The notes below the pieces were generated by a model. The model had not been told where the DNA came from. It did not search any database and saw only the letters and a list, made by a program, of their open reading frames with translations. Positions 1-64,000 of a stretch of DNA of 64,000 bases are shown one piece after another (position 1 is the first letter of the stretch; each line of letters opens with the position of its first letter). Both the position numbers and the translations under genes were made by a program. Origin of the DNA: Bacillus sp. DTU_2020_1000418_1_SI_GHA_SEK_038 (GTDB lineage: Bacteria; Bacillota; Bacilli; Bacillales; Cytobacillaceae); the NCBI RefSeq assembly GCF_032341175.1, contig NZ_CP135435.1, forward strand, positions 1,984,001 to 2,048,000. The letters are read 5' to 3'.

Positions 1-2
1 TT

Positions 3-1148
3 GAAGAATCTGATATGTATTTATTTCCAGATCTAGATACATGGGTTGTTTTTCCATGGACTGCTGAGAAGGGAAAGGTTGCTCGTCTAATCTGTGATAT
101 TCATAATGCAGATGGAACACCATTCCAAGGGGACCCGCGAAATAATTTAAAACGTATTTTGAAGGAAATGGAAGAAATGGGTTTTACGGACTTTAATCTT
201 GGACCTGAGCCAGAATTCTTCTTATTCAAGCTTGATCAGAATGGAGATCCATCTCTTGAACTGAATGATAATGGTGGCTACTTTGATCTTGCTCCTACAG
301 ATCTTGGTGAAAACTGCCGCCGAGATATCGTTCTTGAACTAGAAGAAATGGGTTTTGAAATTGAAGCATCTCACCATGAGGTAGCTCCAGGACAGCATGA
401 AATTGATTTCAAATACGCGGATGCCCTAACAGCTTGCGACCAAATTCAAACATTTAAATTAGTCGTAAAAACGATTGCTCGTAAACATGGCCTTCATGCT
501 ACATTTATGCCAAAGCCTCTTTTCGGTGTGGCAGGATCAGGGATGCACTGCAATGTGTCTCTATTTAAAGAAGGGAAAAATGCCTTCTTCGATGATAAGG
601 GCAATTTGCAGCTAAGTGATTATGCCCGCCAATTTATTGCAGGTATTTTGAAGCATTCAACAGGCTTTACTGCTGTTACTAATCCGACAGTAAATTCCTA
701 TAAGCGGTTGGTGCCAGGATATGAAGCACCATGCTATGTAGCTTGGTCAGCACAGAACCGTTCTCCATTAGTGCGCATACCATCATCAAGAGGAATAAGC
801 ACACGTGTAGAGGTTAGAAGTGTTGATCCAGCTGCAAACCCTTATCTTGCAATGGCTGTCTTATTAAAAGCTGGACTGGATGGCATTAAGCATGGCCTTA
901 TTCCACCTGCATCTGTTGACCGAAACATTTATGTTATGAGTAAAGAAGAAAGAATGGCTGAAGGAATTGATGATCTTCCTTCAACATTAGCAGAAGCACT
1001 TGATAAGCTGAAAGCAAATGAGGTTATCGTTTCAGCATTAGGCGGACATATTTTTGAACACTTTGTAGAGGCAAAAGAGATTGAGTGGGATATGTTCCGT
1101 ACGCAAGTGCATCCGTGGGAGCGGGAGCAGTATATGACGATGTATTAA
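3..1148 (+). CDS. glnA: Glutamine synthetase type I, 5'-truncated by the window edge
   Basis: Glutamine synthetase makes glutamine from glutamate, ammonia and ATP and is the main ammonium-assimilating enzyme in the cytoplasm. The reading frame is open from base 3 and the visible 381 residues match the Bacillus GlnA family from the end of the beta-grasp domain to the C terminus. About 60 N-terminal residues lie upstream of the window. Recognisable family blocks are GPEPEFFLF, the metal-binding EIDFKYA region, the GSGMHCN segment, [17 protein letters not shown] and the C-terminal [13 protein letters not shown], which matches the region used for feedback inhibition and GlnR contact in B. subtilis. 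A strong terminator follows directly. The internal ATG at base 15 is not the true start. Confidence 0.97.
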
Positions 1149-1154
1149 TATTTG

Positions 1155-1180
1155 AAGCCCTGATTTGTTCAGGGCTTTTA
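1155..1180 (+). terminator. Rho-independent terminator of glnA
   Basis: A 9-bp perfect stem (AAGCCCTGA / TCAGGGCTT) with a 5-nt loop is followed by a T-rich tail, a few bases after the glnA stop codon. Confidence 0.85.
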
Positions 1181-1260
1181 CTCTGTCATTCAATAAGAAC
1201 TTGGGGGAAGAACGTATGAAGAAAAATCCCCGCTTTTATTAGCAGGGAAAAGATAATATT

Positions 1261-1554
1261 CTATTGATTCCGATCTTCTTTTCTTAATTTTAAGAATTCA
1301 AGACATTTAAGCAGAGTGTCTCCGCCTAAACCGGCAATAATTGATAAGGAAACAACTTTAAATGCTGAATCAGGCTCGTAAAAAGTGACTAAACAAGCAG
1401 CAGCAAGTCCACCTAAAATAACTTCTTCTAAATACCCGAGGTAAATGAATTTTTTTGTTTTTCTAGGCTTAATTATTCTTCCTTCTTTACTAATATGTCC
1501 TGCAGCACCGACAAGTCCACCAATCAAAACAGCGAAGAAAATGTTCAAATACAT
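1261..1554 (-). CDS. Small DUF4257-type membrane protein
   Basis: This 97-residue protein has hydrophobic segments near residues 3-18, 42-58 and 66-82 with a basic stretch (KPRKTKK) between the first two. It resembles the DUF4257 family of small Bacillus membrane proteins; function is unknown. The start is supported by a strong AGGAGGTGAA ribosome binding site just upstream of the ATG on the minus strand. It lies alone between glnA and lexA on the opposite strand to glnA. I recognise the family from memory only. Confidence 0.7.
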   Translation of the reverse strand: MYLNIFFAVLIGGLVGAAGHISKEGRIIKPRKTKKFIYLGYLEEVILGGLAAACLVTFYEPDSAFKVVSLSIIAGLGGDTLLKCLEFLKLRKEDRNQ

Positions 1555-1746
1555 TTGTACTTCACCTCCTAAAGTCGAGATTTTTTAAAGCGACCTTAGG
1601 TTGATTCTGGGTGTATTATTATTTTATAGAATTTTCCAATAAATAGAATGTGTATAAATATTCATTTTTTGGAAAAATTAATAGTATAGAAATCATATGT
1701 TTTATTTAAAAATAAGAAGGTATCCTACTTATGTATTGATATTAAA

Positions 1747-1776
1747 GAAAAGCCGGCAAATAGATGCCCGCTTTCA
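1747..1776 (-). terminator. Terminator of lexA
   Basis: Read on the minus strand, an imperfect stem (AAAGCGGGC / GCCGGCTTT) with a 7-nt loop is followed by a T-rich run, just past the lexA stop. Confidence 0.6.
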
Positions 1777-1782
1777 TTCATA

Positions 1783-2406
1783 CTAATGAATCTGCCGATA
1801 TACGCCAATCACCTTGCCTAAAATGGAAACATTACGAAGAATAATTGGTTCCATTGTAGAGTTTTCTGGCTGAAGTCTAATATAATCTTTTTCCTTAAAA
1901 AATCTCTTAACAGTTGCTTCGTCATCCTCAGTCATCGCAACAATAATATCACCATTATTAGCTGTTTGCTGCTGCCTTACAATGACATAATCCCCGTCTA
2001 GTATTCCTGCCTCCATCATACTCTCACCCATAATTTCAAGCATAAAAACCTGCTCTGCATCAGGTGCCAGTCTTTCAGGCAGAGGAAAATATTCCTCAAC
2101 ATTTTCAATAGCTGTTATTGGCTGACCAGCTGTTACTTTTCCCACAATAGGCACATTTACGATCTTATAATCAGGGGCCTGTACAGTTCCTTCTAAATCT
2201 AATATTTCAATAGCGCGCGGTTTCGTTGGATCTCTCCGGATTAAGCCTTTGCTTTCTAATCTAGCAAGGTGGCCATGGACAGTAGAGCTAGAGGCTAAAC
2301 CTACTGCTTCGCCAATTTCTCTAACAGATGGTGGATAACCTTTTTGTTTAACTTCATCTTTAATAAAATTTAATATATCCTGCTGCCTTTTTGATAATTT
2401 CGCCAT
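1783..2406 (-). CDS. lexA: LexA SOS transcriptional repressor
   Basis: LexA represses DNA-damage genes and cleaves itself when stimulated by RecA filaments. The 207-residue product has the N-terminal winged helix ([25 protein letters not shown]), the Ala93-Gly94 self-cleavage bond (VTAG), catalytic Ser129 (MGESMM) and Lys167 (ATVKRF). I chose the ATG of MAKLSKRQQ at 2406, by homology with B. subtilis LexA (MTKLSKRQ). An ATG one codon upstream and a GTG at 2415 are in frame, but the GTG overlaps the AGAGGTG ribosome binding site. It is divergent from yneA across a region with three SOS boxes, so it should be autorepressed. Confidence 0.97.
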
Positions 2407-2465
2407 CATAATCACACCTCTTATGATTTTCTTTCCCTAATTATAGCATCACTTACCATATAGTA

Positions 2466-2544
2466 CAAACATAAGTTCGAATAATCGTTGACACAAAACA
2501 AATGTTCGGTTTATAATATAGTTAAATAAGCGAACATATATTCT
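2466..2544. promoter_or_regulatory. lexA-yneA divergent control region with three LexA (SOS) boxes
   Basis: Compared with the Bacillus consensus CGAACATATGTTCG, three boxes are visible: 2466-2479 (12 of 14 matches), 2495-2508 (11 of 14) and 2531-2544 (12 of 14). A TATAAT-like element (TTATAATATA, 2511-2520) for yneA lies between the last two. The arrangement is that of the well-studied B. subtilis lexA/yneA intergenic region. Confidence 0.85.
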
Positions 2545-2561
2545 TAATGAGGTGTGTAAGT

Positions 2562-2885
2562 ATGAAAAAATTGTGGAATCAATATTCGTATGCTATTATT
2601 CTATTCGTTTTAAGCTTTCTTACTGTATTCATCGTAATTAATCAGCTTGGAGAATCTGAAAATATAAATTATATGAAAATCACTGTTAATGATGGTGATA
2701 CACTATGGCAAATAGCTGAAGACTTTTCAACGAATCATGAATTAACAGCAATGGAGTTTATTAACTGGGTCGAGCGGAATAACGGAATTTCGGGGGAAAG
2801 GATCTTTCCAGGAGATGAACTCGTTATTCCTGTATTAGAGGATTATTCTTCACAAGTGCATACCGAGTTAGCAAGTTCCCATTAA
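2562..2885 (+). CDS. yneA: Cell division suppressor YneA
   Basis: YneA is the Gram-positive SOS cell-division inhibitor, a membrane-anchored LysM protein that delays septation after DNA damage. The 107-residue product has one N-terminal transmembrane segment (about residues 9-27), a short linker and a LysM domain (about residues 38-92; ITVNDGDTLWQIAEDF ... NGISGERIFPGDELVIP). I place the start at the ATG at 2562, which has a GAGGTG ribosome binding site. The in-frame ATG at 2547 would overlap that site. LexA boxes lie directly upstream and yneB follows closely, as in Bacillus. Confidence 0.93.
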   Translation: MKKLWNQYSYAIILFVLSFLTVFIVINQLGESENINYMKITVNDGDTLWQIAEDFSTNHELTAMEFINWVERNNGISGERIFPGDELVIPVLEDYSSQVHTELASSH

Positions 2886-2896
2886 TATATCTTTAG

Positions 2897-3568
<672 letters not shown>

Positions 3569-3593
3569 ACTGATACTCCTTTATATAAATTAT

Positions 3594-3626
3594 TAAAACT
3601 TTATCAAATTGGGTAGAGTTTTTTTC
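3594..3626 (+). terminator. Terminator-like hairpin after yneB
   Basis: An imperfect 10-bp stem (AAACTTTATC / GGTAGAGTTT, with G-U pairs) is followed by seven T residues. It would separate ynzC from yneAB, at least partly. Confidence 0.55.
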
Positions 3627-3706
3627 TTAATATGCCTTTCTTGTCAAAAGGACTCTTTTTTAGTAACATGGCAATGGGATTCAATGAAATATAAAGGAGC
3701 TAAACT

Positions 3707-3943
3707 ATGCTGCCAAAAGATAAACTAGATCGAATTAATGCGCTTGCAAGGAAAGCAAAGGAAGTAGGATTAAATGAAACAGAGGCCAAGGAACAGTCAG
3801 CACTTCGCAAAGAATATTTGCAGACCTTTCGATCATCTATGCTGACTACACTTAAAGGTGTTACCATTGTTGACCCTAAAGGAAATGATGTTACACCTGA
3901 GAAACTTAAAAAGATTCAAAAAAACAAAGATCTTTTACATTGA
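3707..3943 (+). CDS. ynzC: YnzC, DUF896 family protein
   Basis: This 78-residue soluble protein matches the DUF896/UPF0291 family. It begins with a two-helix segment (DKLDRINALARKAKEVGLNETEAKEQSALRKEYLQTFR) and has a conserved tail containing GVTIVDPKGNDVTPEKLKKI. The family is found mainly in Firmicutes and its molecular role is not established. The ribosome binding site AAAGGAG precedes the ATG by about 7 nt. It sits between yneB and tkt as in B. subtilis. Confidence 0.9.
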   Translation: MLPKDKLDRINALARKAKEVGLNETEAKEQSALRKEYLQTFRSSMLTTLKGVTIVDPKGNDVTPEKLKKIQKNKDLLH

Positions 3944-4125
3944 GAATTTTGGAACGTGAATGAAGGAAAACAGCAAATGTTTCCTTCTTTACATATACAT
4001 AATTTATTAAGGCAATATTAGTAATAATTAGATTTTTAATTATTATTTATTCATTTTGTTGTATTAGAAGGGCAGTAACTTTAATATTAGAAGAGTAATA
4101 ATAATTAGTAGAAGGGATGTATCAC

Positions 4126-6126
4126 ATGTTTGATCAAAACGATGCTTTATCCATAAGTTCCATCCGTACATTATCTATCGATGCAATTGAAAAAGCAAAA
4201 TCAGGTCACCCGGGTATGCCAATGGGAGCTGCGCCAATGGCTTATACACTTTGGACTCAATTTATGAATCATAATCCTAAAAATCCTCAGTGGTTTAATC
4301 GCGACCGTTTTGTTCTGTCAGCAGGCCACGGTTCCATGCTTCTATATAGCCTTCTTCATCTTTCGGGATACGATGTATCAATGGAAGATATTAAGAACTT
4401 TAGGCAATGGGGAAGCAAAACACCAGGACATCCTGAGTTTGGTCATACGCCAGGTGTAGATGCAACTACTGGTCCTCTTGGACAAGGAATAGCTATGTCA
4501 GTTGGAATGGCAATGGCTGAACGCCATTTAGCAGCTGTATACAACAAAAATCAATTTAATATGGTTGACCATTATACATACAGCATTTGCGGTGACGGGG
4601 ATTTAATGGAAGGGGTTTCCGCTGAAGCAGCATCTCTTGCTGGCCATCTTAACCTTGGGAGATTAATAGTGCTTTACGACTCCAATGATATTTCCCTTGA
4701 TGGCGACTTAAATAAGTCGTTCTCTGAAAGTGTAGAACAAAGATTTAAATCATATGGCTGGCAATACTTAAGAGTGGAAGACGGGAACAATTTGACTGAA
4801 ATCGCAAATGCGATTGAAGAAGCGAAGCAAGATATTAACCATCCAACACTTATTGAAGTAAAAACAGTCATCGGCTATGGCTCACCAAACAAGTCTGGAA
4901 AATCTGATGTTCATGGAGCTCCTCTTGGGGCAGATGAATTAAAGTTAACGAAGGAAGCTTATAAGTGGACCTTTGAAGAAGACTTCTACGTTCCTGAAGA
5001 AGTGTATGAGCATTTCAGAAAGCTTGTAGTGGAACAAGGAGAAAAGAAAGAGCAAGAATGGAATGACTTATTCTCTCAATACAGAAATGAGTTTCCTGAG
5101 CTCGCAAGTCAGCTCGAGCAAGTAATCACTGGTGAGCTTAAACAGGGATGGGCAAATGATATCCCTGCTTATGAGGAAGGAAAAAGCATTGCGAGCCGTG
5201 CATCATCTGGAGAGGCATTGAATGCCATTGCCAAAAACCTTCCGTCCTTTATCGGAGGATCTGCGGACCTTGCAGGTTCAAATAAGACGATGATTAAGGG
5301 TACAGCAGACTTTACACCAGAGACTTTTGATGGAAAAAACATTTGGTTTGGTGTTCGTGAATTTGCAATGGGAGCTGCATTAAATGGAATGGCTTTACAT
5401 GGTGGATTAAAAGTTTTTGGAGGTACCTTCTTTGTATTCTCTGACTACCTGCGTCCGGCCATTCGTCTTGCAGCGTTGATGAAGCTGCCAGTTACGTATG
5501 TGTTTACACATGATAGTATTGCGGTTGGTGAAGATGGACCAACACATGAACCAATTGAACAATTAGCTGCTTTGAGAGCAATGCCTAATCTATCTGTTAT
5601 TCGTCCTGCAGATGGAAATGAAACAGCAGCAGCTTGGAAATTAGCGGTTGAATCGAAAGATAAACCGACAGCCCTCGTATTAACGAGACAAGATCTGCCA
5701 ACATTAAAAGGTACAAAAGAGACAGCATACGATGGCGTTTCAAAAGGCGCATATGTTGTATCACCTGCTAGCAAAGAAACAGCTGATGCATTATTAATTG
5801 CTTCTGGATCAGAGGTAAGCTTAGCAGTTGAAGCCCAGAAAGCTTTAGAAGCTGATGGTATATCTGCAGCAGTTATCAGTATGCCTTCATGGGATCGTTT
5901 TGAAGCTCAATCGAAGGAATACAAGGAAAGTGTAATTCCTAAAGATGTAAAGAAAAGATTAGCGATTGAAATGGGTTCTTCTCTTGGATGGCACCGCTAT
6001 GCTGGAGATGAGGGAGATGTCCTTGGCATTGATCAATTTGGTGCATCTGCTCCTGGCGAAAAAATTATGGCGGAATATGGTTTCACAGTTGAAAATGTTG
6101 TGGCCCGTGTAAAATCATTATTGTAG
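4126..6126 (+). CDS. tkt: Transketolase
   Basis: Transketolase moves two-carbon units between sugar phosphates in the non-oxidative pentose phosphate pathway, using thiamine diphosphate and Mg2+. The 666 residues equal the family's normal length. Visible blocks are the N-terminal [27 protein letters not shown], the thiamine-binding GDGDLMEG, the pyrimidine-domain [17 protein letters not shown] and the phosphate-binding [17 protein letters not shown] chose the ATG at 4126 because it is about 10 nt from GAAGGGA; the ATG at 4117 is too close to that site. A terminator follows at 6141. Confidence 0.97.
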
Positions 6127-6139
6127 AACTAATAAGATT

Positions 6140-6170
6140 AAGAAGAGCACTAGCTGCTCTTCTTTTTTTG
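6140..6170 (+). terminator. Terminator of tkt
   Basis: A stem AAGAGCA / TGCTCTT with a 5-nt loop is followed by a C and seven T residues, 15 nt after the tkt stop. Confidence 0.85.
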
Positions 6171-6204
6171 TCATTAATAGCTTTTATTTTCTAAAAATTC
6201 TTTG

Positions 6205-6214
6205 TTTCGACAAA
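6205..6214 (-). promoter_or_regulatory. Candidate Spo0A box upstream of sirA
   Basis: On the minus strand bases 6205-6214 read TTTGTCGAAA, which contains the exact 0A-box core TGTCGAA. It lies about 95 nt upstream of the sirA start. In B. subtilis sirA is directly activated by phosphorylated Spo0A, so position and identity agree with known biology. Confidence 0.6.
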
Positions 6215-6308
6215 ATTAGCGAATGTTTTTGACGGTTTAAGACACAATGTTCAAAATAATATGATTATAATGAGAAGAAAGGGGGTTGTCCCGGAAGGAG
6301 AGGTTTGG

Positions 6309-6746
6309 ATGAGATCCTATCAGTTATATTTAATTGAAGATGAATTTGCCTCCCATTATTTTGGCAGGGAGAGAATGTTTTTTCAGTTATTTCAAGAATT
6401 CGAGCACGCAGCTGGTACTATGGAATACATACTGGCTAGACAAATTCAATATATAACAAAGCCGATACCGGGATTAAAACTCCATCAATATATTAACCAG
6501 CAATTGTATAGAAATAAAGATTTTTTAACAAATAAAGGGATATATTATATTGAGATGGGAAAAAGAAGTAGAGCTAAACTAGAAATTAAAGACCGCTGCC
6601 TGCTTTTAGAAGCGAGTGGAAATTATGATGCTGAAACCATCTTTTTTGAGGTGCTAAGAAAAAGCGAATCATCTTTTCTTGCGATTGATACTGAACATCA
6701 TCGATACGGTTGGCTAAAACCAATTAAGGAAAGAAAATTAGTTTAA
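6309..6746 (+). CDS. sirA: SirA, sporulation inhibitor of replication
   Basis: SirA (YneE) binds domain I of DnaA and blocks new rounds of replication as cells enter sporulation. The 145-residue product aligns by eye with B. subtilis SirA in YLIEDEFASHYFGRE near the N terminus, RQIQYITKPIP in the middle and the C-terminal DAETIFFEVLRKSESSFLAID ... YGWLKPIKER. The ATG at 6309 is preceded by GGAAGGAGAGG. An ATG at 6261 is in frame but has no such site, and the extra 16 residues do not resemble the family. Monocistronic, with a candidate Spo0A box upstream. Confidence 0.9.
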   Translation: MRSYQLYLIEDEFASHYFGRERMFFQLFQEFEHAAGTMEYILARQIQYITKPIPGLKLHQYINQQLYRNKDFLTNKGIYYIEMGKRSRAKLEIKDRCLLLEASGNYDAETIFFEVLRKSESSFLAIDTEHHRYGWLKPIKERKLV

Positions 6747-6835
6747 AAAAATGATAAAATCACAAAGCAAATATTGTATAATAGCCTTTGGTTTAGTACA
6801 CTGTATGTTAGACAACATGAAGGAGGAAATATGAA

Positions 6836-7048
6836 ATGTGGACTTATATTCTAGTTGGTATCCTAGCACTTCTTGCTGGTTTAGCACTAGGATTTTTCAT
6901 TGCTCGAAAATATATGATGAGCTATTTAAAGAAAAATCCGCCAATTAATGAACAAATGCTAAAAATGATGATGATGCAGATGGGTCAAAAGCCATCTCAG
7001 AAGAAAATCAATCAAATGATGGCAGCCATGAATAAGCAAACAAAATAA
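6836..7048 (+). CDS. yneF: YneF family small membrane protein
   Basis: This 70-residue protein has one strong N-terminal transmembrane helix (about residues 3-23, [20 protein letters not shown]) followed by a cytosolic, Met- and Lys-rich tail ([25 protein letters not shown]). It matches the YneF/UPF0154 family, which is widely conserved in Firmicutes and has no defined function. An AAGGAGGAAAT ribosome binding site precedes the ATG, and a terminator follows the gene. Confidence 0.9.
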
Positions 7049-7055
7049 TGGTGGA

Positions 7056-7086
7056 CGGGCACTCAGAAATGGGTGCTTTTTTATTT
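7056..7086 (+). terminator. Terminator of yneF
   Basis: The hairpin GGGCACTCA / TGGGTGC with a short GAAA loop is followed by a run of T residues. Confidence 0.75.
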
Positions 7087-7238
7087 ATCCAAATTATAAA
7101 TCTTCCTATTTTTTGTAATATTTGATAAAATATTTAAGCTATGTCATAAAGGTAAAAAGGACAAATTCCATTGATTGGAAACCTTTTTAAAGGTTCAAAG
7201 GTAAGATGCAGTTTTTTTAATCCTGGAGGACTAAAGAG

Positions 7239-8987
7239 ATGAGAGTATTCTTAGATTTAATGTGGTTCTTTAAACAAGAGAAAAAAGCTTATTTAATAGG
7301 TATCCTAATGTTATTGCTTGTAGCTTTGCTGCAGCTTGTTCCCCCTAAAGTGATAGGTATTTTTGTTGATCATGTTAAGGATCAAACTTTAACTTGGAAC
7401 AACCTTTTTCAATTATTAGGTGCTTTAATTGGTGCTGCCGTTCTTATGTATGCTTTACGCTATTATTGGCGAATTATGATTTTTGGCTCAGCTGTTAAAC
7501 TATCGAAATTATTAAGGAATAAACTCTATCATCATTTCACAACAATGTCCCAATCCTTTTATCAAAAGAAGCGGGTCGGTGATTTGATGGCACACGCAAC
7601 AAATGATCTTCAGGCTATTCAGCAAACAGCCGGGGCAGGCGTATTGACACTTGTGGATTCATTAGCAACTGGAGGATTTGTTATTATCGCCATGGCCGCA
7701 ACAATTAGCTGGAAGCTTACTTTAATCAGTCTAATTCCGATGCCCCTCATGGCCATTTTAACAAGCTGGTACGGAACTATGCTTCATAAGCGTTTTCATA
7801 AGGCACAGGAGGCATTTTCTGCCTTAAATGATAAAACGCAGGAAAGTGTAACAGGGATTAAAGTGATCAAAACATTCGGTCAAGAGAACGAGGATATTGA
7901 GGACTTTAGGAAGCAATCCGAGGATGTTGTTAAAAAGAACATCTCTGTAGCTAGAGTTGATTCATTATTCGATCCCACCATATCTATTATAGTAGGTATT
8001 TCGTTTTTCCTATCCATTGCTTTTGGTGCAAAATTTGTACTAAACAATGAAATGACAATTGGTGAGCTAGTTTCGTTTACGACTTATTTAGGACTGCTTA
8101 TTTGGCCAATGCTGGCATTTGGGTGGCTATTTAATATTGTCGAAAGAGGGCGTGCTTCAAATGACCGCGTTACCTCACTCCTTTCGGAAAAGGTTGATAT
8201 TTATGATCTTCCTAACGCGTTAGAAGTCGTTCCAAGCGGGGATGTTGAATTTAATCTATCTAAATTTACATATCCAGAGGATAAGAAGCCTTTATTGAAG
8301 GATATCCATTTTACTTTAAAAAGAGGAGAAACATTAGGGGTCGTAGGTAGAACTGGTGCGGGTAAAACAACTTTATTAAAATTATTAATTCGTGAATTTG
8401 AAGGGTATGAAGGCTCGATCATGTTTGCTGGAAACCCATTAAGTCATTATCAAATTGATAAGCTAAGAGAAGCAATTGGCTATGTGCCACAGGACCATTT
8501 TTTATTTTCGGCAACCATTGCTGAAAATATTGCTTTTACAAAGCCACTTGCAGATATTGAAGAGATATATGCTGCTGCAAGGCTAGCAAATATTCATGAC
8601 GATATTTTACTGTTCACAGATGGCTACGAAACGGTTGTCGGTGAACGTGGCGTGTCACTTTCTGGAGGGCAAAAACAGCGTATTTCTATTGCCAGGGCTC
8701 TACTAATGCAGCCCGAGGTATTGATATTGGATGATTCATTGTCGGCTGTTGATGCGAAAACGGAAGAAGCGATTTTATCTGCCTTAAGACAAGAACGTGA
8801 AGGAAAGACAACGATTATTACTGCCCATCGTTTAAGTGCCATTCAACATGCTAATCTTATTATTGTTCTTGATAACGGAAAAATTGTCCAACGGGGCACT
8901 CATGAGCAATTAATGTGTGAGAATGGCTGGTATAAAGAGATGTATTTACAACAGCAGCTAGAAGAATTGGTTGAGCAGGGAGGTTAG
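7239..8987 (+). CDS. ABC exporter half-transporter, degenerate ATP site subunit
   Basis: This is a fused membrane + ATPase half-transporter of the multidrug/lipid exporter type. The N-terminal ABC_membrane domain (about residues 15-300, six hydrophobic helices) is followed by an ATPase domain with Walker A GRTGAGKTT, Q-loop YVPQDHF, signature LSGGQKQR and Walker B LILDDS. The residue after Walker B is Asp rather than catalytic Glu, the hallmark of the non-consensus subunit of heterodimeric exporters such as B. subtilis BmrC (YheI). The ATG has a GGAGG site 8-12 nt upstream. The next gene starts 4 nt downstream and is its probable partner. The substrate cannot be told from sequence. Confidence 0.9.
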   Translation: MRVFLDLMWFFKQEKKAYLIGILMLLLVALLQLVPPKVIGIFVDHVKDQTLTWNNLFQLLGALIGAAVLMYALRYYWRIMIFGSAVKLSKLLRNKLYHHFTTMSQSFYQKKRVGDLMAHATNDLQAIQQTAGAGVLTLVDSLATGGFVIIAMAATISWKLTLISLIPMPLMAILTSWYGTMLHKRFHKAQEAFSALNDKTQESVTGIKVIKTFGQENEDIEDFRKQSEDVVKKNISVARVDSLFDPTISIIVGISFFLSIAFGAKFVLNNEMTIGELVSFTTYLGLLIWPMLAFGWLFNIVERGRASNDRVTSLLSEKVDIYDLPNALEVVPSGDVEFNLSKFTYPEDKKPLLKDIHFTLKRGETLGVVGRTGAGKTTLLKLLIREFEGYEGSIMFAGNPLSHYQIDKLREAIGYVPQDHFLFSATIAENIAFTKPLADIEEIYAAARLANIHDDILLFTDGYETVVGERGVSLSGGQKQRISIARALLMQPEVLILDDSLSAVDAKTEEAILSALRQEREGKTTIITAHRLSAIQHANLIIVLDNGKIVQRGTHEQLMCENGWYKEMYLQQQLEELVEQGG

Positions 8988-8991
8988 GATA

Positions 8992-10782
8992 ATGGATGAA
9001 ATAAAGGGAATAGAAGGAAAGGAACAGAGGAAGATTCTTTTTCGACTTCTGTCCTACACAAAGCCTCATATGAAAACGATGGTCCTAGCCTTTAGTCTGC
9101 TGCTATTGACAACAATTGGCGATGTTTTAGGGCCGATATTAATTAAAATTTTCATTGATGACCATTTAAGACCCGGAAATCTAGAATTTGAACCTCTATT
9201 TGCATTAGGGGCAGCCTTTATTGGGATTCAAATCATGAATGTCCTTGTTTCTTATTTTCAATTGCTGAAATTTCAGGAGATCGCCTTAAAGATTATTCAA
9301 CAGCTTCGTGTAGACGTTTTTACGAAGGTCCAGAAGCTTGGGCTGAGGTTTTTTGATAAAACACCTGCTGGCAGTATCGTCTCAAGGGTAACCAATGATA
9401 CAGAAGCAATAAAGGATATGTTTGTCAGTGTGATTGTAACGTTCATTCAAGGGGCATTTCTTTTAGCGGGTATTTTTATTGCCATGTTTATATTAAATGT
9501 TAGACTCGCTTTATTTTGTTTAATAATCCTGCCAATCCTGTTTTATATCATGCAGACTTATAGAAGGTATAGCTCTATTTTTTATCAGGATATGAGGGAG
9601 AGGCTGAGTCAGCTTAATGCGAAGTTAAGTGAGTCATTGCAAGGCATGTCAATCATTCAAGTTTTCCGCCAAGAAAAACGGCTAAGACAGGAATTTGGAA
9701 ACATTAATGAAGAGCACTATCATGCAGGGATGAAAAATATTAAAATTGATAGTCTGTTATTACGTCCAGCTATTGATTTAGTGTATGTTTTTGCATTAAT
9801 CATGATATTAAGCTTTTTTGGAATTACTTCATTCAACAGCCCAATCGAAATCGGAGTTATCTATGCATTTATCAGTTATTTAGATCGTTTCTTTGAGCCT
9901 GTTAATCAAATGATGATGAGACTTTCCATGTACCAGCAGGCCATTGTCGCAGCATCGAGGGTATTTAAGCTTGTTGATGAAACAGAGCTTTCCCCGGAAC
10001 AGCCGGAGAACGCCAAAAAGCAAATTCAGGAGGGGGAAATTGAATTTCGCAATGTAAGCTTTTCCTATGATGGAAAGAGAGACATTTTGAAGAATATTTC
10101 ATTTACAGCTAAACCTGGAGAAACTGTTGCCCTAGTAGGACACACAGGAAGTGGTAAGAGCTCAATTATTAATCTCATGATGCGTTTCTATGAATTTGAA
10201 AGAGGAGAGATCTTTATTGATGGACAGTCAATCAAATCCTATAGCAAGGAAGAGCTAAGGGTTAAAATGGGATTAGTTCTTCAGGATCCATTCCTTTTTT
10301 TCGGTACAATAAAAGATAATATTCGACTTCATAACCATGAACTAAGTGATCAAGAAATCGTGGATGCAGCCCAATTTGTGCAGGCCCATGCTTTCATAGA
10401 AAAATTAGATAATGGCTATAATCAGCAGGTGGTAGAAAGAGGGTCTACCTTTTCAAGTGGACAAAGACAGCTAATCGCTTTCGCTAGAACGATTGCTGCA
10501 AATCCAAAAATACTCGTATTGGATGAAGCGACCGCTAATATTGATACAGAAACGGAAGAAGCAATTCAGTTTGCTTTAGAAAAAATGCGAAAAGGGAGAA
10601 CGACAATTGCCATTGCCCATCGCCTTTTTACGATTCAAGATGCAGAGTTAATCCTCGTCCTGCACCAGGGAGAAATTGTCGAGAGAGGAAGCCATCAAGA
10701 GCTTCTGGCAAAACAAGGTTTATATCATAAAATGTATTTATTGCAGAATAGTTCGGGAGAAAAAGTGGGAGATGTCGTATAA
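8992..10782 (+). CDS. ABC exporter half-transporter, consensus ATP site subunit
   Basis: This second fused half-transporter (596 residues) should form a heterodimer with the preceding gene product. The membrane domain covers about residues 20-310. The ATPase domain has Walker A GHTGSGKSS, Q-loop LVLQDPF, signature-region FSSGQRQ and Walker B LVLDEATAN with catalytic Glu. The first signature residue position reads S-S-G-Q, a small deviation. The pair's lengths (582/596) resemble YknU/YknV and YfiB/YfiC as much as YheI/YheH, so I give no symbol. The ATG at 8992 follows AGGGAGG within the end of the upstream gene, which implies translational coupling; an in-frame upstream start at 8971 would overlap that site. 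Confidence 0.9.
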   Translation: MDEIKGIEGKEQRKILFRLLSYTKPHMKTMVLAFSLLLLTTIGDVLGPILIKIFIDDHLRPGNLEFEPLFALGAAFIGIQIMNVLVSYFQLLKFQEIALKIIQQLRVDVFTKVQKLGLRFFDKTPAGSIVSRVTNDTEAIKDMFVSVIVTFIQGAFLLAGIFIAMFILNVRLALFCLIILPILFYIMQTYRRYSSIFYQDMRERLSQLNAKLSESLQGMSIIQVFRQEKRLRQEFGNINEEHYHAGMKNIKIDSLLLRPAIDLVYVFALIMILSFFGITSFNSPIEIGVIYAFISYLDRFFEPVNQMMMRLSMYQQAIVAASRVFKLVDETELSPEQPENAKKQIQEGEIEFRNVSFSYDGKRDILKNISFTAKPGETVALVGHTGSGKSSIINLMMRFYEFERGEIFIDGQSIKSYSKEELRVKMGLVLQDPFLFFGTIKDNIRLHNHELSDQEIVDAAQFVQAHAFIEKLDNGYNQQVVERGSTFSSGQRQLIAFARTIAANPKILVLDEATANIDTETEEAIQFALEKMRKGRTTIAIAHRLFTIQDAELILVLHQGEIVERGSHQELLAKQGLYHKMYLLQNSSGEKVGDVV

Positions 10783-10815
10783 GTCTTCTAGTAAAGAAGC
10801 CCTTCAAAAAAGAAA

Positions 10816-10852
10816 ATCCAGCTTGGGTATGTTCACCTAGGCTGGTTTTTTT
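10816..10852 (+). terminator. Terminator of the ABC exporter pair
   Basis: A stem of about 11-12 bp (CCAGCTTGGGT / ACCTAGGCTGG, two internal mismatches) is followed by eight T residues. It also abuts the 3' end of the convergent spo0E-like gene. Confidence 0.8.
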
Positions 10853-11021
10853 AATGTGTAGGTATTTTTTGGCTAAGCTTTCGGTGATACTCATTCAGCA
10901 AATGATCAAGTTCTTGGCTGTATTTGATGGCCGTGGACGAGGCTAAGCCATTTTTCATCGCCACTTGTATCAGTTCAAGTCTTTTCTGTTCAATTAAATT
11001 GAGTAAATCTTTGTTAGACAC
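10851..11021 (-). CDS. Spo0E-like aspartyl-phosphate phosphatase (short)
   Basis: This 56-residue frame starts at GTG (MSNKDLLNLIEQKRLELIQVAMKNG...). It has the two-helix Spo0E pattern: an N-terminal LIEQKRLELIQVA helix and the family signature SQELD (ASSTAIKYSQELDHLLNEYHRKL). Spo0E-family proteins dephosphorylate Spo0A~P and so delay sporulation. An AAAGGA ribosome binding site lies about 9 nt upstream on the minus strand. The overlapping ATG at 11023 is in another frame that stops after 9 codons. Confidence 0.8.
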   Translation of the reverse strand: MSNKDLLNLIEQKRLELIQVAMKNGLASSTAIKYSQELDHLLNEYHRKLSQKIPTH

Positions 11022-11296
11022 ATCTAGTTATCCTTTCAGATCGTTATAAAGAAGATAGCATTACTAAAGAACTTGTTGTTTCTAGAAATGTAAAAACATG
11101 ATAGATTAAAACAAAATTTGTTAACATATGCTATAGTATAGCGAATTTTGGGAATAAATTCAAAAGAAACTTCTATAATAAATAAATAATTTTTTCGTGT
11201 TGAAGATAGAGACACAAATTGTTCAAATCTAATCATTATCATTTCCTAATAACATTTGTTAGAATGGAGAATGAATCGTTTTGAACAGGAGATGTT

Positions 11297-12007
11297 ATGA
11301 TGGCTGACTTAAATGTGTTCATTGCGTTAGGGGCTGGATTTTTAAGTTTTATTTCACCATGTTGCTTGCCTTTGTACCCAGCTTTTTTATCTTATATTAC
11401 AGGTATGTCTGTTGGTGAACTTAAAGAGGAAAATGCGATGCTCCAAAGGCGAAGCATGTTGCATACATTGTTTTTCTTAATTGGATTTTCACTTATTTTT
11501 ATTGCGATCGGTTTTAGTTCTTCATTTCTTGGAACATTCTTTATGGATTACCAAGATTTGATCAGACAAATTGGCGCTATATTTATCTTCTTCTTTGGTT
11601 TAATGGTAGTCGGTTTTCTTAAACCGGAGTTTTTAATGAAGGAAAGAAGATTTGAGTTTAAAAACCGTCCTTCAGGCTTACTAGGATCAATATTGATAGG
11701 AATGGCATTTGCTGCAGGTTGGACACCATGCACAGGTCCTATACTTGGCGCCGTATTCTCACTTGCGGTTTCAAATCCTAATTCAGCAATGATTTATATG
11801 ATAGCCTATATTCTTGGTTTTGCTGTTCCGTTCTTTGTCCTATCTTTCTTTATTGGGAAGCTTAAATGGATTAGAAAAAATAGTTTGCTTATTATGAGAG
11901 TAGGCGGTTACATTATGATGGCAATGGGTGTTGTCTTGTTTTTTGATTGGATGACGAAAATTATTGCAATACTATCACCTTTATTCGGAGGATTTACTGG
12001 CTTTTAG
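11297..12007 (+). CDS. ccdA: Cytochrome c biogenesis protein CcdA
   Basis: CcdA is a DsbD-beta-type membrane thiol transporter that passes reductant across the membrane to ResA/StoA for cytochrome c maturation and spore cortex synthesis. The 236 residues show six hydrophobic segments and the two characteristic Cys regions: [14 protein letters not shown] in helix 1 and [13 protein letters not shown] in helix 4. An AGGAG ribosome binding site precedes the paired ATG codons at 11297 and 11300; either may be used. Synteny with ccdB and ccdC downstream is as in Bacillus. Confidence 0.93.
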
Positions 12008-12251
12008 TCTAGCCTGTTTGTAAAATTTTTATAATTGACTTGATAGGATATAACGGATTACAATTATGGGCGAAATTTGTCGTTCTCTTTAAATTGAAAT
12101 TTTACATAATTTTAGATATATTTTATAGTATGTTCTTCTTTAGAAAAAGAATAAATTAGCTTAGATAAAGTCTTTTTTTAGTACATTAAACCTATTAAAA
12201 GTAGGAGTTATTAGATAAACTTCCGATGTAGTTGTCGAGGGGGAAGCAGCA

Positions 12252-12611
12252 ATGGCAAGAATACTAATTGTTGATGATGCAAAGTTTATGAGGATTACAT
12301 TATCAAATATTCTAAAAAAAGCAAATCATGAGATTGTTGGAGAAGGTGAAAACGGCAAAGAGGCTGTTCAATTATATGATGCGTTATTGCCAGATTTAGT
12401 GACAATGGATATTACAATGCCAGAAATGAGCGGACTTGAAGCAGTGAAGGAAATAAAAAGGCAATATCCAAGTGCAAAAGTAATCATGTGTTCTGCGATG
12501 GGGCAACAAAAGATGGTCGTAGAAGCGATCGAATTGGGAGCAAAAGACTTTATTGTAAAGCCGTTTGATGAAGGTAGAGTATTGGAAGCTGTTAATAGAG
12601 TACTAAGTTAA
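12252..12611 (+). CDS. ccdB: CheY-like response regulator CcdB (YneI)
   Basis: This single-domain receiver has 119 residues and no output domain. The acidic pocket DD (ILIVDDAKF, residues 8-9), the phosphoacceptor Asp53 (LVTMDITMPEMSG), the conserved Ser/Thr (IMCSAMGQ) and Lys103 (FIVKPF) are all present. In Bacillus it lies between ccdA and ccdC, and its role in cytochrome c biogenesis is not established. The ribosome binding site is GAGGGGG about 9 nt before the ATG. A very strong terminator follows. Confidence 0.9.
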   Translation: MARILIVDDAKFMRITLSNILKKANHEIVGEGENGKEAVQLYDALLPDLVTMDITMPEMSGLEAVKEIKRQYPSAKVIMCSAMGQQKMVVEAIELGAKDFIVKPFDEGRVLEAVNRVLS

Positions 12612-12623
12612 TATTTAAGGAAC

Positions 12624-12680
12624 ACTGCCTCTGCTTAATCTGAACGTAGACAAGTTCGGATTAAGCAGAGGCAGTTTTAA
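12624..12680 (+). terminator. Very long terminator hairpin after ccdB
   Basis: A 22-bp almost perfect stem (starting ACTGCCTCTGC, ending GCAGAGGCAGT, one G-U pair) with an 8-nt loop is followed by TTTTAATTT. It is unusually stable for a terminator. Confidence 0.85.
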
Positions 12681-12759
12681 TTTCATTTTCTTTCCCTATA
12701 TGAAAGAATTACGATATAATAAAAAATGCAAATTATCATTAGATAAGGGATGTAAAACT

Positions 12760-13245
12760 ATGGATATGGTTATTGTTTCATCAATTGGTGCCATTGGTAT
12801 GGCTATATTTGCCATGTTTCTACGTATGAAGGCAGCTAAAAAACCAGCATCAGCCAAAAAAATTATTTTGCCGCCTATTTTTATGAGTACTGGTGCCCTT
12901 ATGTTCATTTTTCCGTATTTTAGGGTGACAGCCCTTGAAATCTTGGAAGCTCTTTTAGTGGGGATGTTATTTTCCATTTTACTGATTAAAACCTCTAAAT
13001 TTGAAATCAGAGACAATCAAATATATTTAAAGCGGTCAAAGGCATTTCTCTTAATCTTAATCGGTTTACTCATACTTAGAATTGCCGGAAAATTGGTTTT
13101 GAGTTCTTACATTGATCTCGGGCAGCTGGGCGGCATGTTTTGGATATTAGCTTTTGGTATGATTGTTCCATGGAGAGTAGCTATGTATTTGAACTATCGT
13201 AAATTGCAGCGTGAGTTAAGTTTAGCTGAGATTAAGCGGCTGTAA
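12760..13245 (+). CDS. ccdC: CcdC membrane protein (YneJ)
   Basis: This 161-residue protein has four or five hydrophobic segments (from residue 3 SSIGAIGMAIFAMF to FWILAFGMIVPWRVAMYL) and a basic C terminus. It matches CcdC, the third gene of the Bacillus ccd cluster; its biochemical role is unclear. I place the start at the ATG at 12760 after AAGGGATG. The 20 extra residues from 12700 are Lys-rich and overlap the promoter region. It may have its own promoter because the strong ccdB terminator lies upstream. Confidence 0.85.
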   Translation: MDMVIVSSIGAIGMAIFAMFLRMKAAKKPASAKKIILPPIFMSTGALMFIFPYFRVTALEILEALLVGMLFSILLIKTSKFEIRDNQIYLKRSKAFLLILIGLLILRIAGKLVLSSYIDLGQLGGMFWILAFGMIVPWRVAMYLNYRKLQRELSLAEIKRL

Positions 13246-13292
13246 GAACCTTGCTGTTTAAAGTTTCACTTTATCGAATTGATAGATAATAT

Positions 13293-13332
13293 AAATGCCA
13301 CAGATTAGACAAAATCTGTGGCATTTGTAATA
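13293..13332. terminator. Bidirectional terminator between ccdC and yneK
   Basis: A 14-bp stem (AAATGCCACAGATT / AATCTGTGGCATTT) with a short loop lies between two convergent genes. Confidence 0.8.
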
Positions 13333-13358
13333 TTAAAACCATTCTCCTTTGAGAATGG

Positions 13359-13784
13359 TCAAAATAAATGCTCGTATGGAGCCATGTTTATTTCTTTTTC
13401 AGTTAGTCTTTTTCTTAAGAATTTATGATCTCTTTTTGGTGTCGCGACAATATATCCTCTTATTATTAAATCTTCATTAATTAAAGTAACCTTTTCCTTT
13501 AGTGCAAGCTCGCCAATTTTTCCAGCGATTTTATGCCTTGCTACATCACGGAACAGCTCGGGTACAGGACTAACAAGCTCCTCAAGCAATTTTTTTCCCT
13601 CTTGATTCCAAAGATGCTTTGATTCATTCACATAATATTCTTCCCAATCCATATCCGATTTTCCGTCTACCTTTGGCATCTTTTTCAAGAACTTTCGAAA
13701 CATAAAAAAGCCGCCAATGGCAAAAGAACCTGTCAGAATAACAACCCAAAATAGAATAAACCACAAAAACCATCCATCAAGCAT
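13359..13784 (-). CDS. yneK: YneK, DUF2621 membrane-anchored protein
   Basis: This 141-residue protein has one N-terminal transmembrane helix (about residues 6-28, FLWFILFWVVILTGSFAIGGFFMF) and a soluble C-terminal domain (WEEYYVNESKHLWNQEGKKLLEELVSPVPELFRDVARHKIAGKIGELA). It matches the DUF2621 family, of which B. subtilis YneK is a member. Function is unknown. The gene is convergent to ccdC and divergent from selC. Confidence 0.85.
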   Translation of the reverse strand: MLDGWFLWFILFWVVILTGSFAIGGFFMFRKFLKKMPKVDGKSDMDWEEYYVNESKHLWNQEGKKLLEELVSPVPELFRDVARHKIAGKIGELALKEKVTLINEDLIIRGYIVATPKRDHKFLRKRLTEKEINMAPYEHLF

Positions 13785-13883
13785 GTATCTTCACCTACAA
13801 ATAAATTTTCCTTATTATATTATAAACTCTTGACAGATTGGAGACAAGTAATGAGAACCTAATAATGATTTCAGATTAATTCC

Positions 13884-13912
13884 TTGCTCTATAGTTCTTA
13901 AACTACTATAAT
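13884..13912 (+). promoter_or_regulatory. Predicted selC promoter
   Basis: A -35 TTGCTC (13884-13889), a 17-bp spacer and a perfect -10 TATAAT (13907-13912) would start transcription near 13919, about 11 nt before the mature tRNA 5' end. Confidence 0.6.
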
Positions 13913-13929
13913 TAAACATGTCTAATCAA

Positions 13930-14026
13930 GGGGCTGAATGGGGTACTGGTGTCCTCCGTAGTCTTCAAAACTATCTGTGACCACCGTGTGTGGTCAGCTG
14001 GGTTCGATTCCCAGGCAGTCCCGCCA
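13930..14026 (+). tRNA. selC: tRNA-Sec (anticodon TCA)
   Basis: This 97-nt gene encodes the selenocysteine tRNA that reads UGA. The anticodon arm is GTAGT / ACTAT around the loop CTTCAAA with anticodon TCA. A long variable arm has a perfect 7-bp stem TGACCAC / GTGGTCA. The T arm is CTGGG-TTCGATT-CCCAG. The acceptor pairs GGGGCTG with CAGTCCC, with an A/G pair at the eighth position, followed by a G discriminator and encoded CCA, as in E. coli selC. The long acceptor and large variable arm distinguish it from an ordinary suppressor tRNA. It lies on its own with a promoter and terminator. selB lies 10.4 kb downstream. Confidence 0.93.
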
Positions 14027-14099
14027 TATTAAACTAGGGATGTTTCTTATATAAAATTATTGACACCAACCAATTTAATATAACAGGCAGAAATTAATT

Positions 14100-14134
14100 A
14101 AAAAACACTTGGATATTTTTCCAAGTGTTTTTTC
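14100..14134. terminator. Terminator after selC, shared with the convergent nuclease gene
   Basis: The hairpin AAAACACTTGG / CCAAGTGTTTT with an 8-nt A/T loop is flanked by A and T runs, so it can work in both directions. Confidence 0.8.
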
Positions 14135-14142
14135 ATCTCTTT

Positions 14143-15288
14143 TTATCGCTCACATGCCCAATTGTCTTTATCTCGGTCATGTTTTGAATCGTAAGCAGGG
14201 TGATCAGCAGGAACTCCGTTAGGATAAACCTTCCTTAATTCCGTACAGTTTTTATATGACTCGTTGCTGCTAGTTGAAGGGGCAGCAGGAGTGGAGCCTG
14301 TATTCGAATTTGTGCTTGATTTTGTATTGTTATTTGTGTTGTTTGATGATGAAGATGTTGAGCCGCTGCTGGATGCTGTTGTCTTTGAATCCAGATCACC
14401 TTTTGTAGTACCTTCCGCTCCGAAAGCCCATAAACCGGTATTTTGTTCTCTCGCTTCGCGGGCAAATTTTACAAAGTAATCACTGTATTTCACGTCAGGC
14501 GGATAAGTAGAAGGTTCTGCATATCCATTTAAAACAAGATCGGCATTAAACATTTTTGAGCGAATTTCATTTTCATCCATATCGTTCGTTGGAATATCAA
14601 GCCAAACAATTCGAAGATATCGAGCATAGCGATCAGTATCTGATACGTCCTTCTGTAAGTATACTTGTTTCCCTTCGAGCTTTGAAGTGGTATAGTTGCT
14701 TGCTTCCTTGCCGTATTCTTCAGTTTTCGTAGTAGACTCAGGTGTATTCACACCTACAAGGCGAACTTTTCTGCCGTCTGAGGTTTCGACTGTATCTCCG
14801 TCTACAACTCTGCTAATTGTCACTAATTCTAATCCTAACGTGCTAGCCTGTTCTTCTTTTGCATTTTGTTCTGCTTCGAGTTTCTCTTTTTCTAATCGTT
14901 CCTCTTCAGCTTTCGCTTCTTCTTTTGCTCTCGCCTCTGCTTCTGCTTTAGCTTTTTCTTCTTCTTCCTCTTTCTTAGCTATTTCCGCCGCTTCTTTTTC
15001 CGCCGAATCTTTTTGCGCAGTTGTACTTGCTAACTGATTTTCGTTATTTTTATCTGCTGTTTCGGTTGTATCAGCAAATGAAACCCCTAGAATTAAAAAC
15101 AAGATCAATCCTGCTGTAACTATCAATCCTGGTTTCTTAACTATAATGTTTCCCTTTTTCTTTTGATTGGATAAATATAACCCAATTAAAAACACAGCTG
15201 TCCCAATAAATGCAAATGGTACTGCAATACCCATGATTAGCATGAATAATAAAATGACAGCTAGTATGATTCCTTTAATGAATTTCAT
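14143..15288 (-). CDS. Secreted/membrane thermonuclease with Excalibur domain
   Basis: This 381-residue protein joins two or three N-terminal hydrophobic segments (residues 5-70), a charged Glu/Lys/Ala coiled-coil (about 85-145), a staphylococcal-nuclease domain (about 150-295) and a Ser/Thr/Asn-rich linker before a C-terminal Excalibur motif. The nuclease motifs are visible: VVDGDTVE, RLVGVNTPES, and DRYARYLRIVW for the catalytic Arg/Asp region. Excalibur has DRDKDNWACER, a calcium-loop-like segment. It should be an extracellular, membrane-tethered DNase. It lies between selC and a holin-like gene in an accessory-looking stretch. Confidence 0.87.
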   Translation of the reverse strand: MKFIKGIILAVILLFMLIMGIAVPFAFIGTAVFLIGLYLSNQKKKGNIIVKKPGLIVTAGLILFLILGVSFADTTETADKNNENQLASTTAQKDSAEKEAAEIAKKEEEEEKAKAEAEARAKEEAKAEEERLEKEKLEAEQNAKEEQASTLGLELVTISRVVDGDTVETSDGRKVRLVGVNTPESTTKTEEYGKEASNYTTSKLEGKQVYLQKDVSDTDRYARYLRIVWLDIPTNDMDENEIRSKMFNADLVLNGYAEPSTYPPDVKYSDYFVKFAREAREQNTGLWAFGAEGTTKGDLDSKTTASSSGSTSSSSNNTNNNTKSSTNSNTGSTPAAPSTSSNESYKNCTELRKVYPNGVPADHPAYDSKHDRDKDNWACER

Positions 15289-15519
15289 TTAATTTTCCTC
15301 ACTCCTAAACCTTAGTTTCTAACATATGAATACATTCAATGATAATTATACATGTTTTTTGTCATTTATTGATTCTGTTAGAAATGTAAAAATTTTATGA
15401 ATATGTAAGTGGTTTGAAAAAATAATGAAAAAGCGGAAGGGATTGTCCAAGCCAAATGGCACAACTTTAATAAAATAATATGGAAGATCTCCTCCCTTAG
15501 GTCTTGTGAACTACACTTT

Positions 15520-15584
15520 ACCGTTCATATCAATGAACGGTCATTTTTTTGGCATAATGGAAAAGGCCTCTTCAACGGAGGCCA
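15520..15584. terminator. Two hairpins in the 15289-15593 gap
   Basis: The hairpin 15520-15541 (ACCGTTCAT / ATGAACGGT) is followed by TCATTTTTTT on the plus strand. A second hairpin, 15564-15583 (AGGCCTC / GAGGCC), acts as the minus-strand terminator of the holin-like gene. I see no gene in this 305-bp gap. Confidence 0.6.
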
Positions 15585-15593
15585 TTCTCGTTT

Positions 15594-15872
15594 TTATTGT
15601 CCTTTCTTACTTTTTTTCGAGCTATTTCTAATTTTTGTTTGCTTGTACATTTGATGTCCTAACACAGCAACTCCGGCAGCAGTGATACCGTTTACAAGTC
15701 CATCTATAGAAAATCCAAATGCCACGCTTCCGACTGTGATCGATGCGATAAAGAGTATCCAAATAATCAACCAATCAGGGATGGCTGGTGTTTGTTTAAG
15801 GGCAAACCCCAGCACCCAAAGGGCAGGTACTAGCATAATATAATTCTGATTTAAATAATCAATAAGATTCAA
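15594..15872 (-). CDS. Holin-like protein (Phage_holin_5_2 type)
   Basis: This 92-residue protein has three hydrophobic segments (about residues 12-26, 35-50 and 54-71) and a strongly basic C terminus (KQTKIRNSSKKSKKGQ), the layout of small phage-type holins of the Phage_holin_5_2 group. Isolated chromosomal copies are common in Bacillus. I prefer the TTG at 15872, placed 7 nt after AGGAGG. The upstream in-frame GTG at 15881 lies inside that ribosome binding site. No endolysin is adjacent, so a lytic role is doubtful. Confidence 0.7.
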   Translation of the reverse strand: MNLIDYLNQNYIMLVPALWVLGFALKQTPAIPDWLIIWILFIASITVGSVAFGFSIDGLVNGITAAGVAVLGHQMYKQTKIRNSSKKSKKGQ

Positions 15873-16094
15873 AAAAGTCACCTCCTATTTCCACATTTAT
15901 ATATTTTATGCAAATCAAGAAATTTGGCTTGTTTTATCTCCTAAATTATACGGAATGGAAGAATACATAGCGGCCATATCCTTTTTAGATCAGCACCTAT
16001 ATATAGAAAGTAACAGGAGGTGATCTTTAAATTTATTATTATATTAGAAAGGAGCATTCCTGTTAGAAGTATTTTCGGGGACTTGAAAAAAAAA

Positions 16095-16170
16095 GAGCCC
16101 TCTTGGTATGATACGGGGTGTCAAATCGTGTGGCGAATTGACCCCTAACTTAGTTAACCAAGGAGGACTC
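16095..16170 (+). promoter_or_regulatory. Hairpin that could mask the IS110 transposase ribosome binding site
   Basis: Bases 16095-16107 (GAGCCCTCTTGGT) can pair with 16157-16170 (ACCAAGGAGGACTC) with one mismatch and one bulge. The second arm contains the AGGAGG ribosome binding site of the transposase at 16175. A transcript entering from outside would carry both arms, hide the site and limit transposase translation. Confidence 0.55.
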
Positions 16171-16174
16171 CAAA

Positions 16175-17452
16175 ATGGATTTTAAACAAAATCAGAAAAT
16201 AAATCAAGTCACCGAAAAAACACTAGTTGTGGGAATCGACATTGCCAAGCGGACACACTTCGCTTGTTTTGTAGATGACCGTGGACGAGTGCTCCAAAAA
16301 TCATTCTCTGTTTCTCAATCTGGAGATGGATTCGAGCTTTTCTATCAACGTATTCTCGCTGCAATGAGAGAAAACGGAAAAACAGAAGTCATTATCGGGA
16401 TTGAACCGACTGGCCATTATTGGCTCAATATCGCCTATTTCCTTGAGGAACGGGGCATCCCCCTAGTCATGGTTAATCCTATGCATGTTAGACGGTCGAA
16501 AGAGTTGGATGATAATTTGCCAACGAAGCATGACCGCAAAGATGCACTTGTGATTGCTCGTCTTTTAAAAGACGGACGGTTCAGCTATCCCCGTATCTTG
16601 AAAGGTATGGAAGCTGAACTTCGCGTCGGGTCAACGTTAAGAAGCAAATTGACAGAAGAACTAGGGTCTGTAAAAAACATGATCATTCGCTGGTTAGATC
16701 GCTATTTTCCTGAATTCACTCAGGTTTTCCCATCATTCGGAAAAATGGCTATGGCCGTACTTGAATGTACTCCATTTCCAAGTGATCTTCACCAGAAACA
16801 GCCTGAAGAAATTTTAGCGCTTTATCGGAAGGTCGATGGGTTAAAATCCCCTCAAAGACCGAAAGCAACGAGAATCATTGAAGTCGCCGAGAGGTCTATT
16901 GGTGTAACTGAAGGACATAAGATGGCCCGTATTGAAATAGCCACACTTGTCCGCCGTTACCATCAGCTCGAAAAAGATATCGAAAGCATTTCTCAACACT
17001 TAGTTAATCTTGTAAAAACGACTGTAGAATATGAATGGTTATCAACGGTTCCAGGGCTTGGAGATACAACAATTGTCGATTTATTAGCTGAAATCGGAAG
17101 CTTTTCTCACTACGAAGATCCACGCCAACTAATCAAACTCGCGGGATTAACGTTACGTGAAAACTCCTCTGGCTTGCACAAAGGACAAAAGCGCATCTCC
17201 AAACGAGGCAGAAGAAAACTACGTGCCCTCCTGTTCCGAGTGATGATGCCGATGATTCTCCACAACGAAGCCTTTAAAAAGTTACACGAGTATTATACAA
17301 ACCGTAAGGTTAATCCCTTACGCAAGAAGCAATCCATCGTAGTTCTATGCGGTAAGCTATTAAAAGTACTACATGGGATAAGCACTAAGCACAAAGCGTT
17401 TGACGAACAGCGAATGATGAGGGATATTCCTAGTCTCGTAGAGGCTGCGTAA
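16175..17452 (+). CDS. IS110-family RNA-guided transposase/recombinase
   Basis: The 425-residue protein has the N-terminal RuvC-like DEDD domain: VVGIDIAKRTHFAC with Asp22, IGIEPTGHYW with the Glu, and HDRKDALVIARLL with the last acidic residues. A coiled-coil region follows (about residues 230-270), then the C-terminal Transposase_20 domain (STVPGLGDTTIVDLLAEIG ... AGLTLRENSSG ... KRISKRGRRKLRALLF). Family members recombine DNA guided by a bridge RNA encoded in the element's non-coding end. The gene looks intact. Its AGGAGG site lies inside an upstream inverted repeat. Confidence 0.93.
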   Translation: MDFKQNQKINQVTEKTLVVGIDIAKRTHFACFVDDRGRVLQKSFSVSQSGDGFELFYQRILAAMRENGKTEVIIGIEPTGHYWLNIAYFLEERGIPLVMVNPMHVRRSKELDDNLPTKHDRKDALVIARLLKDGRFSYPRILKGMEAELRVGSTLRSKLTEELGSVKNMIIRWLDRYFPEFTQVFPSFGKMAMAVLECTPFPSDLHQKQPEEILALYRKVDGLKSPQRPKATRIIEVAERSIGVTEGHKMARIEIATLVRRYHQLEKDIESISQHLVNLVKTTVEYEWLSTVPGLGDTTIVDLLAEIGSFSHYEDPRQLIKLAGLTLRENSSGLHKGQKRISKRGRRKLRALLFRVMMPMILHNEAFKKLHEYYTNRKVNPLRKKQSIVVLCGKLLKVLHGISTKHKAFDEQRMMRDIPSLVEAA

Positions 17453-17775
17453 AGCTCTACGTCCCCTTATACCTAGACAAAAGGATGACACGGAGAAGCT
17501 GGCAATATTTTCACCATTCGACCGAGAGTCCCTAAAGGAGCTTCGCTAGCCTCTGCCTTATGACTAGACCGAACGAAGGAATGTAGGCACACTGATGCCC
17601 AGAGACATGGGAGGGTACGTCATCATAAGCTACGCAGAGATCCATTGTGCATCTCATAATTTCCTATCACTACTTTCTATTATTATCCAGTAGTGACCGC
17701 GAAGCGTACCCATATGTTGGAATAGTTTCACATAATATAAAAATATTGTTAGGAATCGTGTCGAAAAATATTTTT
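17453..17775 (+). ncRNA. Candidate IS110/IS1111 bridge-RNA region
   Basis: No reading frame is credible in this stretch after the transposase. It contains short complementary segments, for example GAGATCCATTGTGCATCTC near 17637-17655, and is more GC-rich than the neighbouring intergenic DNA up to about 17700. IS1111-type members of the IS110 family carry their bridge RNA downstream of the recombinase, so this is the natural place for it. The assignment is by position and family knowledge; I did not derive a full fold. Confidence 0.45.
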
Positions 17776-17837
17776 TTGACACCTCAACAATGGGTTAAAC
17801 CATTGATATATCAACATTTATAGAGGGAGTGCGAAAC

Positions 17838-17975
17838 ATGGAGGATCTTTTACCATTGATAAGCGAAGTAGGCTTTCCAATAATTGTGACGCTATTTTTG
17901 CTGCACAGAATAGAAGCGAAGCTAGACGTAGTGGTAAATTCCATTCAGGGGCTTCCTGACCGTCTAAAGGAGTAA
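17838..17975 (+). CDS. YvrJ family peptide
   Basis: This 45-residue frame begins MEDLLPLISEVGFPIIVTLFLLHRIEAKLD, which is typical of the YvrJ family: one amphipathic/transmembrane helix followed by a short charged tail. Such genes are often found beside holin-like genes in Bacillus; function is unknown. The ribosome binding site GAGGGAGTG precedes the ATG. The IS110 element now separates it from the holin-like gene. Confidence 0.8.
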   Translation: MEDLLPLISEVGFPIIVTLFLLHRIEAKLDVVVNSIQGLPDRLKE

Positions 17976-18174
17976 GCCTAGTAGTTAACATTTATTGACT
18001 TTCAATTCCAAAAATGCTAAATTTAAATCAGCCGTTATGCATCGCATTATATTTTTGCAAGCAATTTTCCAAAGTATTCTTTTGTTTGGATGAGTAATAA
18101 GGAGTAAAGCTATAATCGTTGTGAATGGTGAATTAACACATGGCTTTTAACAGCCTATAGGAGGATTTTTTTAC

Positions 18175-18375
18175 ATGAAAAACGGTAAAGTTAAATGGTT
18201 TAATGCTGAAAAAGGTTTCGGATTCATCGAAGGTGAAGACGGAAACGATGTATTCGTACATTACTCTGCAATCCAAACTGAAGGATTCAAAACATTAGAA
18301 GAAGGTCAAGAAGTATCTTTTGAAGTTGTTGAAGGTGCTCGTGGACCACAAGCTGCTAACGTAAATAAACTATAA
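18175..18375 (+). CDS. Cold-shock protein (CspA/CspB family)
   Basis: This 66-residue single cold-shock domain acts as an RNA chaperone. RNP1 (KGFGFIE, residues 13-19) and RNP2 (VFVHY, residues 26-30) are intact, and the length is the family's usual one. A TAGGAGG ribosome binding site precedes the ATG. The approximately 200-nt stretch upstream (17976-18174) holds no gene and may include the long 5' leader typical of csp mRNAs. A terminator follows. I cannot say which of the Bacillus paralogues (CspB, CspC, CspD) it matches best. Confidence 0.95.
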
Positions 18376-18387
18376 TCATAAACTATA

Positions 18388-18420
18388 AACAGTCCTGCTT
18401 TTGTGGGGCTGTTTTTTATT
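18388..18420 (+). terminator. Terminator of the csp gene
   Basis: The stem AACAGTCCTGC / GTGGGGCTGTT (with G-U pairs) around TTTT is followed by a T run. Confidence 0.75.
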
Positions 18421-18440
18421 TGATTATATTTAATTGAAAA

Positions 18441-18486
18441 TTGGAAATCCTTCTGTAGATATTGTTATAATAGGTACATATGTTCG
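18441..18486 (+). promoter_or_regulatory. sbcDC promoter with overlapping LexA box
   Basis: A perfect -10 TATAAT (18466-18471), with TTGGAA at 18441-18446 as a possible -35, is followed at once by GGTACATATGTTCG (18473-18486), which matches the Bacillus LexA box at 12 of 14 positions. Binding there would cover the transcription start. Confidence 0.6.
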
Positions 18487-18606
18487 TTTTTTGGTATCCA
18501 CCTAGTAATTACTTCCTCAGACGTCTACACCAGACCTATAAAAACATAAATTTGATATAATGAGTGTATTTGAGACTAGTAATATAAAGATAAGAAGGTG
18601 AAGATT

Positions 18607-19752
18607 TTGAAATTTATTCATACAGCAGATTGGCATTTGGGAAAGCTTGTACATGGAATTTATATGACCGAAGACCAGCGTTACTTCTTGAAGCAATTTG
18701 TTGATCTTGTTGCGGAAGAAAAGCCGGACGCTGTTGTAATCGCCGGAGATTTATATGATCGGTCCGTACCGCCAACAGAGGCGGTGGAACTGCTTAATGA
18801 CGTATTATTCAAAATCAATGTAGAGTTAAATACACCTATTGTAGCAATTGGCGGCAATCATGATAGTGCGGAACGATTGTCTTTTGGAAGCTCGTGGTAC
18901 CGAAAAAGTCAGTTATATTTATCAGGTAAGCTTGATTCTAACGTTCATCCAATACATATAGGCGGTGTTAATTTTTATCTGGTACCATATGCTGAGCCGG
19001 GAATAGTTCGGCAAATGTTCGGAGATGACACCATTCATACGCATCAGGACGCGATGAAAGCGATTATTGGAAAAATTGAAGATACCTTAAACCCTAATGA
19101 AGCAAATGTATTAGTTGGTCATGCTTTTGTTCTAGGCGGAAAAACTAGCGATTCAGAGAGAACTCTTTCTGTAGGAGGTTCTGGATGTGTTGGGGCAGAA
19201 TTATTTGAACCGTTTTCCTATACAGCACTTGGGCATCTTCATAGTCCTGATGCTCTTAAACATGAAAGGATTCGTTATTCTGGTTCTCTTCTAAAGTATT
19301 CGTTTTCGGAGTCGAAACAGGAAAAGTCAGTTTCCATTATCGAAATGGACGAAAAGGGTCATTTTGATTTGCGGGTTCGTAAACTATCTCCACAAAAGGA
19401 TATGAGGGAAATAGAAGGATTTTTAGATGAATTGATGGATCCAGCATTTTACGAGAAACAAATGGCAGAAGATTATTTGAAAATCATTCTCCATGATGAA
19501 GGTGCCTTAATAGATCCGATTAATAAGCTTCGGCAAATCTATCCAAATGTTCTTCATCTAGAACGAAAAATCCACATTACTGATATGAAGAAGAAACAGT
19601 TTTTCACATCAGTAAAGGAAGAAAAAAAGACAGAGCTTGAACTTTTTCAGCAATTTTATCAGGAAATGACAACTTCGGAATTTACCGATGACAAGAAGGC
19701 TGTTATGACTGATGTGATTGAAAAAGCTTTGAAGGATGGTGCAGCGATATGA
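18607..19752 (+). CDS. sbcD: Exonuclease SbcD (Mre11-like nuclease subunit)
   Basis: SbcD is the Mn2+-dependent phosphoesterase of the SbcCD complex, which cleaves hairpins and processes DNA ends. The calcineurin-type motifs are visible: HTADWHLGK, GDLYDRS, GGNHDS, VGHAF and GHLHSP. I take the TTG at 18607 (MKFIHTADWHLG), which lies about 7 nt after AAGAAGG; a GTG at 18598 would sit inside that site. The stop codon overlaps the sbcC start by 4 bases, which indicates translational coupling. Confidence 0.94.
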   Translation: MKFIHTADWHLGKLVHGIYMTEDQRYFLKQFVDLVAEEKPDAVVIAGDLYDRSVPPTEAVELLNDVLFKINVELNTPIVAIGGNHDSAERLSFGSSWYRKSQLYLSGKLDSNVHPIHIGGVNFYLVPYAEPGIVRQMFGDDTIHTHQDAMKAIIGKIEDTLNPNEANVLVGHAFVLGGKTSDSERTLSVGGSGCVGAELFEPFSYTALGHLHSPDALKHERIRYSGSLLKYSFSESKQEKSVSIIEMDEKGHFDLRVRKLSPQKDMREIEGFLDELMDPAFYEKQMAEDYLKIILHDEGALIDPINKLRQIYPNVLHLERKIHITDMKKKQFFTSVKEEKKTELELFQQFYQEMTTSEFTDDKKAVMTDVIEKALKDGAAI

Positions 19753-22700
19753 GACCTTTAAAGTTAATCATGCAGGCGTTTGGGCCATATGCAGGAACAG
19801 AAACGATAGATTTTACAATGCTTGGGAATAGAACAATGTTTGTAATTTCTGGAAAGACCGGCTCAGGAAAAACGACTATTTTTGATGGAATTAGCTATGC
19901 TATTTATGGGAAAGCAAGTGGGGAAGATCGTAATGGGCCTGAATTAAGGAGTCAATTTGCTAGGAATGAATTATTAACAGAGGTGACACTTAAGTTTTCT
20001 TTAAGAAATAAGACGTTCATTATTACAAGATCCCCTCAGCAGGAAAAGAAGAAGGAACGCGGGGATGGAATGACAACCATTAGTGCAAAAGCTGAATTGT
20101 ACATGATCAATAGTGATGGGGACAAGCAGCTTCTTGCCTCAAATATACGTGATGTAGATGAAAAGATTAAAGAAATCATGATTATTGACAGTAATCAGTT
20201 CAGGCAAATCCTCATGATTCCTCAAGGAGAATTCAGGAAGCTCCTTACATCGGAGAGTAAGGATAAGGAAGTCATTTTGCAGCGGCTATTCCATACTCAA
20301 ATATATAAGCGGATCGAGGAAAAGCTAAAGGAAGATGCAATCGATCTAAAGAAATCAGTTGAAAAGCAAGTAGAAAACCGTGATCAAGCCATTCAGCAAA
20401 TTTCAGCTCTTTTTAATGAGGAGCTAAAAGGGTATTTAAATGCAGGGAGTGTGAATGATACGCTCATCATGCCTTTATTACAATTAGAAATGGAATCCAT
20501 GACTGGAGAGCTGGGAAAGCTCGCAGATCAATTAAAGGATAAACAAGAAAAACGGGATTTACTTCAGCAGAAGCTATTTGAAGCAGAGACAATTGTAAAA
20601 CAGCTAAAGGCTAAAGATGAATTAGAAAAACGGAAGACTGAACTTCATAATGAGAAGGATGTCTACAGTCAAATTGAGAAAAAAATTAATCTTGCCCAAA
20701 AAGCAGCCGTGCTAGCCCAGCAGGAAGAGCTCTGTCATCATTTGAAAAAAGAATCAGATGAGGCTAATAATGAGCTTCAGTCGTTAAATTCAAAGATTAC
20801 GTCACTGTCAGCTCTTTTATATGAGCAGGAAAAGAAATGGGAAGAAGAAAAAGGTCGGGAAGATGAAAGAAGGGCACTAGCAGAGGAAATCAGTTCTCTT
20901 AAAAATATGAAAGAGGAAATTGAATCCCTGTCCTTCGTGAAAAATGAGGTAACTTTACTTGAAAAAGCTCTTGAAAAAAGCAAGATTGAAAAATTAGAGC
21001 TTGAAGATTCCCTAAAGAAATCAGAACAGGCTATCCTACTTTTACAAGAAGAAAAACAACAGATTGAGAGAGAACAGCTTACTTTTCTTCAAAATGCTCA
21101 ACAATTAGAGAAATTAGAAGAAGAATTGTTAAGGTTTAATAAATACGAAGAACTTATTCTCCGCTATGATCAAGCAAAATTGAATTTTGAAAAACGAAAA
21201 GGTCATCATGATCATTACGTTTCGCGATTAGCTGATGTAAAGGAAACAATCGAACAACTGGAGCAAAAATGGCTTCACGGACAAGCTAGTCTACTTGCAA
21301 ATAAGCTTCATGTTGGAGAAGCATGCCCTGTTTGCGGATCAAGGGAACACCCCAATATAGCAGCTATGTCAGATTCAATCCCTGATGAAAAAGATTTAAA
21401 AGCCGCAAAAAAACAGGCAGATGAGCTTGAAAAGGAAAAAGCAAAGGCTGAATCATCTTTTTATGAATCTCAGTCTATAGTAAATTCAATAAAAGAGTCG
21501 CTAGAATCACAGCTGAAAGAAATTAAGAATCAGCGTGATGATCTGACAATTAATTCATTACCGATGGTGAAAGAAACGATATTGGCGGAGAGAGACGATC
21601 TTGTTCAGAAACAAAGCGTTTTATCCAAAAGACAAGCTAAAATGCCAGCTTGCTTAAATGAGCTTAAATTATTGGAGCAGGATAGAGAGAAATTTTCAAA
21701 GAAGCTTAAATTGAACATGGAACAAATAAATAATGAAACTATTATTTTTACCGAGAAAAAAACACATTTAACAAGAATGATAGCGAAAATACCACCTGAT
21801 CTACATTCGGCTGAGGTTTTTGAATCACGCTTGAAGAACGCCATTAAAAAGCAAGAGGATCTTATAAAGCTATTGGAAACTGTGCAGCAGCAATATCAGG
21901 ACACAAAGGGAAGATTCCTCGGAGAATCGGCTAAATTTGAAACGATCAAAAAACAAGCTGATAGATTGAAAGAAAGATTGACAATGGAAAGAGAAGCTTT
22001 TGTTCAGAAAATGAATGATCAGGGTTTTGGAACCTACTCAGAATACAATGAATCGAAAAAGTCTGAACAGGAGATACAGTTGCTAGATCAATCATTAAGG
22101 GATTACCGGGAAGAGCTTCGATCCGTCCATGACCGTTATGAAGAGCTTACTATGCTGTTAAAAGACGTAGAAATGCCTGATTTAGAACAAATTAGTGAAT
22201 CCTTTAAAGAAAATGAGGAACATATTCGTTTGCTTCAAGAGCAATATACCGACTTGTTTATGAAGAAAAAACATAATGAAGAAACAGCAGAAAAAATAAT
22301 AGAAATCAATAAGCGTATGAAAGCACTGGAAGACAGGTACAAGTTAATTGGTCATTTATATGAAATCGCAAAGGGACAAAACACGTACCGTATTACTTTT
22401 GAGCGATTTGTTTTGGCCGCTTTTCTTGATGATATTTTAAGAGAAGCAAATGGAAGATTGAGAAAAATGACGAGTGGAAGATATGAGTTGTTAAGAAAAA
22501 CCGATCGGTCAAAGGGGAATGTTCAAAGCGGCTTAGAGCTGCTTGTTTTTGATCAATATACTGGACAAGAAAGACATGTGAAAACCCTATCTGGAGGAGA
22601 GAGCTTTAAAGCAGCATTAGCTCTTGCCTTGGGATTAGCAGATGTTGTTCAGCAATATGCCGGCGGTGTTTCACTAGAAACAATGTTTATAGATGAGGGA

Positions 22701-22883
22701 TTTGGAACTCTTGATCCAGAGTCCCTTGATCAAGCGATTGAAGCTTTAATGGATATACAAAGCAGCGGAAGACTGGTAGGAATTATTTCTCATGTACCTG
22801 AGCTCAAGGAAAGAATAGATGCCCGCCTTGAAGTGATTGCAACCCAAACAGGAAGCCAGACTGAATTTCAATTTTTATCTTAA
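19749..22883 (+). CDS. sbcC: Exonuclease SbcC (Rad50-like ATPase subunit)
   Basis: SbcC is the SMC-like ATPase partner of SbcD. The 1044 residues contain an N-terminal Walker A (GKTGSGKTT, about residues 35-43), two long coiled-coil arms (about 180-510 and 545-860), a zinc hook CPVC at residues 526-529, and a C-terminal ATPase lobe with signature LSGGESFKAALALALGLAD and Walker B METMFIDEGFGTLD. It is a little shorter than B. subtilis SbcC because the coiled coils are shorter. It is coupled to sbcD and probably SOS-controlled. Confidence 0.95.
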   Translation: MRPLKLIMQAFGPYAGTETIDFTMLGNRTMFVISGKTGSGKTTIFDGISYAIYGKASGEDRNGPELRSQFARNELLTEVTLKFSLRNKTFIITRSPQQEKKKERGDGMTTISAKAELYMINSDGDKQLLASNIRDVDEKIKEIMIIDSNQFRQILMIPQGEFRKLLTSESKDKEVILQRLFHTQIYKRIEEKLKEDAIDLKKSVEKQVENRDQAIQQISALFNEELKGYLNAGSVNDTLIMPLLQLEMESMTGELGKLADQLKDKQEKRDLLQQKLFEAETIVKQLKAKDELEKRKTELHNEKDVYSQIEKKINLAQKAAVLAQQEELCHHLKKESDEANNELQSLNSKITSLSALLYEQEKKWEEEKGREDERRALAEEISSLKNMKEEIESLSFVKNEVTLLEKALEKSKIEKLELEDSLKKSEQAILLLQEEKQQIEREQLTFLQNAQQLEKLEEELLRFNKYEELILRYDQAKLNFEKRKGHHDHYVSRLADVKETIEQLEQKWLHGQASLLANKLHVGEACPVCGSREHPNIAAMSDSIPDEKDLKAAKKQADELEKEKAKAESSFYESQSIVNSIKESLESQLKEIKNQRDDLTINSLPMVKETILAERDDLVQKQSVLSKRQAKMPACLNELKLLEQDREKFSKKLKLNMEQINNETIIFTEKKTHLTRMIAKIPPDLHSAEVFESRLKNAIKKQEDLIKLLETVQQQYQDTKGRFLGESAKFETIKKQADRLKERLTMEREAFVQKMNDQGFGTYSEYNESKKSEQEIQLLDQSLRDYREELRSVHDRYEELTMLLKDVEMPDLEQISESFKENEEHIRLLQEQYTDLFMKKKHNEETAEKIIEINKRMKALEDRYKLIGHLYEIAKGQNTYRITFERFVLAAFLDDILREANGRLRKMTSGRYELLRKTDRSKGNVQSGLELLVFDQYTGQERHVKTLSGGESFKAALALALGLADVVQQYAGGVSLETMFIDEGFGTLDPESLDQAIEALMDIQSSGRLVGIISHVPELKERIDARLEVIATQTGSQTEFQFLS

Positions 22884-22888
22884 TACGA

Positions 22889-22930
22889 TGGAAAGGAGCG
22901 AATCCGATGATTCAATCCTTTCTTTTTTCA
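22889..22930 (+). terminator. Terminator of sbcDC
   Basis: A long imperfect stem (GAAAGGAGCGAATC / GATTCAATCCTTTC) is followed by six T residues. Confidence 0.75.
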
Positions 22931-22987
22931 TAAACGGAGTACAATTTATGCTAATATAGGAATAAGTTAGATAGAAGGATGATTATT

Positions 22988-23674
22988 ATGAAAAAAAGAG
23001 TGGCTTTATCCTGGAGCGGCGGAAAAGATGGCTGCCTCAGTCTGGATGTATTAACAAAGAATGGAATTGATGTTGTTTGTTTAGTGACGACAGTACCGGT
23101 TGAATTAGGCAGAACCTTTGGTCATGGTGAAAATTTAGAATTAGTAAAGCTCCAAGGGGAGTGCTTGGATATCCCTGTCGAGTTTATTTCCACCACCTTT
23201 GAGAAGTATACTGAAAGCTTCATCAATAAATTAACGATATTAAAAGATAAGTATCATCTAGAAGCCATCGCCTTTGGTGATTTGTATTTGGAAGGTCATC
23301 GTGAGTGGGGAGAAAAAATGGCAGATGCAGCTGGTCTTCAAGCGATATACCCGCTATGGGGAAAGCAGGAAGATGCTCTTCGTATGCTTGACGATTATCT
23401 CCAATCTGGTTATAAGGCAACAGTTATTCGTATTAGGGAGGATATTCTAGATGAAACGTGGTTAGGAAGGCAACTGGACTTTTCATTTTTTGAAGATGTA
23501 AAGACGAAGGAAATGTGTCCGATGGGTGAGTCGGGTGAATATCATTCATTTGTATATGATGGACCGTTGTTTAAGCAAAGTATTATCCTTAAGAATCCGG
23601 AAATTATTCAATTAGAGACTACGAAAAAACTGGAATTTAGCCAGTATGAACTACAGGCAAAGGATTGTATTTAA
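22988..23674 (+). CDS. Dph6-related ATP pyrophosphatase (DUF71/adenine nucleotide alpha hydrolase)
   Basis: The 228-residue protein starts with the PP-loop ALSWSGGKDGCLSLDVL (residues 6-22), the signature of ATP-pyrophosphatases. It continues with family blocks FGDLYLEGHREWGEKMADAAGLQAIYPLWG and CPMGESGEYHSFVYDGP, as in archaeal/eukaryotic diphthine-ammonia ligase. Bacteria have no diphthamide, so the substrate here is unknown. I chose the ATG at 22988 with AGAAGGA upstream. It lies between sbcDC and a YwaF-type gene, close to selB. Confidence 0.8.
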   Translation: MKKRVALSWSGGKDGCLSLDVLTKNGIDVVCLVTTVPVELGRTFGHGENLELVKLQGECLDIPVEFISTTFEKYTESFINKLTILKDKYHLEAIAFGDLYLEGHREWGEKMADAAGLQAIYPLWGKQEDALRMLDDYLQSGYKATVIRIREDILDETWLGRQLDFSFFEDVKTKEMCPMGESGEYHSFVYDGPLFKQSIILKNPEIIQLETTKKLEFSQYELQAKDCI

Positions 23675-23715
23675 CAAGGATCAACAAATATTAAATAAAA
23701 GAGAGGAATCCTTCA

Positions 23716-24435
23716 TTGAACAATACATTTGGTCATGAATATTCTCTTTTCCCTTTTGAGGCATTTTCTTTTCAGCATTTGATGATGATTGTTATCTTAA
23801 TAGGCGGTACGATTCTCCTTTATGCAAAGAAAAACTATTTGAAAGAACATGATAAGGCTGTAAGAATCCTCATGTTTTTAAGTCTGTTTGTTTTGGAAGC
23901 TATGTATCATATATGGCTTTTTAAAGATGGTTATTGGGATATATCCTTTACGCTGCCGCTTCAGCTTTGTTCGTTAAGTCTTATTCTTTGTCTTATTTTA
24001 CTGACGACTAAATCAAAATTTATATTTCAAATTGTATTCTATATTGGAATTACGGGGGCAACAATGGCGGTAATAACTCCTGAGTTATTTCTTGGTTTTC
24101 CTCATTTTCGATATTTCCAATTTTTTATTACTCATATCTTTATCATTTGGACTTGTTTTTATTTTTGGATGATTCACGAATACTCACCTAATGGCAAGGG
24201 GCTAATCATGTCATTTTTATTTCTAAATGGAAGTGCATGTCTTGCCTTTGCTGCGAATAGAATGACTGGCGGGAATTATATGTTTCTAGCATTTAAACCA
24301 TCCAATGCCTCATTATTAAATTATTTTGGTCCGTTTCCTTATTATATTGTAACTTTAGAGGGAGCGGCCTTATTCTTCTTCTTCCTTTTGCTCGTAATCT
24401 GCAATAAAGTTAAGCTAAAAGAAATTCAGAGGTAG
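23716..24435 (+). CDS. YwaF/TIGR02206 family integral membrane protein
   Basis: This 239-residue protein has about seven hydrophobic helices and the family pattern of a conserved LPLQLCSLSLIL segment and GFPHFRYFQFFITHIFIIW. The family is widespread in Firmicutes and has no known function. The start is TTG with an AGAGGAAT ribosome binding site. The stop lies 10 nt before selB, so the two genes are probably co-transcribed. Confidence 0.8.
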   Translation: MNNTFGHEYSLFPFEAFSFQHLMMIVILIGGTILLYAKKNYLKEHDKAVRILMFLSLFVLEAMYHIWLFKDGYWDISFTLPLQLCSLSLILCLILLTTKSKFIFQIVFYIGITGATMAVITPELFLGFPHFRYFQFFITHIFIIWTCFYFWMIHEYSPNGKGLIMSFLFLNGSACLAFAANRMTGGNYMFLAFKPSNASLLNYFGPFPYYIVTLEGAALFFFFLLLVICNKVKLKEIQR

Positions 24436-24445
24436 GTGACAGCAT

Positions 24446-26338
24446 TTGAATATGAAACGATATTTCACTATCGGTATGGCTGGCCATATCGATCATGGGA
24501 AGACAACGCTTACGAAAGCGCTGACAAATGTTGATACAGATAGATTGAAAGAGGAGAAGGAAAGACAAATCTCCATTGAACTTGGGTTTGCTTCTTTATA
24601 TGAAGATCATGAACTGGAAATTTCCGTTGTTGATGTTCCAGGTCATGAACGTTTTATTAGACAGATGATTGCAGGTGTTGCAGGGATCGATTTAGTTATA
24701 CTCGTTGTTGCAGCTGATGAAGGAGTCATGCCGCAAACCCGAGAGCATTTACATATACTTGGTTTATTAGGAATTAAGAACGGAATTATTGCGGTTACAA
24801 AAATTAATCGTGTTGAAAATGATTTTATTGACCTTGTTAAGGATGATATTTTGGATGAATTAAAAGATACTGTATTTGAACATGCACCATTGATGCTTGT
24901 CGATAGTTTAACTGGACAAGGAATAGAGGATTTGAAACATTTAATTATTGACGAACTAAAAAAACGGGAAACTAGAGACAGTAAAGGTGCTTTTCGTCTT
25001 CCTATTGATCAAGTGTTCTCTGTGAAAGGGCAAGGTACTGTTGTCAGAGGGACTGTCTATGAAGGATCAGTAGAGGAAGGACAAGCATTAAAGATTATGC
25101 CAAAAGGGCTGGGAACCCGTGCAAGACAGCTTCAGGTCCATCACAAATCGGCTAATAGCGCCTATGCTGGTCAACGGACAGCAATAAATTTATCCGGAAT
25201 CGCAAAGGAGGACATCCAGCGTGGTGATGTTCTAGTCTCTTCAGAACATTTTATTGTCACACAAACGATTGATGTCGCCCTTCGTCTGGCAGGTGATTTG
25301 GAATACATGGTGAAGCAGCGTATGCCTATTAAATGTCATCTTGGAACAGCTGAAGTAATGGGGCGGATTGTGTTATTTGACCGTAATGACATTAAGACGG
25401 ACGCGGAGGAAATTCTTTGTCAAATCCGCTTGGAAGAGGAGATTGTCACAAAAAGAGGAGACCGCTTTATTTTAAGACGTCCTAGTCCACAGGAGACAAT
25501 CGGCGGCGGATGGGTCATTGATCCTAAAGGGGAAAAATATCGATTTGGCCAAAAGACAGTTGATGAGCTTGAAAAGAAAAAAGAAGGTACACCGAAAGAA
25601 AGAATTTATGCTGCCCTTCATGAGGCCAAAAGTTTGCCGTTTCAAGAGATTTTGAAAAGAACATCCATTTCTGAACAAGATCTGCAAAACTATTTAATAG
25701 ATGAAGAATTTCTCCTATATGGAGGAAAAGAGTACACACTGCTTATCATCAAGGAATCAATTGAAAAAGACATGATCACTTTATTACAAGGCTTCCACGG
25801 TGAGAATCCTTTGAAACTTGGGATGAATAAGGCGGAGCTATTGCAATTAATTAGTAAGCAATATCCGAAGAGACTAGCAGAATATGTGTTAGAAAAGGGG
25901 ATAGAAACTACTATTTTTGGTAAAAAGGACCAATTTATTTTCCATAGCGAGTTTACACCTCATGTACCAAAAAGCTGGCAGAAGCGCACAGAAAATATGC
26001 TTGCAGATTTGAAAAAAGATGGATTAAAGGTTAAGTATTTCAATGATTATATAACAAAAGCTGGCATTCCAAGTGATTTAGCACTCGACTTAACGAAGTT
26101 TCTGGCGGATACCGAAGAAGTGATCTCTCTTGATGAACAATTTTATTGGCATGCGGAGCACTTTAATCAAGCTGTAGAGCAATTAAGAAGTGGAACTGCG
26201 ATAGAATTTGAAGTCGGTGATGCAAAAGACATTCTCGATCTTTCGCGGAAATATATGATTCCGTTTCTTGAGAAGCTTGATTCTTTAGGTTATACAAAGA
26301 GAGTCGAAAATAAAAGGGTTTGGCAGGAAAGTAAATAA
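24446..26338 (+). CDS. selB: Selenocysteine-specific elongation factor SelB
   Basis: SelB replaces EF-Tu for Sec-tRNA and recognises the SECIS hairpin next to in-frame UGA codons. The 630-residue protein has the GTPase motifs GHIDHGKTT (G1), DVPGHE (G3) and TKIN (G4); EF-Tu-like beta-barrel domains (about 175-345, containing FSVKGQGTVVRGTV); and a C-terminal region (about 375-630) made of winged-helix repeats that bind SECIS RNA. This C-terminal extension and the length separate it from EF-Tu. The start is TTG at 24446 or ATG at 24452. Together with selC it shows that the organism decodes UGA as selenocysteine, or did so recently. Confidence 0.95.
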   Translation: MNMKRYFTIGMAGHIDHGKTTLTKALTNVDTDRLKEEKERQISIELGFASLYEDHELEISVVDVPGHERFIRQMIAGVAGIDLVILVVAADEGVMPQTREHLHILGLLGIKNGIIAVTKINRVENDFIDLVKDDILDELKDTVFEHAPLMLVDSLTGQGIEDLKHLIIDELKKRETRDSKGAFRLPIDQVFSVKGQGTVVRGTVYEGSVEEGQALKIMPKGLGTRARQLQVHHKSANSAYAGQRTAINLSGIAKEDIQRGDVLVSSEHFIVTQTIDVALRLAGDLEYMVKQRMPIKCHLGTAEVMGRIVLFDRNDIKTDAEEILCQIRLEEEIVTKRGDRFILRRPSPQETIGGGWVIDPKGEKYRFGQKTVDELEKKKEGTPKERIYAALHEAKSLPFQEILKRTSISEQDLQNYLIDEEFLLYGGKEYTLLIIKESIEKDMITLLQGFHGENPLKLGMNKAELLQLISKQYPKRLAEYVLEKGIETTIFGKKDQFIFHSEFTPHVPKSWQKRTENMLADLKKDGLKVKYFNDYITKAGIPSDLALDLTKFLADTEEVISLDEQFYWHAEHFNQAVEQLRSGTAIEFEVGDAKDILDLSRKYMIPFLEKLDSLGYTKRVENKRVWQESK

Positions 26339-26363
26339 TCCATTCGGAAGTTTGCAGCAAAAA

Positions 26364-26396
26364 GTAAACCAAGCCACTAACTAAGGCTTGGTTTAC
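26364..26396. terminator. Bidirectional terminator between selB and the M42 peptidase gene
   Basis: A perfect 12-bp stem (GTAAACCAAGCC / GGCTTGGTTTAC) with a 9-nt loop lies between convergent genes. Confidence 0.8.
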
Positions 26397-26402
26397 CAAT
26401 GT

Positions 26403-27452
26403 TTACTCTATCATATCTGACAACACGTAATGATAGAGTAATTTAGCTGTATGATCAATGGATGACTTATGAGTACGTTCAAAAGCATGGGAGGAATCAA
26501 TCCCAGGTCCAACTAATCCATGAACGATATCATGACCTGAACGGATTGCGGCAGATGCATCTGAACCATAATATGGATAAATATCAAGCTTATATTCAAT
26601 CTGGTTATCGATTGCAAGCTGAACAAGTTTTTTTCTTAAACCATAGTGATAAGGTCCACTCGCATCCTTTACACAAATAGATACTGTGTATTCATCGGTC
26701 GACTGACCATCACCCATCGCTCCCATATCTACTGCCAAATATTCAACTGTTTCTGGAGTAATGTTCGAATTACCTCCATAACCAATTTCCTCATTATTAG
26801 AAATTAAAAAATGGGTAGTATAAGGTAGTTCGATTTTCTCAAGCTTGATTTGCTTTATTAATTGCAGGAGAATTCCGACACTTGCTTTATCGTCTAAATG
26901 TCTTGATTTAATAAATCCGGCTGGCGTTATTTCCACTCGGGGGTCAAAGGAAATAAAATCTCCAACCTCAATCCCTAAGGCACGAACGTCCTCTGCATTA
27001 TGTACTACTTCATCTAAACGCACTTCCATATTTTCTTGGTTTCTCTCAAATTTACCGGCATCTTTGTAAACGTGGACGGATGTCTGATGCATTAAAATTG
27101 TCCCGGTGTATTTTTTTCCTGAAGTCGTTTCAATTTCGCAATATTCCCCTTCAATTGAATTGTATTTAAATCCGCCAATTAGGTCGAGCTTCAACCTTCC
27201 GCTCGGTTTAATTTCTTTAACGATAGCTCCAAGCGTGTCTACGTGAGCTGTAAGCATTCGATGATTCTTTTCATCCTGGCCGCTAATCGTTGCAATTAGA
27301 CCGCCTTTTCGATTTCGTTTTGTTTCGATCTCTAATTCACTCAGGTAATTTTCAACGAAGGTAATAACCTCATTTGTATTTCCAGATGGACTTGGAATGG
27401 AAACAAGCTTAGATATTAATTGAATAATCTCATCCGTATGAGAATATGACAT
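26403..27452 (-). CDS. M42 family aminopeptidase (glutamyl/deblocking type)
   Basis: The 349-residue protein matches M42 metallopeptidases (FrvX/YsdC/PepA-like). Metal ligand regions are visible: TAHVDTLGA near the N terminus, the HLDDKASVG block, SNNEEIGYGGNS with the catalytic Glu pair, AVDMGAMGDG, and SSHAFERTHKSSID at the C terminus. The family forms tetrahedral dodecamers and trims small peptides in the cytoplasm. A GAGAGGGG ribosome binding site is present upstream of the ATG on the minus strand. Confidence 0.88.
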   Translation of the reverse strand: MSYSHTDEIIQLISKLVSIPSPSGNTNEVITFVENYLSELEIETKRNRKGGLIATISGQDEKNHRMLTAHVDTLGAIVKEIKPSGRLKLDLIGGFKYNSIEGEYCEIETTSGKKYTGTILMHQTSVHVYKDAGKFERNQENMEVRLDEVVHNAEDVRALGIEVGDFISFDPRVEITPAGFIKSRHLDDKASVGILLQLIKQIKLEKIELPYTTHFLISNNEEIGYGGNSNITPETVEYLAVDMGAMGDGQSTDEYTVSICVKDASGPYHYGLRKKLVQLAIDNQIEYKLDIYPYYGSDASAAIRSGHDIVHGLVGPGIDSSHAFERTHKSSIDHTAKLLYHYVLSDMIE

Positions 27453-27529
27453 ATGTATGGCCCCTCTCTAAGAAAATCATGCATCTTCCATATTATACTT
27501 CTTTATACTGTCATAATAAATGAATTAGA

Positions 27530-27570
27530 GGCATGCTTAATAACCGAAATGGTTCATTTAGCATGCCTCA
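27530..27570. terminator. Terminator hairpin before the lipoprotein gene 3' end
   Basis: The stem GAGGCATGCT / AGCATGCCTC has a second internal pairing (AACCGAAATGGTT) and lies between the M42 promoter region and the lipoprotein stop codon. Confidence 0.6.
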
Positions 27571-27578
27571 CAAATTTA

Positions 27579-28193
27579 TCATTGAATATTTTCAAGCTCT
27601 GAAGTAACTGAGTAATCATCCGTATTCTTTTCTGATGAAATAAATTCCTGCTTGACCATACCCATTCCTGGTGCCCAATACTTTCGAACAATCGTCTCAT
27701 TTTCTTTATCCTGCTGCTCTATGATGATGACATTTTTTACATTGCCGATAGGGAGTGCCAGCTCGGCATTTGTATGAGTTATCGTAAAGCCATTAAATGT
27801 TTTTCCAGCTTGCAATGGTTTTATTAACAGAGGAACAGGTTTAAAATGCTTTTTTAATTCTTCCAATGATGGAATCGTCTCATCATAATATTCAGGCTGC
27901 TCGTAAACCCTATAAATTCCGTCATCTGTAAACTTATAAATTCTTAATATTCTAGTGCCGCCATTGTCAATTATGGAAGGAAGATAGCTATCTGTTCTTT
28001 GATAAAAAACTTCTGTAAAGGCTGCATATTCATTCCCCTCACCATGATATTCATATTTTTTATTTGCCTGAGGAAAATACTCATCAATCTTTATTTCTTC
28101 GGGAGAAAATTTTGGTTTTGGTGATTGGGGTTGTTTTTCGGTACACCCCGTTAATAAAAGAAATCCAATGAGAATAAATAAGTATTTGTTCAT
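27579..28193 (-). CDS. Putative lipoprotein of unknown function
   Basis: The product has an N-terminal lipoprotein signal (MNKYLFILIGFLLLTGC; lipobox LTGC with the lipid-bearing Cys at residue 17) followed by a Lys/Pro-rich linker and a soluble domain of about 170 residues. The domain has beta-rich blocks such as KYWAPGMGMVKQEF, which resembles cell-surface proteins in Bacillus whose function is not known. I do not recognise a specific family. It is a single gene with its own terminator. Confidence 0.75.
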   Translation of the reverse strand: MNKYLFILIGFLLLTGCTEKQPQSPKPKFSPEEIKIDEYFPQANKKYEYHGEGNEYAAFTEVFYQRTDSYLPSIIDNGGTRILRIYKFTDDGIYRVYEQPEYYDETIPSLEELKKHFKPVPLLIKPLQAGKTFNGFTITHTNAELALPIGNVKNVIIIEQQDKENETIVRKYWAPGMGMVKQEFISSEKNTDDYSVTSELENIQ

Positions 28194-28263
28194 CGTTTAA
28201 TCTCCTTTAATTGTTTGACGAAATAATTATTAAAAAGTTACATTTTGCTTACTTATCATTATG

Positions 28264-28298
28264 TATGGCAGGGGATCAAGCAAAGATCCCCTAGTTTA
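28264..28298 (-). terminator. Terminator of the small membrane protein gene
   Basis: The stem AGGGGATC / GATCCCCT with a 7-nt loop lies just downstream, on the minus strand, of the 28303-28488 gene. Confidence 0.6.
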
Positions 28299-28302
28299 AG
28301 AT

Positions 28303-28488
28303 TTATTTACCAATTAGCGCTTTGACTCCTAGATAAAGCAGCGCTAAAGAGAAAACAATGATTGCAATTCCGCCTAAGATATGAAAAAAACTCGCAATCC
28401 CTGCCGAGATCACAGCAGATGTAGGAACTTTAATTAATGCAAATCCAGCCAAAATACATGCTAAATAAAGTAAAGCTAATGAATGCAT
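28303..28488 (-). CDS. Small two-helix membrane protein, unknown
   Basis: This 61-residue, almost entirely hydrophobic protein has two predicted helices (about residues 3-25 and 35-57). It is preceded by a GGAGGGATATTC ribosome binding site and followed by a terminator, which supports real expression. I do not recognise a family. Confidence 0.6.
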   Translation of the reverse strand: MHSLALLYLACILAGFALIKVPTSAVISAGIASFFHILGGIAIIVFSLALLYLGVKALIGK

Positions 28489-28752
28489 GAATATCCCTCC
28501 TTTACTACAATTTATGTAAAAAGAGAGGGGGTTGTTTGGGTATAAGAACTTATTTAGAGTGAATTTTTTATGGTAATTATTAGTAGGCAGCTTAACTTTT
28601 CATCGAACTAATTATTGAATTTTTTGCAGAATTTTGAAGAAATAATACTAATAATATATTGTAAATCCCTGTTTAATTTTTATTTTTTTTATGTTATATT
28701 ATAAATCGTTCACCAAACCCATATTCATTTGATTACGAATAAATAACTTATG

Positions 28753-28777
28753 TAAACTTAGCGATTGCTAAGTTTTT
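28753..28777 (+). promoter_or_regulatory. Terminator-like hairpin in the leader of the LTA-synthase gene
   Basis: A perfect 9-bp stem (AAACTTAGC / GCTAAGTTT) with loop GATT and a short T tail lies 30 nt upstream of the start codon, inside the 318-bp gap 28489-28806. It could attenuate transcription into the gene or end upstream transcription. The rest of this gap is AT-rich with no gene. Confidence 0.5.
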
Positions 28778-28806
28778 CTGATTTTTACAATTGTGAGGTG
28801 TAAATT

Positions 28807-30783
28807 ATGAAAAAATTATTACCTTTAACAAAGGAATTGATGAAAGAAAAAAGAATGAGAATTTTCTTCTTTATTGTCATTCTCTTTTGGTTAAAGACAT
28901 ATGCAGCTTATAGAATAGAATTTAGTTTAGGAATTGATAATAAACTTCAAGAATTTTTATTGATTCTTAATCCATTAAGTTCAGCATTATTATTCCTAGG
29001 TTTTGCATTATTTTTTAAAGGAAGATTACAATCCGCATTATTCATTACGATGAACTTCCTGATGTCGTTTTTATTGTATGCAAATATTGTTTATTACCGA
29101 TTCTTTGATGACTTTATTACCGTTCCAGTAATCATGCAAACAAAGACGAATGGAGGGCAATTAGGCGAAAGTGCTTTATCCTTAATGAGTCCTTTTGATG
29201 TATTTTACTTTATTGATACAATTATTCTTGCAATTTTTGTCTTTAAAAAATGGTACAACCCTAGTAAGACAGTGAGCAGAAAGCCGGCGAAATATGTAAT
29301 TACGGCAGCTATCCTAACATTTATTATTAATCTTGGATTGGCTGAATCAGATCGTCCACAATTGCTTACTCGTTCTTTCGACAGAAATTATCTTGTGAAA
29401 TATTTAGGTGCTTACAATTTCTCTGTTTATGATGTTATTCAGAATGCACGATCAGCTAGTCAAAGAGCATTGGCTGATTCAAATGACATTACGGAAGTGG
29501 AGAACTATATTAAAGCTAATTATGCGGCTCCAAATCCTGAATACTTTGGTAAAGCTAAGGGAATGAATGTGATTTACATTTCTTTAGAATCACTTCAAAC
29601 CTTTATTATTGATTACAAGTTAAATGGGCAAGAGGTTACTCCATTTTTGAACTCATTAGCACATAATGGCGAAACCTTCTATTTTGATAATATTATTAAC
29701 CAAACAGGTCAAGGAAAAACATCGGATGCTGAATTTATTATGGATAATTCCTTATATCCGATGTCGCAAGGTTCTGTCTATGTAACAAAAGCTCAAAATA
29801 CGTATCATGCTGCACCAGCTATTTTGAAAACACATGGATATACGTCTGCAGCTTTCCACGGCAACTATAAAACGTTTTGGAACCGAAACGAAATGTACCG
29901 TTCTTTAGGCTATGATCACTTTTTCGATGCCGAATACTATGATATGAGTGAAGAAAATACGAAAAACTATGGTATGAAGGATAAACCATTCTTTACTGAA
30001 TCCATGCCATTACTTGAAAGTCTGCCACAGCCTTTCTATACAAAATTTATTACTTTATCTAATCACTTTCCATTTAAAATGGATGAAGGGGATACTGCTT
30101 TCCCAGCTGCTGAAACTGACAATAAGGTAGTGAATCAATACTTCCAGTCTGCACATTATATGGATCAGGCAATTGAACAGTTCTTTAATGACCTTAAAGC
30201 ATCTGGATTATACGATAATACAGTTATTGTCATGTATGGTGACCATTATGGCATTTCAGAGAACCATAATGATGCGATGGCTGAAATTATCGGTAAAGAA
30301 GTTACTCCTTTTGAATATGCTAGAAATCTGCAAAGAATTCCGGTATTCATCCATGTACCTGGTGTAGAAGGCGGAGCTCAGCATCAAATTGGCGGCCAAG
30401 TAGATGTTCGTCCAACAGTGCTGCATTTATTAGGAATTGATACGAAGGATTATTTAGAAATTGGCTCTGACCTATTATCTGAAAAGCACCGTGAAATCGT
30501 ACCATTCCGCAATGGAGACTTTGTCTCTCCGAAAGTGACCCAAGTGGATGAAAAATTCTATTCCAATGAAACAGGTGAACTTGTAGATGGAGAAGAATAT
30601 GCACATTTAGTTGAAAAAGCAAAAGCTGAACTGCAAATATCAGATAACATCGTGTATAAAGACCTTTTAAGATTCTATCAGCCAGATGGCTTTGAACCAA
30701 TTAACAGAAATGATTATCAGTATATAAAAAAAGAAGACCCGATCCTAAGTGAAACAGGAAGACAGTCGGGCAGTGTAGAATAA
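28807..30783 (+). CDS. LTA synthase family protein (LtaS/YfnI/YflE-like)
   Basis: This membrane-anchored sulfatase-fold enzyme polymerises glycerol-phosphate (lipoteichoic acid) outside the membrane. The 658 residues have five N-terminal helices (about 18-215) and an extracellular catalytic domain. Visible motifs are NVIYISLESLQTF with the metal-binding Glu, FDNIINQTGQGKTSDAEF with the catalytic Thr, FHGNYKTFWNRNEMY, NHFPF and MYGDHYGISENHN. B. subtilis has four paralogues (LtaS, YfnI, YqgS, YvgJ) and I cannot assign this one. The gene is monocistronic with a terminator after it. Confidence 0.92.
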   Translation: MKKLLPLTKELMKEKRMRIFFFIVILFWLKTYAAYRIEFSLGIDNKLQEFLLILNPLSSALLFLGFALFFKGRLQSALFITMNFLMSFLLYANIVYYRFFDDFITVPVIMQTKTNGGQLGESALSLMSPFDVFYFIDTIILAIFVFKKWYNPSKTVSRKPAKYVITAAILTFIINLGLAESDRPQLLTRSFDRNYLVKYLGAYNFSVYDVIQNARSASQRALADSNDITEVENYIKANYAAPNPEYFGKAKGMNVIYISLESLQTFIIDYKLNGQEVTPFLNSLAHNGETFYFDNIINQTGQGKTSDAEFIMDNSLYPMSQGSVYVTKAQNTYHAAPAILKTHGYTSAAFHGNYKTFWNRNEMYRSLGYDHFFDAEYYDMSEENTKNYGMKDKPFFTESMPLLESLPQPFYTKFITLSNHFPFKMDEGDTAFPAAETDNKVVNQYFQSAHYMDQAIEQFFNDLKASGLYDNTVIVMYGDHYGISENHNDAMAEIIGKEVTPFEYARNLQRIPVFIHVPGVEGGAQHQIGGQVDVRPTVLHLLGIDTKDYLEIGSDLLSEKHREIVPFRNGDFVSPKVTQVDEKFYSNETGELVDGEEYAHLVEKAKAELQISDNIVYKDLLRFYQPDGFEPINRNDYQYIKKEDPILSETGRQSGSVE

Positions 30784-30786
30784 TGG

Positions 30787-30819
30787 TAAGAGCGAAGAGT
30801 AAATCTTCGCTCTTTTTTG
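30787..30819 (+). terminator. Terminator of the LTA-synthase gene
   Basis: The stem AGAGCGAAGA / TCTTCGCTCT with a 5-nt loop is followed by six T residues. Confidence 0.85.
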
Positions 30820-30971
30820 CATTAAAGCTGCTTACAGCTATAGCTTTGTGAGATGCAAATATTATATTTAACATAATAGTATTATGTAAATAAAGCTGTT
30901 ATAAATTAGACTATCGATCATCAATATAGTAAATTAATGTTATAAGCTTAATCAGTCAGGAGGAATTAATA

Positions 30972-31205
30972 ATGAGCGAGTGTAAATTGGATCATTCACA
31001 TGAAGATGTAAGACTGAAGTACGAGCAGCAAAAGGCTTTTTTACCTCATGAAATGGCTCCTCTTTTTGAGACTTTCTTTAATCAAGAACATACACAGGAT
31101 ATATTGAATGAAGTTTTTCACCTGTTGAAGAAATATGATTTGGCCACAGAAGATGAAAAAGAGCAGCGGGAAAATCGCTTGAATTTAGTTTTAAAAAATG
31201 TATAA
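30972..31205 (+). CDS. Conserved-looking small protein, unknown
   Basis: This 77-residue acidic, probably helical protein (KYEQQKAFLPHEMAPLFETFFNQEHTQDILNEVFHLLKKYDLATEDEKEQRENRL) has a strong AGGAGGAAT ribosome binding site and a terminator at 31217-31250. I do not recognise the family. No membrane segment or Cys motif is present; the single Cys is at residue 4. Confidence 0.65.
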   Translation: MSECKLDHSHEDVRLKYEQQKAFLPHEMAPLFETFFNQEHTQDILNEVFHLLKKYDLATEDEKEQRENRLNLVLKNV

Positions 31206-31365
31206 ATTGGAATTTGAAAGAAGACCTGTTAAGCAGAGTCTTCTTTTTTTACGAATGGCTGTTGCAAAATTTTTGTAGCTATTAAAATATTATTTTAACT
31301 ACACAAATTTTGTGATATTATGATATTACTAATATTAATAAAGAGTTTGTGAAGGATGTGGAGAA

Positions 31366-32043
31366 TTGAGGGAATCTAATCGCCCAATATTTGATTTAGC
31401 AATTCGCACAGCCGATATGCTTGTAAGGATGTTTGGTTCTCGTTGTGAAGTGGCCGTTCATGATTTCTCTGATTTGAAAAGGTCGCTTATTCATCTTGCA
31501 GGGAGTGTGACTGGAAGAAAAATTGGTTCTCCCATAACGGATCTCGTGTTGCATGAGCTGGCAAAGAAGGATCAGGATATCGAGGATATTCCGAGCTATA
31601 AAACACAGTCAAGCAAAGGGAATGTGATGAAATCAGCAACAATCTTCCTTCGTGATTCACACAGTAAGATTATCGGTGCTTTATGTATTAATTATGATAT
31701 AAGTCTTTTAATGCAGTTTAGCGGGGAACTGGAAGAATTTATTAGCTTTGATGAACAGCAGCATACAAAATCAGAAAACTTCTTCACCTCTGTACAAGAG
31801 GTGATTCATGAAATGGTTGAACAAGTTTTGCTCGGATTCAAGAAAGCGCCATCCTTAATGAGTCTGGACGAAAAAGTGGAGTGTGTTCGCCAGCTTGATG
31901 AAAAAGGAACCTTTCTAATAAAGGGTGCAACAGATTATGTAGCATCAGTTCTCGGAGTTTCGAAATTCACTGTATACAATTATTTGCAAAAAATTAGAAC
32001 AATAAATGAACTTCAGCCAGAAGAGCTTGCAGAACATAAATAA
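31366..32043 (+). CDS. YheO/DauR-like transcriptional regulator
   Basis: The 225-residue protein has an N-terminal YheO-like PAS-type sensor domain (about residues 8-120) and a C-terminal helix-turn-helix (FLIKGATDYVASVLGVSKFTVYNYLQKI, about 185-212), as in DauR/YheO regulators. The start is TTG after GGATGTGGAGAA. It lies 38 nt upstream of sdaAB and on the same strand with no terminator, so it probably controls the L-serine dehydratase operon. The ligand is unknown. Confidence 0.85.
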   Translation: MRESNRPIFDLAIRTADMLVRMFGSRCEVAVHDFSDLKRSLIHLAGSVTGRKIGSPITDLVLHELAKKDQDIEDIPSYKTQSSKGNVMKSATIFLRDSHSKIIGALCINYDISLLMQFSGELEEFISFDEQQHTKSENFFTSVQEVIHEMVEQVLLGFKKAPSLMSLDEKVECVRQLDEKGTFLIKGATDYVASVLGVSKFTVYNYLQKIRTINELQPEELAEHK

Positions 32044-32081
32044 TTTTAATCTCATAAATTAAGAATAAAGGAGCATTCGAT

Positions 32082-32744
32082 ATGAAATATAGATCAGCTT
32101 TTGATATTATCGGTCCGGTTATGATCGGCCCATCCAGCTCTCATACGGCAGGAGCTGCAAGAATTGGCCGTGTGGCGAGAACTTTGTTTAATCGGCTTCC
32201 AAAAAAAGCAGTTATTTCATTATACGGTTCATTTGCCAAGACCTATAAAGGCCATGGTACGGATGTAGCAATTGTTGGCGGGCTCTTAGATTTTGATACG
32301 TTCGATGAGCGTATTCCTTCTTCACTGAAGCTTGCCGAGGAGGCGGGAATGGAGATAGTATTTTCCGTAGAAGAAATGATACCGGATCACCCAAATACCG
32401 TTCGGATTAATTTATACGATGAAACAGGTGATTTAGAGGTTGTTGGAATTTCAATTGGTGGAGGCACGATTGAAATAACGGAACTAAATTCATTTAAGCT
32501 TAAATTGTCTGGGGAGCACCCAGCAATTCTTGTTGTTCATAACGATCAATTTGGGGTTATCTCATCTGTTACCCAAATACTTGCCAATCATGAAATCAAT
32601 ATTGGTCATATGGAGGTTTCCCGTAAGGAAAAAGGAAAAATGGCCTTAATGGTAATAGAGGTGGATCAAAAAATCCATCAGGACGTCATTGTTGAAATAG
32701 AAAATGTTCCAAATGTAACTCAAATTATTAGAATGGTTGACTAA
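32082..32744 (+). CDS. sdaAB: L-serine dehydratase, iron-sulfur-dependent, beta subunit
   Basis: This is one of the two subunits of the Bacillus/Clostridium-type L-serine dehydratase, which converts serine to pyruvate and ammonia. The 220 residues include the N-terminal GPVMIGPSSSHTAGAARIGR motif and a C-terminal ACT domain (HPAILVVHNDQFGVISSVTQILANHEINIGHMEVSRKE, about residues 146-220). It is followed after 44 nt by sdaAA. The ribosome binding site is AAAGGAG. Confidence 0.94.
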   Translation: MKYRSAFDIIGPVMIGPSSSHTAGAARIGRVARTLFNRLPKKAVISLYGSFAKTYKGHGTDVAIVGGLLDFDTFDERIPSSLKLAEEAGMEIVFSVEEMIPDHPNTVRINLYDETGDLEVVGISIGGGTIEITELNSFKLKLSGEHPAILVVHNDQFGVISSVTQILANHEINIGHMEVSRKEKGKMALMVIEVDQKIHQDVIVEIENVPNVTQIIRMVD

Positions 32745-32788
32745 TGCCAGGGTGCATTTGATTATAAGCCAGGAATAGGGGTGGAAAG

Positions 32789-33670
32789 ATGATTTTATTT
32801 AGAAATGTAGCTGAACTTGTTAAGCTTGCCGAAAGTAAACAAGTGAAAATAGCAGAAATTATGATTCAGCAGGAAATTGAAGTGACTGGGCTTACTAGAG
32901 AAGAAATTATTGCCAAGATGGATCGTAACTTAACAGTGATGGAGGAAGCTGTTGAACGCGGTCTTAAAGGAGTAACTTCAGTCTCTGGTTTAACAGGCGG
33001 AGATGCAGTTCTTCTGCAAAATTATATTAAAAGCGGGAAATCATTATCTGGTAATATTCTGCTCGATGCGGTAAGTAAAGCAGTTGCAACGAATGAGGTT
33101 AACGCAGCGATGGGGACTATTTGCGCAACTCCAACTGCAGGTTCTGCAGGTGTTGTACCTGGTACATTATTTGCAGTGAAGGAAGTTTTAAATCCAACGA
33201 GAATGGAAATGATTGAATTCTTGTTTACCTCTGCAGCCTTTGGATTTGTAGTGGCAAACAATGCGTCAATCTCTGGTGCGGCTGGCGGCTGTCAGGCTGA
33301 GGTAGGATCGGCAAGCGGAATGGCGGCTGCCTCTATTGTCGAACTTGCCGGCGGTACACCTAGACAAGCTGCTGAGGCAATGGCCATAACATTGAAAAAT
33401 ATGCTTGGCTTAGTATGTGACCCTGTTGCAGGATTAGTAGAAGTACCTTGTGTGAAACGTAATGCAATGGGGGCTTCAAATGCGATGACTGCAGCTGATA
33501 TGGCTCTAGCTGGCATTAAAAGCCGAATTCCATGTGATGAAGTCATTCATGCGATGTTCTTAATCGGTCAGTCGATGCCGTCAGCATTAAGAGAAACGGC
33601 TGAAGGCGGCCTTGCAGCAACTCCAACAGGACGAAGACTTGAAGCAGAAATATTTGGCGAAAAAAAATAA
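32789..33670 (+). CDS. sdaAA: L-serine dehydratase, iron-sulfur-dependent, alpha subunit
   Basis: This is the catalytic subunit that carries the oxygen-sensitive [4Fe-4S] cluster. The 293 residues show the Cys-containing blocks MGTICATPTAGSAG, GAAGGCQAEVGSA and NMLGLVCDPVAGLVEVPCVKRNA, the expected cluster ligands. A GGGGTGG ribosome binding site precedes the ATG. It is the last gene of the regulator-sdaAB-sdaAA operon, with a terminator at 33680-33712. Confidence 0.95.
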   Translation: MILFRNVAELVKLAESKQVKIAEIMIQQEIEVTGLTREEIIAKMDRNLTVMEEAVERGLKGVTSVSGLTGGDAVLLQNYIKSGKSLSGNILLDAVSKAVATNEVNAAMGTICATPTAGSAGVVPGTLFAVKEVLNPTRMEMIEFLFTSAAFGFVVANNASISGAAGGCQAEVGSASGMAAASIVELAGGTPRQAAEAMAITLKNMLGLVCDPVAGLVEVPCVKRNAMGASNAMTAADMALAGIKSRIPCDEVIHAMFLIGQSMPSALRETAEGGLAATPTGRRLEAEIFGEKK

Positions 33671-33679
33671 TAAACATGA

Positions 33680-33712
33680 GTGGCCTGGATATGATAAATG
33701 TCCAGGTTTTTT
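33680..33712 (+). terminator. Terminator of sdaAB-sdaAA
   Basis: The stem CCTGGATA / TGTCCAGG with a 7-nt loop is followed by a T run. Confidence 0.8.
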
Positions 33713-33866
33713 ATTGTTCAGTTTCAATGTATTTTCTTCGTTTGTTTTTGTTATTCACATATCTGACATAGTTTAGAAAATCAAAATAATTGTAAATAAA
33801 TGTCCACAGATTCCATCTAGTTTATGGTGGTAAGATGAAAGTAATAATAATAAGGAGCGATAGGTG

Positions 33867-34232
33867 ATGGAGGAGATATTAACGAAAATATTGCATGGAA
33901 TGAATGACATTAGAGACCAAGTGGCAGAAATCAGCGATAACATTAAATCACTGGAGAGACGGCTGGATAGACTGGAAAAAGTCGATAGCATTGAACATCG
34001 AATAGAAGTGAATCAAATTGATTTGTCTGATATTAAGGATATAGTTTCAAAAATGGAATCCTACCAAAAAGAAGAATTAAATGACTTTTTTCAGTATTTG
34101 AAGGGGGCTTCAATTAAAATATTCAGCGAAGAATTACTTTGTATTAATCAGCGCCTAGATGCACAATTAACGAAAATTGCCAAAAACGAAGAAGCGATTT
34201 TGATGATGAAGGAAAAGAACAAGGTCAGCTGA
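33867..34232 (+). CDS. Coiled-coil protein, unknown
   Basis: This 121-residue protein is predicted to be almost wholly coiled coil (MEEILTKILHGMNDIRDQVAEISDNIKSLERRLDRLEKVDSIEHRIEVNQIDLSDIKDIVSKME). Heptad spacing of Ile/Leu is evident over the first 70 residues. No enzyme motif is visible. The ribosome binding site is TAAGGAGCGATAGGTG. A terminator hairpin follows at 34259-34285. Confidence 0.65.
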   Translation: MEEILTKILHGMNDIRDQVAEISDNIKSLERRLDRLEKVDSIEHRIEVNQIDLSDIKDIVSKMESYQKEELNDFFQYLKGASIKIFSEELLCINQRLDAQLTKIAKNEEAILMMKEKNKVS

Positions 34233-34437
34233 TTATTTTTTGAAATTTACTCTATATGAAGAGGCCGGAAATCGGCTTCTTTTTCATTTTCTGAAAGTAG
34301 TAGTTCGCAGGTATAAAAATTTTCGTAAAACTGCAGAAACCCTCTTGCAACTTATAGGAAGAGGGATTATGATAGCTAGAGAAAATTTATTTAGAATATC
34401 GAAATAAATAGTTACATGAATGAAGGAAGAGAGACAA

Positions 34438-35685
34438 ATGCCACAGTCCTATAGTACTTTAAAGGCAAATGAAAAGCTTAGTATTCGAAATGGAATAGCA
34501 ACAACGATAATCCTAAATATTAGCAATAATTATTTTCCCTTGTTCGCCATCAGTGTTCTTGGGGCTACTAATTATCAGGTTGGATTAATTAGCTCATTGC
34601 CACAATTTGTCGGGATGTTCGCGATGCTGATTGGATCAATTATTTTAAGCAGATTAGAAGAAAAAAAGAAATTTACCGCTTACTCCTTTCTGGCTGCTCG
34701 TTTGTTTCTCATCGCGATGTTTTTTGTCATTTTTCTCCCTGTTGAGTATCGGAGCTGGGTATTTGTTCTTTTAGTGGGGTTGATGAATTTACCAGGTTCG
34801 TTTGCCAATTTAAGCTGGCAATCCTTTATAGGAGATCTTATTCCTGACGATAGAAGAAGCGGCTTTTTTAGTGAGAGAAATAAAATGATGACCATTGTTG
34901 GGATGATATCAACCTTCTTGATAGGTATTCTCTTACAGCAATTTGATAAAAGCAATGCTTTGCCATTTCAGCTGCTATTTATTTGTGCATTCCTTTTCGG
35001 ATTAATGGAAGTTTACTATTTAATGAAGCATAAGGAAAAAAAGAATGATAAAAAAATAGAAAAGAAGAAACTAAATCTTGGCATCTATGTTTATAAACAT
35101 AAACCATTTGTCTATTTTTTAGTTTGCTGCTTGTTTTTTAATTTTGGGTGGCAAATGGCGTGGTCATTATTTAGTATTTACCAAATAAAATATGCAGGAG
35201 CGACTGCTTTATGGATCAGTTTATTTACAGTTTCCAATCAAATTGCACAGATAGCCAGTTTTAAATGGTGGGGGAGAATGGCCGATAAACACAGCAATGC
35301 AAAGATGCTGATTTTCGTATCTTTAGGAATGGCCAGTACTCCTATTTTGACTGTTCTTTCCACTAATTTAGTTTATCTTGTCATTGTAAATGCCTCCTCT
35401 GGCTTATTTGTCTCGGGGACCGTGTTATTATTATTTAATCATTTATTAGAGGTTACGAAAGAGGATAATCGCAGTACCTATATTTCGAATTATAATATAT
35501 TGTTAGCACTTGTAGCGTTTATTGCTCCACAGTTCGGTGTTTTCCTCCTTGAGAATACGAGTATGGACGTGGCGATGATTATTTCTACGATTATAAGAGG
35601 TGCTAGCGCCATACTTTTCTTTTTTATGTTTTTATATATGCGAAAAAGCCATGCCGGTACAGTCGGTAGTAAAGTGCTTGGATAA
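34438..35685 (+). CDS. MFS transporter
   Basis: This 415-residue protein has about twelve hydrophobic helices, a basic central loop (MKHKEKKNDKKIEKKKL, about residues 196-212) between the two six-helix halves and a conserved FIGDLIPDDRRSGFFSERNKM stretch after helix 4. The fold is the major facilitator type; the substrate is unknown. I place the start at the ATG at 34438 after GAAGGAAGAGAG rather than at 34420. The gene is monocistronic, with a terminator at 35691-35714 shared with the convergent peptidase gene. Confidence 0.85.
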   Translation: MPQSYSTLKANEKLSIRNGIATTIILNISNNYFPLFAISVLGATNYQVGLISSLPQFVGMFAMLIGSIILSRLEEKKKFTAYSFLAARLFLIAMFFVIFLPVEYRSWVFVLLVGLMNLPGSFANLSWQSFIGDLIPDDRRSGFFSERNKMMTIVGMISTFLIGILLQQFDKSNALPFQLLFICAFLFGLMEVYYLMKHKEKKNDKKIEKKKLNLGIYVYKHKPFVYFLVCCLFFNFGWQMAWSLFSIYQIKYAGATALWISLFTVSNQIAQIASFKWWGRMADKHSNAKMLIFVSLGMASTPILTVLSTNLVYLVIVNASSGLFVSGTVLLLFNHLLEVTKEDNRSTYISNYNILLALVAFIAPQFGVFLLENTSMDVAMIISTIIRGASAILFFFMFLYMRKSHAGTVGSKVLG

Positions 35686-35690
35686 ATGGA

Positions 35691-35718
35691 AAGACGCCAG
35701 CTAAAGTGGCGTCTTTTC
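35691..35718. terminator. Terminator between MFS and M20 peptidase genes
   Basis: The stem GACGCCAG / TGGCGTC with a 6-nt loop is flanked by T residues and lies between convergent genes. Confidence 0.75.
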
Positions 35719-35720
35719 CC

Positions 35721-37094
35721 TTATATTGATTTCTCTAGTTCATACCAATAATGACAAAGAGTATCAAGGCCTTTGTCAAAGTTCTCCAAATGGAAATGCT
35801 CATTTGGCGCATGGAAATTTTCATCAGGCAGACCAAAACCCATTAATACAACAGGAAGCTGTAATATTTGATCAAATGCCGCTACGATCGGAATGGATCC
35901 GCCTCCACGTGTATAGGATGTAGGAACTCCATAAACCTTTTCATAGGCACGGCCAGCAGCCTGGATAGCCGGATGGTCAAAAGGAGTGACATACGGTGAA
36001 CCTTTATCAAATAGAGAAATATTCACTTCTACACCCTTTGGTTTATTTTTCTCGATATGTTGCTTTAGAAGGCTGACAATTTCATCAGGATCTTGATTTG
36101 GAACTAAGCGGCAAGTGATCTTTGCCGTAGCTTCAGAAGGGATGACTGTTTTAATGCCTTCTCCTTGGAAACCTCCATAAATTCCATTTACTTCAAGTGT
36201 TGGTCTAACCCATAATCTTTCTAATGTCGAAAATCCAAGTTCCCCGAATAATTCTGTAACACCAGCTTGCTGCTTAAAGCTTTCATCATTCATTTCCAAT
36301 GCATCATATGCTTGTTTTTCATCTTCAGTTAAAGGCTGAACTTGATCATAAAATCCATCTACTGTGATTTTGCCATCGATATCATGAAATGTATTAACTA
36401 GTTGGACTAGAGCGTGAATAGGGTTTTGTACAGCTCCGCCATATAACCCCGAATGCAGATCTCCTTTTGCACCTTTCACATCAATTTGTAAGCCGCATAA
36501 ACCGCGTAGACCATAGCAAATAGTAGGCCTTCCTTTATCAATCATGCCTGTATCCGATATAACAATCACATCAGCTGATAAAAGCACTTTATTCTCTTCA
36601 ACAAATGTTGGAAGGTTAGGACTTCCAATCTCCTCTTCACCTTCAATGCAAAACTTGAAGTTTACCGGAAGTGTGCCAGTTGTTTGAAGAATCGCTTCAA
36701 TGGCTTTCAAATGCATGAATACTTGTCCTTTATCATCACTGGCCCCACGTGCATATATTTTTTCATCTCTAATGTCTGCTTCAAATGGAGAAGTCTCCCA
36801 TAAATGAAGGGGATCAACTGGCTGTACATCATAGTGGCCGTAGATAAGAACTGTTGGTTTTCCTTCGGCCTTTAACCAGTCTCCATAAACAACGGGATGT
36901 CCTTTTGTTTCATAAATTTCTACATGTTCCATTCCTATTTTTGTCAGTGAATCAGCCGTCCATTGTGCTGCCCTTTGTACATCGCCTTTATGGTCGGGCA
37001 GGGCACTAATACTTGGTATCGCTAAAAATTCGAAAAGCTCCTTAAGATGAATTTCTCTTTTATCTTGTAGAAAATCCAATACTGCTTGATCCAT
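35721..37094 (-). CDS. M20 family dipeptidase
   Basis: The 457-residue zinc peptidase has the M20 motifs IYGHYDVQP (His ligand and nearby Asp), ARGASDDKGQ (bridging Asp), EGEEEIGSPN (catalytic Glu pair), SDTGM, and the C-terminal GGGSIPI / ENFHAPNEHFHLENF with the last His. The length and motif set fit the M20A dipeptidase group rather than PepV. The ATG at 37094 has an upstream GAGGAAC ribosome binding site; the 44-residue extension to 37226 lacks support. It stands alone on the minus strand just before the paa operon. Confidence 0.88.
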   Translation of the reverse strand: MDQAVLDFLQDKREIHLKELFEFLAIPSISALPDHKGDVQRAAQWTADSLTKIGMEHVEIYETKGHPVVYGDWLKAEGKPTVLIYGHYDVQPVDPLHLWETSPFEADIRDEKIYARGASDDKGQVFMHLKAIEAILQTTGTLPVNFKFCIEGEEEIGSPNLPTFVEENKVLLSADVIVISDTGMIDKGRPTICYGLRGLCGLQIDVKGAKGDLHSGLYGGAVQNPIHALVQLVNTFHDIDGKITVDGFYDQVQPLTEDEKQAYDALEMNDESFKQQAGVTELFGELGFSTLERLWVRPTLEVNGIYGGFQGEGIKTVIPSEATAKITCRLVPNQDPDEIVSLLKQHIEKNKPKGVEVNISLFDKGSPYVTPFDHPAIQAAGRAYEKVYGVPTSYTRGGGSIPIVAAFDQILQLPVVLMGFGLPDENFHAPNEHFHLENFDKGLDTLCHYWYELEKSI

Positions 37095-37343
37095 TATCCG
37101 TTCCTCCATTTCCTTTGTAAAAATTCCAGAATGACCATTACATAATCCTTCCAAATTGTCTGTCCTATTTAAATATAACATAGGCCGCCGTTTTGATAAA
37201 AACCCTAAACAACTATAGAAAGGCATCGGATGTTCAATAAAAAAAATAGGTTAAAAGAATATATAAAATTTTCAGAAAACTAATTGACTTTTAATCATTT
37301 CCACGGTATCTTTGTGTTAAATATATGACACATAATATACAGC

Positions 37344-37358
37344 ACGATAAATTTACGT
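37344..37358. promoter_or_regulatory. Operator-like motif 1 (upstream of paaA)
   Basis: The 15-mer ACGATAAATTTACGT has ACG and CGT arms around a 9-bp A/T core. It differs from the importer site at 42460 by only one base. A TAATAT -10-like element lies just upstream (37333-37338). It is a possible PaaX binding site. Confidence 0.5.
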
Positions 37359-37451
37359 TATATAAATTTTCTTGAAGCATAAATATTTATATTCAAGCAA
37401 GCGAATTGCATGACGTTATAGAAAATTCATTAATATTTGGGGGTGAGTAAT

Positions 37452-38414
37452 TTGTCAGAAACGATTTTTGGCGAGCATTTAACAGAAGGGGCGAAATACG
37501 AGCACTTTATGCATCGCATTAATAATGGGGAAAAAATTGAAGCAGATGATTGGATGCCGGATGAATATCGAATAACACTTATTAAATTAATTTCAATGCA
37601 TGGAATAAGTGAAATTATGGGGGCGTTGCCTGAAAAGGAATGGGTCCCGAAAGCACCTTCATTAAAAAGAAAGCTCGGGATCATGGCTAAGGTACAAGAT
37701 GAAATGGGTCACGGACAGCTGTTATTAAGGGTTGCAGAGGATCTAATGAAGCCATACGGTAAAACCCGAGAAGATATTATGCAAGATTTATTTACCGGAA
37801 GGCTGAAATTTCATAATGTATTTCATATGGAAGCCCCAACATGGGGAGACGCAGGACTAATTGGGTGGCTTGTCGATGGAGCAGCCATTATCTCTCAGAC
37901 GAATATGCTTGATGCTTCATACGGGCCTTACGCAAGAGCTTTGAAAAGAATTTGTGCGGAGGAAGTTTTTCATGCCCAGCATGGCGAGTCAATTATTATG
38001 GCATTGGCTGAAGGTACAAAGGAACAAAGAGAGATGGTACAGGGTGCCATTAATAGATGGTGGGATTCCCTTCTGATGTTCTTCGGTCCAGCAGATGCAT
38101 CAACGACAGGAACTTCTAAGCAAGATATAACAATTAAATATCGAATTCGAACAAAAACAAATGAACAACTGAGACAGGATTTCTTTTCGAAATATATCCC
38201 TAGAGTCTTATCACTTGGATTAACAATCCCAGATGAAACGATGCATTTTGATAATAATCAGGGAAAATGGCTTTATAAGCAGCCTGATTGGGAGCGATTT
38301 AAGGAAATCGTCAGGAATAATGGTCCGAAATCAAAGGAACGTTTAGAGTTGCGGCAAATAACTTACGTTGAAAATCAGTGGGTTCGTGATGCACTGGCTA
38401 ATTCGAATCATTGA
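37452..38414 (+). CDS. paaA: Phenylacetyl-CoA 1,2-epoxidase subunit A
   Basis: PaaA is the di-iron oxygenase subunit that epoxidises the ring of phenylacetyl-CoA. The 320 residues contain two ExxH iron-binding motifs of the ferritin-like fold (DEMGHGQ and EEVFHAQHGES) and the conserved HMEAPTWGDAGLIGWLVDGAAI stretch. I take TTG at 37452 because the GGGGGTGA ribosome binding site lies about 5 nt upstream; an in-frame TTG at 37437 precedes the site. It is the first gene of an operon with paaB, paaC, paaD, an EthD-like gene and an enoyl-CoA hydratase gene. Confidence 0.93.
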   Translation: MSETIFGEHLTEGAKYEHFMHRINNGEKIEADDWMPDEYRITLIKLISMHGISEIMGALPEKEWVPKAPSLKRKLGIMAKVQDEMGHGQLLLRVAEDLMKPYGKTREDIMQDLFTGRLKFHNVFHMEAPTWGDAGLIGWLVDGAAIISQTNMLDASYGPYARALKRICAEEVFHAQHGESIIMALAEGTKEQREMVQGAINRWWDSLLMFFGPADASTTGTSKQDITIKYRIRTKTNEQLRQDFFSKYIPRVLSLGLTIPDETMHFDNNQGKWLYKQPDWERFKEIVRNNGPKSKERLELRQITYVENQWVRDALANSNH

Positions 38415-38446
38415 TTTTATGAAAAATTTTGATAGGAGGAGACTCT

Positions 38447-38803
38447 TTGAGCAGTGGAGGATTTTACCAGGAATTCGAGGTTTTCAGTAAAAGGACAGAT
38501 ACCTCACCGTTACAATATCAATTTTCCTTGCTTGCCCCTAATCAAGAACTTGCACTAGTCATGGCACAGGAAAATTTCATGCGGCGGGAGCCGGTAGCAG
38601 ATATTTGGGTTATAAAAAGCTCGGATATTCGCAAAATGTCACCTGAGGAAAAGCAGACATTAAGGCGGCTTGATAATAAAGATTATCGAAATACAAAGGG
38701 ATATGGATATCTAAAGAAAAAATGGCGTCAGTATGAGCAAGCAATGCTTGATGAAAAGGAAATTTTGTCATGGGGAGGATTGAAAAAGAGTGAACAAGAC
38801 TGA
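38447..38803 (+). CDS. paaB: Phenylacetyl-CoA 1,2-epoxidase subunit B
   Basis: PaaB is a small subunit that bridges PaaAC heterodimers. The 118 residues show the family pattern YQEFEVFSKRTDTSPLQYQFSLLAPNQELALVMAQENFMRREPVADIWVI, with the conserved R-x-P-V-x-D-I-W-V core. The TTG at 38447 follows AGGAGG by about 8 nt. The 3' end overlaps the paaC start by 14 nt. Confidence 0.9.
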   Translation: MSSGGFYQEFEVFSKRTDTSPLQYQFSLLAPNQELALVMAQENFMRREPVADIWVIKSSDIRKMSPEEKQTLRRLDNKDYRNTKGYGYLKKKWRQYEQAMLDEKEILSWGGLKKSEQD

Positions 38804-39605
38804 TCTTTCGCCACTGAATCCTGCATATAAATCTTCATTAACAGCACTCTTATACCAGCTCGCCGATGATGATTTCATTATTGCATACCGGGGGTCGGAA
38901 TGGCTTGGGCTTGCTCCTCATATAGAGGAGGATGTTGCCTTTTCCTCCATTAGCCAAGATACAATGGGGCATGCGGCCATGTTTTATCAGCTTCTAGAAG
39001 AGCTTGGTGAAGGCAGTATTGATGAATTAGCGCATTCACGAAAGGCGAAGGACCGAAGAAATGCTGTTTTGCTTGAGATGGTAAATGGGCCAGGAAACTA
39101 TTTATCAAAACCCCAGTATGACTTTGCGTTTGCAGTTGTCAGAAACTACTTCTACGTTCAGGCAAAGAAAATTCGCATGGATTCCTTGAAAAATTCATCC
39201 TATCAACCACTGGCCCATATGGCAATCAATGTTAATATGGAGCTCTTCTACCATCTTCTGCATTGGAAAACCTGGTTTGTGCAATTAATGAATGCCAGGG
39301 GTGAGGCAAGAAAAAGAATGGAAGCTGCTGTTGCGAAGGTGTTTTCTGATTTCGAAGGTGTACTGACTTTAGGGCCACTGGGGAGTGATATGGCTAAATT
39401 TGGATTAATTGAGGATGAAGAACTATTGAAACAAAAGTGGAGGTCTGCCATGCTTCCGGTCTTTGAAGCGATCAATCTGGCGTTGCCGGAATCATTCGGT
39501 ATGAAGAGCGGGAATGGACGTATAGGCGAACACACAAAGGAACTCGATATTGCTTTAGCCATTCTTTCCGAAGTATATCATGCAGATCCTGCCGCTAATT
39601 GGTAG
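38790..39605 (+). CDS. paaC: Phenylacetyl-CoA 1,2-epoxidase subunit C
   Basis: PaaC is the structural ferritin-like partner of PaaA. The 271 residues include YRGSEWLGLAPHIEEDVAFSSISQDTMGHAAMFYQLLEELG and a MAINVNMELFYHLLHWKTWF region. The residues retained near QDTMGH correspond to the degenerate metal site of the family. The GTG start lies within the end of paaB, suggesting coupling. Confidence 0.9.
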   Translation: MNKTDLSPLNPAYKSSLTALLYQLADDDFIIAYRGSEWLGLAPHIEEDVAFSSISQDTMGHAAMFYQLLEELGEGSIDELAHSRKAKDRRNAVLLEMVNGPGNYLSKPQYDFAFAVVRNYFYVQAKKIRMDSLKNSSYQPLAHMAINVNMELFYHLLHWKTWFVQLMNARGEARKRMEAAVAKVFSDFEGVLTLGPLGSDMAKFGLIEDEELLKQKWRSAMLPVFEAINLALPESFGMKSGNGRIGEHTKELDIALAILSEVYHADPAANW

Positions 39606-39624
39606 GAAGAGGGATTGATTAAGT

Positions 39625-40119
39625 ATGAAGAAAACAACTACTTCTGCAGACAAAGTTATTAAAGCGCTTCATCAAGTTAAAGATCCAGAAATAGACTCCA
39701 TTTCGATCGTTGATTTAGGAATGTTAGAAAGGGTGACGGTGGACGGCCAATCGATAACAATTGAGCTGCTCCCAACTTTTATGGGCTGCCCAGCTCTTGA
39801 AGTTATCCGTCAAAACGTAGTTAAAGAGATTAAATCTCAATTTGACTTTGAGCAAATTGATGTACAATTCATTTACCATCCACCATGGACGTCAGACAGA
39901 ATTACAGCTAAGGGGAGAGAGGACTTAAAAGAATTCGGAATTGCCCCTCCTCCAAAACATATCCGCGAAACTGGAGAATGGCAAGTGAATTGCCCGTTCT
40001 GCGACTCCATCTATACAACACTAGACAACCTCTTTGGACCAACTGCCTGTCGCAGCATTCTATACTGCAGGACTTGCAAAAACCCTTTTGAAGCCATGAA
40101 ACCTGTTTCTACAATATAA
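39625..40119 (+). CDS. paaD: Phenylacetate degradation protein PaaD
   Basis: PaaD is thought to help mature the Fe centre of the PaaABC epoxidase. The 164 residues have an N-terminal MIP18/DUF59 domain (HQVKDPEIDSISIVDLGMLERV ... PTFMGCPALEVI) and a C-terminal zinc-ribbon-like segment with CPFC (residues about 122-125) and CRTC near the end. This is the arrangement of the paaD/paaJ family. It lies 19 nt after paaC. Confidence 0.9.
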   Translation: MKKTTTSADKVIKALHQVKDPEIDSISIVDLGMLERVTVDGQSITIELLPTFMGCPALEVIRQNVVKEIKSQFDFEQIDVQFIYHPPWTSDRITAKGREDLKEFGIAPPPKHIRETGEWQVNCPFCDSIYTTLDNLFGPTACRSILYCRTCKNPFEAMKPVSTI

Positions 40120-40145
40120 ATACAATTTGAAGGGAAGAAAATAAT

Positions 40146-40457
40146 ATGGCAAAACTTATCGCTTTATACAAGCACCCTGAAAACAAAGAAGCTTTTGATA
40201 AGCATTACTTTGAAACACACGCTCCTCTTACGGCAAAAATTCCGGGCCTTCGCAAAATGGAGGTTACTAGGATTATAGGCAGCCCAATGGGCGGGGATGG
40301 GAAATATTACCTCATGTGTGAAATGCATTATGAAAGTCTGGAGTCACTTCAAACGGCAATGAGAACGGACGAAGGGAAGGCTTCAGGCAAAGATGCGATG
40401 AAATTTGCAGGTGATTTAATCACATTAATGATTGGTGAAGATGTAGATGGGCAATGA
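40146..40457 (+). CDS. EthD-family small protein in the paa operon
   Basis: The 103-residue protein has the EthD ferredoxin-like fold pattern: MAKLIALYKHPENKEAFDKHYFETHAPLTAKIPGLRKMEVTRIIG at the N terminus and a SLESLQTAMRTDEGKASGKDAMKFAG helix. EthD-type proteins form dimeric alpha/beta barrels and are often found with oxidative degradation genes; the exact role is unknown. It overlaps the following enoyl-CoA hydratase gene by 11 nt, so it is part of the operon. It occupies a place where other organisms have paaE. Confidence 0.8.
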   Translation: MAKLIALYKHPENKEAFDKHYFETHAPLTAKIPGLRKMEVTRIIGSPMGGDGKYYLMCEMHYESLESLQTAMRTDEGKASGKDAMKFAGDLITLMIGEDVDGQ

Positions 40458-41226
40458 CTATGAATATATTGAAGCTGCCATTGAAGGAAAGCTTGGATTC
40501 ATAGCCTTAAATCGTCCAAAGGTACTCAATGCCATTAATCGCAAAATGGTATCGGAAATTTTGACTGTTATGGAGGAATTTGATGAAAATGATGATGTCA
40601 AAGTCATCATATTGAGCGGCAAAGGGAGGGCATTTGCTGCAGGGGCTGATATTGAAGAAATGGCTAATGACAATTCAATCGATTTTGAGTTGCGCAATCA
40701 ATTCAAGGATTGGGACCGATTAGCCATGATAAAGAAGCCAATAATTGGAGCCGTTCAAGGATTTGCACTTGGCGGGGGCTTTGAGCTTGCCCTCTGCTGC
40801 GATCTTCTTTATGCCGCGGAGGATGCGGAATTCGGATTTCCTGAAGTAAATCTTGGTGTTATGCCTGGTGCAGGGGGAACGCAGCGGTTAACAAAGCTAG
40901 CTGGTAAAACAAAGGCGATGGAATGGCTTTTTACAGGAAAAAGAATCCTAGCAAAAGAAGCTCTCCAATTTGGAATGGTCAACCAATTGTTTGCTCGTGA
41001 GGTTCTTATGGAAGAAACGATTAAAATTGCAAGGCATATTGCTAATCAAGCGCCAATATCGATTCGCTTAATAAAGGAATCCGTGCTGAAAGCGGTAGAT
41101 GCCTCTCTTGAAGAAGGCATGCATTTTGAAAGGAAAAATTTCTATCTATTATTTTCAACCGAAGATCAAAAAGAAGGCATGAAGGCTTTTCAAGAAAAAA
41201 GAAGGCCGAATTTTAATGGGAGATAG
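40447..41226 (+). CDS. Enoyl-CoA hydratase/isomerase (PaaF/PaaG-like)
   Basis: This is a crotonase-fold enzyme of 259 residues. The oxyanion-hole blocks are AFAAGADIEEM and QGFALGGGFELALCCDLLYAAEDAEFGFPEVNLGVMPGAGGTQRL; both catalytic Glu positions (ELALCCD-adjacent and PEVNLG) are present as in true hydratases. By context it should work on phenylacetyl-CoA ring-opening products (2,3-dehydroadipyl-CoA hydratase) or as the epoxide isomerase; sequence alone does not decide. It is the last gene of the paa operon. Confidence 0.85.
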   Translation: MGNDYEYIEAAIEGKLGFIALNRPKVLNAINRKMVSEILTVMEEFDENDDVKVIILSGKGRAFAAGADIEEMANDNSIDFELRNQFKDWDRLAMIKKPIIGAVQGFALGGGFELALCCDLLYAAEDAEFGFPEVNLGVMPGAGGTQRLTKLAGKTKAMEWLFTGKRILAKEALQFGMVNQLFAREVLMEETIKIARHIANQAPISIRLIKESVLKAVDASLEEGMHFERKNFYLLFSTEDQKEGMKAFQEKRRPNFNGR

Positions 41227-41299
41227 GGTGGGTACTTATTATTATTTAGAATTTAAAATGTTGTGAAAATTTCATTTGATATAGTAGAATTATTTTATG

Positions 41300-41314
41300 A
41301 CGTTTATATTTCGG
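41300..41314. promoter_or_regulatory. Operator-like motif 2 (upstream of paaX) with promoter
   Basis: The 15-mer ACGTTTATATTTCGG keeps the CG-N9-CG spacing. A TTGTGA (41261-41266) - N18 - TAGAAT (41285-41290) promoter places it just downstream of the -10, so paaX may repress itself. Confidence 0.4.
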
Positions 41315-41353
41315 CATTCTATCTATATGAAATGAAGTGAGGAATGAAGGTAA

Positions 41354-42229
41354 TTGAATACTAGATCAATGATTTTTACTTTATATGGAGACTATATATC
41401 GCATTATGGCAGTAAAATTTGGATTGGAAGTTTAATTCGGTTATTAAATGAGTTTGGTCATAATGATCAATCTGTTCGGGCAGCTATTTCTAGGATGAAT
41501 AAGCAAGGCTGGGTTCAGTCCGATAAAGTCGGCAATAAAAGCTATTATTCTTTAACAGACCGCGGTCAAAAAAGGATTGATGAGGCAGCTAAAAGGATAT
41601 TTAAGCTTATGCCGGAAAAATGGGATGGGCAGTGGAGAATATTAATGTACACTATTCCAGAGGAAATTCGGACAGTTAGGGATGAACTTAGAAAAGAATT
41701 AGTCTGGAGCGGATTTGGCTCCTTATCTAATAGCTGCTGGATATCAGCCAATAATCTTGAAAATCATGTGAATGAAATAATTGATAAATATGATATCGGT
41801 CAATATGTCGATTTTTTTATCGCAAAATATGAGGGGCCGCATGATAATTTCCGTTTAGTTGAAAAGAGCTGGAACTTAGAGGATATTAATTCCAAGTATC
41901 AAGTGTTCATTTCCGAATATAGTCAGAAATATATCATCGATAAAAATAAAATTCAAAAGGGACAAATGTCTGATGCAGAATGCTTTGTGGAAAGGACAAA
42001 GCTCGTCCATGAATATAGAAAATTCTTGTTTGTTGATCCAGGACTGCCTGAAGAGTTGCTTCCTGAAAAATGGTTAGGCAGCCACGCTGCATCATTGTTT
42101 AGTGAGTATTATAAAGAATTGGCAAAGCCAGCTTCCCGTTTTTTTGAGGCTGTGTTTAGAGAAGGAAATGAGATTAAGCACAAGGATGTTCATTATGATG
42201 TGCTCGATCACCCATATATTGTTGAATAG
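41354..42229 (+). CDS. paaX: PaaX family transcriptional repressor
   Basis: PaaX represses phenylacetate genes and is released by phenylacetyl-CoA. The 291 residues show the PaaX layout: N-terminal winged helix (SMIFTLYGDYISHYGSKIWIGSLIRLLNEFGHNDQSVRAAISRMNKQGWVQSDKVGNKSYYSLTDRG), a central Cas2-like domain beginning WDGQWRILMYTIPEEIRTVRDELRKEL, and a C-terminal PaaX_C region (HEYRKFLFVDPGLPEELLPEKWLG). The start is TTG after GAATGAAGG. Transcribed separately between the paa operon and the importer operon. Confidence 0.92.
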   Translation: MNTRSMIFTLYGDYISHYGSKIWIGSLIRLLNEFGHNDQSVRAAISRMNKQGWVQSDKVGNKSYYSLTDRGQKRIDEAAKRIFKLMPEKWDGQWRILMYTIPEEIRTVRDELRKELVWSGFGSLSNSCWISANNLENHVNEIIDKYDIGQYVDFFIAKYEGPHDNFRLVEKSWNLEDINSKYQVFISEYSQKYIIDKNKIQKGQMSDAECFVERTKLVHEYRKFLFVDPGLPEELLPEKWLGSHAASLFSEYYKELAKPASRFFEAVFREGNEIKHKDVHYDVLDHPYIVE

Positions 42230-42232
42230 AAT

Positions 42233-42334
42233 GGCACCACTTGTTCCTGTAAGGTGCATAGCTTCACAATAATACTAATATTTAAAGTCACCACTAATTT
42301 GACACTTATATTAAATCGTGGTGCCTTGCACCTG
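42233..42334. repeat. REP-like nested inverted repeat
   Basis: GGCACCAC (42233-42240) pairs with GTGGTGCC (42318-42325), and inside/outside them AAGGTGCA and TTGCACC form a second pair. The sequence resembles short GGTGCC-type repeats scattered through some Bacillus genomes. It lies just after paaX and before a terminator at 42342. Confidence 0.4.
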
Positions 42335-42341
42335 TTTTTAG

Positions 42342-42371
42342 GCATACAGAACTATTTCTGTATGCTTTTCT
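42342..42371 (+). terminator. Terminator of paaX
   Basis: The stem GCATACAGAA / TTCTGTATGC with a short loop is followed by TTTTC. Confidence 0.8.
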
Positions 42372-42428
42372 TCTTGCTTCTAAACTGATAATATATTAAT
42401 CTAAATATATTAAATTTTTTGAATATTA

Positions 42429-42477
42429 TTGACTATCAGCTTCGTAAAATGATAATATAACGATATATTTACGTTAT
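42429..42477 (+). promoter_or_regulatory. Importer promoter with operator-like motif 3
   Basis: TTGACT (42429-42434), an 18-bp spacer and TAATAT (42453-42458) form a promoter. Directly downstream is the perfect inverted repeat ATAACG-N9-CGTTAT (42457-42477), whose central 15-mer ACGATATATTTACGT is nearly identical to the site before paaA. Confidence 0.6.
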
Positions 42478-42579
42478 CCATGTTATTTATCATATAAATT
42501 CAGCATCTTCATACATAGGTAGTCCACGCTGCTATTTTTGCAGTGTTTAATATTTATTAAAAAGAGGGGGTATTTCAAG

Positions 42580-43638
42580 ATGAAAAGGTCTTTAAAAGTT
42601 TTATTCTTCCTATTGGCAGCAGTACTGCTCATGCTTAGTGCATGTGGAAAAGAGGAGGCAGTCCAACCTGCTGAGGCTGAAAAGGGAAAAGAGGAGGCAG
42701 CCCAACCTGCTGAGGCCGAAAAAGAAAAAGAACAGGAAAAGCACAAGATTGGCATTACCCAGTTTGTTGCCCACCCTTCCTTAGATGCAGCAACAGAAGG
42801 ATTTAAAAAGGCATTAGAGGATGAAGGATTTAAAGAAGGGGAAAATGTCGAATATAATTTCCAAAATGCACAGGCAGATATGAATAACACACAGACGATT
42901 GCCAATAACTTTGTTGGTGATAAGGTTGATTTAATTTTTGCTAATGCTACTCCAAGTGCTGTTAGTGCACTAAATGCTACAAGGGATATACCAATTTTAT
43001 TTACATCTGTAACGGATCCTGTAGGAGCGGGACTTGTAGAAGCATTCGATAAACCAGGCGATAATATTACAGGTACAACGGACAATCATCCGGAAGGCAC
43101 CGCAAAAACGATTCATTTTATCATTGATGAAGCTGGAGCGCAGACGATTGGTGTCATATTTAATGCGGGTGAACAGAATTCAGAGGTGCAGGTGGCAGAA
43201 GTGAAGAAGCTTGCTGAAGCGAAGGGTGCAACGATCGTTGAAGCTTCCGTATCAACATCTGCCGAAGTAAAGCAGGCTACTGAATCATTAGTAGGCAGAG
43301 TAGATGCCATTTATGTCCCGACAGATAATACGGTTGTTTCCGCCTTAGAATCTGTTATATCTGTTGCAGATAGCGAGAAGCTGCCGCTATTCGTAGGAGA
43401 GCTTGACTCTATGAAGCGTGGAGCAGTTGCAGCAAGCGGATTTAGCTATTATGATCTCGGCTACCAGACTGGAAAAATGGCTGCAGAAATTTTAAAAGGA
43501 AATAAAAAGCCATCTGAAATTCCTGTTGAGCTTCCAAGCAGTTTAACATTAATGATTAATAAGAAAGCGGCTGAACAGCAAGGGCTTGAAGTTAAGCAAG
43601 AATGGGAGAAAATTGCGGAGTTTTATGAAGGCGAATAA
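42580..43638 (+). CDS. ABC transporter substrate-binding lipoprotein (TrpX/ABC_sub_bind type)
   Basis: The protein starts with a lipoprotein signal (KVLFFLLAAVLLMLSACG, lipobox LSAC) and a duplicated acidic linker, then a type I periplasmic binding fold of the ABC_sub_bind family (IGITQFVAHPSLDAATEGFKKALEDEGFKEGENVEYNFQNAQADMNNTQTIANNF). Members with this gene order import Trp/Tyr-like compounds in streptococci. By context the ligand is probably phenylalanine, tyrosine or a derivative. I start at the ATG at 42580 after AGAGGGGG. First gene of a three-gene importer operon. Confidence 0.88.
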   Translation: MKRSLKVLFFLLAAVLLMLSACGKEEAVQPAEAEKGKEEAAQPAEAEKEKEQEKHKIGITQFVAHPSLDAATEGFKKALEDEGFKEGENVEYNFQNAQADMNNTQTIANNFVGDKVDLIFANATPSAVSALNATRDIPILFTSVTDPVGAGLVEAFDKPGDNITGTTDNHPEGTAKTIHFIIDEAGAQTIGVIFNAGEQNSEVQVAEVKKLAEAKGATIVEASVSTSAEVKQATESLVGRVDAIYVPTDNTVVSALESVISVADSEKLPLFVGELDSMKRGAVAASGFSYYDLGYQTGKMAAEILKGNKKPSEIPVELPSSLTLMINKKAAEQQGLEVKQEWEKIAEFYEGE

Positions 43639-43656
43639 CAGAGGGTGTGATTCATA

Positions 43657-44670
43657 ATGTTCACGGCAGTATTTGGAGCGTTTGAAGCTGGAATTATCTA
43701 TGCGATTATGGCACTCGGAGTTTATTTGTCCTTCCGAGTGCTGGATTTTCCAGACTTAACGGTAGATGGAAGCTTTGTAACTGGTGCGGCTGTTGCAGCG
43801 ACAATGATTGTTAGCGGGATAAATCCATTTCTTGCCACTGTTTTCGCACTTATTGCTGGGTTTGCTGCAGGCTGTATTACGGGGGTCCTTCATACGTTTG
43901 GGAAGATCAATGCACTCCTATCTGGGATATTAATGATGATTGCTCTTTATTCGATAAATCTCCGAATTATGGGGAAATCAAATGTACCGTTATTGAATAC
44001 AGAAACAGCTATGACTAATGTTAGAGAAACTTGGGATAAAACGGGATTAGACTCCATTTTTAATAGTATTCTTTCTGCAGTAGGGCTTGGAGACAGCTTG
44101 CCAAGGTCATGGGGTATTTTAATTTTCATGGTGATTGTTACCTTTTTGTTAAAATTCCTGACAGATAAATTCCTCCAGACCGAAATTGGTCTGGCCATTA
44201 GAGCGACTGGGGACAATAAGCGAATGATTAGAAGCTTATCAGCCAATACAAATTTAACTGTCATTCTAGGACTTGGCATTTCCAACTCCATGGTTGCATT
44301 TTCTGGAGCACTTATCGCTCAGCAGGGTGGCTTTGCTGATGTTGGTATGGGTATTGGGATGATTATTATTGGTCTGGCATCAGTCATAATCGGAGAGGCT
44401 CTGTTTGGAACAAAAACAATTGCAAGAACAACGTTAGCGGTTATCGGTGGCGCGATCATTTACCGAATCGTTGTGACACTTGCTTTGAGGGTAGATTTCC
44501 TTGAACCTGGTGATATGAAATTAATTACTGCAACCATTGTTATTTTAGCACTCATTCTTCCAAAAATAATTGATTCTTCAAAAGAGAAAAAGCGGAAAGC
44601 GAGAAAGCAGGCGGAGAGTTTGGCTTTAAGCAATATTCCTTCAGATAGAAAGGAGGGGCCATATGCTTGA
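43657..44670 (+). CDS. ABC transporter permease (TrpY-like)
   Basis: The 337-residue membrane protein has about eight to nine hydrophobic helices and the BPD_transp_2-type blocks AIMALGVYLSFRVLDFPDLTVDGSFVTGAAVAA and GLAIRATGDNKRMIRSLSANTNL. It would form the channel for the lipoprotein's ligand. It starts 18 nt after the binding-protein gene and overlaps the ATPase gene by 8 nt. Confidence 0.9.
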   Translation: MFTAVFGAFEAGIIYAIMALGVYLSFRVLDFPDLTVDGSFVTGAAVAATMIVSGINPFLATVFALIAGFAAGCITGVLHTFGKINALLSGILMMIALYSINLRIMGKSNVPLLNTETAMTNVRETWDKTGLDSIFNSILSAVGLGDSLPRSWGILIFMVIVTFLLKFLTDKFLQTEIGLAIRATGDNKRMIRSLSANTNLTVILGLGISNSMVAFSGALIAQQGGFADVGMGIGMIIIGLASVIIGEALFGTKTIARTTLAVIGGAIIYRIVVTLALRVDFLEPGDMKLITATIVILALILPKIIDSSKEKKRKARKQAESLALSNIPSDRKEGPYA

Positions 44671-45457
44671 GCTCAAACACATTCATAAAGTTTTTAATGA
44701 AGGAACACCTGACGAAAAAATTGCCTTGGATCGTATTCATTTAAAGTTAAATAAAGGAGATTTTGTTACCGTAATCGGCAGTAATGGGGCTGGGAAATCT
44801 ACCTTAATGAATATGATCTCTGGCGTCATGATACCTGACGTTGGCACTGTATCGATTGATAGACAGAATGTTACGATGATGTCGGAATACAAAAGAGCAA
44901 AGTTAATCGGACGTGTGTTTCAAGACCCGATGGCTGGAACAGCTCCGAGTATGACGATTGAAGAAAATTTAGCAATGGCTTATTCCAGAAATAAGCAGAG
45001 AACGTTAAGAAAAGGGGTTACGAAGAAGCGAAAGGAATATTTTCAAGAAGTGCTCCAATCGCTTCATCTTGGGTTAGAAAACCGGCTCACGGCCAAAGTT
45101 GGATTGCTGTCAGGTGGGGAAAGGCAGGCGCTATCATTATTGATGGCCACGTTTACGGAGCCAGCCATTCTTTTGCTTGATGAGCATACAGCCGCCCTTG
45201 ACCCAGCACGTGCCGAGCTTATCACGAATTTAACAAAGGAAATTGTCGAAAAATACAATTTGACGACATTAATGGTCACACATAATATGCAGCAGGCACT
45301 TGATTTAGGAAATAGACTAATCATGATGGATAAAGGTCAAATTATCCTGGAGGTTGAAGAAGATCAAAAAGGAAACTTGACGATCGAACAGTTATTAAAT
45401 GAGTTTCAGAGAATTCGAGGTTCGAAAATGGCAAGTGATCGGGCTCTACTATCTTAA
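44663..45457 (+). CDS. ABC transporter ATP-binding protein (TrpZ-like)
   Basis: The 264-residue ATPase has Walker A GSNGAGKST, Q-loop VFQDPM, signature LSGGERQALSLLMA and Walker B ILLLDEHTAALDP with the H-loop VTHNMQ. In the signature region the motif reads L-S-G-G-E-R. It energises the importer. A GGAGG ribosome binding site lies in the end of the permease gene, and a terminator follows at 45472. Confidence 0.93.
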   Translation: MLELKHIHKVFNEGTPDEKIALDRIHLKLNKGDFVTVIGSNGAGKSTLMNMISGVMIPDVGTVSIDRQNVTMMSEYKRAKLIGRVFQDPMAGTAPSMTIEENLAMAYSRNKQRTLRKGVTKKRKEYFQEVLQSLHLGLENRLTAKVGLLSGGERQALSLLMATFTEPAILLLDEHTAALDPARAELITNLTKEIVEKYNLTTLMVTHNMQQALDLGNRLIMMDKGQIILEVEEDQKGNLTIEQLLNEFQRIRGSKMASDRALLS

Positions 45458-45471
45458 TATTGAATATAAAA

Positions 45472-45514
45472 AAGGGATTAATTAGGCGTTATTCACTAAT
45501 TAATCCTTTTTATT
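45472..45514 (+). terminator. Terminator of the importer operon
   Basis: The stem GGATTAATTAG / CTAATTAATCC with a 10-nt loop is followed by TTTTTATT. Confidence 0.8.
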
Positions 45515-45568
45515 ATGTATTGGCCATATAATCAAGAAGAAAGAATTTTTTAAACTTTTACAATTTAT

Positions 45569-45614
45569 TGACTATTCGTTATACGAAATGGTATCATATC
45601 GTTAATTAAACGTC
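45569..45614 (+). promoter_or_regulatory. Promoter of the thioesterase-PheDH-dehydrogenase operon with operator-like motif 4
   Basis: TTGACT (45569-45574), an 18-bp spacer and TATCAT (45593-45598) are followed by TCGTTAATTAAACGT (45600-45614), again CG-N9-CG immediately after the -10. The architecture copies that of the importer promoter at 42429. Confidence 0.55.
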
Positions 45615-45648
45615 ATACTTATTATTGTATAAACTATGGAGGGATCGA

Positions 45649-46032
45649 ATGAAACCAGGTTTAACGGCAGGTTATTCGGTTACGATTGAGGCAGTAGTGA
45701 CTCGTGAAATGTTTGCTCAATTTGAAGGGAAAATGGTTCATCCAACCTATTCGACCGTAATGATGATTTACCATATGGAATGGGCGTCTAGGCAAATCAT
45801 TTTGCCTTTTTTAGAAGAGCATGAGGAGGGAATGGGGTTGTCTGTTTCCGCTAAACATATATTGCCGGCTCGGGAAGGATCTAAATTGAACATAAAGGCA
45901 GTCCTAACTGAAAAGAAAGACAATAAGATTATTACCGATGTTTTTGTTATCAATGATACTAAGCTAATTGGCACTGGGGAGGTTACGCAGGTAATTCTTC
46001 CGAAAGCGAAAATTAAGAGCATGCTAGCATAA
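45649..46032 (+). CDS. Hotdog-fold acyl-CoA thioesterase (FlK-like)
   Basis: The 127-residue protein has the single hotdog fold pattern seen in FlK-type thioesterases: MKPGLTAGYSVTIEAVVTREM, HPTYSTVMMIYHMEWASRQIILPFLEEHEEGMGLSVSAKHILPAREGS. Such enzymes hydrolyse acyl-CoA esters. In classical paa operons the hotdog thioesterase PaaI releases CoA from stalled intermediates; this gene may play the same part here, which is inference. The ATG at 45649 follows GGAGGGATC. Confidence 0.75.
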   Translation: MKPGLTAGYSVTIEAVVTREMFAQFEGKMVHPTYSTVMMIYHMEWASRQIILPFLEEHEEGMGLSVSAKHILPAREGSKLNIKAVLTEKKDNKIITDVFVINDTKLIGTGEVTQVILPKAKIKSMLA

Positions 46033-46092
46033 TTATCATGCTATTTACTAATCTGTTTTTATATTAACAGCAAACCTAAAGATGACTCAGTT

Positions 46093-46106
46093 TGTAAGCG
46101 TTAACA
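46093..46106 (+). promoter_or_regulatory. cre site (CcpA operator) before the PheDH gene
   Basis: TGTAAGCGTTAACA matches the Bacillus cre consensus TGWAANCGNTNWCA at every defined position. It lies 23 nt before the dehydrogenase start codon, where bound CcpA would block initiation or act as a roadblock within the operon. Confidence 0.7.
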
Positions 46107-46128
46107 TAATCGTTAGGGGGAAATGTTC

Positions 46129-47235
46129 ATGAATATGTTTTCGAAGATAAAAGACCATGAACAGGTTGTGTTTTGTAATGATGAATTAACTGGCTTAAAG
46201 GCTATTATTGCTATCCATAGTACAAAGCTAGGTCCAGCCCTAGGCGGCTGCAGGATGCTCCCTTATTCAAGTGAAGAGGAGGCGCTTGAAGATGTACTGC
46301 GTCTTTCGCGAGGTATGACATACAAATGCGCTGCTGCGGATGTTGATTTTGGCGGCGGAAAAGCAGTTATTATTGGCGACCCTCATAAAGATAAGACACC
46401 GGAGCTATTCCGTGCGTTCGGGCAGTTCGTAGAATCATTGAATGGCAGATTCTATACGGGTACAGATATGGGAACTTCACCAGATGATTTCATTCATGCG
46501 TTAAGGGAAACGAATTGTATCGTTGGCGTTGATGAGGTTTACGGGGGAAGCGGGGACTCTTCTGTGCCGACTGCACAAGGCGTTATTTATGGAATTCAAG
46601 CAACAAATAAAATATTAACAGGCTCTGATCAACTAAGCGGAAAAAGCTATGTGGTCCAGGGACTTGGTAAAGTGGGATTCAAGGTTGCAGAAAGGCTGCT
46701 GGAGGATGGAGCAGATTTATACGTGTCCGATATCAATCAGCAAGCAATCAATAGGCTGCTATCTAAAGCGAAAACATTAGGAGCCACAGTAAAAGTTTTA
46801 TCGAGTGATGAGATCTATGAGGCTAACGCAGATATCTTTATTCCATGTGCAATGGGTGGCATTATTAATGACGAAACCATTCAGTATCTATCTGTAAAGG
46901 CCGTTGTCGGTTCAGCGAATAACCAGCTTTTGGAGCTTCATCATGCACAAAAGCTAATGGATAAAGGGATTTTATTTGCTCCTGATTATATTGTCAACTC
47001 CGGTGGTTTAATTCAAGTAGCAGATGAACTGTATACACCGAATAAAGAAAGAGTCCTGCAAAAAACAAAAGCCATTTATAACTCTTTACTCCATATTTAC
47101 GAGTATGCAAATGCGGAAGGAATAACAACAGTGGAAGCGGCTAATCAATTTTGTGAAAAACGTATTGAAGCGCGAGCACGCAGAAATAGCTTTTTTTCTC
47201 ATAAGAAGCGTCCAAAATGGGCAGTGAGAACGTAA
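46129..47235 (+). CDS. pdh: Phenylalanine dehydrogenase (Glu/Leu/Phe/Val DH family)
   Basis: The enzyme oxidatively deaminates L-phenylalanine to phenylpyruvate with NAD+. The 368 residues have the catalytic [17 protein letters not shown] (Lys), [12 protein letters not shown] and a Rossmann GLGKVG. Beyond the family core, the [24 protein letters not shown] stretch and the C terminus [23 protein letters not shown] closely resemble bacillar phenylalanine dehydrogenases rather than leucine dehydrogenases. The likely start is the ATG at 46129, about 9 nt after AGGGGGAA; the ATG at 46123 is an alternative. No terminator separates it from the thioesterase gene upstream or E1 alpha downstream. Confidence 0.82.
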
Positions 47236-47330
47236 TTTTTTAATGTAATAACAACATTAATAATGTGATAATATTTTTTTGTTTTTGTGCCCTAATAGGT
47301 TCTAAATAATATAAAGCAAAGGGTGAGAAA

Positions 47331-48401
47331 ATGGACAGTCAGTTTCCAGTGCTTCAAGTAATGGATCCAAACGGACAAATAGCAGCACCCCAATATAAGG
47401 AGAAGATTACAGAGGAATTGGCCAGAAACTTTTATAGGCAGCTCGTTAGAATCCGCCTTTTTGATCGGAAGGCGGTAAGCCTGCAGCGACAAGGAAGGAT
47501 AGGCACATATGCACCATTCGAAGGGCAGGAGGCTTCACAGGTAGGTAGTGCTCTTGCATTAAACGAATGGGATTGGATGTTTCCAACGTACCGTGACCAT
47601 GGGGCAGCCTTTGTTTTTGGCCACTCATTAAGGAATATTCTTTTATTTTGGAATGGCCGAAACGAAGGGTGTATCCCTCCAGCGGGAAAAAAGATTTTCC
47701 CTCCAGGTATCCCGATTGCCACCCAGATTCCTCACGCAGCAGGGGCCGCCTTAGCAGAAAAGAAAAAGGGAACAACCAATGCAGCCATTGCTTACTTCGG
47801 TGATGGTGCCACATCTGAAGGGGACTTTCATGAAGGGCTTAATTTCGCGAGTGTATTTAAAGCACCTGTCGTTTTCTTTAATCAAAATAATCAATTTGCC
47901 ATTTCAGTTCCAATTGACAAGCAAATGAATTCTAAGACGATTGCCCAAAAGTCCTTAGCCTATGATATTCCTGGTGTCCGGATCGATGGAAACGATGTTT
48001 TCATTGTTTATTTTGAAACGTTAAAGGCTTTGGAGAGAGCGAGAAAGGGTAATGGACCGACATTAATTGAAGCTGTCACCTGGAGATATGGGGCTCATAC
48101 GACCGCTGATGACCCATCGAAATACCGCTGCCAAGTAGAGAGCAATAACCGCCGAACAGAAACAGATCCTATTCTTCGCCTTGAAAAGTGGATGAAAAAT
48201 GAAGGATTATATGATGAAAAATGGTTGCGTGATGTGGAAGCGGAAGCCACACAGGAAATTGAGAAAGCAGTTGAAGAAATGGAAGATCTTCCTCCCGCAG
48301 ATCCTGCTAATATATTTGATCATGTCTTTGCGGAGCCAACATGGCAAATCGCTCAGCAAAAAGAAGAGTATCTTAGATTCATAGGGGGTGAAGGGAGATG
48401 A
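47331..48401 (+). CDS. 2-oxoacid dehydrogenase E1 component, alpha subunit
   Basis: The thiamine-diphosphate E1 alpha subunit decarboxylates a 2-oxoacid and acylates the lipoyl arm of E2. The 356 residues show the thiamine motif GDGATSEGDFHEGLNFASVFKAPVVFFNQNNQFAIS and the RYGAHTTADDPSKYR block. By family it resembles pyruvate/branched-chain E1 alpha. Beside phenylalanine dehydrogenase and paa genes, phenylpyruvate is the natural candidate substrate (inference). It overlaps E1 beta by 4 nt. Confidence 0.9.
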   Translation: MDSQFPVLQVMDPNGQIAAPQYKEKITEELARNFYRQLVRIRLFDRKAVSLQRQGRIGTYAPFEGQEASQVGSALALNEWDWMFPTYRDHGAAFVFGHSLRNILLFWNGRNEGCIPPAGKKIFPPGIPIATQIPHAAGAALAEKKKGTTNAAIAYFGDGATSEGDFHEGLNFASVFKAPVVFFNQNNQFAISVPIDKQMNSKTIAQKSLAYDIPGVRIDGNDVFIVYFETLKALERARKGNGPTLIEAVTWRYGAHTTADDPSKYRCQVESNNRRTETDPILRLEKWMKNEGLYDEKWLRDVEAEATQEIEKAVEEMEDLPPADPANIFDHVFAEPTWQIAQQKEEYLRFIGGEGR

Positions 48402-49393
48402 GTACGGCAATCAAAACAAAAACGTTCACACTCATACAAGCCATTACTGATGCTCTGGATACAATGCTTGAGGAAAGATCCGAAGTACTGCTCTTAGGAG
48501 AGGACATCGGAAAAAATGGCGGAGTATTTCGCGCTACTGAAGGACTTCAAGAGAAATACGGCGCTGACCGGGTTATTGATACACCTTTAAGTGAAGCGGG
48601 GTTCGTTGGAGCAGGAATTGGTATGGCGGTTAATGGATTTTTACCTGTCATAGAAATTCAGTTTCTTAGCTTTATTTATCCAGCCTATGAACAAATCATG
48701 ACACATGCTTCTAGACTACGGATGAGGACGATGGGGCATTTTACTGTTCCAATGGTCATTCGTGCCCCATACGGAGCGGGAGTCAGGGCTCCCGAAATCC
48801 ATTGCGATAGTCCAGAAGCAATATTTACCCATATGCCAGGAATAAAGGTCGTATGCCCGTCCAGTCCTTATGATGCTAAGGGTTTGCTTATTGCAGCAAT
48901 TGAAGATCCAGATCCTGTATTATTTATGGAACCAATGAGGTGTTACCGAGCTGGCAAGGAAGAGGTGCCAGAAGGAAAATACAAAATAGAAATTGGTAAA
49001 GGAAAAAAAATGCTGGAAGGGGACGATGTGTCCATCATTACTTGGGGAGCGATGGTTCCGGTTGTCATGAAAGCAGCGAAAGAAATGCAGATTCAAGGCA
49101 TTCATTGTGATGTGATCGATTTAAGAACCTTATACCCGATCGATAAAGAGATCATTGCTGAATCGGTCCAAAAAACAGGCCGGACAGTTATTGTTCATGA
49201 GGCACATGCCACTGGTGGGGTTGGAAATGATGTATTAGCCATCATCAATGACACATCGTTTTTATATCAAAAAGCGCCAGCAGAAAGGGTTACTGGATTT
49301 GATGCCCCTGTTCCATACTTTGGTTTTGAGGATCATTATTTACCAACGGCAGATCGAGTGAAATTTGCCATTCATAAAGTCATGTCGTTCTAG
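48398..49393 (+). CDS. 2-oxoacid dehydrogenase E1 component, beta subunit
   Basis: The 331-residue transketolase-like beta subunit forms the alpha2beta2 E1 with the preceding gene. Typical blocks are LLGEDIGKNGGVFRATEGLQEKYGADRVIDTPLSEAGFVGAGIGMAVNG, RMRTMGHFTVPMVIRAPYGAGVRAPEIHCDSPEAIF and the C-terminal transketolase_C region with VIVHEAHATGGVGNDV. The ATG overlaps the end of the alpha gene, which indicates tight coupling. Confidence 0.92.
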   Translation: MSTAIKTKTFTLIQAITDALDTMLEERSEVLLLGEDIGKNGGVFRATEGLQEKYGADRVIDTPLSEAGFVGAGIGMAVNGFLPVIEIQFLSFIYPAYEQIMTHASRLRMRTMGHFTVPMVIRAPYGAGVRAPEIHCDSPEAIFTHMPGIKVVCPSSPYDAKGLLIAAIEDPDPVLFMEPMRCYRAGKEEVPEGKYKIEIGKGKKMLEGDDVSIITWGAMVPVVMKAAKEMQIQGIHCDVIDLRTLYPIDKEIIAESVQKTGRTVIVHEAHATGGVGNDVLAIINDTSFLYQKAPAERVTGFDAPVPYFGFEDHYLPTADRVKFAIHKVMSF

Positions 49394-49403
49394 GAGGGAA
49401 GGA

Positions 49404-50615
49404 ATGGAAGTCAAATTACATGATATTGGAGAAGGAATGACCGAAGCAGACATTAATTGCTTTTTAGTAAAGGCAGGTGATTTTGTCCGAGCCGATGAAC
49501 CTATCATTGAAATACAAACAGACAAAATGACTGCGGAAATTCCTGCCCCGCGCACTGGGTATATTCGAGAGTTTAAAGTAGAAATCGGGCAGACCGTTCC
49601 TGTTGGAACAACTTTATTAATCTTGGAAGAAGAAGGCAGCTTAAATAAACAACCGATATCACCCGCTACAATGACAGTTGATCATTCTATGACGAATGTA
49701 AAAGATTATAAAAAACGTATTCTCGCATCACCGTATACAAGGAAAATTGCGAGAGAAAACGGGATAAATATTGAAGTTGTTAAGGGGTCTGGTCCAGCCG
49801 GAAGAATTACTGATGAAGATATTTATCAATTAATGGCTTCTTCACAACAACAGGATTCGGAGAGAAACAGCCAGCCCACAAGAAATACGACAATCGCACC
49901 TGCAGAACTACCCCCATTAAAATCAGACACCATTCCTTTCAGAGGCAGAAGAAAGCAAATCGCGAAAAAAATGGTTCAATCCTTAAATACGATTCCCCAT
50001 TGTACTCATTTTGAAGAAGTAGATGTTACGGAACTGATTCAATTTCGAGCGGAATTAAAGAATATCAATCAAACGATTACAGCAACTGCCTTTTTCATAA
50101 AGGCTTTGTCTGTATGTCTTACGGAATTTCCGATTTTTAATGCTCGGCTTGACGAGGAAAATGAGGTGATTCATCTTCTAAAAGAACATCATATCGGAAT
50201 GGCGGTGGATGCGGAAGATGGTCTTATCGTTCCCGTGCTTCGCCATGTGGAGAAAAAATCAATACGAGCCATTCATGACGAAATGAAAATAGTTACGGAA
50301 AAAGCATTAGCCAATAAATTAAGCATGAAGGATATAACAGGCGGAACGTTTACGATTAGTAATGTTGGCCCCCTTGGTGGAAGCTTTGGGGCAACGCCGA
50401 TTATTCAGCATCCTGAAGTGGCGCTTGTATCCTTCCATAAGACGAAGAAAATGCCTGTAGTGACAGAGGATGATCAAATTGTGATCCGGTCTATCATGAA
50501 TATTTCAATGTCCTTCGATCATCGGGTGGCAGACGGGGCGAGTGCTGTCCGTTTTACAAACAGATTTGCACAATTCATTCAAAATCCAAAAATGCTTTTG
50601 CTGGAGTTGGTTTAG
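49404..50615 (+). CDS. 2-oxoacid dehydrogenase E2, lipoyl acyltransferase
   Basis: The 403-residue E2 has an N-terminal lipoyl domain with the lipoylated Lys in IQTDKMTAEI (about residue 42), a linker, a peripheral subunit-binding domain (ASPYTRKIARENGINIEVVKGSGPAGRITDEDI, about 110-145) and the catalytic acyltransferase domain ending in SFDHRVADGA, which holds the HxxxD active site. Only one lipoyl domain is present. It transfers the acyl group to CoA. I use the ATG at 49404 after AGGAGGGAAGG. The E3 gene starts at the base after its stop codon. Confidence 0.93.
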   Translation: MEVKLHDIGEGMTEADINCFLVKAGDFVRADEPIIEIQTDKMTAEIPAPRTGYIREFKVEIGQTVPVGTTLLILEEEGSLNKQPISPATMTVDHSMTNVKDYKKRILASPYTRKIARENGINIEVVKGSGPAGRITDEDIYQLMASSQQQDSERNSQPTRNTTIAPAELPPLKSDTIPFRGRRKQIAKKMVQSLNTIPHCTHFEEVDVTELIQFRAELKNINQTITATAFFIKALSVCLTEFPIFNARLDEENEVIHLLKEHHIGMAVDAEDGLIVPVLRHVEKKSIRAIHDEMKIVTEKALANKLSMKDITGGTFTISNVGPLGGSFGATPIIQHPEVALVSFHKTKKMPVVTEDDQIVIRSIMNISMSFDHRVADGASAVRFTNRFAQFIQNPKMLLLELV

Positions 50616-52046
50616 ATGGTTGTCGGCGACCTTGCCCATGAACGTGATTTAGTAATTATTGGCGGTGGACCAGGAGGATATCATGCGGCTATTCGAGCTG
50701 CTCAGCTTGGGCAATCTGTTACCCTAATTGAAAAGGGGGAGCTTGGAGGTGTATGCCTAAATAAAGGCTGTATCCCGTCTAAAGTCCTGACCCATGGCGC
50801 CGCTGAATTTGCCTCATTTAAGGAAATAGATCAACTAGGAATAGAGATTAATAGTATTAAGTTTAATATGGATAAACTACAAGCTTACAAAAATAAAACG
50901 ATTACCCAGCTTCGAGATGGCGTCCTATCCTTATGTAAAGCGAATAAAATTGAAATTATAAAAGGATCCGCGTTTTTTCTTTCAGAAGAACGGATTGGTG
51001 TTGAAAATGGGGATCAATATGATATTTATCGTTTTAATCATGCAATCATCGCGACTGGAGGCTATCCGAAATCACCGGAGGGCATAAAGATTGATCATGA
51101 GAGAGTTCTAAATTCCTGGTCGATCACTAATCTTAAAGTAGTGCCCGAAAAGCTTTTCGTTTATGGTCATGACTATATTGCGTTAGAAATCGCCATGGCC
51201 TATAACTCTATTGGCTCTGAAGTTGTACTTATAAATGAACACGATGATTTCATGTTTGATTCATCCATTAACCGTGAGCTCATGCGAATATTAAAGAAAA
51301 AACAGATAGGGATCCTCAAAAACAACTTCATTTCAGAAGCATATACTAAGGATGAGGGAGTAACCATTTTTATTAAAAATAAGACAGGCACAGAGGAATT
51401 AAAGGGTTCGCATTTATTTGTTTCTGGCAGCAATACCCCAAACACTAATCATTTAGGAATAAATCGTATAGGTGTTGAAACGACAAAGAGCGGATTCATT
51501 GTCGTTAATCACGAGTGCCGTACTTCAAAGAATCATATATTTGCGATTGGCGATGTGACAGAAGGACCAAGTTTAGCCATTAAAGCCATTAAGCAGGGCA
51601 AGACAGCTGCGGAAGCAATCACAGGTATAAAGGCTGAAGCAGATTTGCGTTTTCTGCCAGTCATTGCTCATACTAGCCCTCCGATTGCCTATGTGGGTTT
51701 AACTGAGGAAGAAGCTATTAAGCAAGGGCACTCAGTTGAAACAGCGCAATTCCCGCTTTCAGGAAATGGCTATGCCGCCATCCTTGGAAAAAAAGATGGA
51801 TTGATTAAAGTAATATTTGATAAAGATAATGATCTTTTACTTGGCATACACATCATTGGGTATGGGGCCGTTGAACTAATTTCCAGCGGAGTGCTGTCGC
51901 TAGAGATGGCAGCAAGAGACGAGGATTTGCTGTTTCCGCTATACCCGCATCCAAGCATAAACGAGGGGTTACTAGAAGCAGTAGAAGCAATAAAGAACCA
52001 AGCCATCCATCTACCTCCAAATATGAGGAAAAAAATAAAGGTTTAA
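50616..52046 (+). CDS. Dihydrolipoyl dehydrogenase (E3)
   Basis: This flavoprotein reoxidises the E2 lipoyl group with NAD+. The 476 residues contain the FAD Rossmann GGGPGGYHAAIRAAQLG, the redox disulfide GVCLNKGCIPSK, a second nucleotide motif region (KLFVYGHDYIALEIAMAYNSIGSEV, unusually lacking the full GxGxxG), the FAIGDV block and the C-terminal HPSINEGL with the catalytic His. The NAD motif reads GHDYIALE where most family members have GGGYIGVE; this may affect cofactor binding. It is the last gene of the thioesterase-PheDH-E1-E2-E3 transcription unit. Confidence 0.9.
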   Translation: MVVGDLAHERDLVIIGGGPGGYHAAIRAAQLGQSVTLIEKGELGGVCLNKGCIPSKVLTHGAAEFASFKEIDQLGIEINSIKFNMDKLQAYKNKTITQLRDGVLSLCKANKIEIIKGSAFFLSEERIGVENGDQYDIYRFNHAIIATGGYPKSPEGIKIDHERVLNSWSITNLKVVPEKLFVYGHDYIALEIAMAYNSIGSEVVLINEHDDFMFDSSINRELMRILKKKQIGILKNNFISEAYTKDEGVTIFIKNKTGTEELKGSHLFVSGSNTPNTNHLGINRIGVETTKSGFIVVNHECRTSKNHIFAIGDVTEGPSLAIKAIKQGKTAAEAITGIKAEADLRFLPVIAHTSPPIAYVGLTEEEAIKQGHSVETAQFPLSGNGYAAILGKKDGLIKVIFDKDNDLLLGIHIIGYGAVELISSGVLSLEMAARDEDLLFPLYPHPSINEGLLEAVEAIKNQAIHLPPNMRKKIKV

Positions 52047-52096
52047 ATCGTATATTACTTTAATGCAGATGTGCATTATAGCTTTAACTTGTACTC

Positions 52097-52141
52097 TTGA
52101 GAACATTGGCACTATCCATATAATATTAATTCAGAATATTA
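52097..52141 (+). promoter_or_regulatory. hppD promoter with overlapping inverted repeat
   Basis: TTGAGA (52097-52102), an 18-bp spacer and TAATAT (52121-52126) form the promoter. TAATATT-N7-AATATTA (52121-52141) is a perfect 7-bp inverted repeat across the -10 and start region, a likely operator. It differs from the CG-N9-CG motif. Confidence 0.5.
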
Positions 52142-52169
52142 TTAATTTTTACAATTAGGGGGAGCTAAA

Positions 52170-53288
52170 ATGAAAGAAAAAATAACGGCAAGCAAGGAAA
52201 AAGTGGAGGATTTTTTTCCTGTTAAGGAAGTTGATTATTTAGAAATTTACACAGGTAACGCCAAACAATCCTGTTACTTTTTTTGCTCTGCCTTTGGCTT
52301 TAAACCTGTGGCATATTCTGGACTGGAGACAGGCAATAGAGAAACTGTTTCCTATGTTCTTCAGCAAAGAAAGATCCGTCTAGTCATTACAGGATCCTTA
52401 ACTGAATCGAGCAGAGTCTCTTCTTTTGTGAAAAAGCATGGAGACGGAGTAAAGGATGTTGCTTTAACGGTAGATGATGTGGAGAAAGCATATAAAGAAG
52501 CTGTTTCAAGAGGGGCCATTGAAATTATGCCTCCGTTCGAAATCAAAGATGATCATGGTACTGTAAAAAAGGCAGTTATCGGAACATATGGAGATACGAT
52601 CCACACATTAGTAGAACGGAATAACTATACAGGGGTTTTCATGCCAGGCTACGAGCCATTTGCTATGAACATACCATTTGAAGATGCCGGCTTTATTGGA
52701 ATTGACCATGTGGTCGGCAATGTCGAAAGTATGGAAGAATGGGTTAATTATTATGCAAATGTTATGGGCTTTAAAGAGATGACACACTTCACGGACAAAG
52801 ATATTAGCACGGAATATTCTGCACTAATGTCAAAGGTCATGCATAATGGCGGCCGTATTAAATTCCCGATCAACGAGCCAGCTGAAGGAAAACGAAAATC
52901 ACAAATTGAAGAGTATCTAGAATTTTACAATGGACCTGGTGTTCAGCATCTGGCGCTTCTTACAGAAGATATTGTCAGTACGGTCAGCATCCTTCGCAAA
53001 AATGGAGTAGAATTCTTGAATACACCTGCCGCGTATTATGATGAGGCTTTATCAAAGCGTGTTGGAAAAATTGATGAGGAAATTGAAAAGCTGAAAGAAT
53101 TAAGCATTTTAGTAGATCGTGATGATGAGGGTTATTTACTGCAAATCTTTACGAAGCCAGTTGTTGATAGACCAACATTATTTATTGAAGTAATCCAGCG
53201 TAAAGGCGCAAGAGGATTTGGTGAAGGGAATTTCAAGGCTTTGTTTGAATCCATTGAACGAGAGCAGGAAAGAAGAGGTAATCTATAA
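52170..53288 (+). CDS. hppD: 4-hydroxyphenylpyruvate dioxygenase
   Basis: HPPD converts 4-hydroxyphenylpyruvate to homogentisate with Fe(II) and O2. The 372-residue protein has two VOC-type halves. The iron ligands lie in the second half: His in IGIDHVVGNV, His in VQHLALLTEDI and Glu in TLFIEVIQRKGARGFGEGNFKALFESIE, the C-terminal family signature. First gene of the tyrosine/homogentisate operon; the ribosome binding site is AGGGGGAG. Confidence 0.95.
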   Translation: MKEKITASKEKVEDFFPVKEVDYLEIYTGNAKQSCYFFCSAFGFKPVAYSGLETGNRETVSYVLQQRKIRLVITGSLTESSRVSSFVKKHGDGVKDVALTVDDVEKAYKEAVSRGAIEIMPPFEIKDDHGTVKKAVIGTYGDTIHTLVERNNYTGVFMPGYEPFAMNIPFEDAGFIGIDHVVGNVESMEEWVNYYANVMGFKEMTHFTDKDISTEYSALMSKVMHNGGRIKFPINEPAEGKRKSQIEEYLEFYNGPGVQHLALLTEDIVSTVSILRKNGVEFLNTPAAYYDEALSKRVGKIDEEIEKLKELSILVDRDDEGYLLQIFTKPVVDRPTLFIEVIQRKGARGFGEGNFKALFESIEREQERRGNL

Positions 53289-53292
53289 CTTT

Positions 53293-54408
53293 ATGGTCAA
53301 AATCAAAACAAAAAGTATACTAGAAGAAATTCAATCATATCCCCTTGGACTTTCGCAAAAGGAAATAAAAGAGAAGTACAGTCTTAATAGAGTATGGAAA
53401 ATGTCTGATAATGAAAACGTTTATGGGTGCCCGCCAAAGGTAAAAGAGGCTATCTATCAGCATCTGCAAACGCTTCATTTATATCCTGACGGAAATACCT
53501 CTGAGTTAGTAAGCAGGCTCGCTAATTTTTACCACGTTGAGGAGGATCAGCTTATTGCTGGCAACGGATCAGACGAAATTATTAGAATGCTTACCCGAGC
53601 TTATATCAATAAAGGTGATGAGGCTATAATGGCTGATATCACCTTTCCCCGATATGAAACGAATGTTGTGATAGAGGGCGGGACATCGGTCAAAGTCCCT
53701 TTGGCAAACGGAGTTCATCATTTAACAGCTATGCTTAATATGATTACACCAAAAACTAAAATAATCTTTATTTGCAACCCTAATAATCCTACAGGAACAA
53801 TTGTAGGAAATGAGGAATTAAATAACTTTATTGAAAACATTCCGGAAAATATCCTGATTGTTCTAGATGAGGCTTATTACGAATATGTGACATCCCAGGA
53901 TTATTTACAATCCATCCCTCTTCTGAGTAACCATCCGAATTTAATTATTTTAAGGACCTTTTCGAAAATATATGGGCTTGCTGGGCTGCGTGTCGGCTAC
54001 GGAATGATGCATCCTTCCATTGTAAAAGAACTGCATAAAGTAAGGGAAGTGTTTAATGTAAACGTGCTGGCGCAGGCAGCTGCTGTTCAGGCACTTAAAG
54101 ACCGCGAGTTTATCACGGTATGTGCTGAAAAAAATGCTGTGGAAAGAAAATTTGTCTCTGATGGGCTCCGTAATTTTGAAATAGAATTTTTTCCTTCCGA
54201 AGCAAATTTTCTATTCGTTTACAGCCAGCATCCCATTTCGAAAAAGTTAATTTCGAATGGTTTTCTTGTCCGGCCAATGAAGCTCAGCGGCTACACTGAC
54301 GCATTTAGAATCACTTTAGGTACAAGGAGCGATAATGAAGCTTTCCTGCATGTCCTTAGCCAAATAATAAATGATGGGCGGTGTGAGGGTGGAAATATCA
54401 CCAGGTAA
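53293..54408 (+). CDS. HisC-like aminotransferase, probably for tyrosine/phenylalanine
   Basis: This is a pyridoxal-phosphate class I/II aminotransferase of 371 residues in the histidinol-phosphate/aromatic group. Visible are NENVYGCPPKV, AGNGSDEII, ICNPNNPTGTIV, VLDEAYYEY and the PLP Lys in TFSKIYGLAGLRVGYG. HisC-type enzymes often act on Tyr and Phe, and the position between hppD and homogentisate genes implies tyrosine to 4-hydroxyphenylpyruvate. The ATG at 53293 follows GAGGTAA in the end of hppD. Confidence 0.85.
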   Translation: MVKIKTKSILEEIQSYPLGLSQKEIKEKYSLNRVWKMSDNENVYGCPPKVKEAIYQHLQTLHLYPDGNTSELVSRLANFYHVEEDQLIAGNGSDEIIRMLTRAYINKGDEAIMADITFPRYETNVVIEGGTSVKVPLANGVHHLTAMLNMITPKTKIIFICNPNNPTGTIVGNEELNNFIENIPENILIVLDEAYYEYVTSQDYLQSIPLLSNHPNLIILRTFSKIYGLAGLRVGYGMMHPSIVKELHKVREVFNVNVLAQAAAVQALKDREFITVCAEKNAVERKFVSDGLRNFEIEFFPSEANFLFVYSQHPISKKLISNGFLVRPMKLSGYTDAFRITLGTRSDNEAFLHVLSQIINDGRCEGGNITR

Positions 54409-55009
54409 TCTTGATTGGAGAGAGGCATATAAGCTATTAGTTGGTTCTATTTTACCGCGCCCAATTGCATTTGTTACAACGATTGATGATAAAGGAATTG
54501 TCAATGCAGCTCCATTTAGCTTCTTCACAGCCATCTGTGCAGACCCTTTGCTGATTTGCTTCTCGCCGATGAGAAGAGGGACGGACGGAGCAAAAAAAGA
54601 CACACTTACAAACATTGAAACTACAAAAGATTTCGTTATTAATATTGTCAGCGAAGATTTTGTGGAAAAGATGAATATGTGTGCAACTGAGTTTCCTTCT
54701 GAGATAGACGAAATGGAAGTAGCGGGCCTTACGAAATTAAAAAGCCATAGTGTAAAGCCTCCAAGAATAGGAGAGTCAAAGATCCACCTTGAATGTACGC
54801 TGTACGAAGCTCTTCACTTTGGCGAACAGGCAGGATCTGGCAGTCTAGTCATTGGAAAGGTTGAGCATGTTCATGTTGCCGATGAACTCTATGAAAAGGG
54901 AAGAATAAACTCGGAGAAATTAAAGCCTATCGGCCGGCTTGCAGGTCAATTGTATACGAAGCCATTGGCAGATATGTTTGAATTAATCCGTAAAATAAAT
55001 CCAGGGTGA
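54371..55009 (+). CDS. Flavin reductase family (FMN-binding split barrel) protein
   Basis: The 212-residue protein has the flavin_reductase-type split-barrel pattern LLVGSILPRPIAFVTTIDDKGIVNAAPFSFFTAICADPLLICFSPM. Related FMN-binding proteins occur in aromatic degradation clusters; the reaction here is unknown. It overlaps the aminotransferase gene by 38 nt if the first ATG is used; downstream GTG codons at 54383 and 54389 are possible starts, and none has a clear ribosome binding site. It could supply electrons to an oxygenase in the locus; this is speculation. Confidence 0.8.
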   Translation: MMGGVRVEISPGNLDWREAYKLLVGSILPRPIAFVTTIDDKGIVNAAPFSFFTAICADPLLICFSPMRRGTDGAKKDTLTNIETTKDFVINIVSEDFVEKMNMCATEFPSEIDEMEVAGLTKLKSHSVKPPRIGESKIHLECTLYEALHFGEQAGSGSLVIGKVEHVHVADELYEKGRINSEKLKPIGRLAGQLYTKPLADMFELIRKINPG

Positions 55010-55013
55010 TGAT

Positions 55014-55922
55014 ATGAAATTTGTAACCTTTCAAAAAGAGGACGGTTGTATTAGAGCGGGCTGGATGATTGGGCATAGCCATGTGATGGATATGCATGAA
55101 GCTTCAAAAGGAGTACTGCCTAAAGATATGCTTTCTTTTTTGGAAAACCATCCATTCTTCCTAAATTATATTTCTACAATGATAACTACAGATTATGGCG
55201 TGTATCCCCTTGAAAAAGTGATACTTAAAGCGCCGCTGCCAAACCCTAAAAGCTTTCGAGATTTTTATGCATTTGAAGAACATGTAAAAACCGCTAGAGA
55301 AAATCGCGGTCTAGAAATGATTCCAGAATGGTATGATATTCCCGTCTTTTACTTTTCTAATCATTTAGCCATTAAAGGGCCGAATGAAATGATCACTAGA
55401 CCAAAACATTGTCATTGGCTTGATTATGAATTGGAAATTGCTTGCGTGATTGGGAAGGAAGGAACGGACATTGAGGCTAAGAATGCGGATGATTATATTT
55501 TTGGCTATTGCATTTTAAACGACTGGAGTGCTCGAGATATTCAGAGAAAAGAAATGAAGGTTGGACTAGGTCCTGCGAAAGGAAAGGACTTTGCAACATC
55601 GATAGGTCCTTACATTGTTACTAAGGATGAATTAGAAAAGTACCGCGTTGAAAATGGGTATGACTTAACGATGACAGCGATGGTGAATAATGTTCTGCTT
55701 TCAGAAGGGAATATGAGTGATATTTATTATTCATTTGCTGAAATGATTGAAAGGGCATCAGACGGAGTAACCCTGTATCCTGGTGACTTAATTGGTTCTG
55801 GAACAGTGGGGAGCGGCTGTATATTAGAGCTCGGAACAGATGTCCACCGCTGGCTGGAGCCTGGTGATGAAGTCGAACTAGAAATAACCGCACTCGGTGC
55901 TTTAAAAAACATTATCTTATAA
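55014..55922 (+). CDS. Fumarylacetoacetate hydrolase family protein
   Basis: The last step of homogentisate breakdown releases fumarate and acetoacetate. The 302 residues have the FAH catalytic core: FYAFEEHV, KHCHWLDYELEIACVIGKEG, ILNDWSARDIQRKEMKVGLGPAKGKDFATSIGP and DLIGSGTVGSGCILELG. Metal ligands Asp/Glu are in the DYELE and NDWSARD blocks. The gene is 5 nt after the flavin reductase gene and 15 nt before the dioxygenase gene. Context supports fumarylacetoacetase activity. Confidence 0.9.
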   Translation: MKFVTFQKEDGCIRAGWMIGHSHVMDMHEASKGVLPKDMLSFLENHPFFLNYISTMITTDYGVYPLEKVILKAPLPNPKSFRDFYAFEEHVKTARENRGLEMIPEWYDIPVFYFSNHLAIKGPNEMITRPKHCHWLDYELEIACVIGKEGTDIEAKNADDYIFGYCILNDWSARDIQRKEMKVGLGPAKGKDFATSIGPYIVTKDELEKYRVENGYDLTMTAMVNNVLLSEGNMSDIYYSFAEMIERASDGVTLYPGDLIGSGTVGSGCILELGTDVHRWLEPGDEVELEITALGALKNIIL

Positions 55923-55936
55923 AGTGAGGTGGAACA

Positions 55937-57088
55937 ATGTTTTACAGGCAGATGGGGAAAATCCCTCACAAGCGCCACACGATGTTTAAAAAAGAAGACG
56001 GCAGTCTATTCAGAGAACAAGTTATGGGAACAAAAGGTTTTTCCGGCACTCAATCAATTCTTTATCATCATTACATGCCGACAGAAGTAGTCCGTTCGGA
56101 ACTAATCGGCAAATATTTGCCAGAGTATGAGGATCAGGCACCATTAAAGCACCGGCATTTGATGACAGATAAGCTTCAGAAAAAAGGGGATGCACTGCAA
56201 GCGAGGGAATATTTATTAGGGAACGATGATTTGCTCATCGGCACGGCAAAAATAAATCAGCCGATGAAAAGCTTCTATCGAAATGGCGATGGAGATGAAA
56301 TGCTTTTTATTCATTACGGTTCAGGGGTTATTGAGACAATGTTTGGAACGATTACCTATCGTCCAGGAGATTATGTGATGATCCCAATTGGTACCATTTA
56401 CCGGGTAATTCCGGATGAAAATGAGGAAACAAAGGCACTAATTGTCGAGTCTTTTAGCCAAATTGTTACACCGCGAAGATACCGGAATGAGTTTGGGCAA
56501 TTATTGGAGCATAGTCCATTTTGTGAGCGTGACATTAGGGGGCCAGAGTTTTTAGCAACTTTTGATGAAAAGGGAGAATTTGAAGTTATTACAAAGACGA
56601 GGGGCTACCTTCATTCTCATATATTAAATCATCACCCTTTAGATGTTGTTGGGTGGGACGGCTATCTTTATCCATGGGCATTTAATGTAGAAGATTTCGA
56701 GCCGATAACGGGAAGAGTGCATCAGCCGCCACCAGTTCATCAAACCTTTGAAGGACACAATTTTGTTGTTTGTTCCTTCGTGCCAAGATTATTCGACTAT
56801 CATCCTGAAGCGATTCCCGCACCCTATTATCACAGCAATGTAAATAGCGATGAATTGCTATACTATGTAGAAGGGAATTTCATGAGCAGGAAGGGGATTA
56901 ATAAGGAATCGATTACTCTTCATCCGAGCGGGATTCCTCATGGTCCCCATCCAGGTACGACAGAAGCAAGTATCGGGAAGAAGGAAACACTGGAATTGGC
57001 AGTTATGATTGATACATTTAAGCCTCTCCGAGTGGTAAAACAAGCTTTAGCCATTGAAGATGAGAAGTATATGTATACTTGGGTTTAA
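55937..57088 (+). CDS. hmgA: Homogentisate 1,2-dioxygenase
   Basis: HmgA opens the homogentisate ring to maleylacetoacetate with Fe(II). The 383-residue protein has the cupin-fold blocks MLFIHYGSGVIETMFGTITYRPGDYVMIPIGTIYRVIP, DVVGWDGYLYPWAFNVEDFEPITGRVHQPPPVHQTFEG, FVPRLFDYHPEAIPAPYYHSNVNSDELLYYVEGNFMSR and the signature HPSGIPHGPHPG, which hold the iron ligands. A GTGAGGTGG ribosome binding site is present. It is the last gene of the operon before a strong terminator. Confidence 0.94.
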   Translation: MFYRQMGKIPHKRHTMFKKEDGSLFREQVMGTKGFSGTQSILYHHYMPTEVVRSELIGKYLPEYEDQAPLKHRHLMTDKLQKKGDALQAREYLLGNDDLLIGTAKINQPMKSFYRNGDGDEMLFIHYGSGVIETMFGTITYRPGDYVMIPIGTIYRVIPDENEETKALIVESFSQIVTPRRYRNEFGQLLEHSPFCERDIRGPEFLATFDEKGEFEVITKTRGYLHSHILNHHPLDVVGWDGYLYPWAFNVEDFEPITGRVHQPPPVHQTFEGHNFVVCSFVPRLFDYHPEAIPAPYYHSNVNSDELLYYVEGNFMSRKGINKESITLHPSGIPHGPHPGTTEASIGKKETLELAVMIDTFKPLRVVKQALAIEDEKYMYTWV

Positions 57089-57148
57089 TTAGGTACAAAT
57101 ATTAAAACCCCACATTCTTTTAAAACAATATTACTTTCACAATCAATT

Positions 57149-57203
57149 AAAAAATCCCGATTTTCTCTTCAAATTGAGAAAATTATCGGGATTTTTTATT
57201 TTT
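57149..57203 (+). terminator. Terminator of the homogentisate operon
   Basis: A long stem beginning AAAATCCCGATTTTCTC and ending GAGAAAATTATCGGGATTTT is followed by T residues. The rest of the 57089-57422 gap holds no gene; a TATAAT at 57381-57386 is the likely -10 of the next gene. Confidence 0.85.
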
Positions 57204-57422
57204 TATTAACTCAAAAGATTACTTGAAAATACAAAACCATATGCCAGTCCATAAAATCCTCAGCAATCAAAATCTTGATTGCCAATTAAAAACGTAAAAA
57301 TATGTAATATCATTATCTCTACCTATATTATACTATTATTTATCAATTATTTATAGACTACTCTTTCTGTAATTCTATACTATAATGTTATACACAAATC
57401 AAAAAATATGAGGTGTATCAGT

Positions 57423-57839
57423 ATGAGTGACAAAAAAGATGTCTTAGATAACGGCCCATTTTTCCATGGCACTAAAGCGGAACTAAAAATTGGAGATTTA
57501 TTAGAACCACAACACTTATCAAATTATCAAGATAAAAAATCTAACTATATATATTTTACTGCAACATTAGATGCTGCTAAATGGGGTGCTGAATTAGCAA
57601 CATCTAAATCAAAGGAAAGAATTTATATTGTAGAACCATTAGGTGATTTTGAAAATGATCCGAACTTAACTAACAAAAGATTTTCTGGAAACCCAACACG
57701 TTCTTATAGGTCAAAATCTCCTTTGAAAATAATAGCCGAACTAGGTTCATGGGAAAGGCATTCCGATGAAGAAATAAATCATATGCTGTCATCTTTAAAA
57801 ACGTTACGTGAACAAGGAAAAGCTGTAATAGACGATTAA
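57423..57839 (+). CDS. arr: Rifampin ADP-ribosyltransferase (Arr)
   Basis: Arr inactivates rifamycins by ADP-ribosylation with NAD+. The 138-residue protein carries the family's near-invariant blocks FFHGTKAELKIGDLL, YIYFTATLDAAKWGAELA, RIYIVEPLGDFENDPNLTNKRFSGNPTRSYRS and EAW-type ending region (LGSWERHSDEEI). The length is the usual ~140 residues. I start at the ATG at 57423 after GAGGTG; the ATG at 57408 overlaps the site. It lies alone at the start of the accessory region. Confidence 0.92.
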   Translation: MSDKKDVLDNGPFFHGTKAELKIGDLLEPQHLSNYQDKKSNYIYFTATLDAAKWGAELATSKSKERIYIVEPLGDFENDPNLTNKRFSGNPTRSYRSKSPLKIIAELGSWERHSDEEINHMLSSLKTLREQGKAVIDD

Positions 57840-57869
57840 ACCCGTGGTAAAAAGTAAGGTATCTTTTTT

Positions 57870-58115
57870 ATGCTAAATGCAGTAAAAATATGGGGTAAAG
57901 AATTAAAATGTGATATATGTTTCGATAATCAATGGTTTAAAAGCACACTTAAAACAGAATTTGATAGTGCAGAAAACGCTTGGTAATATAACGAAGAAGT
58001 AAGATATATGTTTGAATGTAAAAAATGCGGTAATTGCAGGATATTTGAAATGGTATCTAACGCAGATGATATTGATGACGTGAATATCACTTTTAACCTT
58101 ATCTCAGAGATATAG
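57870..58115 (+). pseudogene. Zinc-ribbon-like small protein gene with an in-frame TAA
   Basis: An 82-codon frame (starting MLNAVKIWGKELKCDICFDNQWF) is interrupted once by TAA at 57984-57986 and then continues in the same frame with YNEEVRYMFECKKCGNCRIFEMV. Two Cys pairs, CDIC and CKKC, suggest a zinc ribbon. AAGGT lies about 11 nt upstream. I do not recognise the family. The continuing open frame and second Cys pair suggest a recently broken gene or a sequencing error. Confidence 0.5.
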
Positions 58116-58133
58116 AATTTTATAAAGCTAACA

Positions 58134-58169
58134 GGGGCGTTAATCCAAGAAGGATTCACGCTCTTTTTT
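58134..58169 (+). terminator. Terminator hairpin
   Basis: The stem GGGCGTTAATCC / GGATTCACGCTC (mostly paired) with an AAGAA loop is followed by six T residues, downstream of the broken zinc-ribbon gene. The remaining 58170-58322 stretch holds nothing I can identify. Confidence 0.7.
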
Positions 58170-58322
58170 GTTAAGGATATTGAACTATCGAAGCTGAGGG
58201 AGTTGAAGAAGGATTTAATGGGTAAATGTGGAATAACTATTAGGAAACTTAATATAAAAAAATTAAGATTATTTATGACTATCATGCAGTTTCAGTGATT
58301 AAGCAACTGAAGGGAGCTAATT

Positions 58323-58643
58323 ATGAAAGCTATAGTGTTTGATTTTGATGGGACATTTGCGAATACATTACCAATTTGTTTTTATGCTTTTCAAAATGTA
58401 TTTAAAGAATATGATAATACGGATCTTAGTTCAAATGAAATTAAAGAAATGTTTGGTCCTTCTGAAGCGATTTATATTGGAGATAGTGATGCTGATATAG
58501 TTGCAGGTGCACAAGCTGATGTTTTTACAATTGGTGTCCAGTGGTTACCTGAATACCAAACATCAGCCTTTAGCGAACAACCAGATTTAATATTAAAAAG
58601 TGTAATGGAATTTAAAAGTTTATTTAAGGTAGGGAGCATATGA
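58323..58643 (+). pseudogene. HAD-family phosphatase with a large internal in-frame deletion
   Basis: The N terminus is a typical HAD motif I (AIVFDFDGTFANT, residues 3-14) with the start of the cap domain (to about residue 48, MFGPSE). The sequence then jumps straight to motif IV (IYIGDSDADIVAGAQADVFTIGV, residues 50-72) and the normal C terminus. About 100 residues, including the cap and motifs II and III (Ser/Thr and Lys), are missing. The product is only 106 residues against about 210 for the family. The junction lies near base 58467. It overlaps the start of the NUDIX gene by 4 nt, so it can still be translated but should be inactive. Confidence 0.7.
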
Positions 58644-59257
58644 GTAATCAATGGTTGGAGTGGGCTAAAAGAATTCAAGCAATATCTCAGGCAGGATTAT
58701 CCTTTTCCAAAGATATATATGATATCGAGCGTTATAAGGAATTACGTAAGATTAGTTTAGAAATTATGTCAGAATACACAGAACTTGAAATGAACAAGCT
58801 TAGGGATTTATTTGCGAATGAAACGGGTTACCAAACTCCAAAAGTAGATGTTCGTGGTGTTGTTTTTAAAAACAATCAGATTTTAATGGTAAAAGAAAAT
58901 ATTGATGATAAGTGGGCTTTACCAGGTGGGTTTTGTGATATTGGATTATCCCCTTCAGAGAATGTAGTAAAGGAAATTAAAGAGGAATCTGGTTATGACG
59001 TAATCCCAATCAAATTAATTGCTTTATTGGATAAAAATAAACACCCACATCCTCCGGAACCATATCACTACTATAAGATATTTATTTTGTGCGAGATTAT
59101 TGGAGGGGAAGCTACTATCGGTATTGAAACAAATAACATTCAATTTTTTTCGCAACACAATTTACCGCAGCTTTCTACTAACAGAAATACCGAGTCACAA
59201 ATTAATACTCTCTTTGAATTTTTGCGGACCCCTGAAAAGGAAACATTATTTGATTAA
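58640..59257 (+). CDS. NUDIX hydrolase with NUDIX_N domain
   Basis: The 205-residue protein has an N-terminal helical NUDIX_N-type domain (residues 1-55, WLEWAKRIQAISQAGLSFSKDIYDIERYKELRKIS) and a NUDIX box (GGFCDIGLSPSENVVKEIKEESGYDV, about 94-119). It hydrolyses a nucleoside-diphosphate-linked substrate, probably ADP-ribose- or nucleotide-like; it cannot be predicted further. The ribosome binding site GTAGGGAG lies in the end of the broken HAD gene. Confidence 0.88.
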   Translation: MSNQWLEWAKRIQAISQAGLSFSKDIYDIERYKELRKISLEIMSEYTELEMNKLRDLFANETGYQTPKVDVRGVVFKNNQILMVKENIDDKWALPGGFCDIGLSPSENVVKEIKEESGYDVIPIKLIALLDKNKHPHPPEPYHYYKIFILCEIIGGEATIGIETNNIQFFSQHNLPQLSTNRNTESQINTLFEFLRTPEKETLFD

Positions 59258-59365
59258 ACTATCCATTCTGCATCTTTCACATCTGTTTTACGGCCAGGAA
59301 CTGCTTTCATATGTTGTGCATTCACACTAAGAAAACTATTTCTTCGGCTTCAAGAATTTTTATGC
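59254..59365 (-). pseudogene. Remnant of an IS110-family transposase gene
   Basis: On the minus strand bases 59325-59257 encode VNAQHMKAVPGRKTDVKDAEWIV and then stop. This is the conserved catalytic segment of IS110 transposases (VNxxHxKxxPGRKTDxKDAxW). A preceding stretch in another frame (KILEAEEIVFL) fits the residues just before it, so a frameshift and both ends are lost. It is not derived from the intact IS110 in this window, whose equivalent reads VNPMHVRRSKELDDNLPTKHDRKDA. Confidence 0.7.
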
Positions 59366-59650
59366 GAAGATTGTATAAAATTTTACTGCAGAAGATAGGA
59401 ATGGTATGACAATCATGACATGTACCGTAGAAGTCCATGCAGGCGGATTATCAGGTGCGGTGTTAACACCAATTATTAAATGGGCTGTTCCTAAAGTAGC
59501 CTCTCGTTTAACAGAATCTATTGCTCGTAAAATTGCCGTATTCGCATAATATTCAAAGATTGAAAGTCGCTTCATATTTGGAGAAACTTCCTGTGAAGCA
59601 AAGATAGTAACTAATGAAAAGATAAAGAGTTTTACTAGCAGTTTTATCAT
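59360..59650 (-). CDS. Possible secreted small protein, weak
   Basis: This 96-residue frame starts with a plausible signal peptide (MIKLLVKLFIFSLVTIFASQEVSP) and continues with RLSIFEYYANTAILRAIDSVKREATLGTAHLIIG. No clear ribosome binding site precedes the ATG on the minus strand and I do not recognise the family. It may be a gene fragment. The rest of the 59258-59975 gap, apart from the IS110 remnant, has no feature I can support. Confidence 0.3.
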   Translation of the reverse strand: MIKLLVKLFIFSLVTIFASQEVSPNMKRLSIFEYYANTAILRAIDSVKREATLGTAHLIIGVNTAPDNPPAWTSTVHVMIVIPFLSSAVKFYTIFA

Positions 59651-59975
59651 TAGCGTAAGGGGGCTGTCCAGAAATGGAGGGCCTCTCTCTTCATATTAAA
59701 ATTGTGAAAATTAATCGGTAACTTAAATGCTATCAGACATAATATTTCAAGAGATTTTACAGTTACATAATTATTTTTAAGAAGTCCATTGGATTTCTTA
59801 AGGCTTGCTTTGTATATTAGTTACCTTAACGTTGAATGGTGATCAAGTAAGATTTCTGAAATCGGAATATATATTAATATTTAGATGTGATTCTGAAGGA
59901 ATGCTAAACTCGCTAAAAGATGATGTCTAAAGGATTAGTGCAATTAATGGATATCTTGAAAGGGATGTGAAAAAA

Positions 59976-60461
59976 ATGAGCGTGTATGACTTTACTGTAA
60001 AAAAAATCGATGGTCAAACAGAGCCGTTGTCTCGTTACGAAGGAAAAGTCGTTCTTATCGTCAATACGGCGAGCAAGTGTGGCTTCACCCCACAGTATAA
60101 GGGGTTACAAACGCTGTATGATAAGTACCGTGATTTAGGATTGGAGATTCTAGGATTTCCTTGTAATCAATTCGGTCAACAAGAACCAGGAACGAACGAG
60201 GAAATTCAGCAGTTTTGCGATTTGAATTACAATGTGAACTTTCCAATGTTTGCAAAAGTAGACGTAAATGGTGCGAATGCGGACCCACTTTATCAATACA
60301 TTAAAAAGGAGGCCAAAGGCGCATTAGGGTCGCAGGCGGTCAAATGGAATTTCACAAAATTTCTAGTGGACCGAAAAGGGAAGGTGGTAAAGCGTTTTGC
60401 TCCACAGACAGAACCGGAAAAACTGACAGCCGAAATAGAAGAAGTGCTGAAACGTTGCTGA
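59976..60461 (+). CDS. Glutathione peroxidase family (thiol peroxidase, Cys type)
   Basis: The 161-residue protein has the peroxidatic Cys in [15 protein letters not shown] (about residue 35), the catalytic Gln in [12 protein letters not shown] and the Trp in [11 protein letters not shown]. Bacterial members mostly use thioredoxin to reduce hydroperoxides. The active-site codon is TGT, so this is not a selenoprotein even though the genome has selC and selB. I use the ATG at 59976, 9 nt after AAAGGGATG. A stem CCCCGTTC-like hairpin at 60482-60506 follows. Confidence 0.92.
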
Positions 60462-60962
60462 CAAACAATAGAGCTTATTTAACCCCGTCCTAAATTTAGA
60501 ACGGGGAAATACTAGTTAGAGCTAATAAGATTTAGTACTAATTTGTCTTTTTACAATCTTCACGGTAAAGTAACTGAGAAAATCATGAAAGATGCTACGA
60601 ATTAGTTGAAGAATATATGAAATAATTTTTCAACACTTATAACAAGACAATTTTCAAGTAGACAATTAAGATTAGAATAATTGTTAATTACTTAAGTTAA
60701 ATGGAAATTGGTGGTTATTACGTTTTATCAGAATAATAAAAAAGAATGCCCATCAAGAAATAGACATTCCTAGTTTTTTCTAAAAAATTATGCAAAAATA
60801 TTGCAATTAAATTGACTCTTGGGAAACCCGAAAGCTAAATAAAACAAAAAGAATATTGCAACAATAATTGCAAGTTTGCTTTACTATTCAATACTTGTAT
60901 TTACAAACATATATTATGGATGAAAACTCAATTAAAACTTATTTTTTAGGATAAATTAGTTA
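60462..60962. other. Non-coding stretch
   Basis: This 501-bp AT-rich stretch contains a hairpin at 60482-60506 (CCCCGT / ACGGGG) that may end gpx transcripts. I see no credible coding sequence, RNA gene or repeat in the rest. Confidence 0.6.
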
Positions 60963-61580
60963 TTAATCAACAAAATGAACAAACTCACCAACAGGTTTTC
61001 TATACCCTCTTGGTCTTATATTATCTGTTACAGATTTGCCCAATGTAATCATTAATACAGGCTGGTGGTTCTCTGGAATGTTGTAAATTTCTTTAATGAT
61101 GTGTTCATTTTTCACATGCATTGGGCAAGTATCCCATCCCTTATCTTTGGCAGCTAACATAAATAGCATTGCAGATAAACTAGCATTTCGTAAATTATCT
61201 TCTTCTATTAGTGTAGGGTTATTACTATATAATTTATTAATTGTTTCAATCGTATCATTGTATTCTAACTCGTCTATAATTCCAAGCATTTTCATACCTT
61301 CATATAATCGAGGGGCTTCCTTGTATCCATCACTATCTCCACAAACGATGATCGTTGCAGAAGCACTAAGGGTTTTATGCTGTTCATATGAGGCTTTCTT
61401 GACAAGTGCTTTCTTTTCCTCCGATGTGACAACATAATAATGGGTAGTTTGGATGTTATATGAAGAAGGATGTGTTTTAACGATTTCAAAAATTTCTTGT
61501 AATTCAGAAGCTGAGATTTTTACGTCCGATTGAAAATTGATAGCAGAACGTCTGCTTTTTGCTAATTCTATAAATTCCAT
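60963..61580 (-). CDS. Nitroreductase family protein
   Basis: The 205-residue FMN-dependent reductase has the family's N-terminal SRRSAINFQSDVKISASELQEIFEIVKTHPSSYNIQTTHYYVV and the C-terminal GKSVTDNIRPRGYRKPVGEFVHFVD. It would reduce nitroaromatics or quinones with NAD(P)H. The ribosome binding site GAGGAGAAT lies upstream of the ATG on the minus strand. Function in the cell is unknown. Confidence 0.9.
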   Translation of the reverse strand: MEFIELAKSRRSAINFQSDVKISASELQEIFEIVKTHPSSYNIQTTHYYVVTSEEKKALVKKASYEQHKTLSASATIIVCGDSDGYKEAPRLYEGMKMLGIIDELEYNDTIETINKLYSNNPTLIEEDNLRNASLSAMLFMLAAKDKGWDTCPMHVKNEHIIKEIYNIPENHQPVLMITLGKSVTDNIRPRGYRKPVGEFVHFVD

Positions 61581-61676
61581 ATATGTATTCTCCTCTTTAT
61601 GCTCATTCTTTTGATAGATTAAAATTTATTATTATATCCTCATTATACATAATATACAGAGCTTTAAATTAATGAA

Positions 61677-61874
61677 ATGCATAAAATTGTGAACTTTAAC
61701 CGAGACTTTTGTATGGTTGCCGATACCAAAACTACCCATTTTAGTGATTGGATTATGTTAAACCATGTGAATGGTTATTAGGAAGAAACTGATAGTCAAA
61801 GCAACAATCTTACAGAAAACAGCCTTAAAAATACGGGATATTTTATTTACGATAGTAAATGGATATTATTATAA
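61677..61874 (+). pseudogene. Short broken frame with in-frame TAG, unknown
   Basis: A 66-codon frame (MHKIVNFNRDFCMVADTKTTHFSDWIMLNHVNGY, then TAG at 61779-61781, then EETDSQSNNLTENSLKNTGYFIYDSKWILL) reads like one protein interrupted once. No ribosome binding site is clear and the family is unknown. I count it as a probable relic. Confidence 0.3.
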
Positions 61875-61952
61875 AGGGAAATTATTAGAAAAATGAAACT
61901 CATTTAAAGTAAGAACGTATTATATGAAACTCAAAGAATTAATAAGGGAGGT

Positions 61953-62126
61953 CAAAAATTATTAAAAGATTTTTCGGACTATTGGAATTACACGCTAAAA
62001 TTGAAGTTTTATGATGATGAAACGATAGAGGTTGTTGAGAAAAAGGGGCAATTATCCATCGAAGATTTAAAAATTACACGAGATTGGGAAGAGAGAACGA
62101 CTAAAATTGGAAATGATGTTTTTTAG
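61953..62126 (+). pseudogene. Coding relic without a start codon
   Basis: A protein-like frame (LLKDFSDYWNYTLKLKFYDDETIEVVEKKGQLSIEDLKITRDWEERTTKIGNDVF) follows a good GGGAGG ribosome binding site, but the codon in the start position is not a known start. A terminator hairpin lies after it (62131-62162). It may be a gene whose start has mutated. The rest of 61581-62373 holds nothing I can name. Confidence 0.35.
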
Positions 62127-62128
62127 TA

Positions 62129-62162
62129 AAAAAAGAAGCATTAAACACAGTGCTTCTTTTTG
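62129..62162 (+). terminator. Terminator hairpin
   Basis: The stem AAAAAGAAGCA / TGCTTCTTTTT encloses a 10-nt loop with a T run inside the second arm. Confidence 0.65.
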
Positions 62163-62373
62163 TGTTAAAACTACTTCTAATTGCCAGTTATTTATGGAGT
62201 TATTTGTGTAGTCAATATGACTTTTCTTTCCCAAAACGGAACCCTTAAATTGTTATCCAGCGTTTTTTTTTACCATATCCTTTTCTTCAAATTTTACATA
62301 TATAAAGATTGAAAGCAGTGAGCAAATGGATAAGACCAAGTGATAAAGCATCGAATATGAGAAGCTTTCAGAA

Positions 62374-62601
62374 TTGGGTGGGCGTAATGTAGCTCTTATT
62401 GAACAGCCGGCTGCTCAAATTGAGCCAAACAGAACTTCAGATTGCGCTGAACAGGATGGCAGGATGACACAAGCAATACCAGAGATTACTACAGAGACTA
62501 CAACAGAGAAAGATACTAACCCTTTTTCCGAAGTGATTCAATACTGGAATGACAAAACGAATGCATCCTACAGAGCTGGAATGAGAAAAACGATACTTTA
62601 A
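62374..62601 (+). pseudogene. Probable remnant of a phage replication protein gene
   Basis: The 75-residue frame contains IPEITTETTTEKDTNPFSEVIQYWNDKTNASYRAG, a linker plus C-terminal start that is typical of DnaD-like phage replisome organisers. The frame just upstream encodes WIRPSDKASNMRSFQNWVGVM in another phase, compatible with a frameshift. No ribosome binding site is clear. The evidence is pattern-based only. Confidence 0.35.
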
Positions 62602-62648
62602 ATATAAATTATGTATTATTAATTTTTTGGAAGGGGAGTGAAATACAA

Positions 62649-62954
62649 ATGAACTTTGATACCCATATTTTTAATTCAATGCCTGACGATGATATATTAA
62701 GTGACATTGTAGAATTACATAAAGACATTTTTGGGAATTCTAATGATTTGATTAACAAAATGGGAAGTAAACCGCAATTATTAATTATTACCGCTATGAA
62801 TGGTGTTGTTCAAACAAAAACAATGAATAAATGGCGTAATATGTTAGTTTTGAATATAAAAAATGGATTTGATGTCATTGATACTTATACAGATGAAAAA
62901 GGAATACATAAAATTATTCTTGAAAAAAATTTACTCAACCTTAAAGGTAGCTAG
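62649..62954 (+). pseudogene. GNAT acetyltransferase with an internal deletion
   Basis: The N terminus (MNFDTHIFNSMPDDDILSDIVELHKDIFGNSNDLINKMGSKPQLLIITAMNG) and the C terminus (VVQTKTMNKWRNMLVLNIKNGFDVIDTYTDEKGIHKIILEKNLL) both fit a GNAT N-acetyltransferase, but the middle, about 50 residues with the acetyl-CoA pyrophosphate-binding motif, is absent. The junction is near base 62802. The 101-residue product should be inactive. A strong GGAAGGGGAG ribosome binding site remains. Confidence 0.55.
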
Positions 62955-63115
62955 AGTTGAAGTATAAGTAGCTACTAGGCGGTTTATTCTATAATCAGCT
63001 ATCGGGGCAGGATTGCTGAATGGGGACATACATAGTTTTTGTCGAGATTGTATAACTAATTTGCAATATATACTTTGTTTAAATTCAATACAGAATTTGT
63101 CTGGAGGGGATTATT

Positions 63116-63406
63116 TTGAAAGTAGAAAAAAGTTTAAGGGTTTGTGAATAGGGCCATAAGTATTACAAAAGTAGTGAGTGTCCAAGTTGTCCTACCTGTT
63201 ATAAAGAGAATAAGCCTAAAAGTGGCTTCCTTTCGAAACTCAGTTCACCTGCAAGAAATGCATTGGTTCACGAAGGGATCGACACTTTGAAGGAACTATC
63301 AAAGTACACTGGAAAAGAAATATTGAAATTTCATGGTATTGGGCCATCTTCCTTACCTATTTTGAGAACTTCATTAGAAGAAGAAGGGTTATCATTTAAC
63401 GAATAA
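63116..63406 (+). pseudogene. RNA polymerase alpha-CTD-like small protein gene with in-frame TAG
   Basis: The frame from TTG reads LKVEKSLRVCE, then TAG (63149-63151), then GHKYYKSSECPSCPTCYKENKPKSGFLSKLSSPARNALVHEGIDTLKELSKYTGKEILKFHGIGPSSLPILRTSLEEEGLSF. The second part is a helix-hairpin-helix domain like the C-terminal domain of RNA polymerase alpha, preceded by a CPSCPTC metal-binding-like segment. Relatives I recall have Lys at the stop position (AAG to TAG is a single change). CTGGAGGGG precedes the start. It is probably a point-mutated gene. Confidence 0.65.
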
Positions 63407-63547
63407 TAAACTACAATTTGTGATGTACTTTACTTAATTAACTGGTGCAAAAATTCAACAGTCGCATCTTGTATAAATGCAGCAGAATACGGTTAAAGAA
63501 ATTAGAATAGTTTCCAGAATATAAATTATCGTTGGAGGATATTTAAT

Positions 63548-63943
63548 ATGAAACCGAAAATAAATATTATTACACTTGCTGTTAATGATTTGGAAAAGTC
63601 GATAGCGTTTTATAAAGATGGATTAGGTTTACCAACTGGAGGGTTAGTTGAAGGTGCAGATCATATTATATTTGAAATGGAAGGCGATCTATCATTAGTT
63701 CTATATCTTCGTTCGGAACTTAGGGAGTTTAATCAATCAAATTCAGTCGAAGAGTCTTCCAAGGTGATTCTGAGCCATGCTGCTGAAAGTAAAGAAGAGG
63801 TTGATTCGATTTTAAAAAATGCAACAGAATTTGGTGCAACACTTCTACCTAATCAGCCAAAGGAATATGATTGGGGATATTCAGGATACTTTAAAGATCT
63901 TGATGGACATATATGGGAAATCGTCTATTTTAATTTGAGTTAA
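63548..63943 (+). CDS. VOC (glyoxalase/bleomycin-resistance) family protein
   Basis: The 131-residue protein is a single VOC domain: ITLAVNDLEKSIAFYKDGLGLP at the start and YSGYFKDLDGHIWEIVYF at the end, with a metal-type Glu in the last strand. Its substrate is unknown. GGAGGATATTTA precedes the ATG. The flanking 63407-63547 and 63944-64000 stretches hold no feature I can support. Confidence 0.85.
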   Translation: MKPKINIITLAVNDLEKSIAFYKDGLGLPTGGLVEGADHIIFEMEGDLSLVLYLRSELREFNQSNSVEESSKVILSHAAESKEEVDSILKNATEFGATLLPNQPKEYDWGYSGYFKDLDGHIWEIVYFNLS

Positions 63944-64000
63944 TAGGTTTTTTCTAATGCCATAACAATTTGGATACATTGATTAATTTAAGGTGAGTAG

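What the first reader, a model, noticed from the sequence alone, without database searches (positions are those of the whole stretch)
45649..52046. A PheDH + 2-oxoacid dehydrogenase operon that may make phenylacetyl-CoA directly from phenylalanine
One apparent transcription unit holds a hotdog thioesterase, phenylalanine dehydrogenase and a complete E1 alpha/E1 beta/E2/E3 complex, between paaX/importer genes and hppD. No terminator is visible in the gaps. PheDH gives phenylpyruvate, and the complex could decarboxylate it oxidatively to phenylacetyl-CoA, the substrate of PaaABC. This would be a route that needs no PaaK ligase and no free phenylacetate. Family functions are established; the substrate of the complex is inferred from context only.
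Basis: partly seen in the sequence, partly recalled or inferred. Interest (0 to 1): 0.75.

Follow-up and report, generated by a model that had tools for sequence, protein, structure and literature searches.

The report
Phenylalanine-to-phenylacetyl-CoA dehydrogenase operon in Bacillales
A Bacillus relative carries a conserved gene set that most likely turns the amino acid phenylalanine straight into phenylacetyl-CoA, the fuel of the phenylacetate pathway, using an enzyme complex that databases label as an ordinary pyruvate dehydrogenase.

Summary
In detail: at 45649-52046 lie an FlK-type thioesterase, phenylalanine dehydrogenase (PheDH) and intact E1alpha, E1beta, E2 and E3 genes, behind a promoter-like site and a terminator-like hairpin. 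(1) This closed 4.47-Mb genome has no PaaK (best hit 120.7 bits; relatives 558-662) and has other E1s (PDH, BKD-like, OGDH-like). (2) In the 193 family genomes held, 80 of 81 with this E1alpha have PaaA. Of 92 PaaA+ genomes, 59 have complex and PaaK, 21 complex only, 12 PaaK only, none neither. (3) In the 80 best named loci (capped list), 70 hold PheDH, 67 paa genes, 22 HPPD. (4) A 41-nt motif before the operon recurs before the importer. (5) E1alpha forms its own group (support 81/85), with Thr in 80 of 80 where the PDHs and BKDs compared have Phe; a third E1 group shares the Thr. Against: PaaK is usually kept too (p = 0.061 for the exchange), and four Halobacillus/Oceanobacillus genomes have the complex without PaaA. 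The reaction has a precedent (PglB/PglC), so this is a new variant: a catabolic phenylpyruvate dehydrogenase complex. No assay exists.

The parts
37343..37363 (+). core operator-like site upstream of paaA
   Evidence: PWM trained only on relatives' thioesterase-gene upstreams: 13.3 bits, second highest place in the 64 kb; but 20 shuffles of 64 kb reach 14.9, so weak on its own
37437..40119 (+). paaABCD, 1,2-phenylacetyl-CoA epoxidase subunits and PaaD (37437-38414, 38429-38803, 38790-39605, 39625-40119)
   Evidence: NCBIfam TIGR02156, 02157, 02158, 02159, all over cut-off
40146..40457 (+). EthD-family protein between paaD and ech
   Evidence: TIGR02118 over cut-off; same position in relatives
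40447..41226 (+). enoyl-CoA hydratase (PaaF-like)
   Evidence: family clear, none of the 25 models shown over its cut-off
41354..42229 (+). PaaX regulator
   Evidence: TIGR02277 343 bits, cut-off 264.55
42440..42480 (+). 41-nt operator-like copy upstream of the importer
   Evidence: 20.3 bits; best of 20 shuffled 64-kb sequences 5.0
42580..45457 (+). ABC importer: TrpX-like binding protein 42580-43638, permease 43657-44670, ATPase 44663-45457
   Evidence: PF04392 and TrpX model NF041285 at 289.9 bits, below its 390 cut-off
45464..45518 (+). AT-rich hairpin followed by T's, terminator-like, between importer and operon
   Evidence: fold
45568..45619 (+). promoter-like TTGACT-18-TATCAT (45568-45597) overlapped by the conserved 41-nt motif (45579-45619)
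   Evidence: motif in 40 of 65 relatives' thioesterase-gene upstreams examined
45649..46032 (+). FlK-type hotdog thioesterase (PaaI-like role proposed)
   Evidence: PF22636 1e-30; nearest solved chain 2cwz of a thioesterase family protein, E 1.8e-25
46123..47235 (+). phenylalanine dehydrogenase
   Evidence: PF02812/PF00208; signature residues
47331..48401 (+). E1alpha of the proposed phenylpyruvate dehydrogenase complex
   Evidence: PF00676 5.5e-87; own group, support 81/85; Thr59, as in 80 of 80 relatives
48398..49393 (+). E1beta
   Evidence: PF02779/PF02780
49404..50615 (+). E2 acyltransferase: lipoyl, E3-binding and catalytic domains
   Evidence: PF00364/PF02817/PF00198
50616..52046 (+). 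E3 dihydrolipoyl dehydrogenase
   Evidence: TIGR01350 432.6 bits, cut-off 408.8
52170..57088 (+). adjacent tyrosine catabolism: HPPD, HisC-like aminotransferase, flavin reductase, FAH, homogentisate dioxygenase-like; not part of the conserved core (HPPD in 22 of 80 loci)

Best explanation
The operon encodes a dedicated phenylpyruvate dehydrogenase complex fed by PheDH. Phenylalanine enters through the neighbouring aromatic-amino-acid-type importer. PheDH deaminates it to phenylpyruvate. E1 (thiamine diphosphate) decarboxylates phenylpyruvate, E2 transfers the phenylacetyl group through lipoate to CoA, and E3 reoxidises lipoate with NAD+. The phenylacetyl-CoA goes straight to the epoxidase PaaABC, so neither free phenylacetate nor ATP-using PaaK is needed. 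The FlK-type thioesterase probably drains surplus phenylacetyl-CoA, as PaaI does in other bacteria. The operon is probably controlled together with the importer, and perhaps paaA, through one operator, PaaX being the likeliest regulator. Shown: genes, motifs, PaaK absence, co-occurrence, motif shared with the importer promoter, distinct E1 group. Inferred: E1 substrate, importer substrate, thioesterase role, regulator identity, flux.
For: No PaaK in the closed genome: 120.7 bits, against 558-662 for PaaK of relatives. Other E1s are present: PDH, BKD-like next to LeuDH, and a 953-aa OGDH-like frame. E1alpha orthologues: 80 of 81 carriers have PaaA, the exception being a 66%-complete genome; of 92 PaaA+ genomes 59 have both, 21 the complex only, 12 PaaK only, 0 neither. 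E1alpha and PheDH orthologues occur in the same 24 of 61 genomes. In 80 named loci the nearest labelled gene upstream of E1alpha is PheDH in 68. One lineage has PheDH-E1a-E1b-E2-amino acid permease-PaaK-paaA in a row and no HPPD in the 20-kb stretch (L065). Motif shared with the importer promoter. Separate group and signature. E1beta passes no PDH model's cut-off (best 284.9 vs 321). Reaction precedents: PglB/PglC; phenylpyruvate to phenylacetyl-CoA in Phaeobacter.
Against: No biochemistry. E1alpha passes NCBI's PDH equivalog cut-off (470.8 vs 411.35 bits) and its best solved relative is PDH. 59 of 80 complex+/PaaA+ genomes also keep PaaK; within PaaA+ genomes the association is only p = 0.061 before any correction for phylogeny. 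The E1 group itself has modest support (81/85). Thr59 also occurs in three sequences of another E1 group of unknown substrate. 4 of 12 searched genomes whose locus shows no paa genes lack PaaA altogether. The paaA core site is within the shuffle range, and the paaX site (5.3 bits) is weaker still. This genome lacks clustered thiolase, hydroxyacyl-CoA dehydrogenase and second hydratase genes that relatives have; a thiolase 73% identical lies elsewhere, but its best aldehyde dehydrogenase is only 48% identical to that of G016.
Confidence: 0.8

Rival explanations
1. A broader arylpyruvate dehydrogenase: the complex also, or mainly in some lineages, converts 4-hydroxyphenylpyruvate (or indolepyruvate) to the arylacetyl-CoA, which a thioesterase may release as the free acid.
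For: Three Halobacillus loci have a HisC-like aminotransferase in place of PheDH and two FAH-type genes nearby; in L146, the one looked at gene by gene, a tautomerase-like gene follows them (by eye). PaaA was not found in these three genomes. Thioesterases of two kinds (FlK-type, PaaI-like) lie next to E1/E2 genes. The importer is closest to the tryptophan type.
Against: Only 22 of 80 loci have HPPD, while 67 of 80 have paa genes; in this window tyrosine has its own HPPD route. Reading the FAH/tautomerase genes as homoprotocatechuate cleavage is recalled, not tested.
Confidence: 0.3
2. A second branched-chain oxoacid dehydrogenase.
For: JGI-given names of many relatives say 2-oxoisovalerate dehydrogenase. 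BCKDHs can have broad specificity (recalled).
Against: The genome has its own BKD-like operon next to LeuDH. E1alpha is only 35% identical to that E1alpha. PheDH signature, not LeuDH. Linked to paa genes.
Confidence: 0.06
3. A duplicate pyruvate dehydrogenase, as annotated.
For: TIGR03181 over its cut-off; every NCBI-given name among the 120 listed of 922 says pyruvate dehydrogenase; nearest solved structure is PDH.
Against: The genome's PDH is at another locus, 40% identical. The tree puts the PDHs in a separate group. Thr for Phe at position 59. Distribution follows PaaA.
Confidence: 0.05
4. The E1 acts as a plain phenylpyruvate decarboxylase giving phenylacetaldehyde, then phenylacetate; E2/E3 are incidental.
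For: B. badius has an extra E1alpha-E1beta pair with no E2 within its 21-kb locus (L168).
Against: E2 accompanies E1 in 78 of 80 loci. Phenylacetate would then need PaaK, absent here.
Confidence: 0.06

Closest known systems
PglB/PglC phenylpyruvate dehydrogenase of L-phenylglycine biosynthesis (Streptomyces pristinaespiralis)
   Same: E1alpha/E1beta of a PDH-like complex proposed to turn phenylpyruvate into phenylacetyl-CoA (PMC7089894 and PMC10685826, passages)
   Different: Antibiotic biosynthesis; the operon is given as pglA-E, without E2/E3 or PheDH genes in that list. Sequence kinship not tested
Direct phenylalanine to phenylacetyl-CoA conversion in Phaeobacter inhibens
   Same: Phenylpyruvate to phenylacetyl-CoA without free phenylacetate (PMC7497051, passage)
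   Different: Recalled to be a ferredoxin-type oxidoreductase (IorAB), a different enzyme family; serves tropodithietic acid formation
Bacillus-type pyruvate dehydrogenase complex (own PDH; 1w85)
   Same: Same four-component architecture; own PDH E1alpha 40% identical; 1w85 is the best solved match
   Different: Thr59/Thr86 against Phe/Gly; other locus; linked to paa genes
Branched-chain 2-oxoacid dehydrogenase (Thermus 1um9, own BKD-like E1)
   Same: Family; some residues as in Thermus, such as His90 and Pro128
   Different: Thr59 against Phe66; PheDH instead of LeuDH
Classical paa pathway with PaaK and PaaI
   Same: PaaABCD and PaaX; thioesterase companion
   Different: Entry by a dehydrogenase complex instead of an ATP-dependent ligase

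Membership tests
2-oxoacid dehydrogenase complexes | E1alpha/E1beta (TPP), lipoyl E2, E3 | tested here: met
   Pfam domains and motifs
Pyruvate dehydrogenase | TIGR03181 (E1alpha) over cut-off | tested here: met
   470.8 vs 411.35 bits; E1beta passes no PDH model's cut-off (best 284.9 vs 321)
Pyruvate dehydrogenase | groups with housekeeping PDH E1alpha | tested here: not met
   five PDH rows form their own clade (100/100); this group 81/85; own PDH at another locus, 40% identical
Branched-chain oxoacid dehydrogenase | groups with BKD and lies in the BKD/LeuDH operon | tested here: not met
   BKD-like operon elsewhere; 35% identity
Phenylpyruvate dehydrogenase (PglB/C type) | activity with phenylpyruvate, CoA and NAD+ | not testable with these tools
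   needs an assay; no PglB/C sequence was at hand
Phenylalanine dehydrogenase | Gly/Leu instead of Ala/Val at the specificity positions | tested here: met
   window and 71 of 71 relatives' hits, against own LeuDH; meaning of positions recalled
shared regulon | same operator before the operon and the importer | tested here: met
   importer 20.3 bits vs shuffle maximum 5.0
shared regulon | same operator before paaA and paaX | tested here: inconclusive
   core sites 13.3 and 5.3 bits, shuffle maximum 14.9
paa regulon | PaaX binds the operator | not testable with these tools
   needs a binding assay
PaaI-like phenylacetyl-CoA thioesterase (role) | hydrolyses phenylacetyl-CoA | not testable with these tools
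   hotdog FlK family; TTHA0967, recalled to be the 2cwz protein, lies in a Thermus operon repressed by PaaR

The most novel reading that the evidence does not exclude
A family of arylpyruvate dehydrogenase complexes, widespread in Bacillales and named pyruvate dehydrogenase in databases, is the normal entry of phenylalanine into the phenylacetate pathway there. It has let PaaK be lost in four genera of the family sampled, including all 8 complex+ genomes of genus g20. In halophilic lineages without PaaA it has been re-used for tyrosine via 4-hydroxyphenylacetyl-CoA.
Probability: 0.4. Interest if true: 0.75.

Novelty: new variant of a known kind. Interest (0 to 1): 0.62.

Why it matters
It would give phenylalanine catabolism in many Bacillales a redox-driven, ATP-saving entry (one NADH gained, no ATP to AMP) and explain how a PaaK-less genome can use the phenylacetate pathway. 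It would also correct the name of a large protein group: at least 922 clusters match this E1alpha at E <= 1e-100 (only the best 7997 candidates were scored), and among the 120 listed the names given are pyruvate or 2-oxoisovalerate dehydrogenase. It makes a clean prediction: PaaK-less strains of this kind should grow on phenylalanine but not on phenylacetate.

Tried and rejected
Strict PaaK replacement was rejected: 59 of 80 complex+/PaaA+ genomes keep PaaK. A tyrosine (HPPD) pathway as the main partner was rejected: HPPD in 22 of 80 loci. Thr59 as a marker unique to this group was rejected: it also occurs in L030, L031 and L033. A literature source for the Thermus pocket residues was sought and not found, so their role is recalled. 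Searches (wrong regular expression) gave nothing. Searches for print on this operon or reaction. Judged by titles and abstract beginnings, none listed a paper on a Bacillales PheDH-2-oxoacid dehydrogenase-paa route; six papers were opened, for passages only; the library lacks most subscription journals and preprints. No structure prediction was run. Wider taxonomic sampling did not complete.
Full report
What is there. The window is G000:C1:1984001-2048000 of a closed 4,468,467-base genome; its nearest named relatives are Bacillus sp. FJAT-29937 and Cytobacillus records. On the + strand at 45649-52046 lie an FlK-family hotdog thioesterase, PheDH, E1alpha, E1beta, E2 and E3, with their catalytic motifs (motif meanings recalled). 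Upstream are paaABCD, an EthD protein, an enoyl-CoA hydratase, PaaX and an importer whose binding protein resembles TrpX but stays below that model's cut-off. Downstream are HPPD, an aminotransferase, a flavin reductase, FAH and a divergent homogentisate dioxygenase-like gene. A terminator-like hairpin at 45464-45518 follows the importer, and a promoter-like site at 45568-45597 precedes the thioesterase-to-E3 unit.

Is there another entry to phenylacetyl-CoA? The PaaK model TIGR02155 finds at most 120.7 bits in this genome. PaaK genes of relatives, often next to paaA, score 558 to 662 bits. The 120.7-bit protein is a distant, shorter homologue (393-aa ORF); I cannot exclude that it, or another AMP-forming ligase, acts on phenylacetate. 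The genome has four E1_dh hits: this one; one in a BKD-like operon next to a LeuDH; a PDH; and a 953-aa frame, OGDH-like by size. A pyruvate or branched-chain role is therefore already covered.

Co-occurrence. In 61 genomes of the family, E1alpha orthologues (68% identity or more, fragments included) and PheDH orthologues (69% or more) occur in the same 24 genomes. Extending to all 193 genomes held for the family, this one included (tallied): E1alpha (E <= 1e-100) in 81, PaaA in 92, PaaK (at least 558 bits) in 71. 80 of 81 E1alpha genomes have PaaA; the exception is 66% complete. Of the 92 PaaA+ genomes, 59 have both the complex and PaaK, 21 the complex only, 12 PaaK only, and none neither. 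Fisher's test gives 6e-40 for E1alpha with PaaA, and 0.061 for E1alpha with PaaK within PaaA+ genomes. Neither is corrected for shared ancestry, and the second is not significant. The 21 lie in four genera (10 in g1, 8 in g20, 2 in g9, 1 in g17). Five are single-contig assemblies (G000, G020, G048, G053, G070), so absence is not an assembly gap there. Of these, G048 carries a PaaK in two pieces and a PaaA with a stop, and G020, G053 and G070 hold 295-314-bit distant homologues. G031, one of the 12 PaaK-only genomes, has a copy whose E1alpha is split over two frames.

Neighbourhoods. Within the fetched flanks (10 kb at most), E1beta is present in 80 of 80, E2 in 78, PheDH (58% identity or more) in 70, the thioesterase in 66, at least one of paaA-D/X/K in 67, E3 in 59, the importer's binding protein in 49, HPPD in 22. 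PheDH is the nearest labelled gene upstream in 68. 62 have both PheDH and paa genes, 5 neither. In the 61-genome sample, six PaaA+ genomes lack the complex; in five PaaK is the gene just upstream of paaA, in the sixth (G058) one frame lies between. G041 has PheDH-E1a-E1b-E2-amino acid permease-PaaK-paaABCD in a row and no HPPD in the 20-kb stretch, which ties the complex to phenylalanine and phenylacetyl-CoA rather than to HPPD. Results that do not fit a simple paa role: of 13 loci without paa genes in range, 12 could be searched; 8 genomes have PaaA elsewhere and in 4 it was not found (three Halobacillus, one Oceanobacillus; their completeness was not told). The three Halobacillus loci carry an aminotransferase in place of PheDH and two FAH-type genes, hinting at 4-hydroxyphenylpyruvate.

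Regulation. I read the upstream regions by eye first, the window's included, and wrote the search expression from them. Of 65 relatives' thioesterase-gene upstreams examined (L089, a near-copy, left out), 40 match. A matrix from their 32 distinct copies gives two hits above 3 bits in the 64-kb window: its own operon (51.7, expected) and the importer promoter at 42440 (20.3); 20 Markov shuffles reach at most 5.0. The 21-nt core also hits upstream of paaA (13.3) and weakly upstream of paaX (5.3), but core hits are weak evidence: shuffles reach 14.9, and a 10.3-bit hit at 61821 and an 8.5-bit hit inside the ATPase gene look like chance. In the 80 loci, 193 core hits of 8 or more fall before the thioesterase gene (82, mostly the training set), the importer (35), a nitronate-monooxygenase-like gene (19), paaX (8), paaA (6), PheDH (3), thiolase (2); 18 lie elsewhere, 17 inside genes and 3 before other genes. 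PaaX is the nearest regulator and the likely binder, untested.

Specificity signals. The 80 relatives and the window fall together (support 81/85, below the tree tool's own threshold for a firm branch), apart from PDH, from a 44-47%-identity E1 group and from BKD (midpoint root, long outgroup branches). At E1alpha position 59 the relatives have Thr in 80 of 80, where the five PDHs compared, own BKD and Thermus E1b have Phe (Thermus Phe66); at position 86 they have Thr (76) or Ser (4), where PDH has Gly and own BKD and Thermus have Tyr. I recall Phe66, Tyr95, beta-Tyr86 and beta-His129 as substrate-pocket residues of Thermus E1b; no held paper confirmed this. Loss of the Phe ring would fit a bulkier substrate, but all three members of the 44-47% group share the Thr, so this is a hint, not a proof.

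Thioesterase. Its only solved match is 2cwz, which I recall as Thermus TTHA0967. TTHA0967, called hypothetical, is in a Thermus operon with PaaI and phenylacetyl-CoA ligase that is repressed by PaaR (PMC6651687, passages). That fits a phenylacetyl-CoA safety-valve role.

Known or new. Phenylpyruvate to phenylacetyl-CoA by a PDH-like complex is proposed for PglB/PglC in phenylglycine biosynthesis, and direct conversion is reported for Phaeobacter. The two review passages seen start the phenylacetate pathway with PaaK as a rule. No paper listed in ten searches described the Bacillales operon, judged by titles and abstract beginnings (listed under Tried and rejected). Names given to this E1alpha among 120 listed relatives are pyruvate or 2-oxoisovalerate dehydrogenase. 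I file it as a new variant of a known kind: the biochemistry has precedent, while the catabolic operon, its spread and the PaaK-less genomes appear undescribed in what I could search.

Weak points. No assay; phylogenetic non-independence; the genome's own lower paa pathway is scattered (a thiolase 73% identical lies elsewhere, no close aldehyde dehydrogenase; hydroxyacyl-CoA dehydrogenase and second hydratase not searched for); PaaE was not searched for.

Noticed in passing
window 37437-42229: Compared with same-genus relatives (G017, G037) the paa cluster here lacks PaaK, the second enoyl-CoA hydratase, hydroxyacyl-CoA dehydrogenase, thiolase and the nitronate-monooxygenase-like gene; L089, a 92% relative, shows the same gap between ech and the importer.
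   Followed up: partly
L146, L153, L164 around 8.8-18 kb: Halobacillus: HisC-like aminotransferase-E1a-E1b-E2 with two FAH-type genes nearby (in L146 also a Na+/H+ antiporter and a tautomerase-like gene), and no PaaA found in the genome; possibly a tyrosine version of the route.
   Followed up: partly
L168 9947-12058: Bacillus badius carries, beside its PheDH-OADH-paa operon (L142), a second E1alpha-E1beta pair with no E2 nearby.
   Followed up: no
L030, L031, L033: Another E1 group (44-47% identical) shares Thr59; L030 and L031 have a TetR-type regulator and an iron-alcohol-dehydrogenase-like gene nearby (read by eye). Substrate unknown.
   Followed up: no
L093, L104: Records titled Pseudomonas sp. 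ISL-84 and Chryseobacterium sp. ISL-80 carry Bacillales-type OADH loci; probably mislabelled or contaminated assemblies.
   Followed up: no
L066 (G048 4392000-4411900): E1a and E2 are broken in the locus, and PaaA and PaaK of the same genome are also interrupted; either pathway decay or assembly errors.
   Followed up: no
window 40146-40457: An EthD-family protein sits between paaD and ech here and in relatives, and no paaE is seen in the window's cluster; it may hint at a different electron supply to the epoxidase.
   Followed up: no
window 13930-14026 and 24446-26338: A selenocysteine tRNA and a SelB-like elongation factor frame (by eye): this Bacillales genome may use selenocysteine.
   Followed up: no
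window 55937-57088: The homogentisate dioxygenase-like protein scores only 70 bits against hmgA (cut-off 510.75): a divergent family.
   Followed up: no
window 16175-17452: An IS110-like transposase gene (read by eye from the ORF).
   Followed up: no
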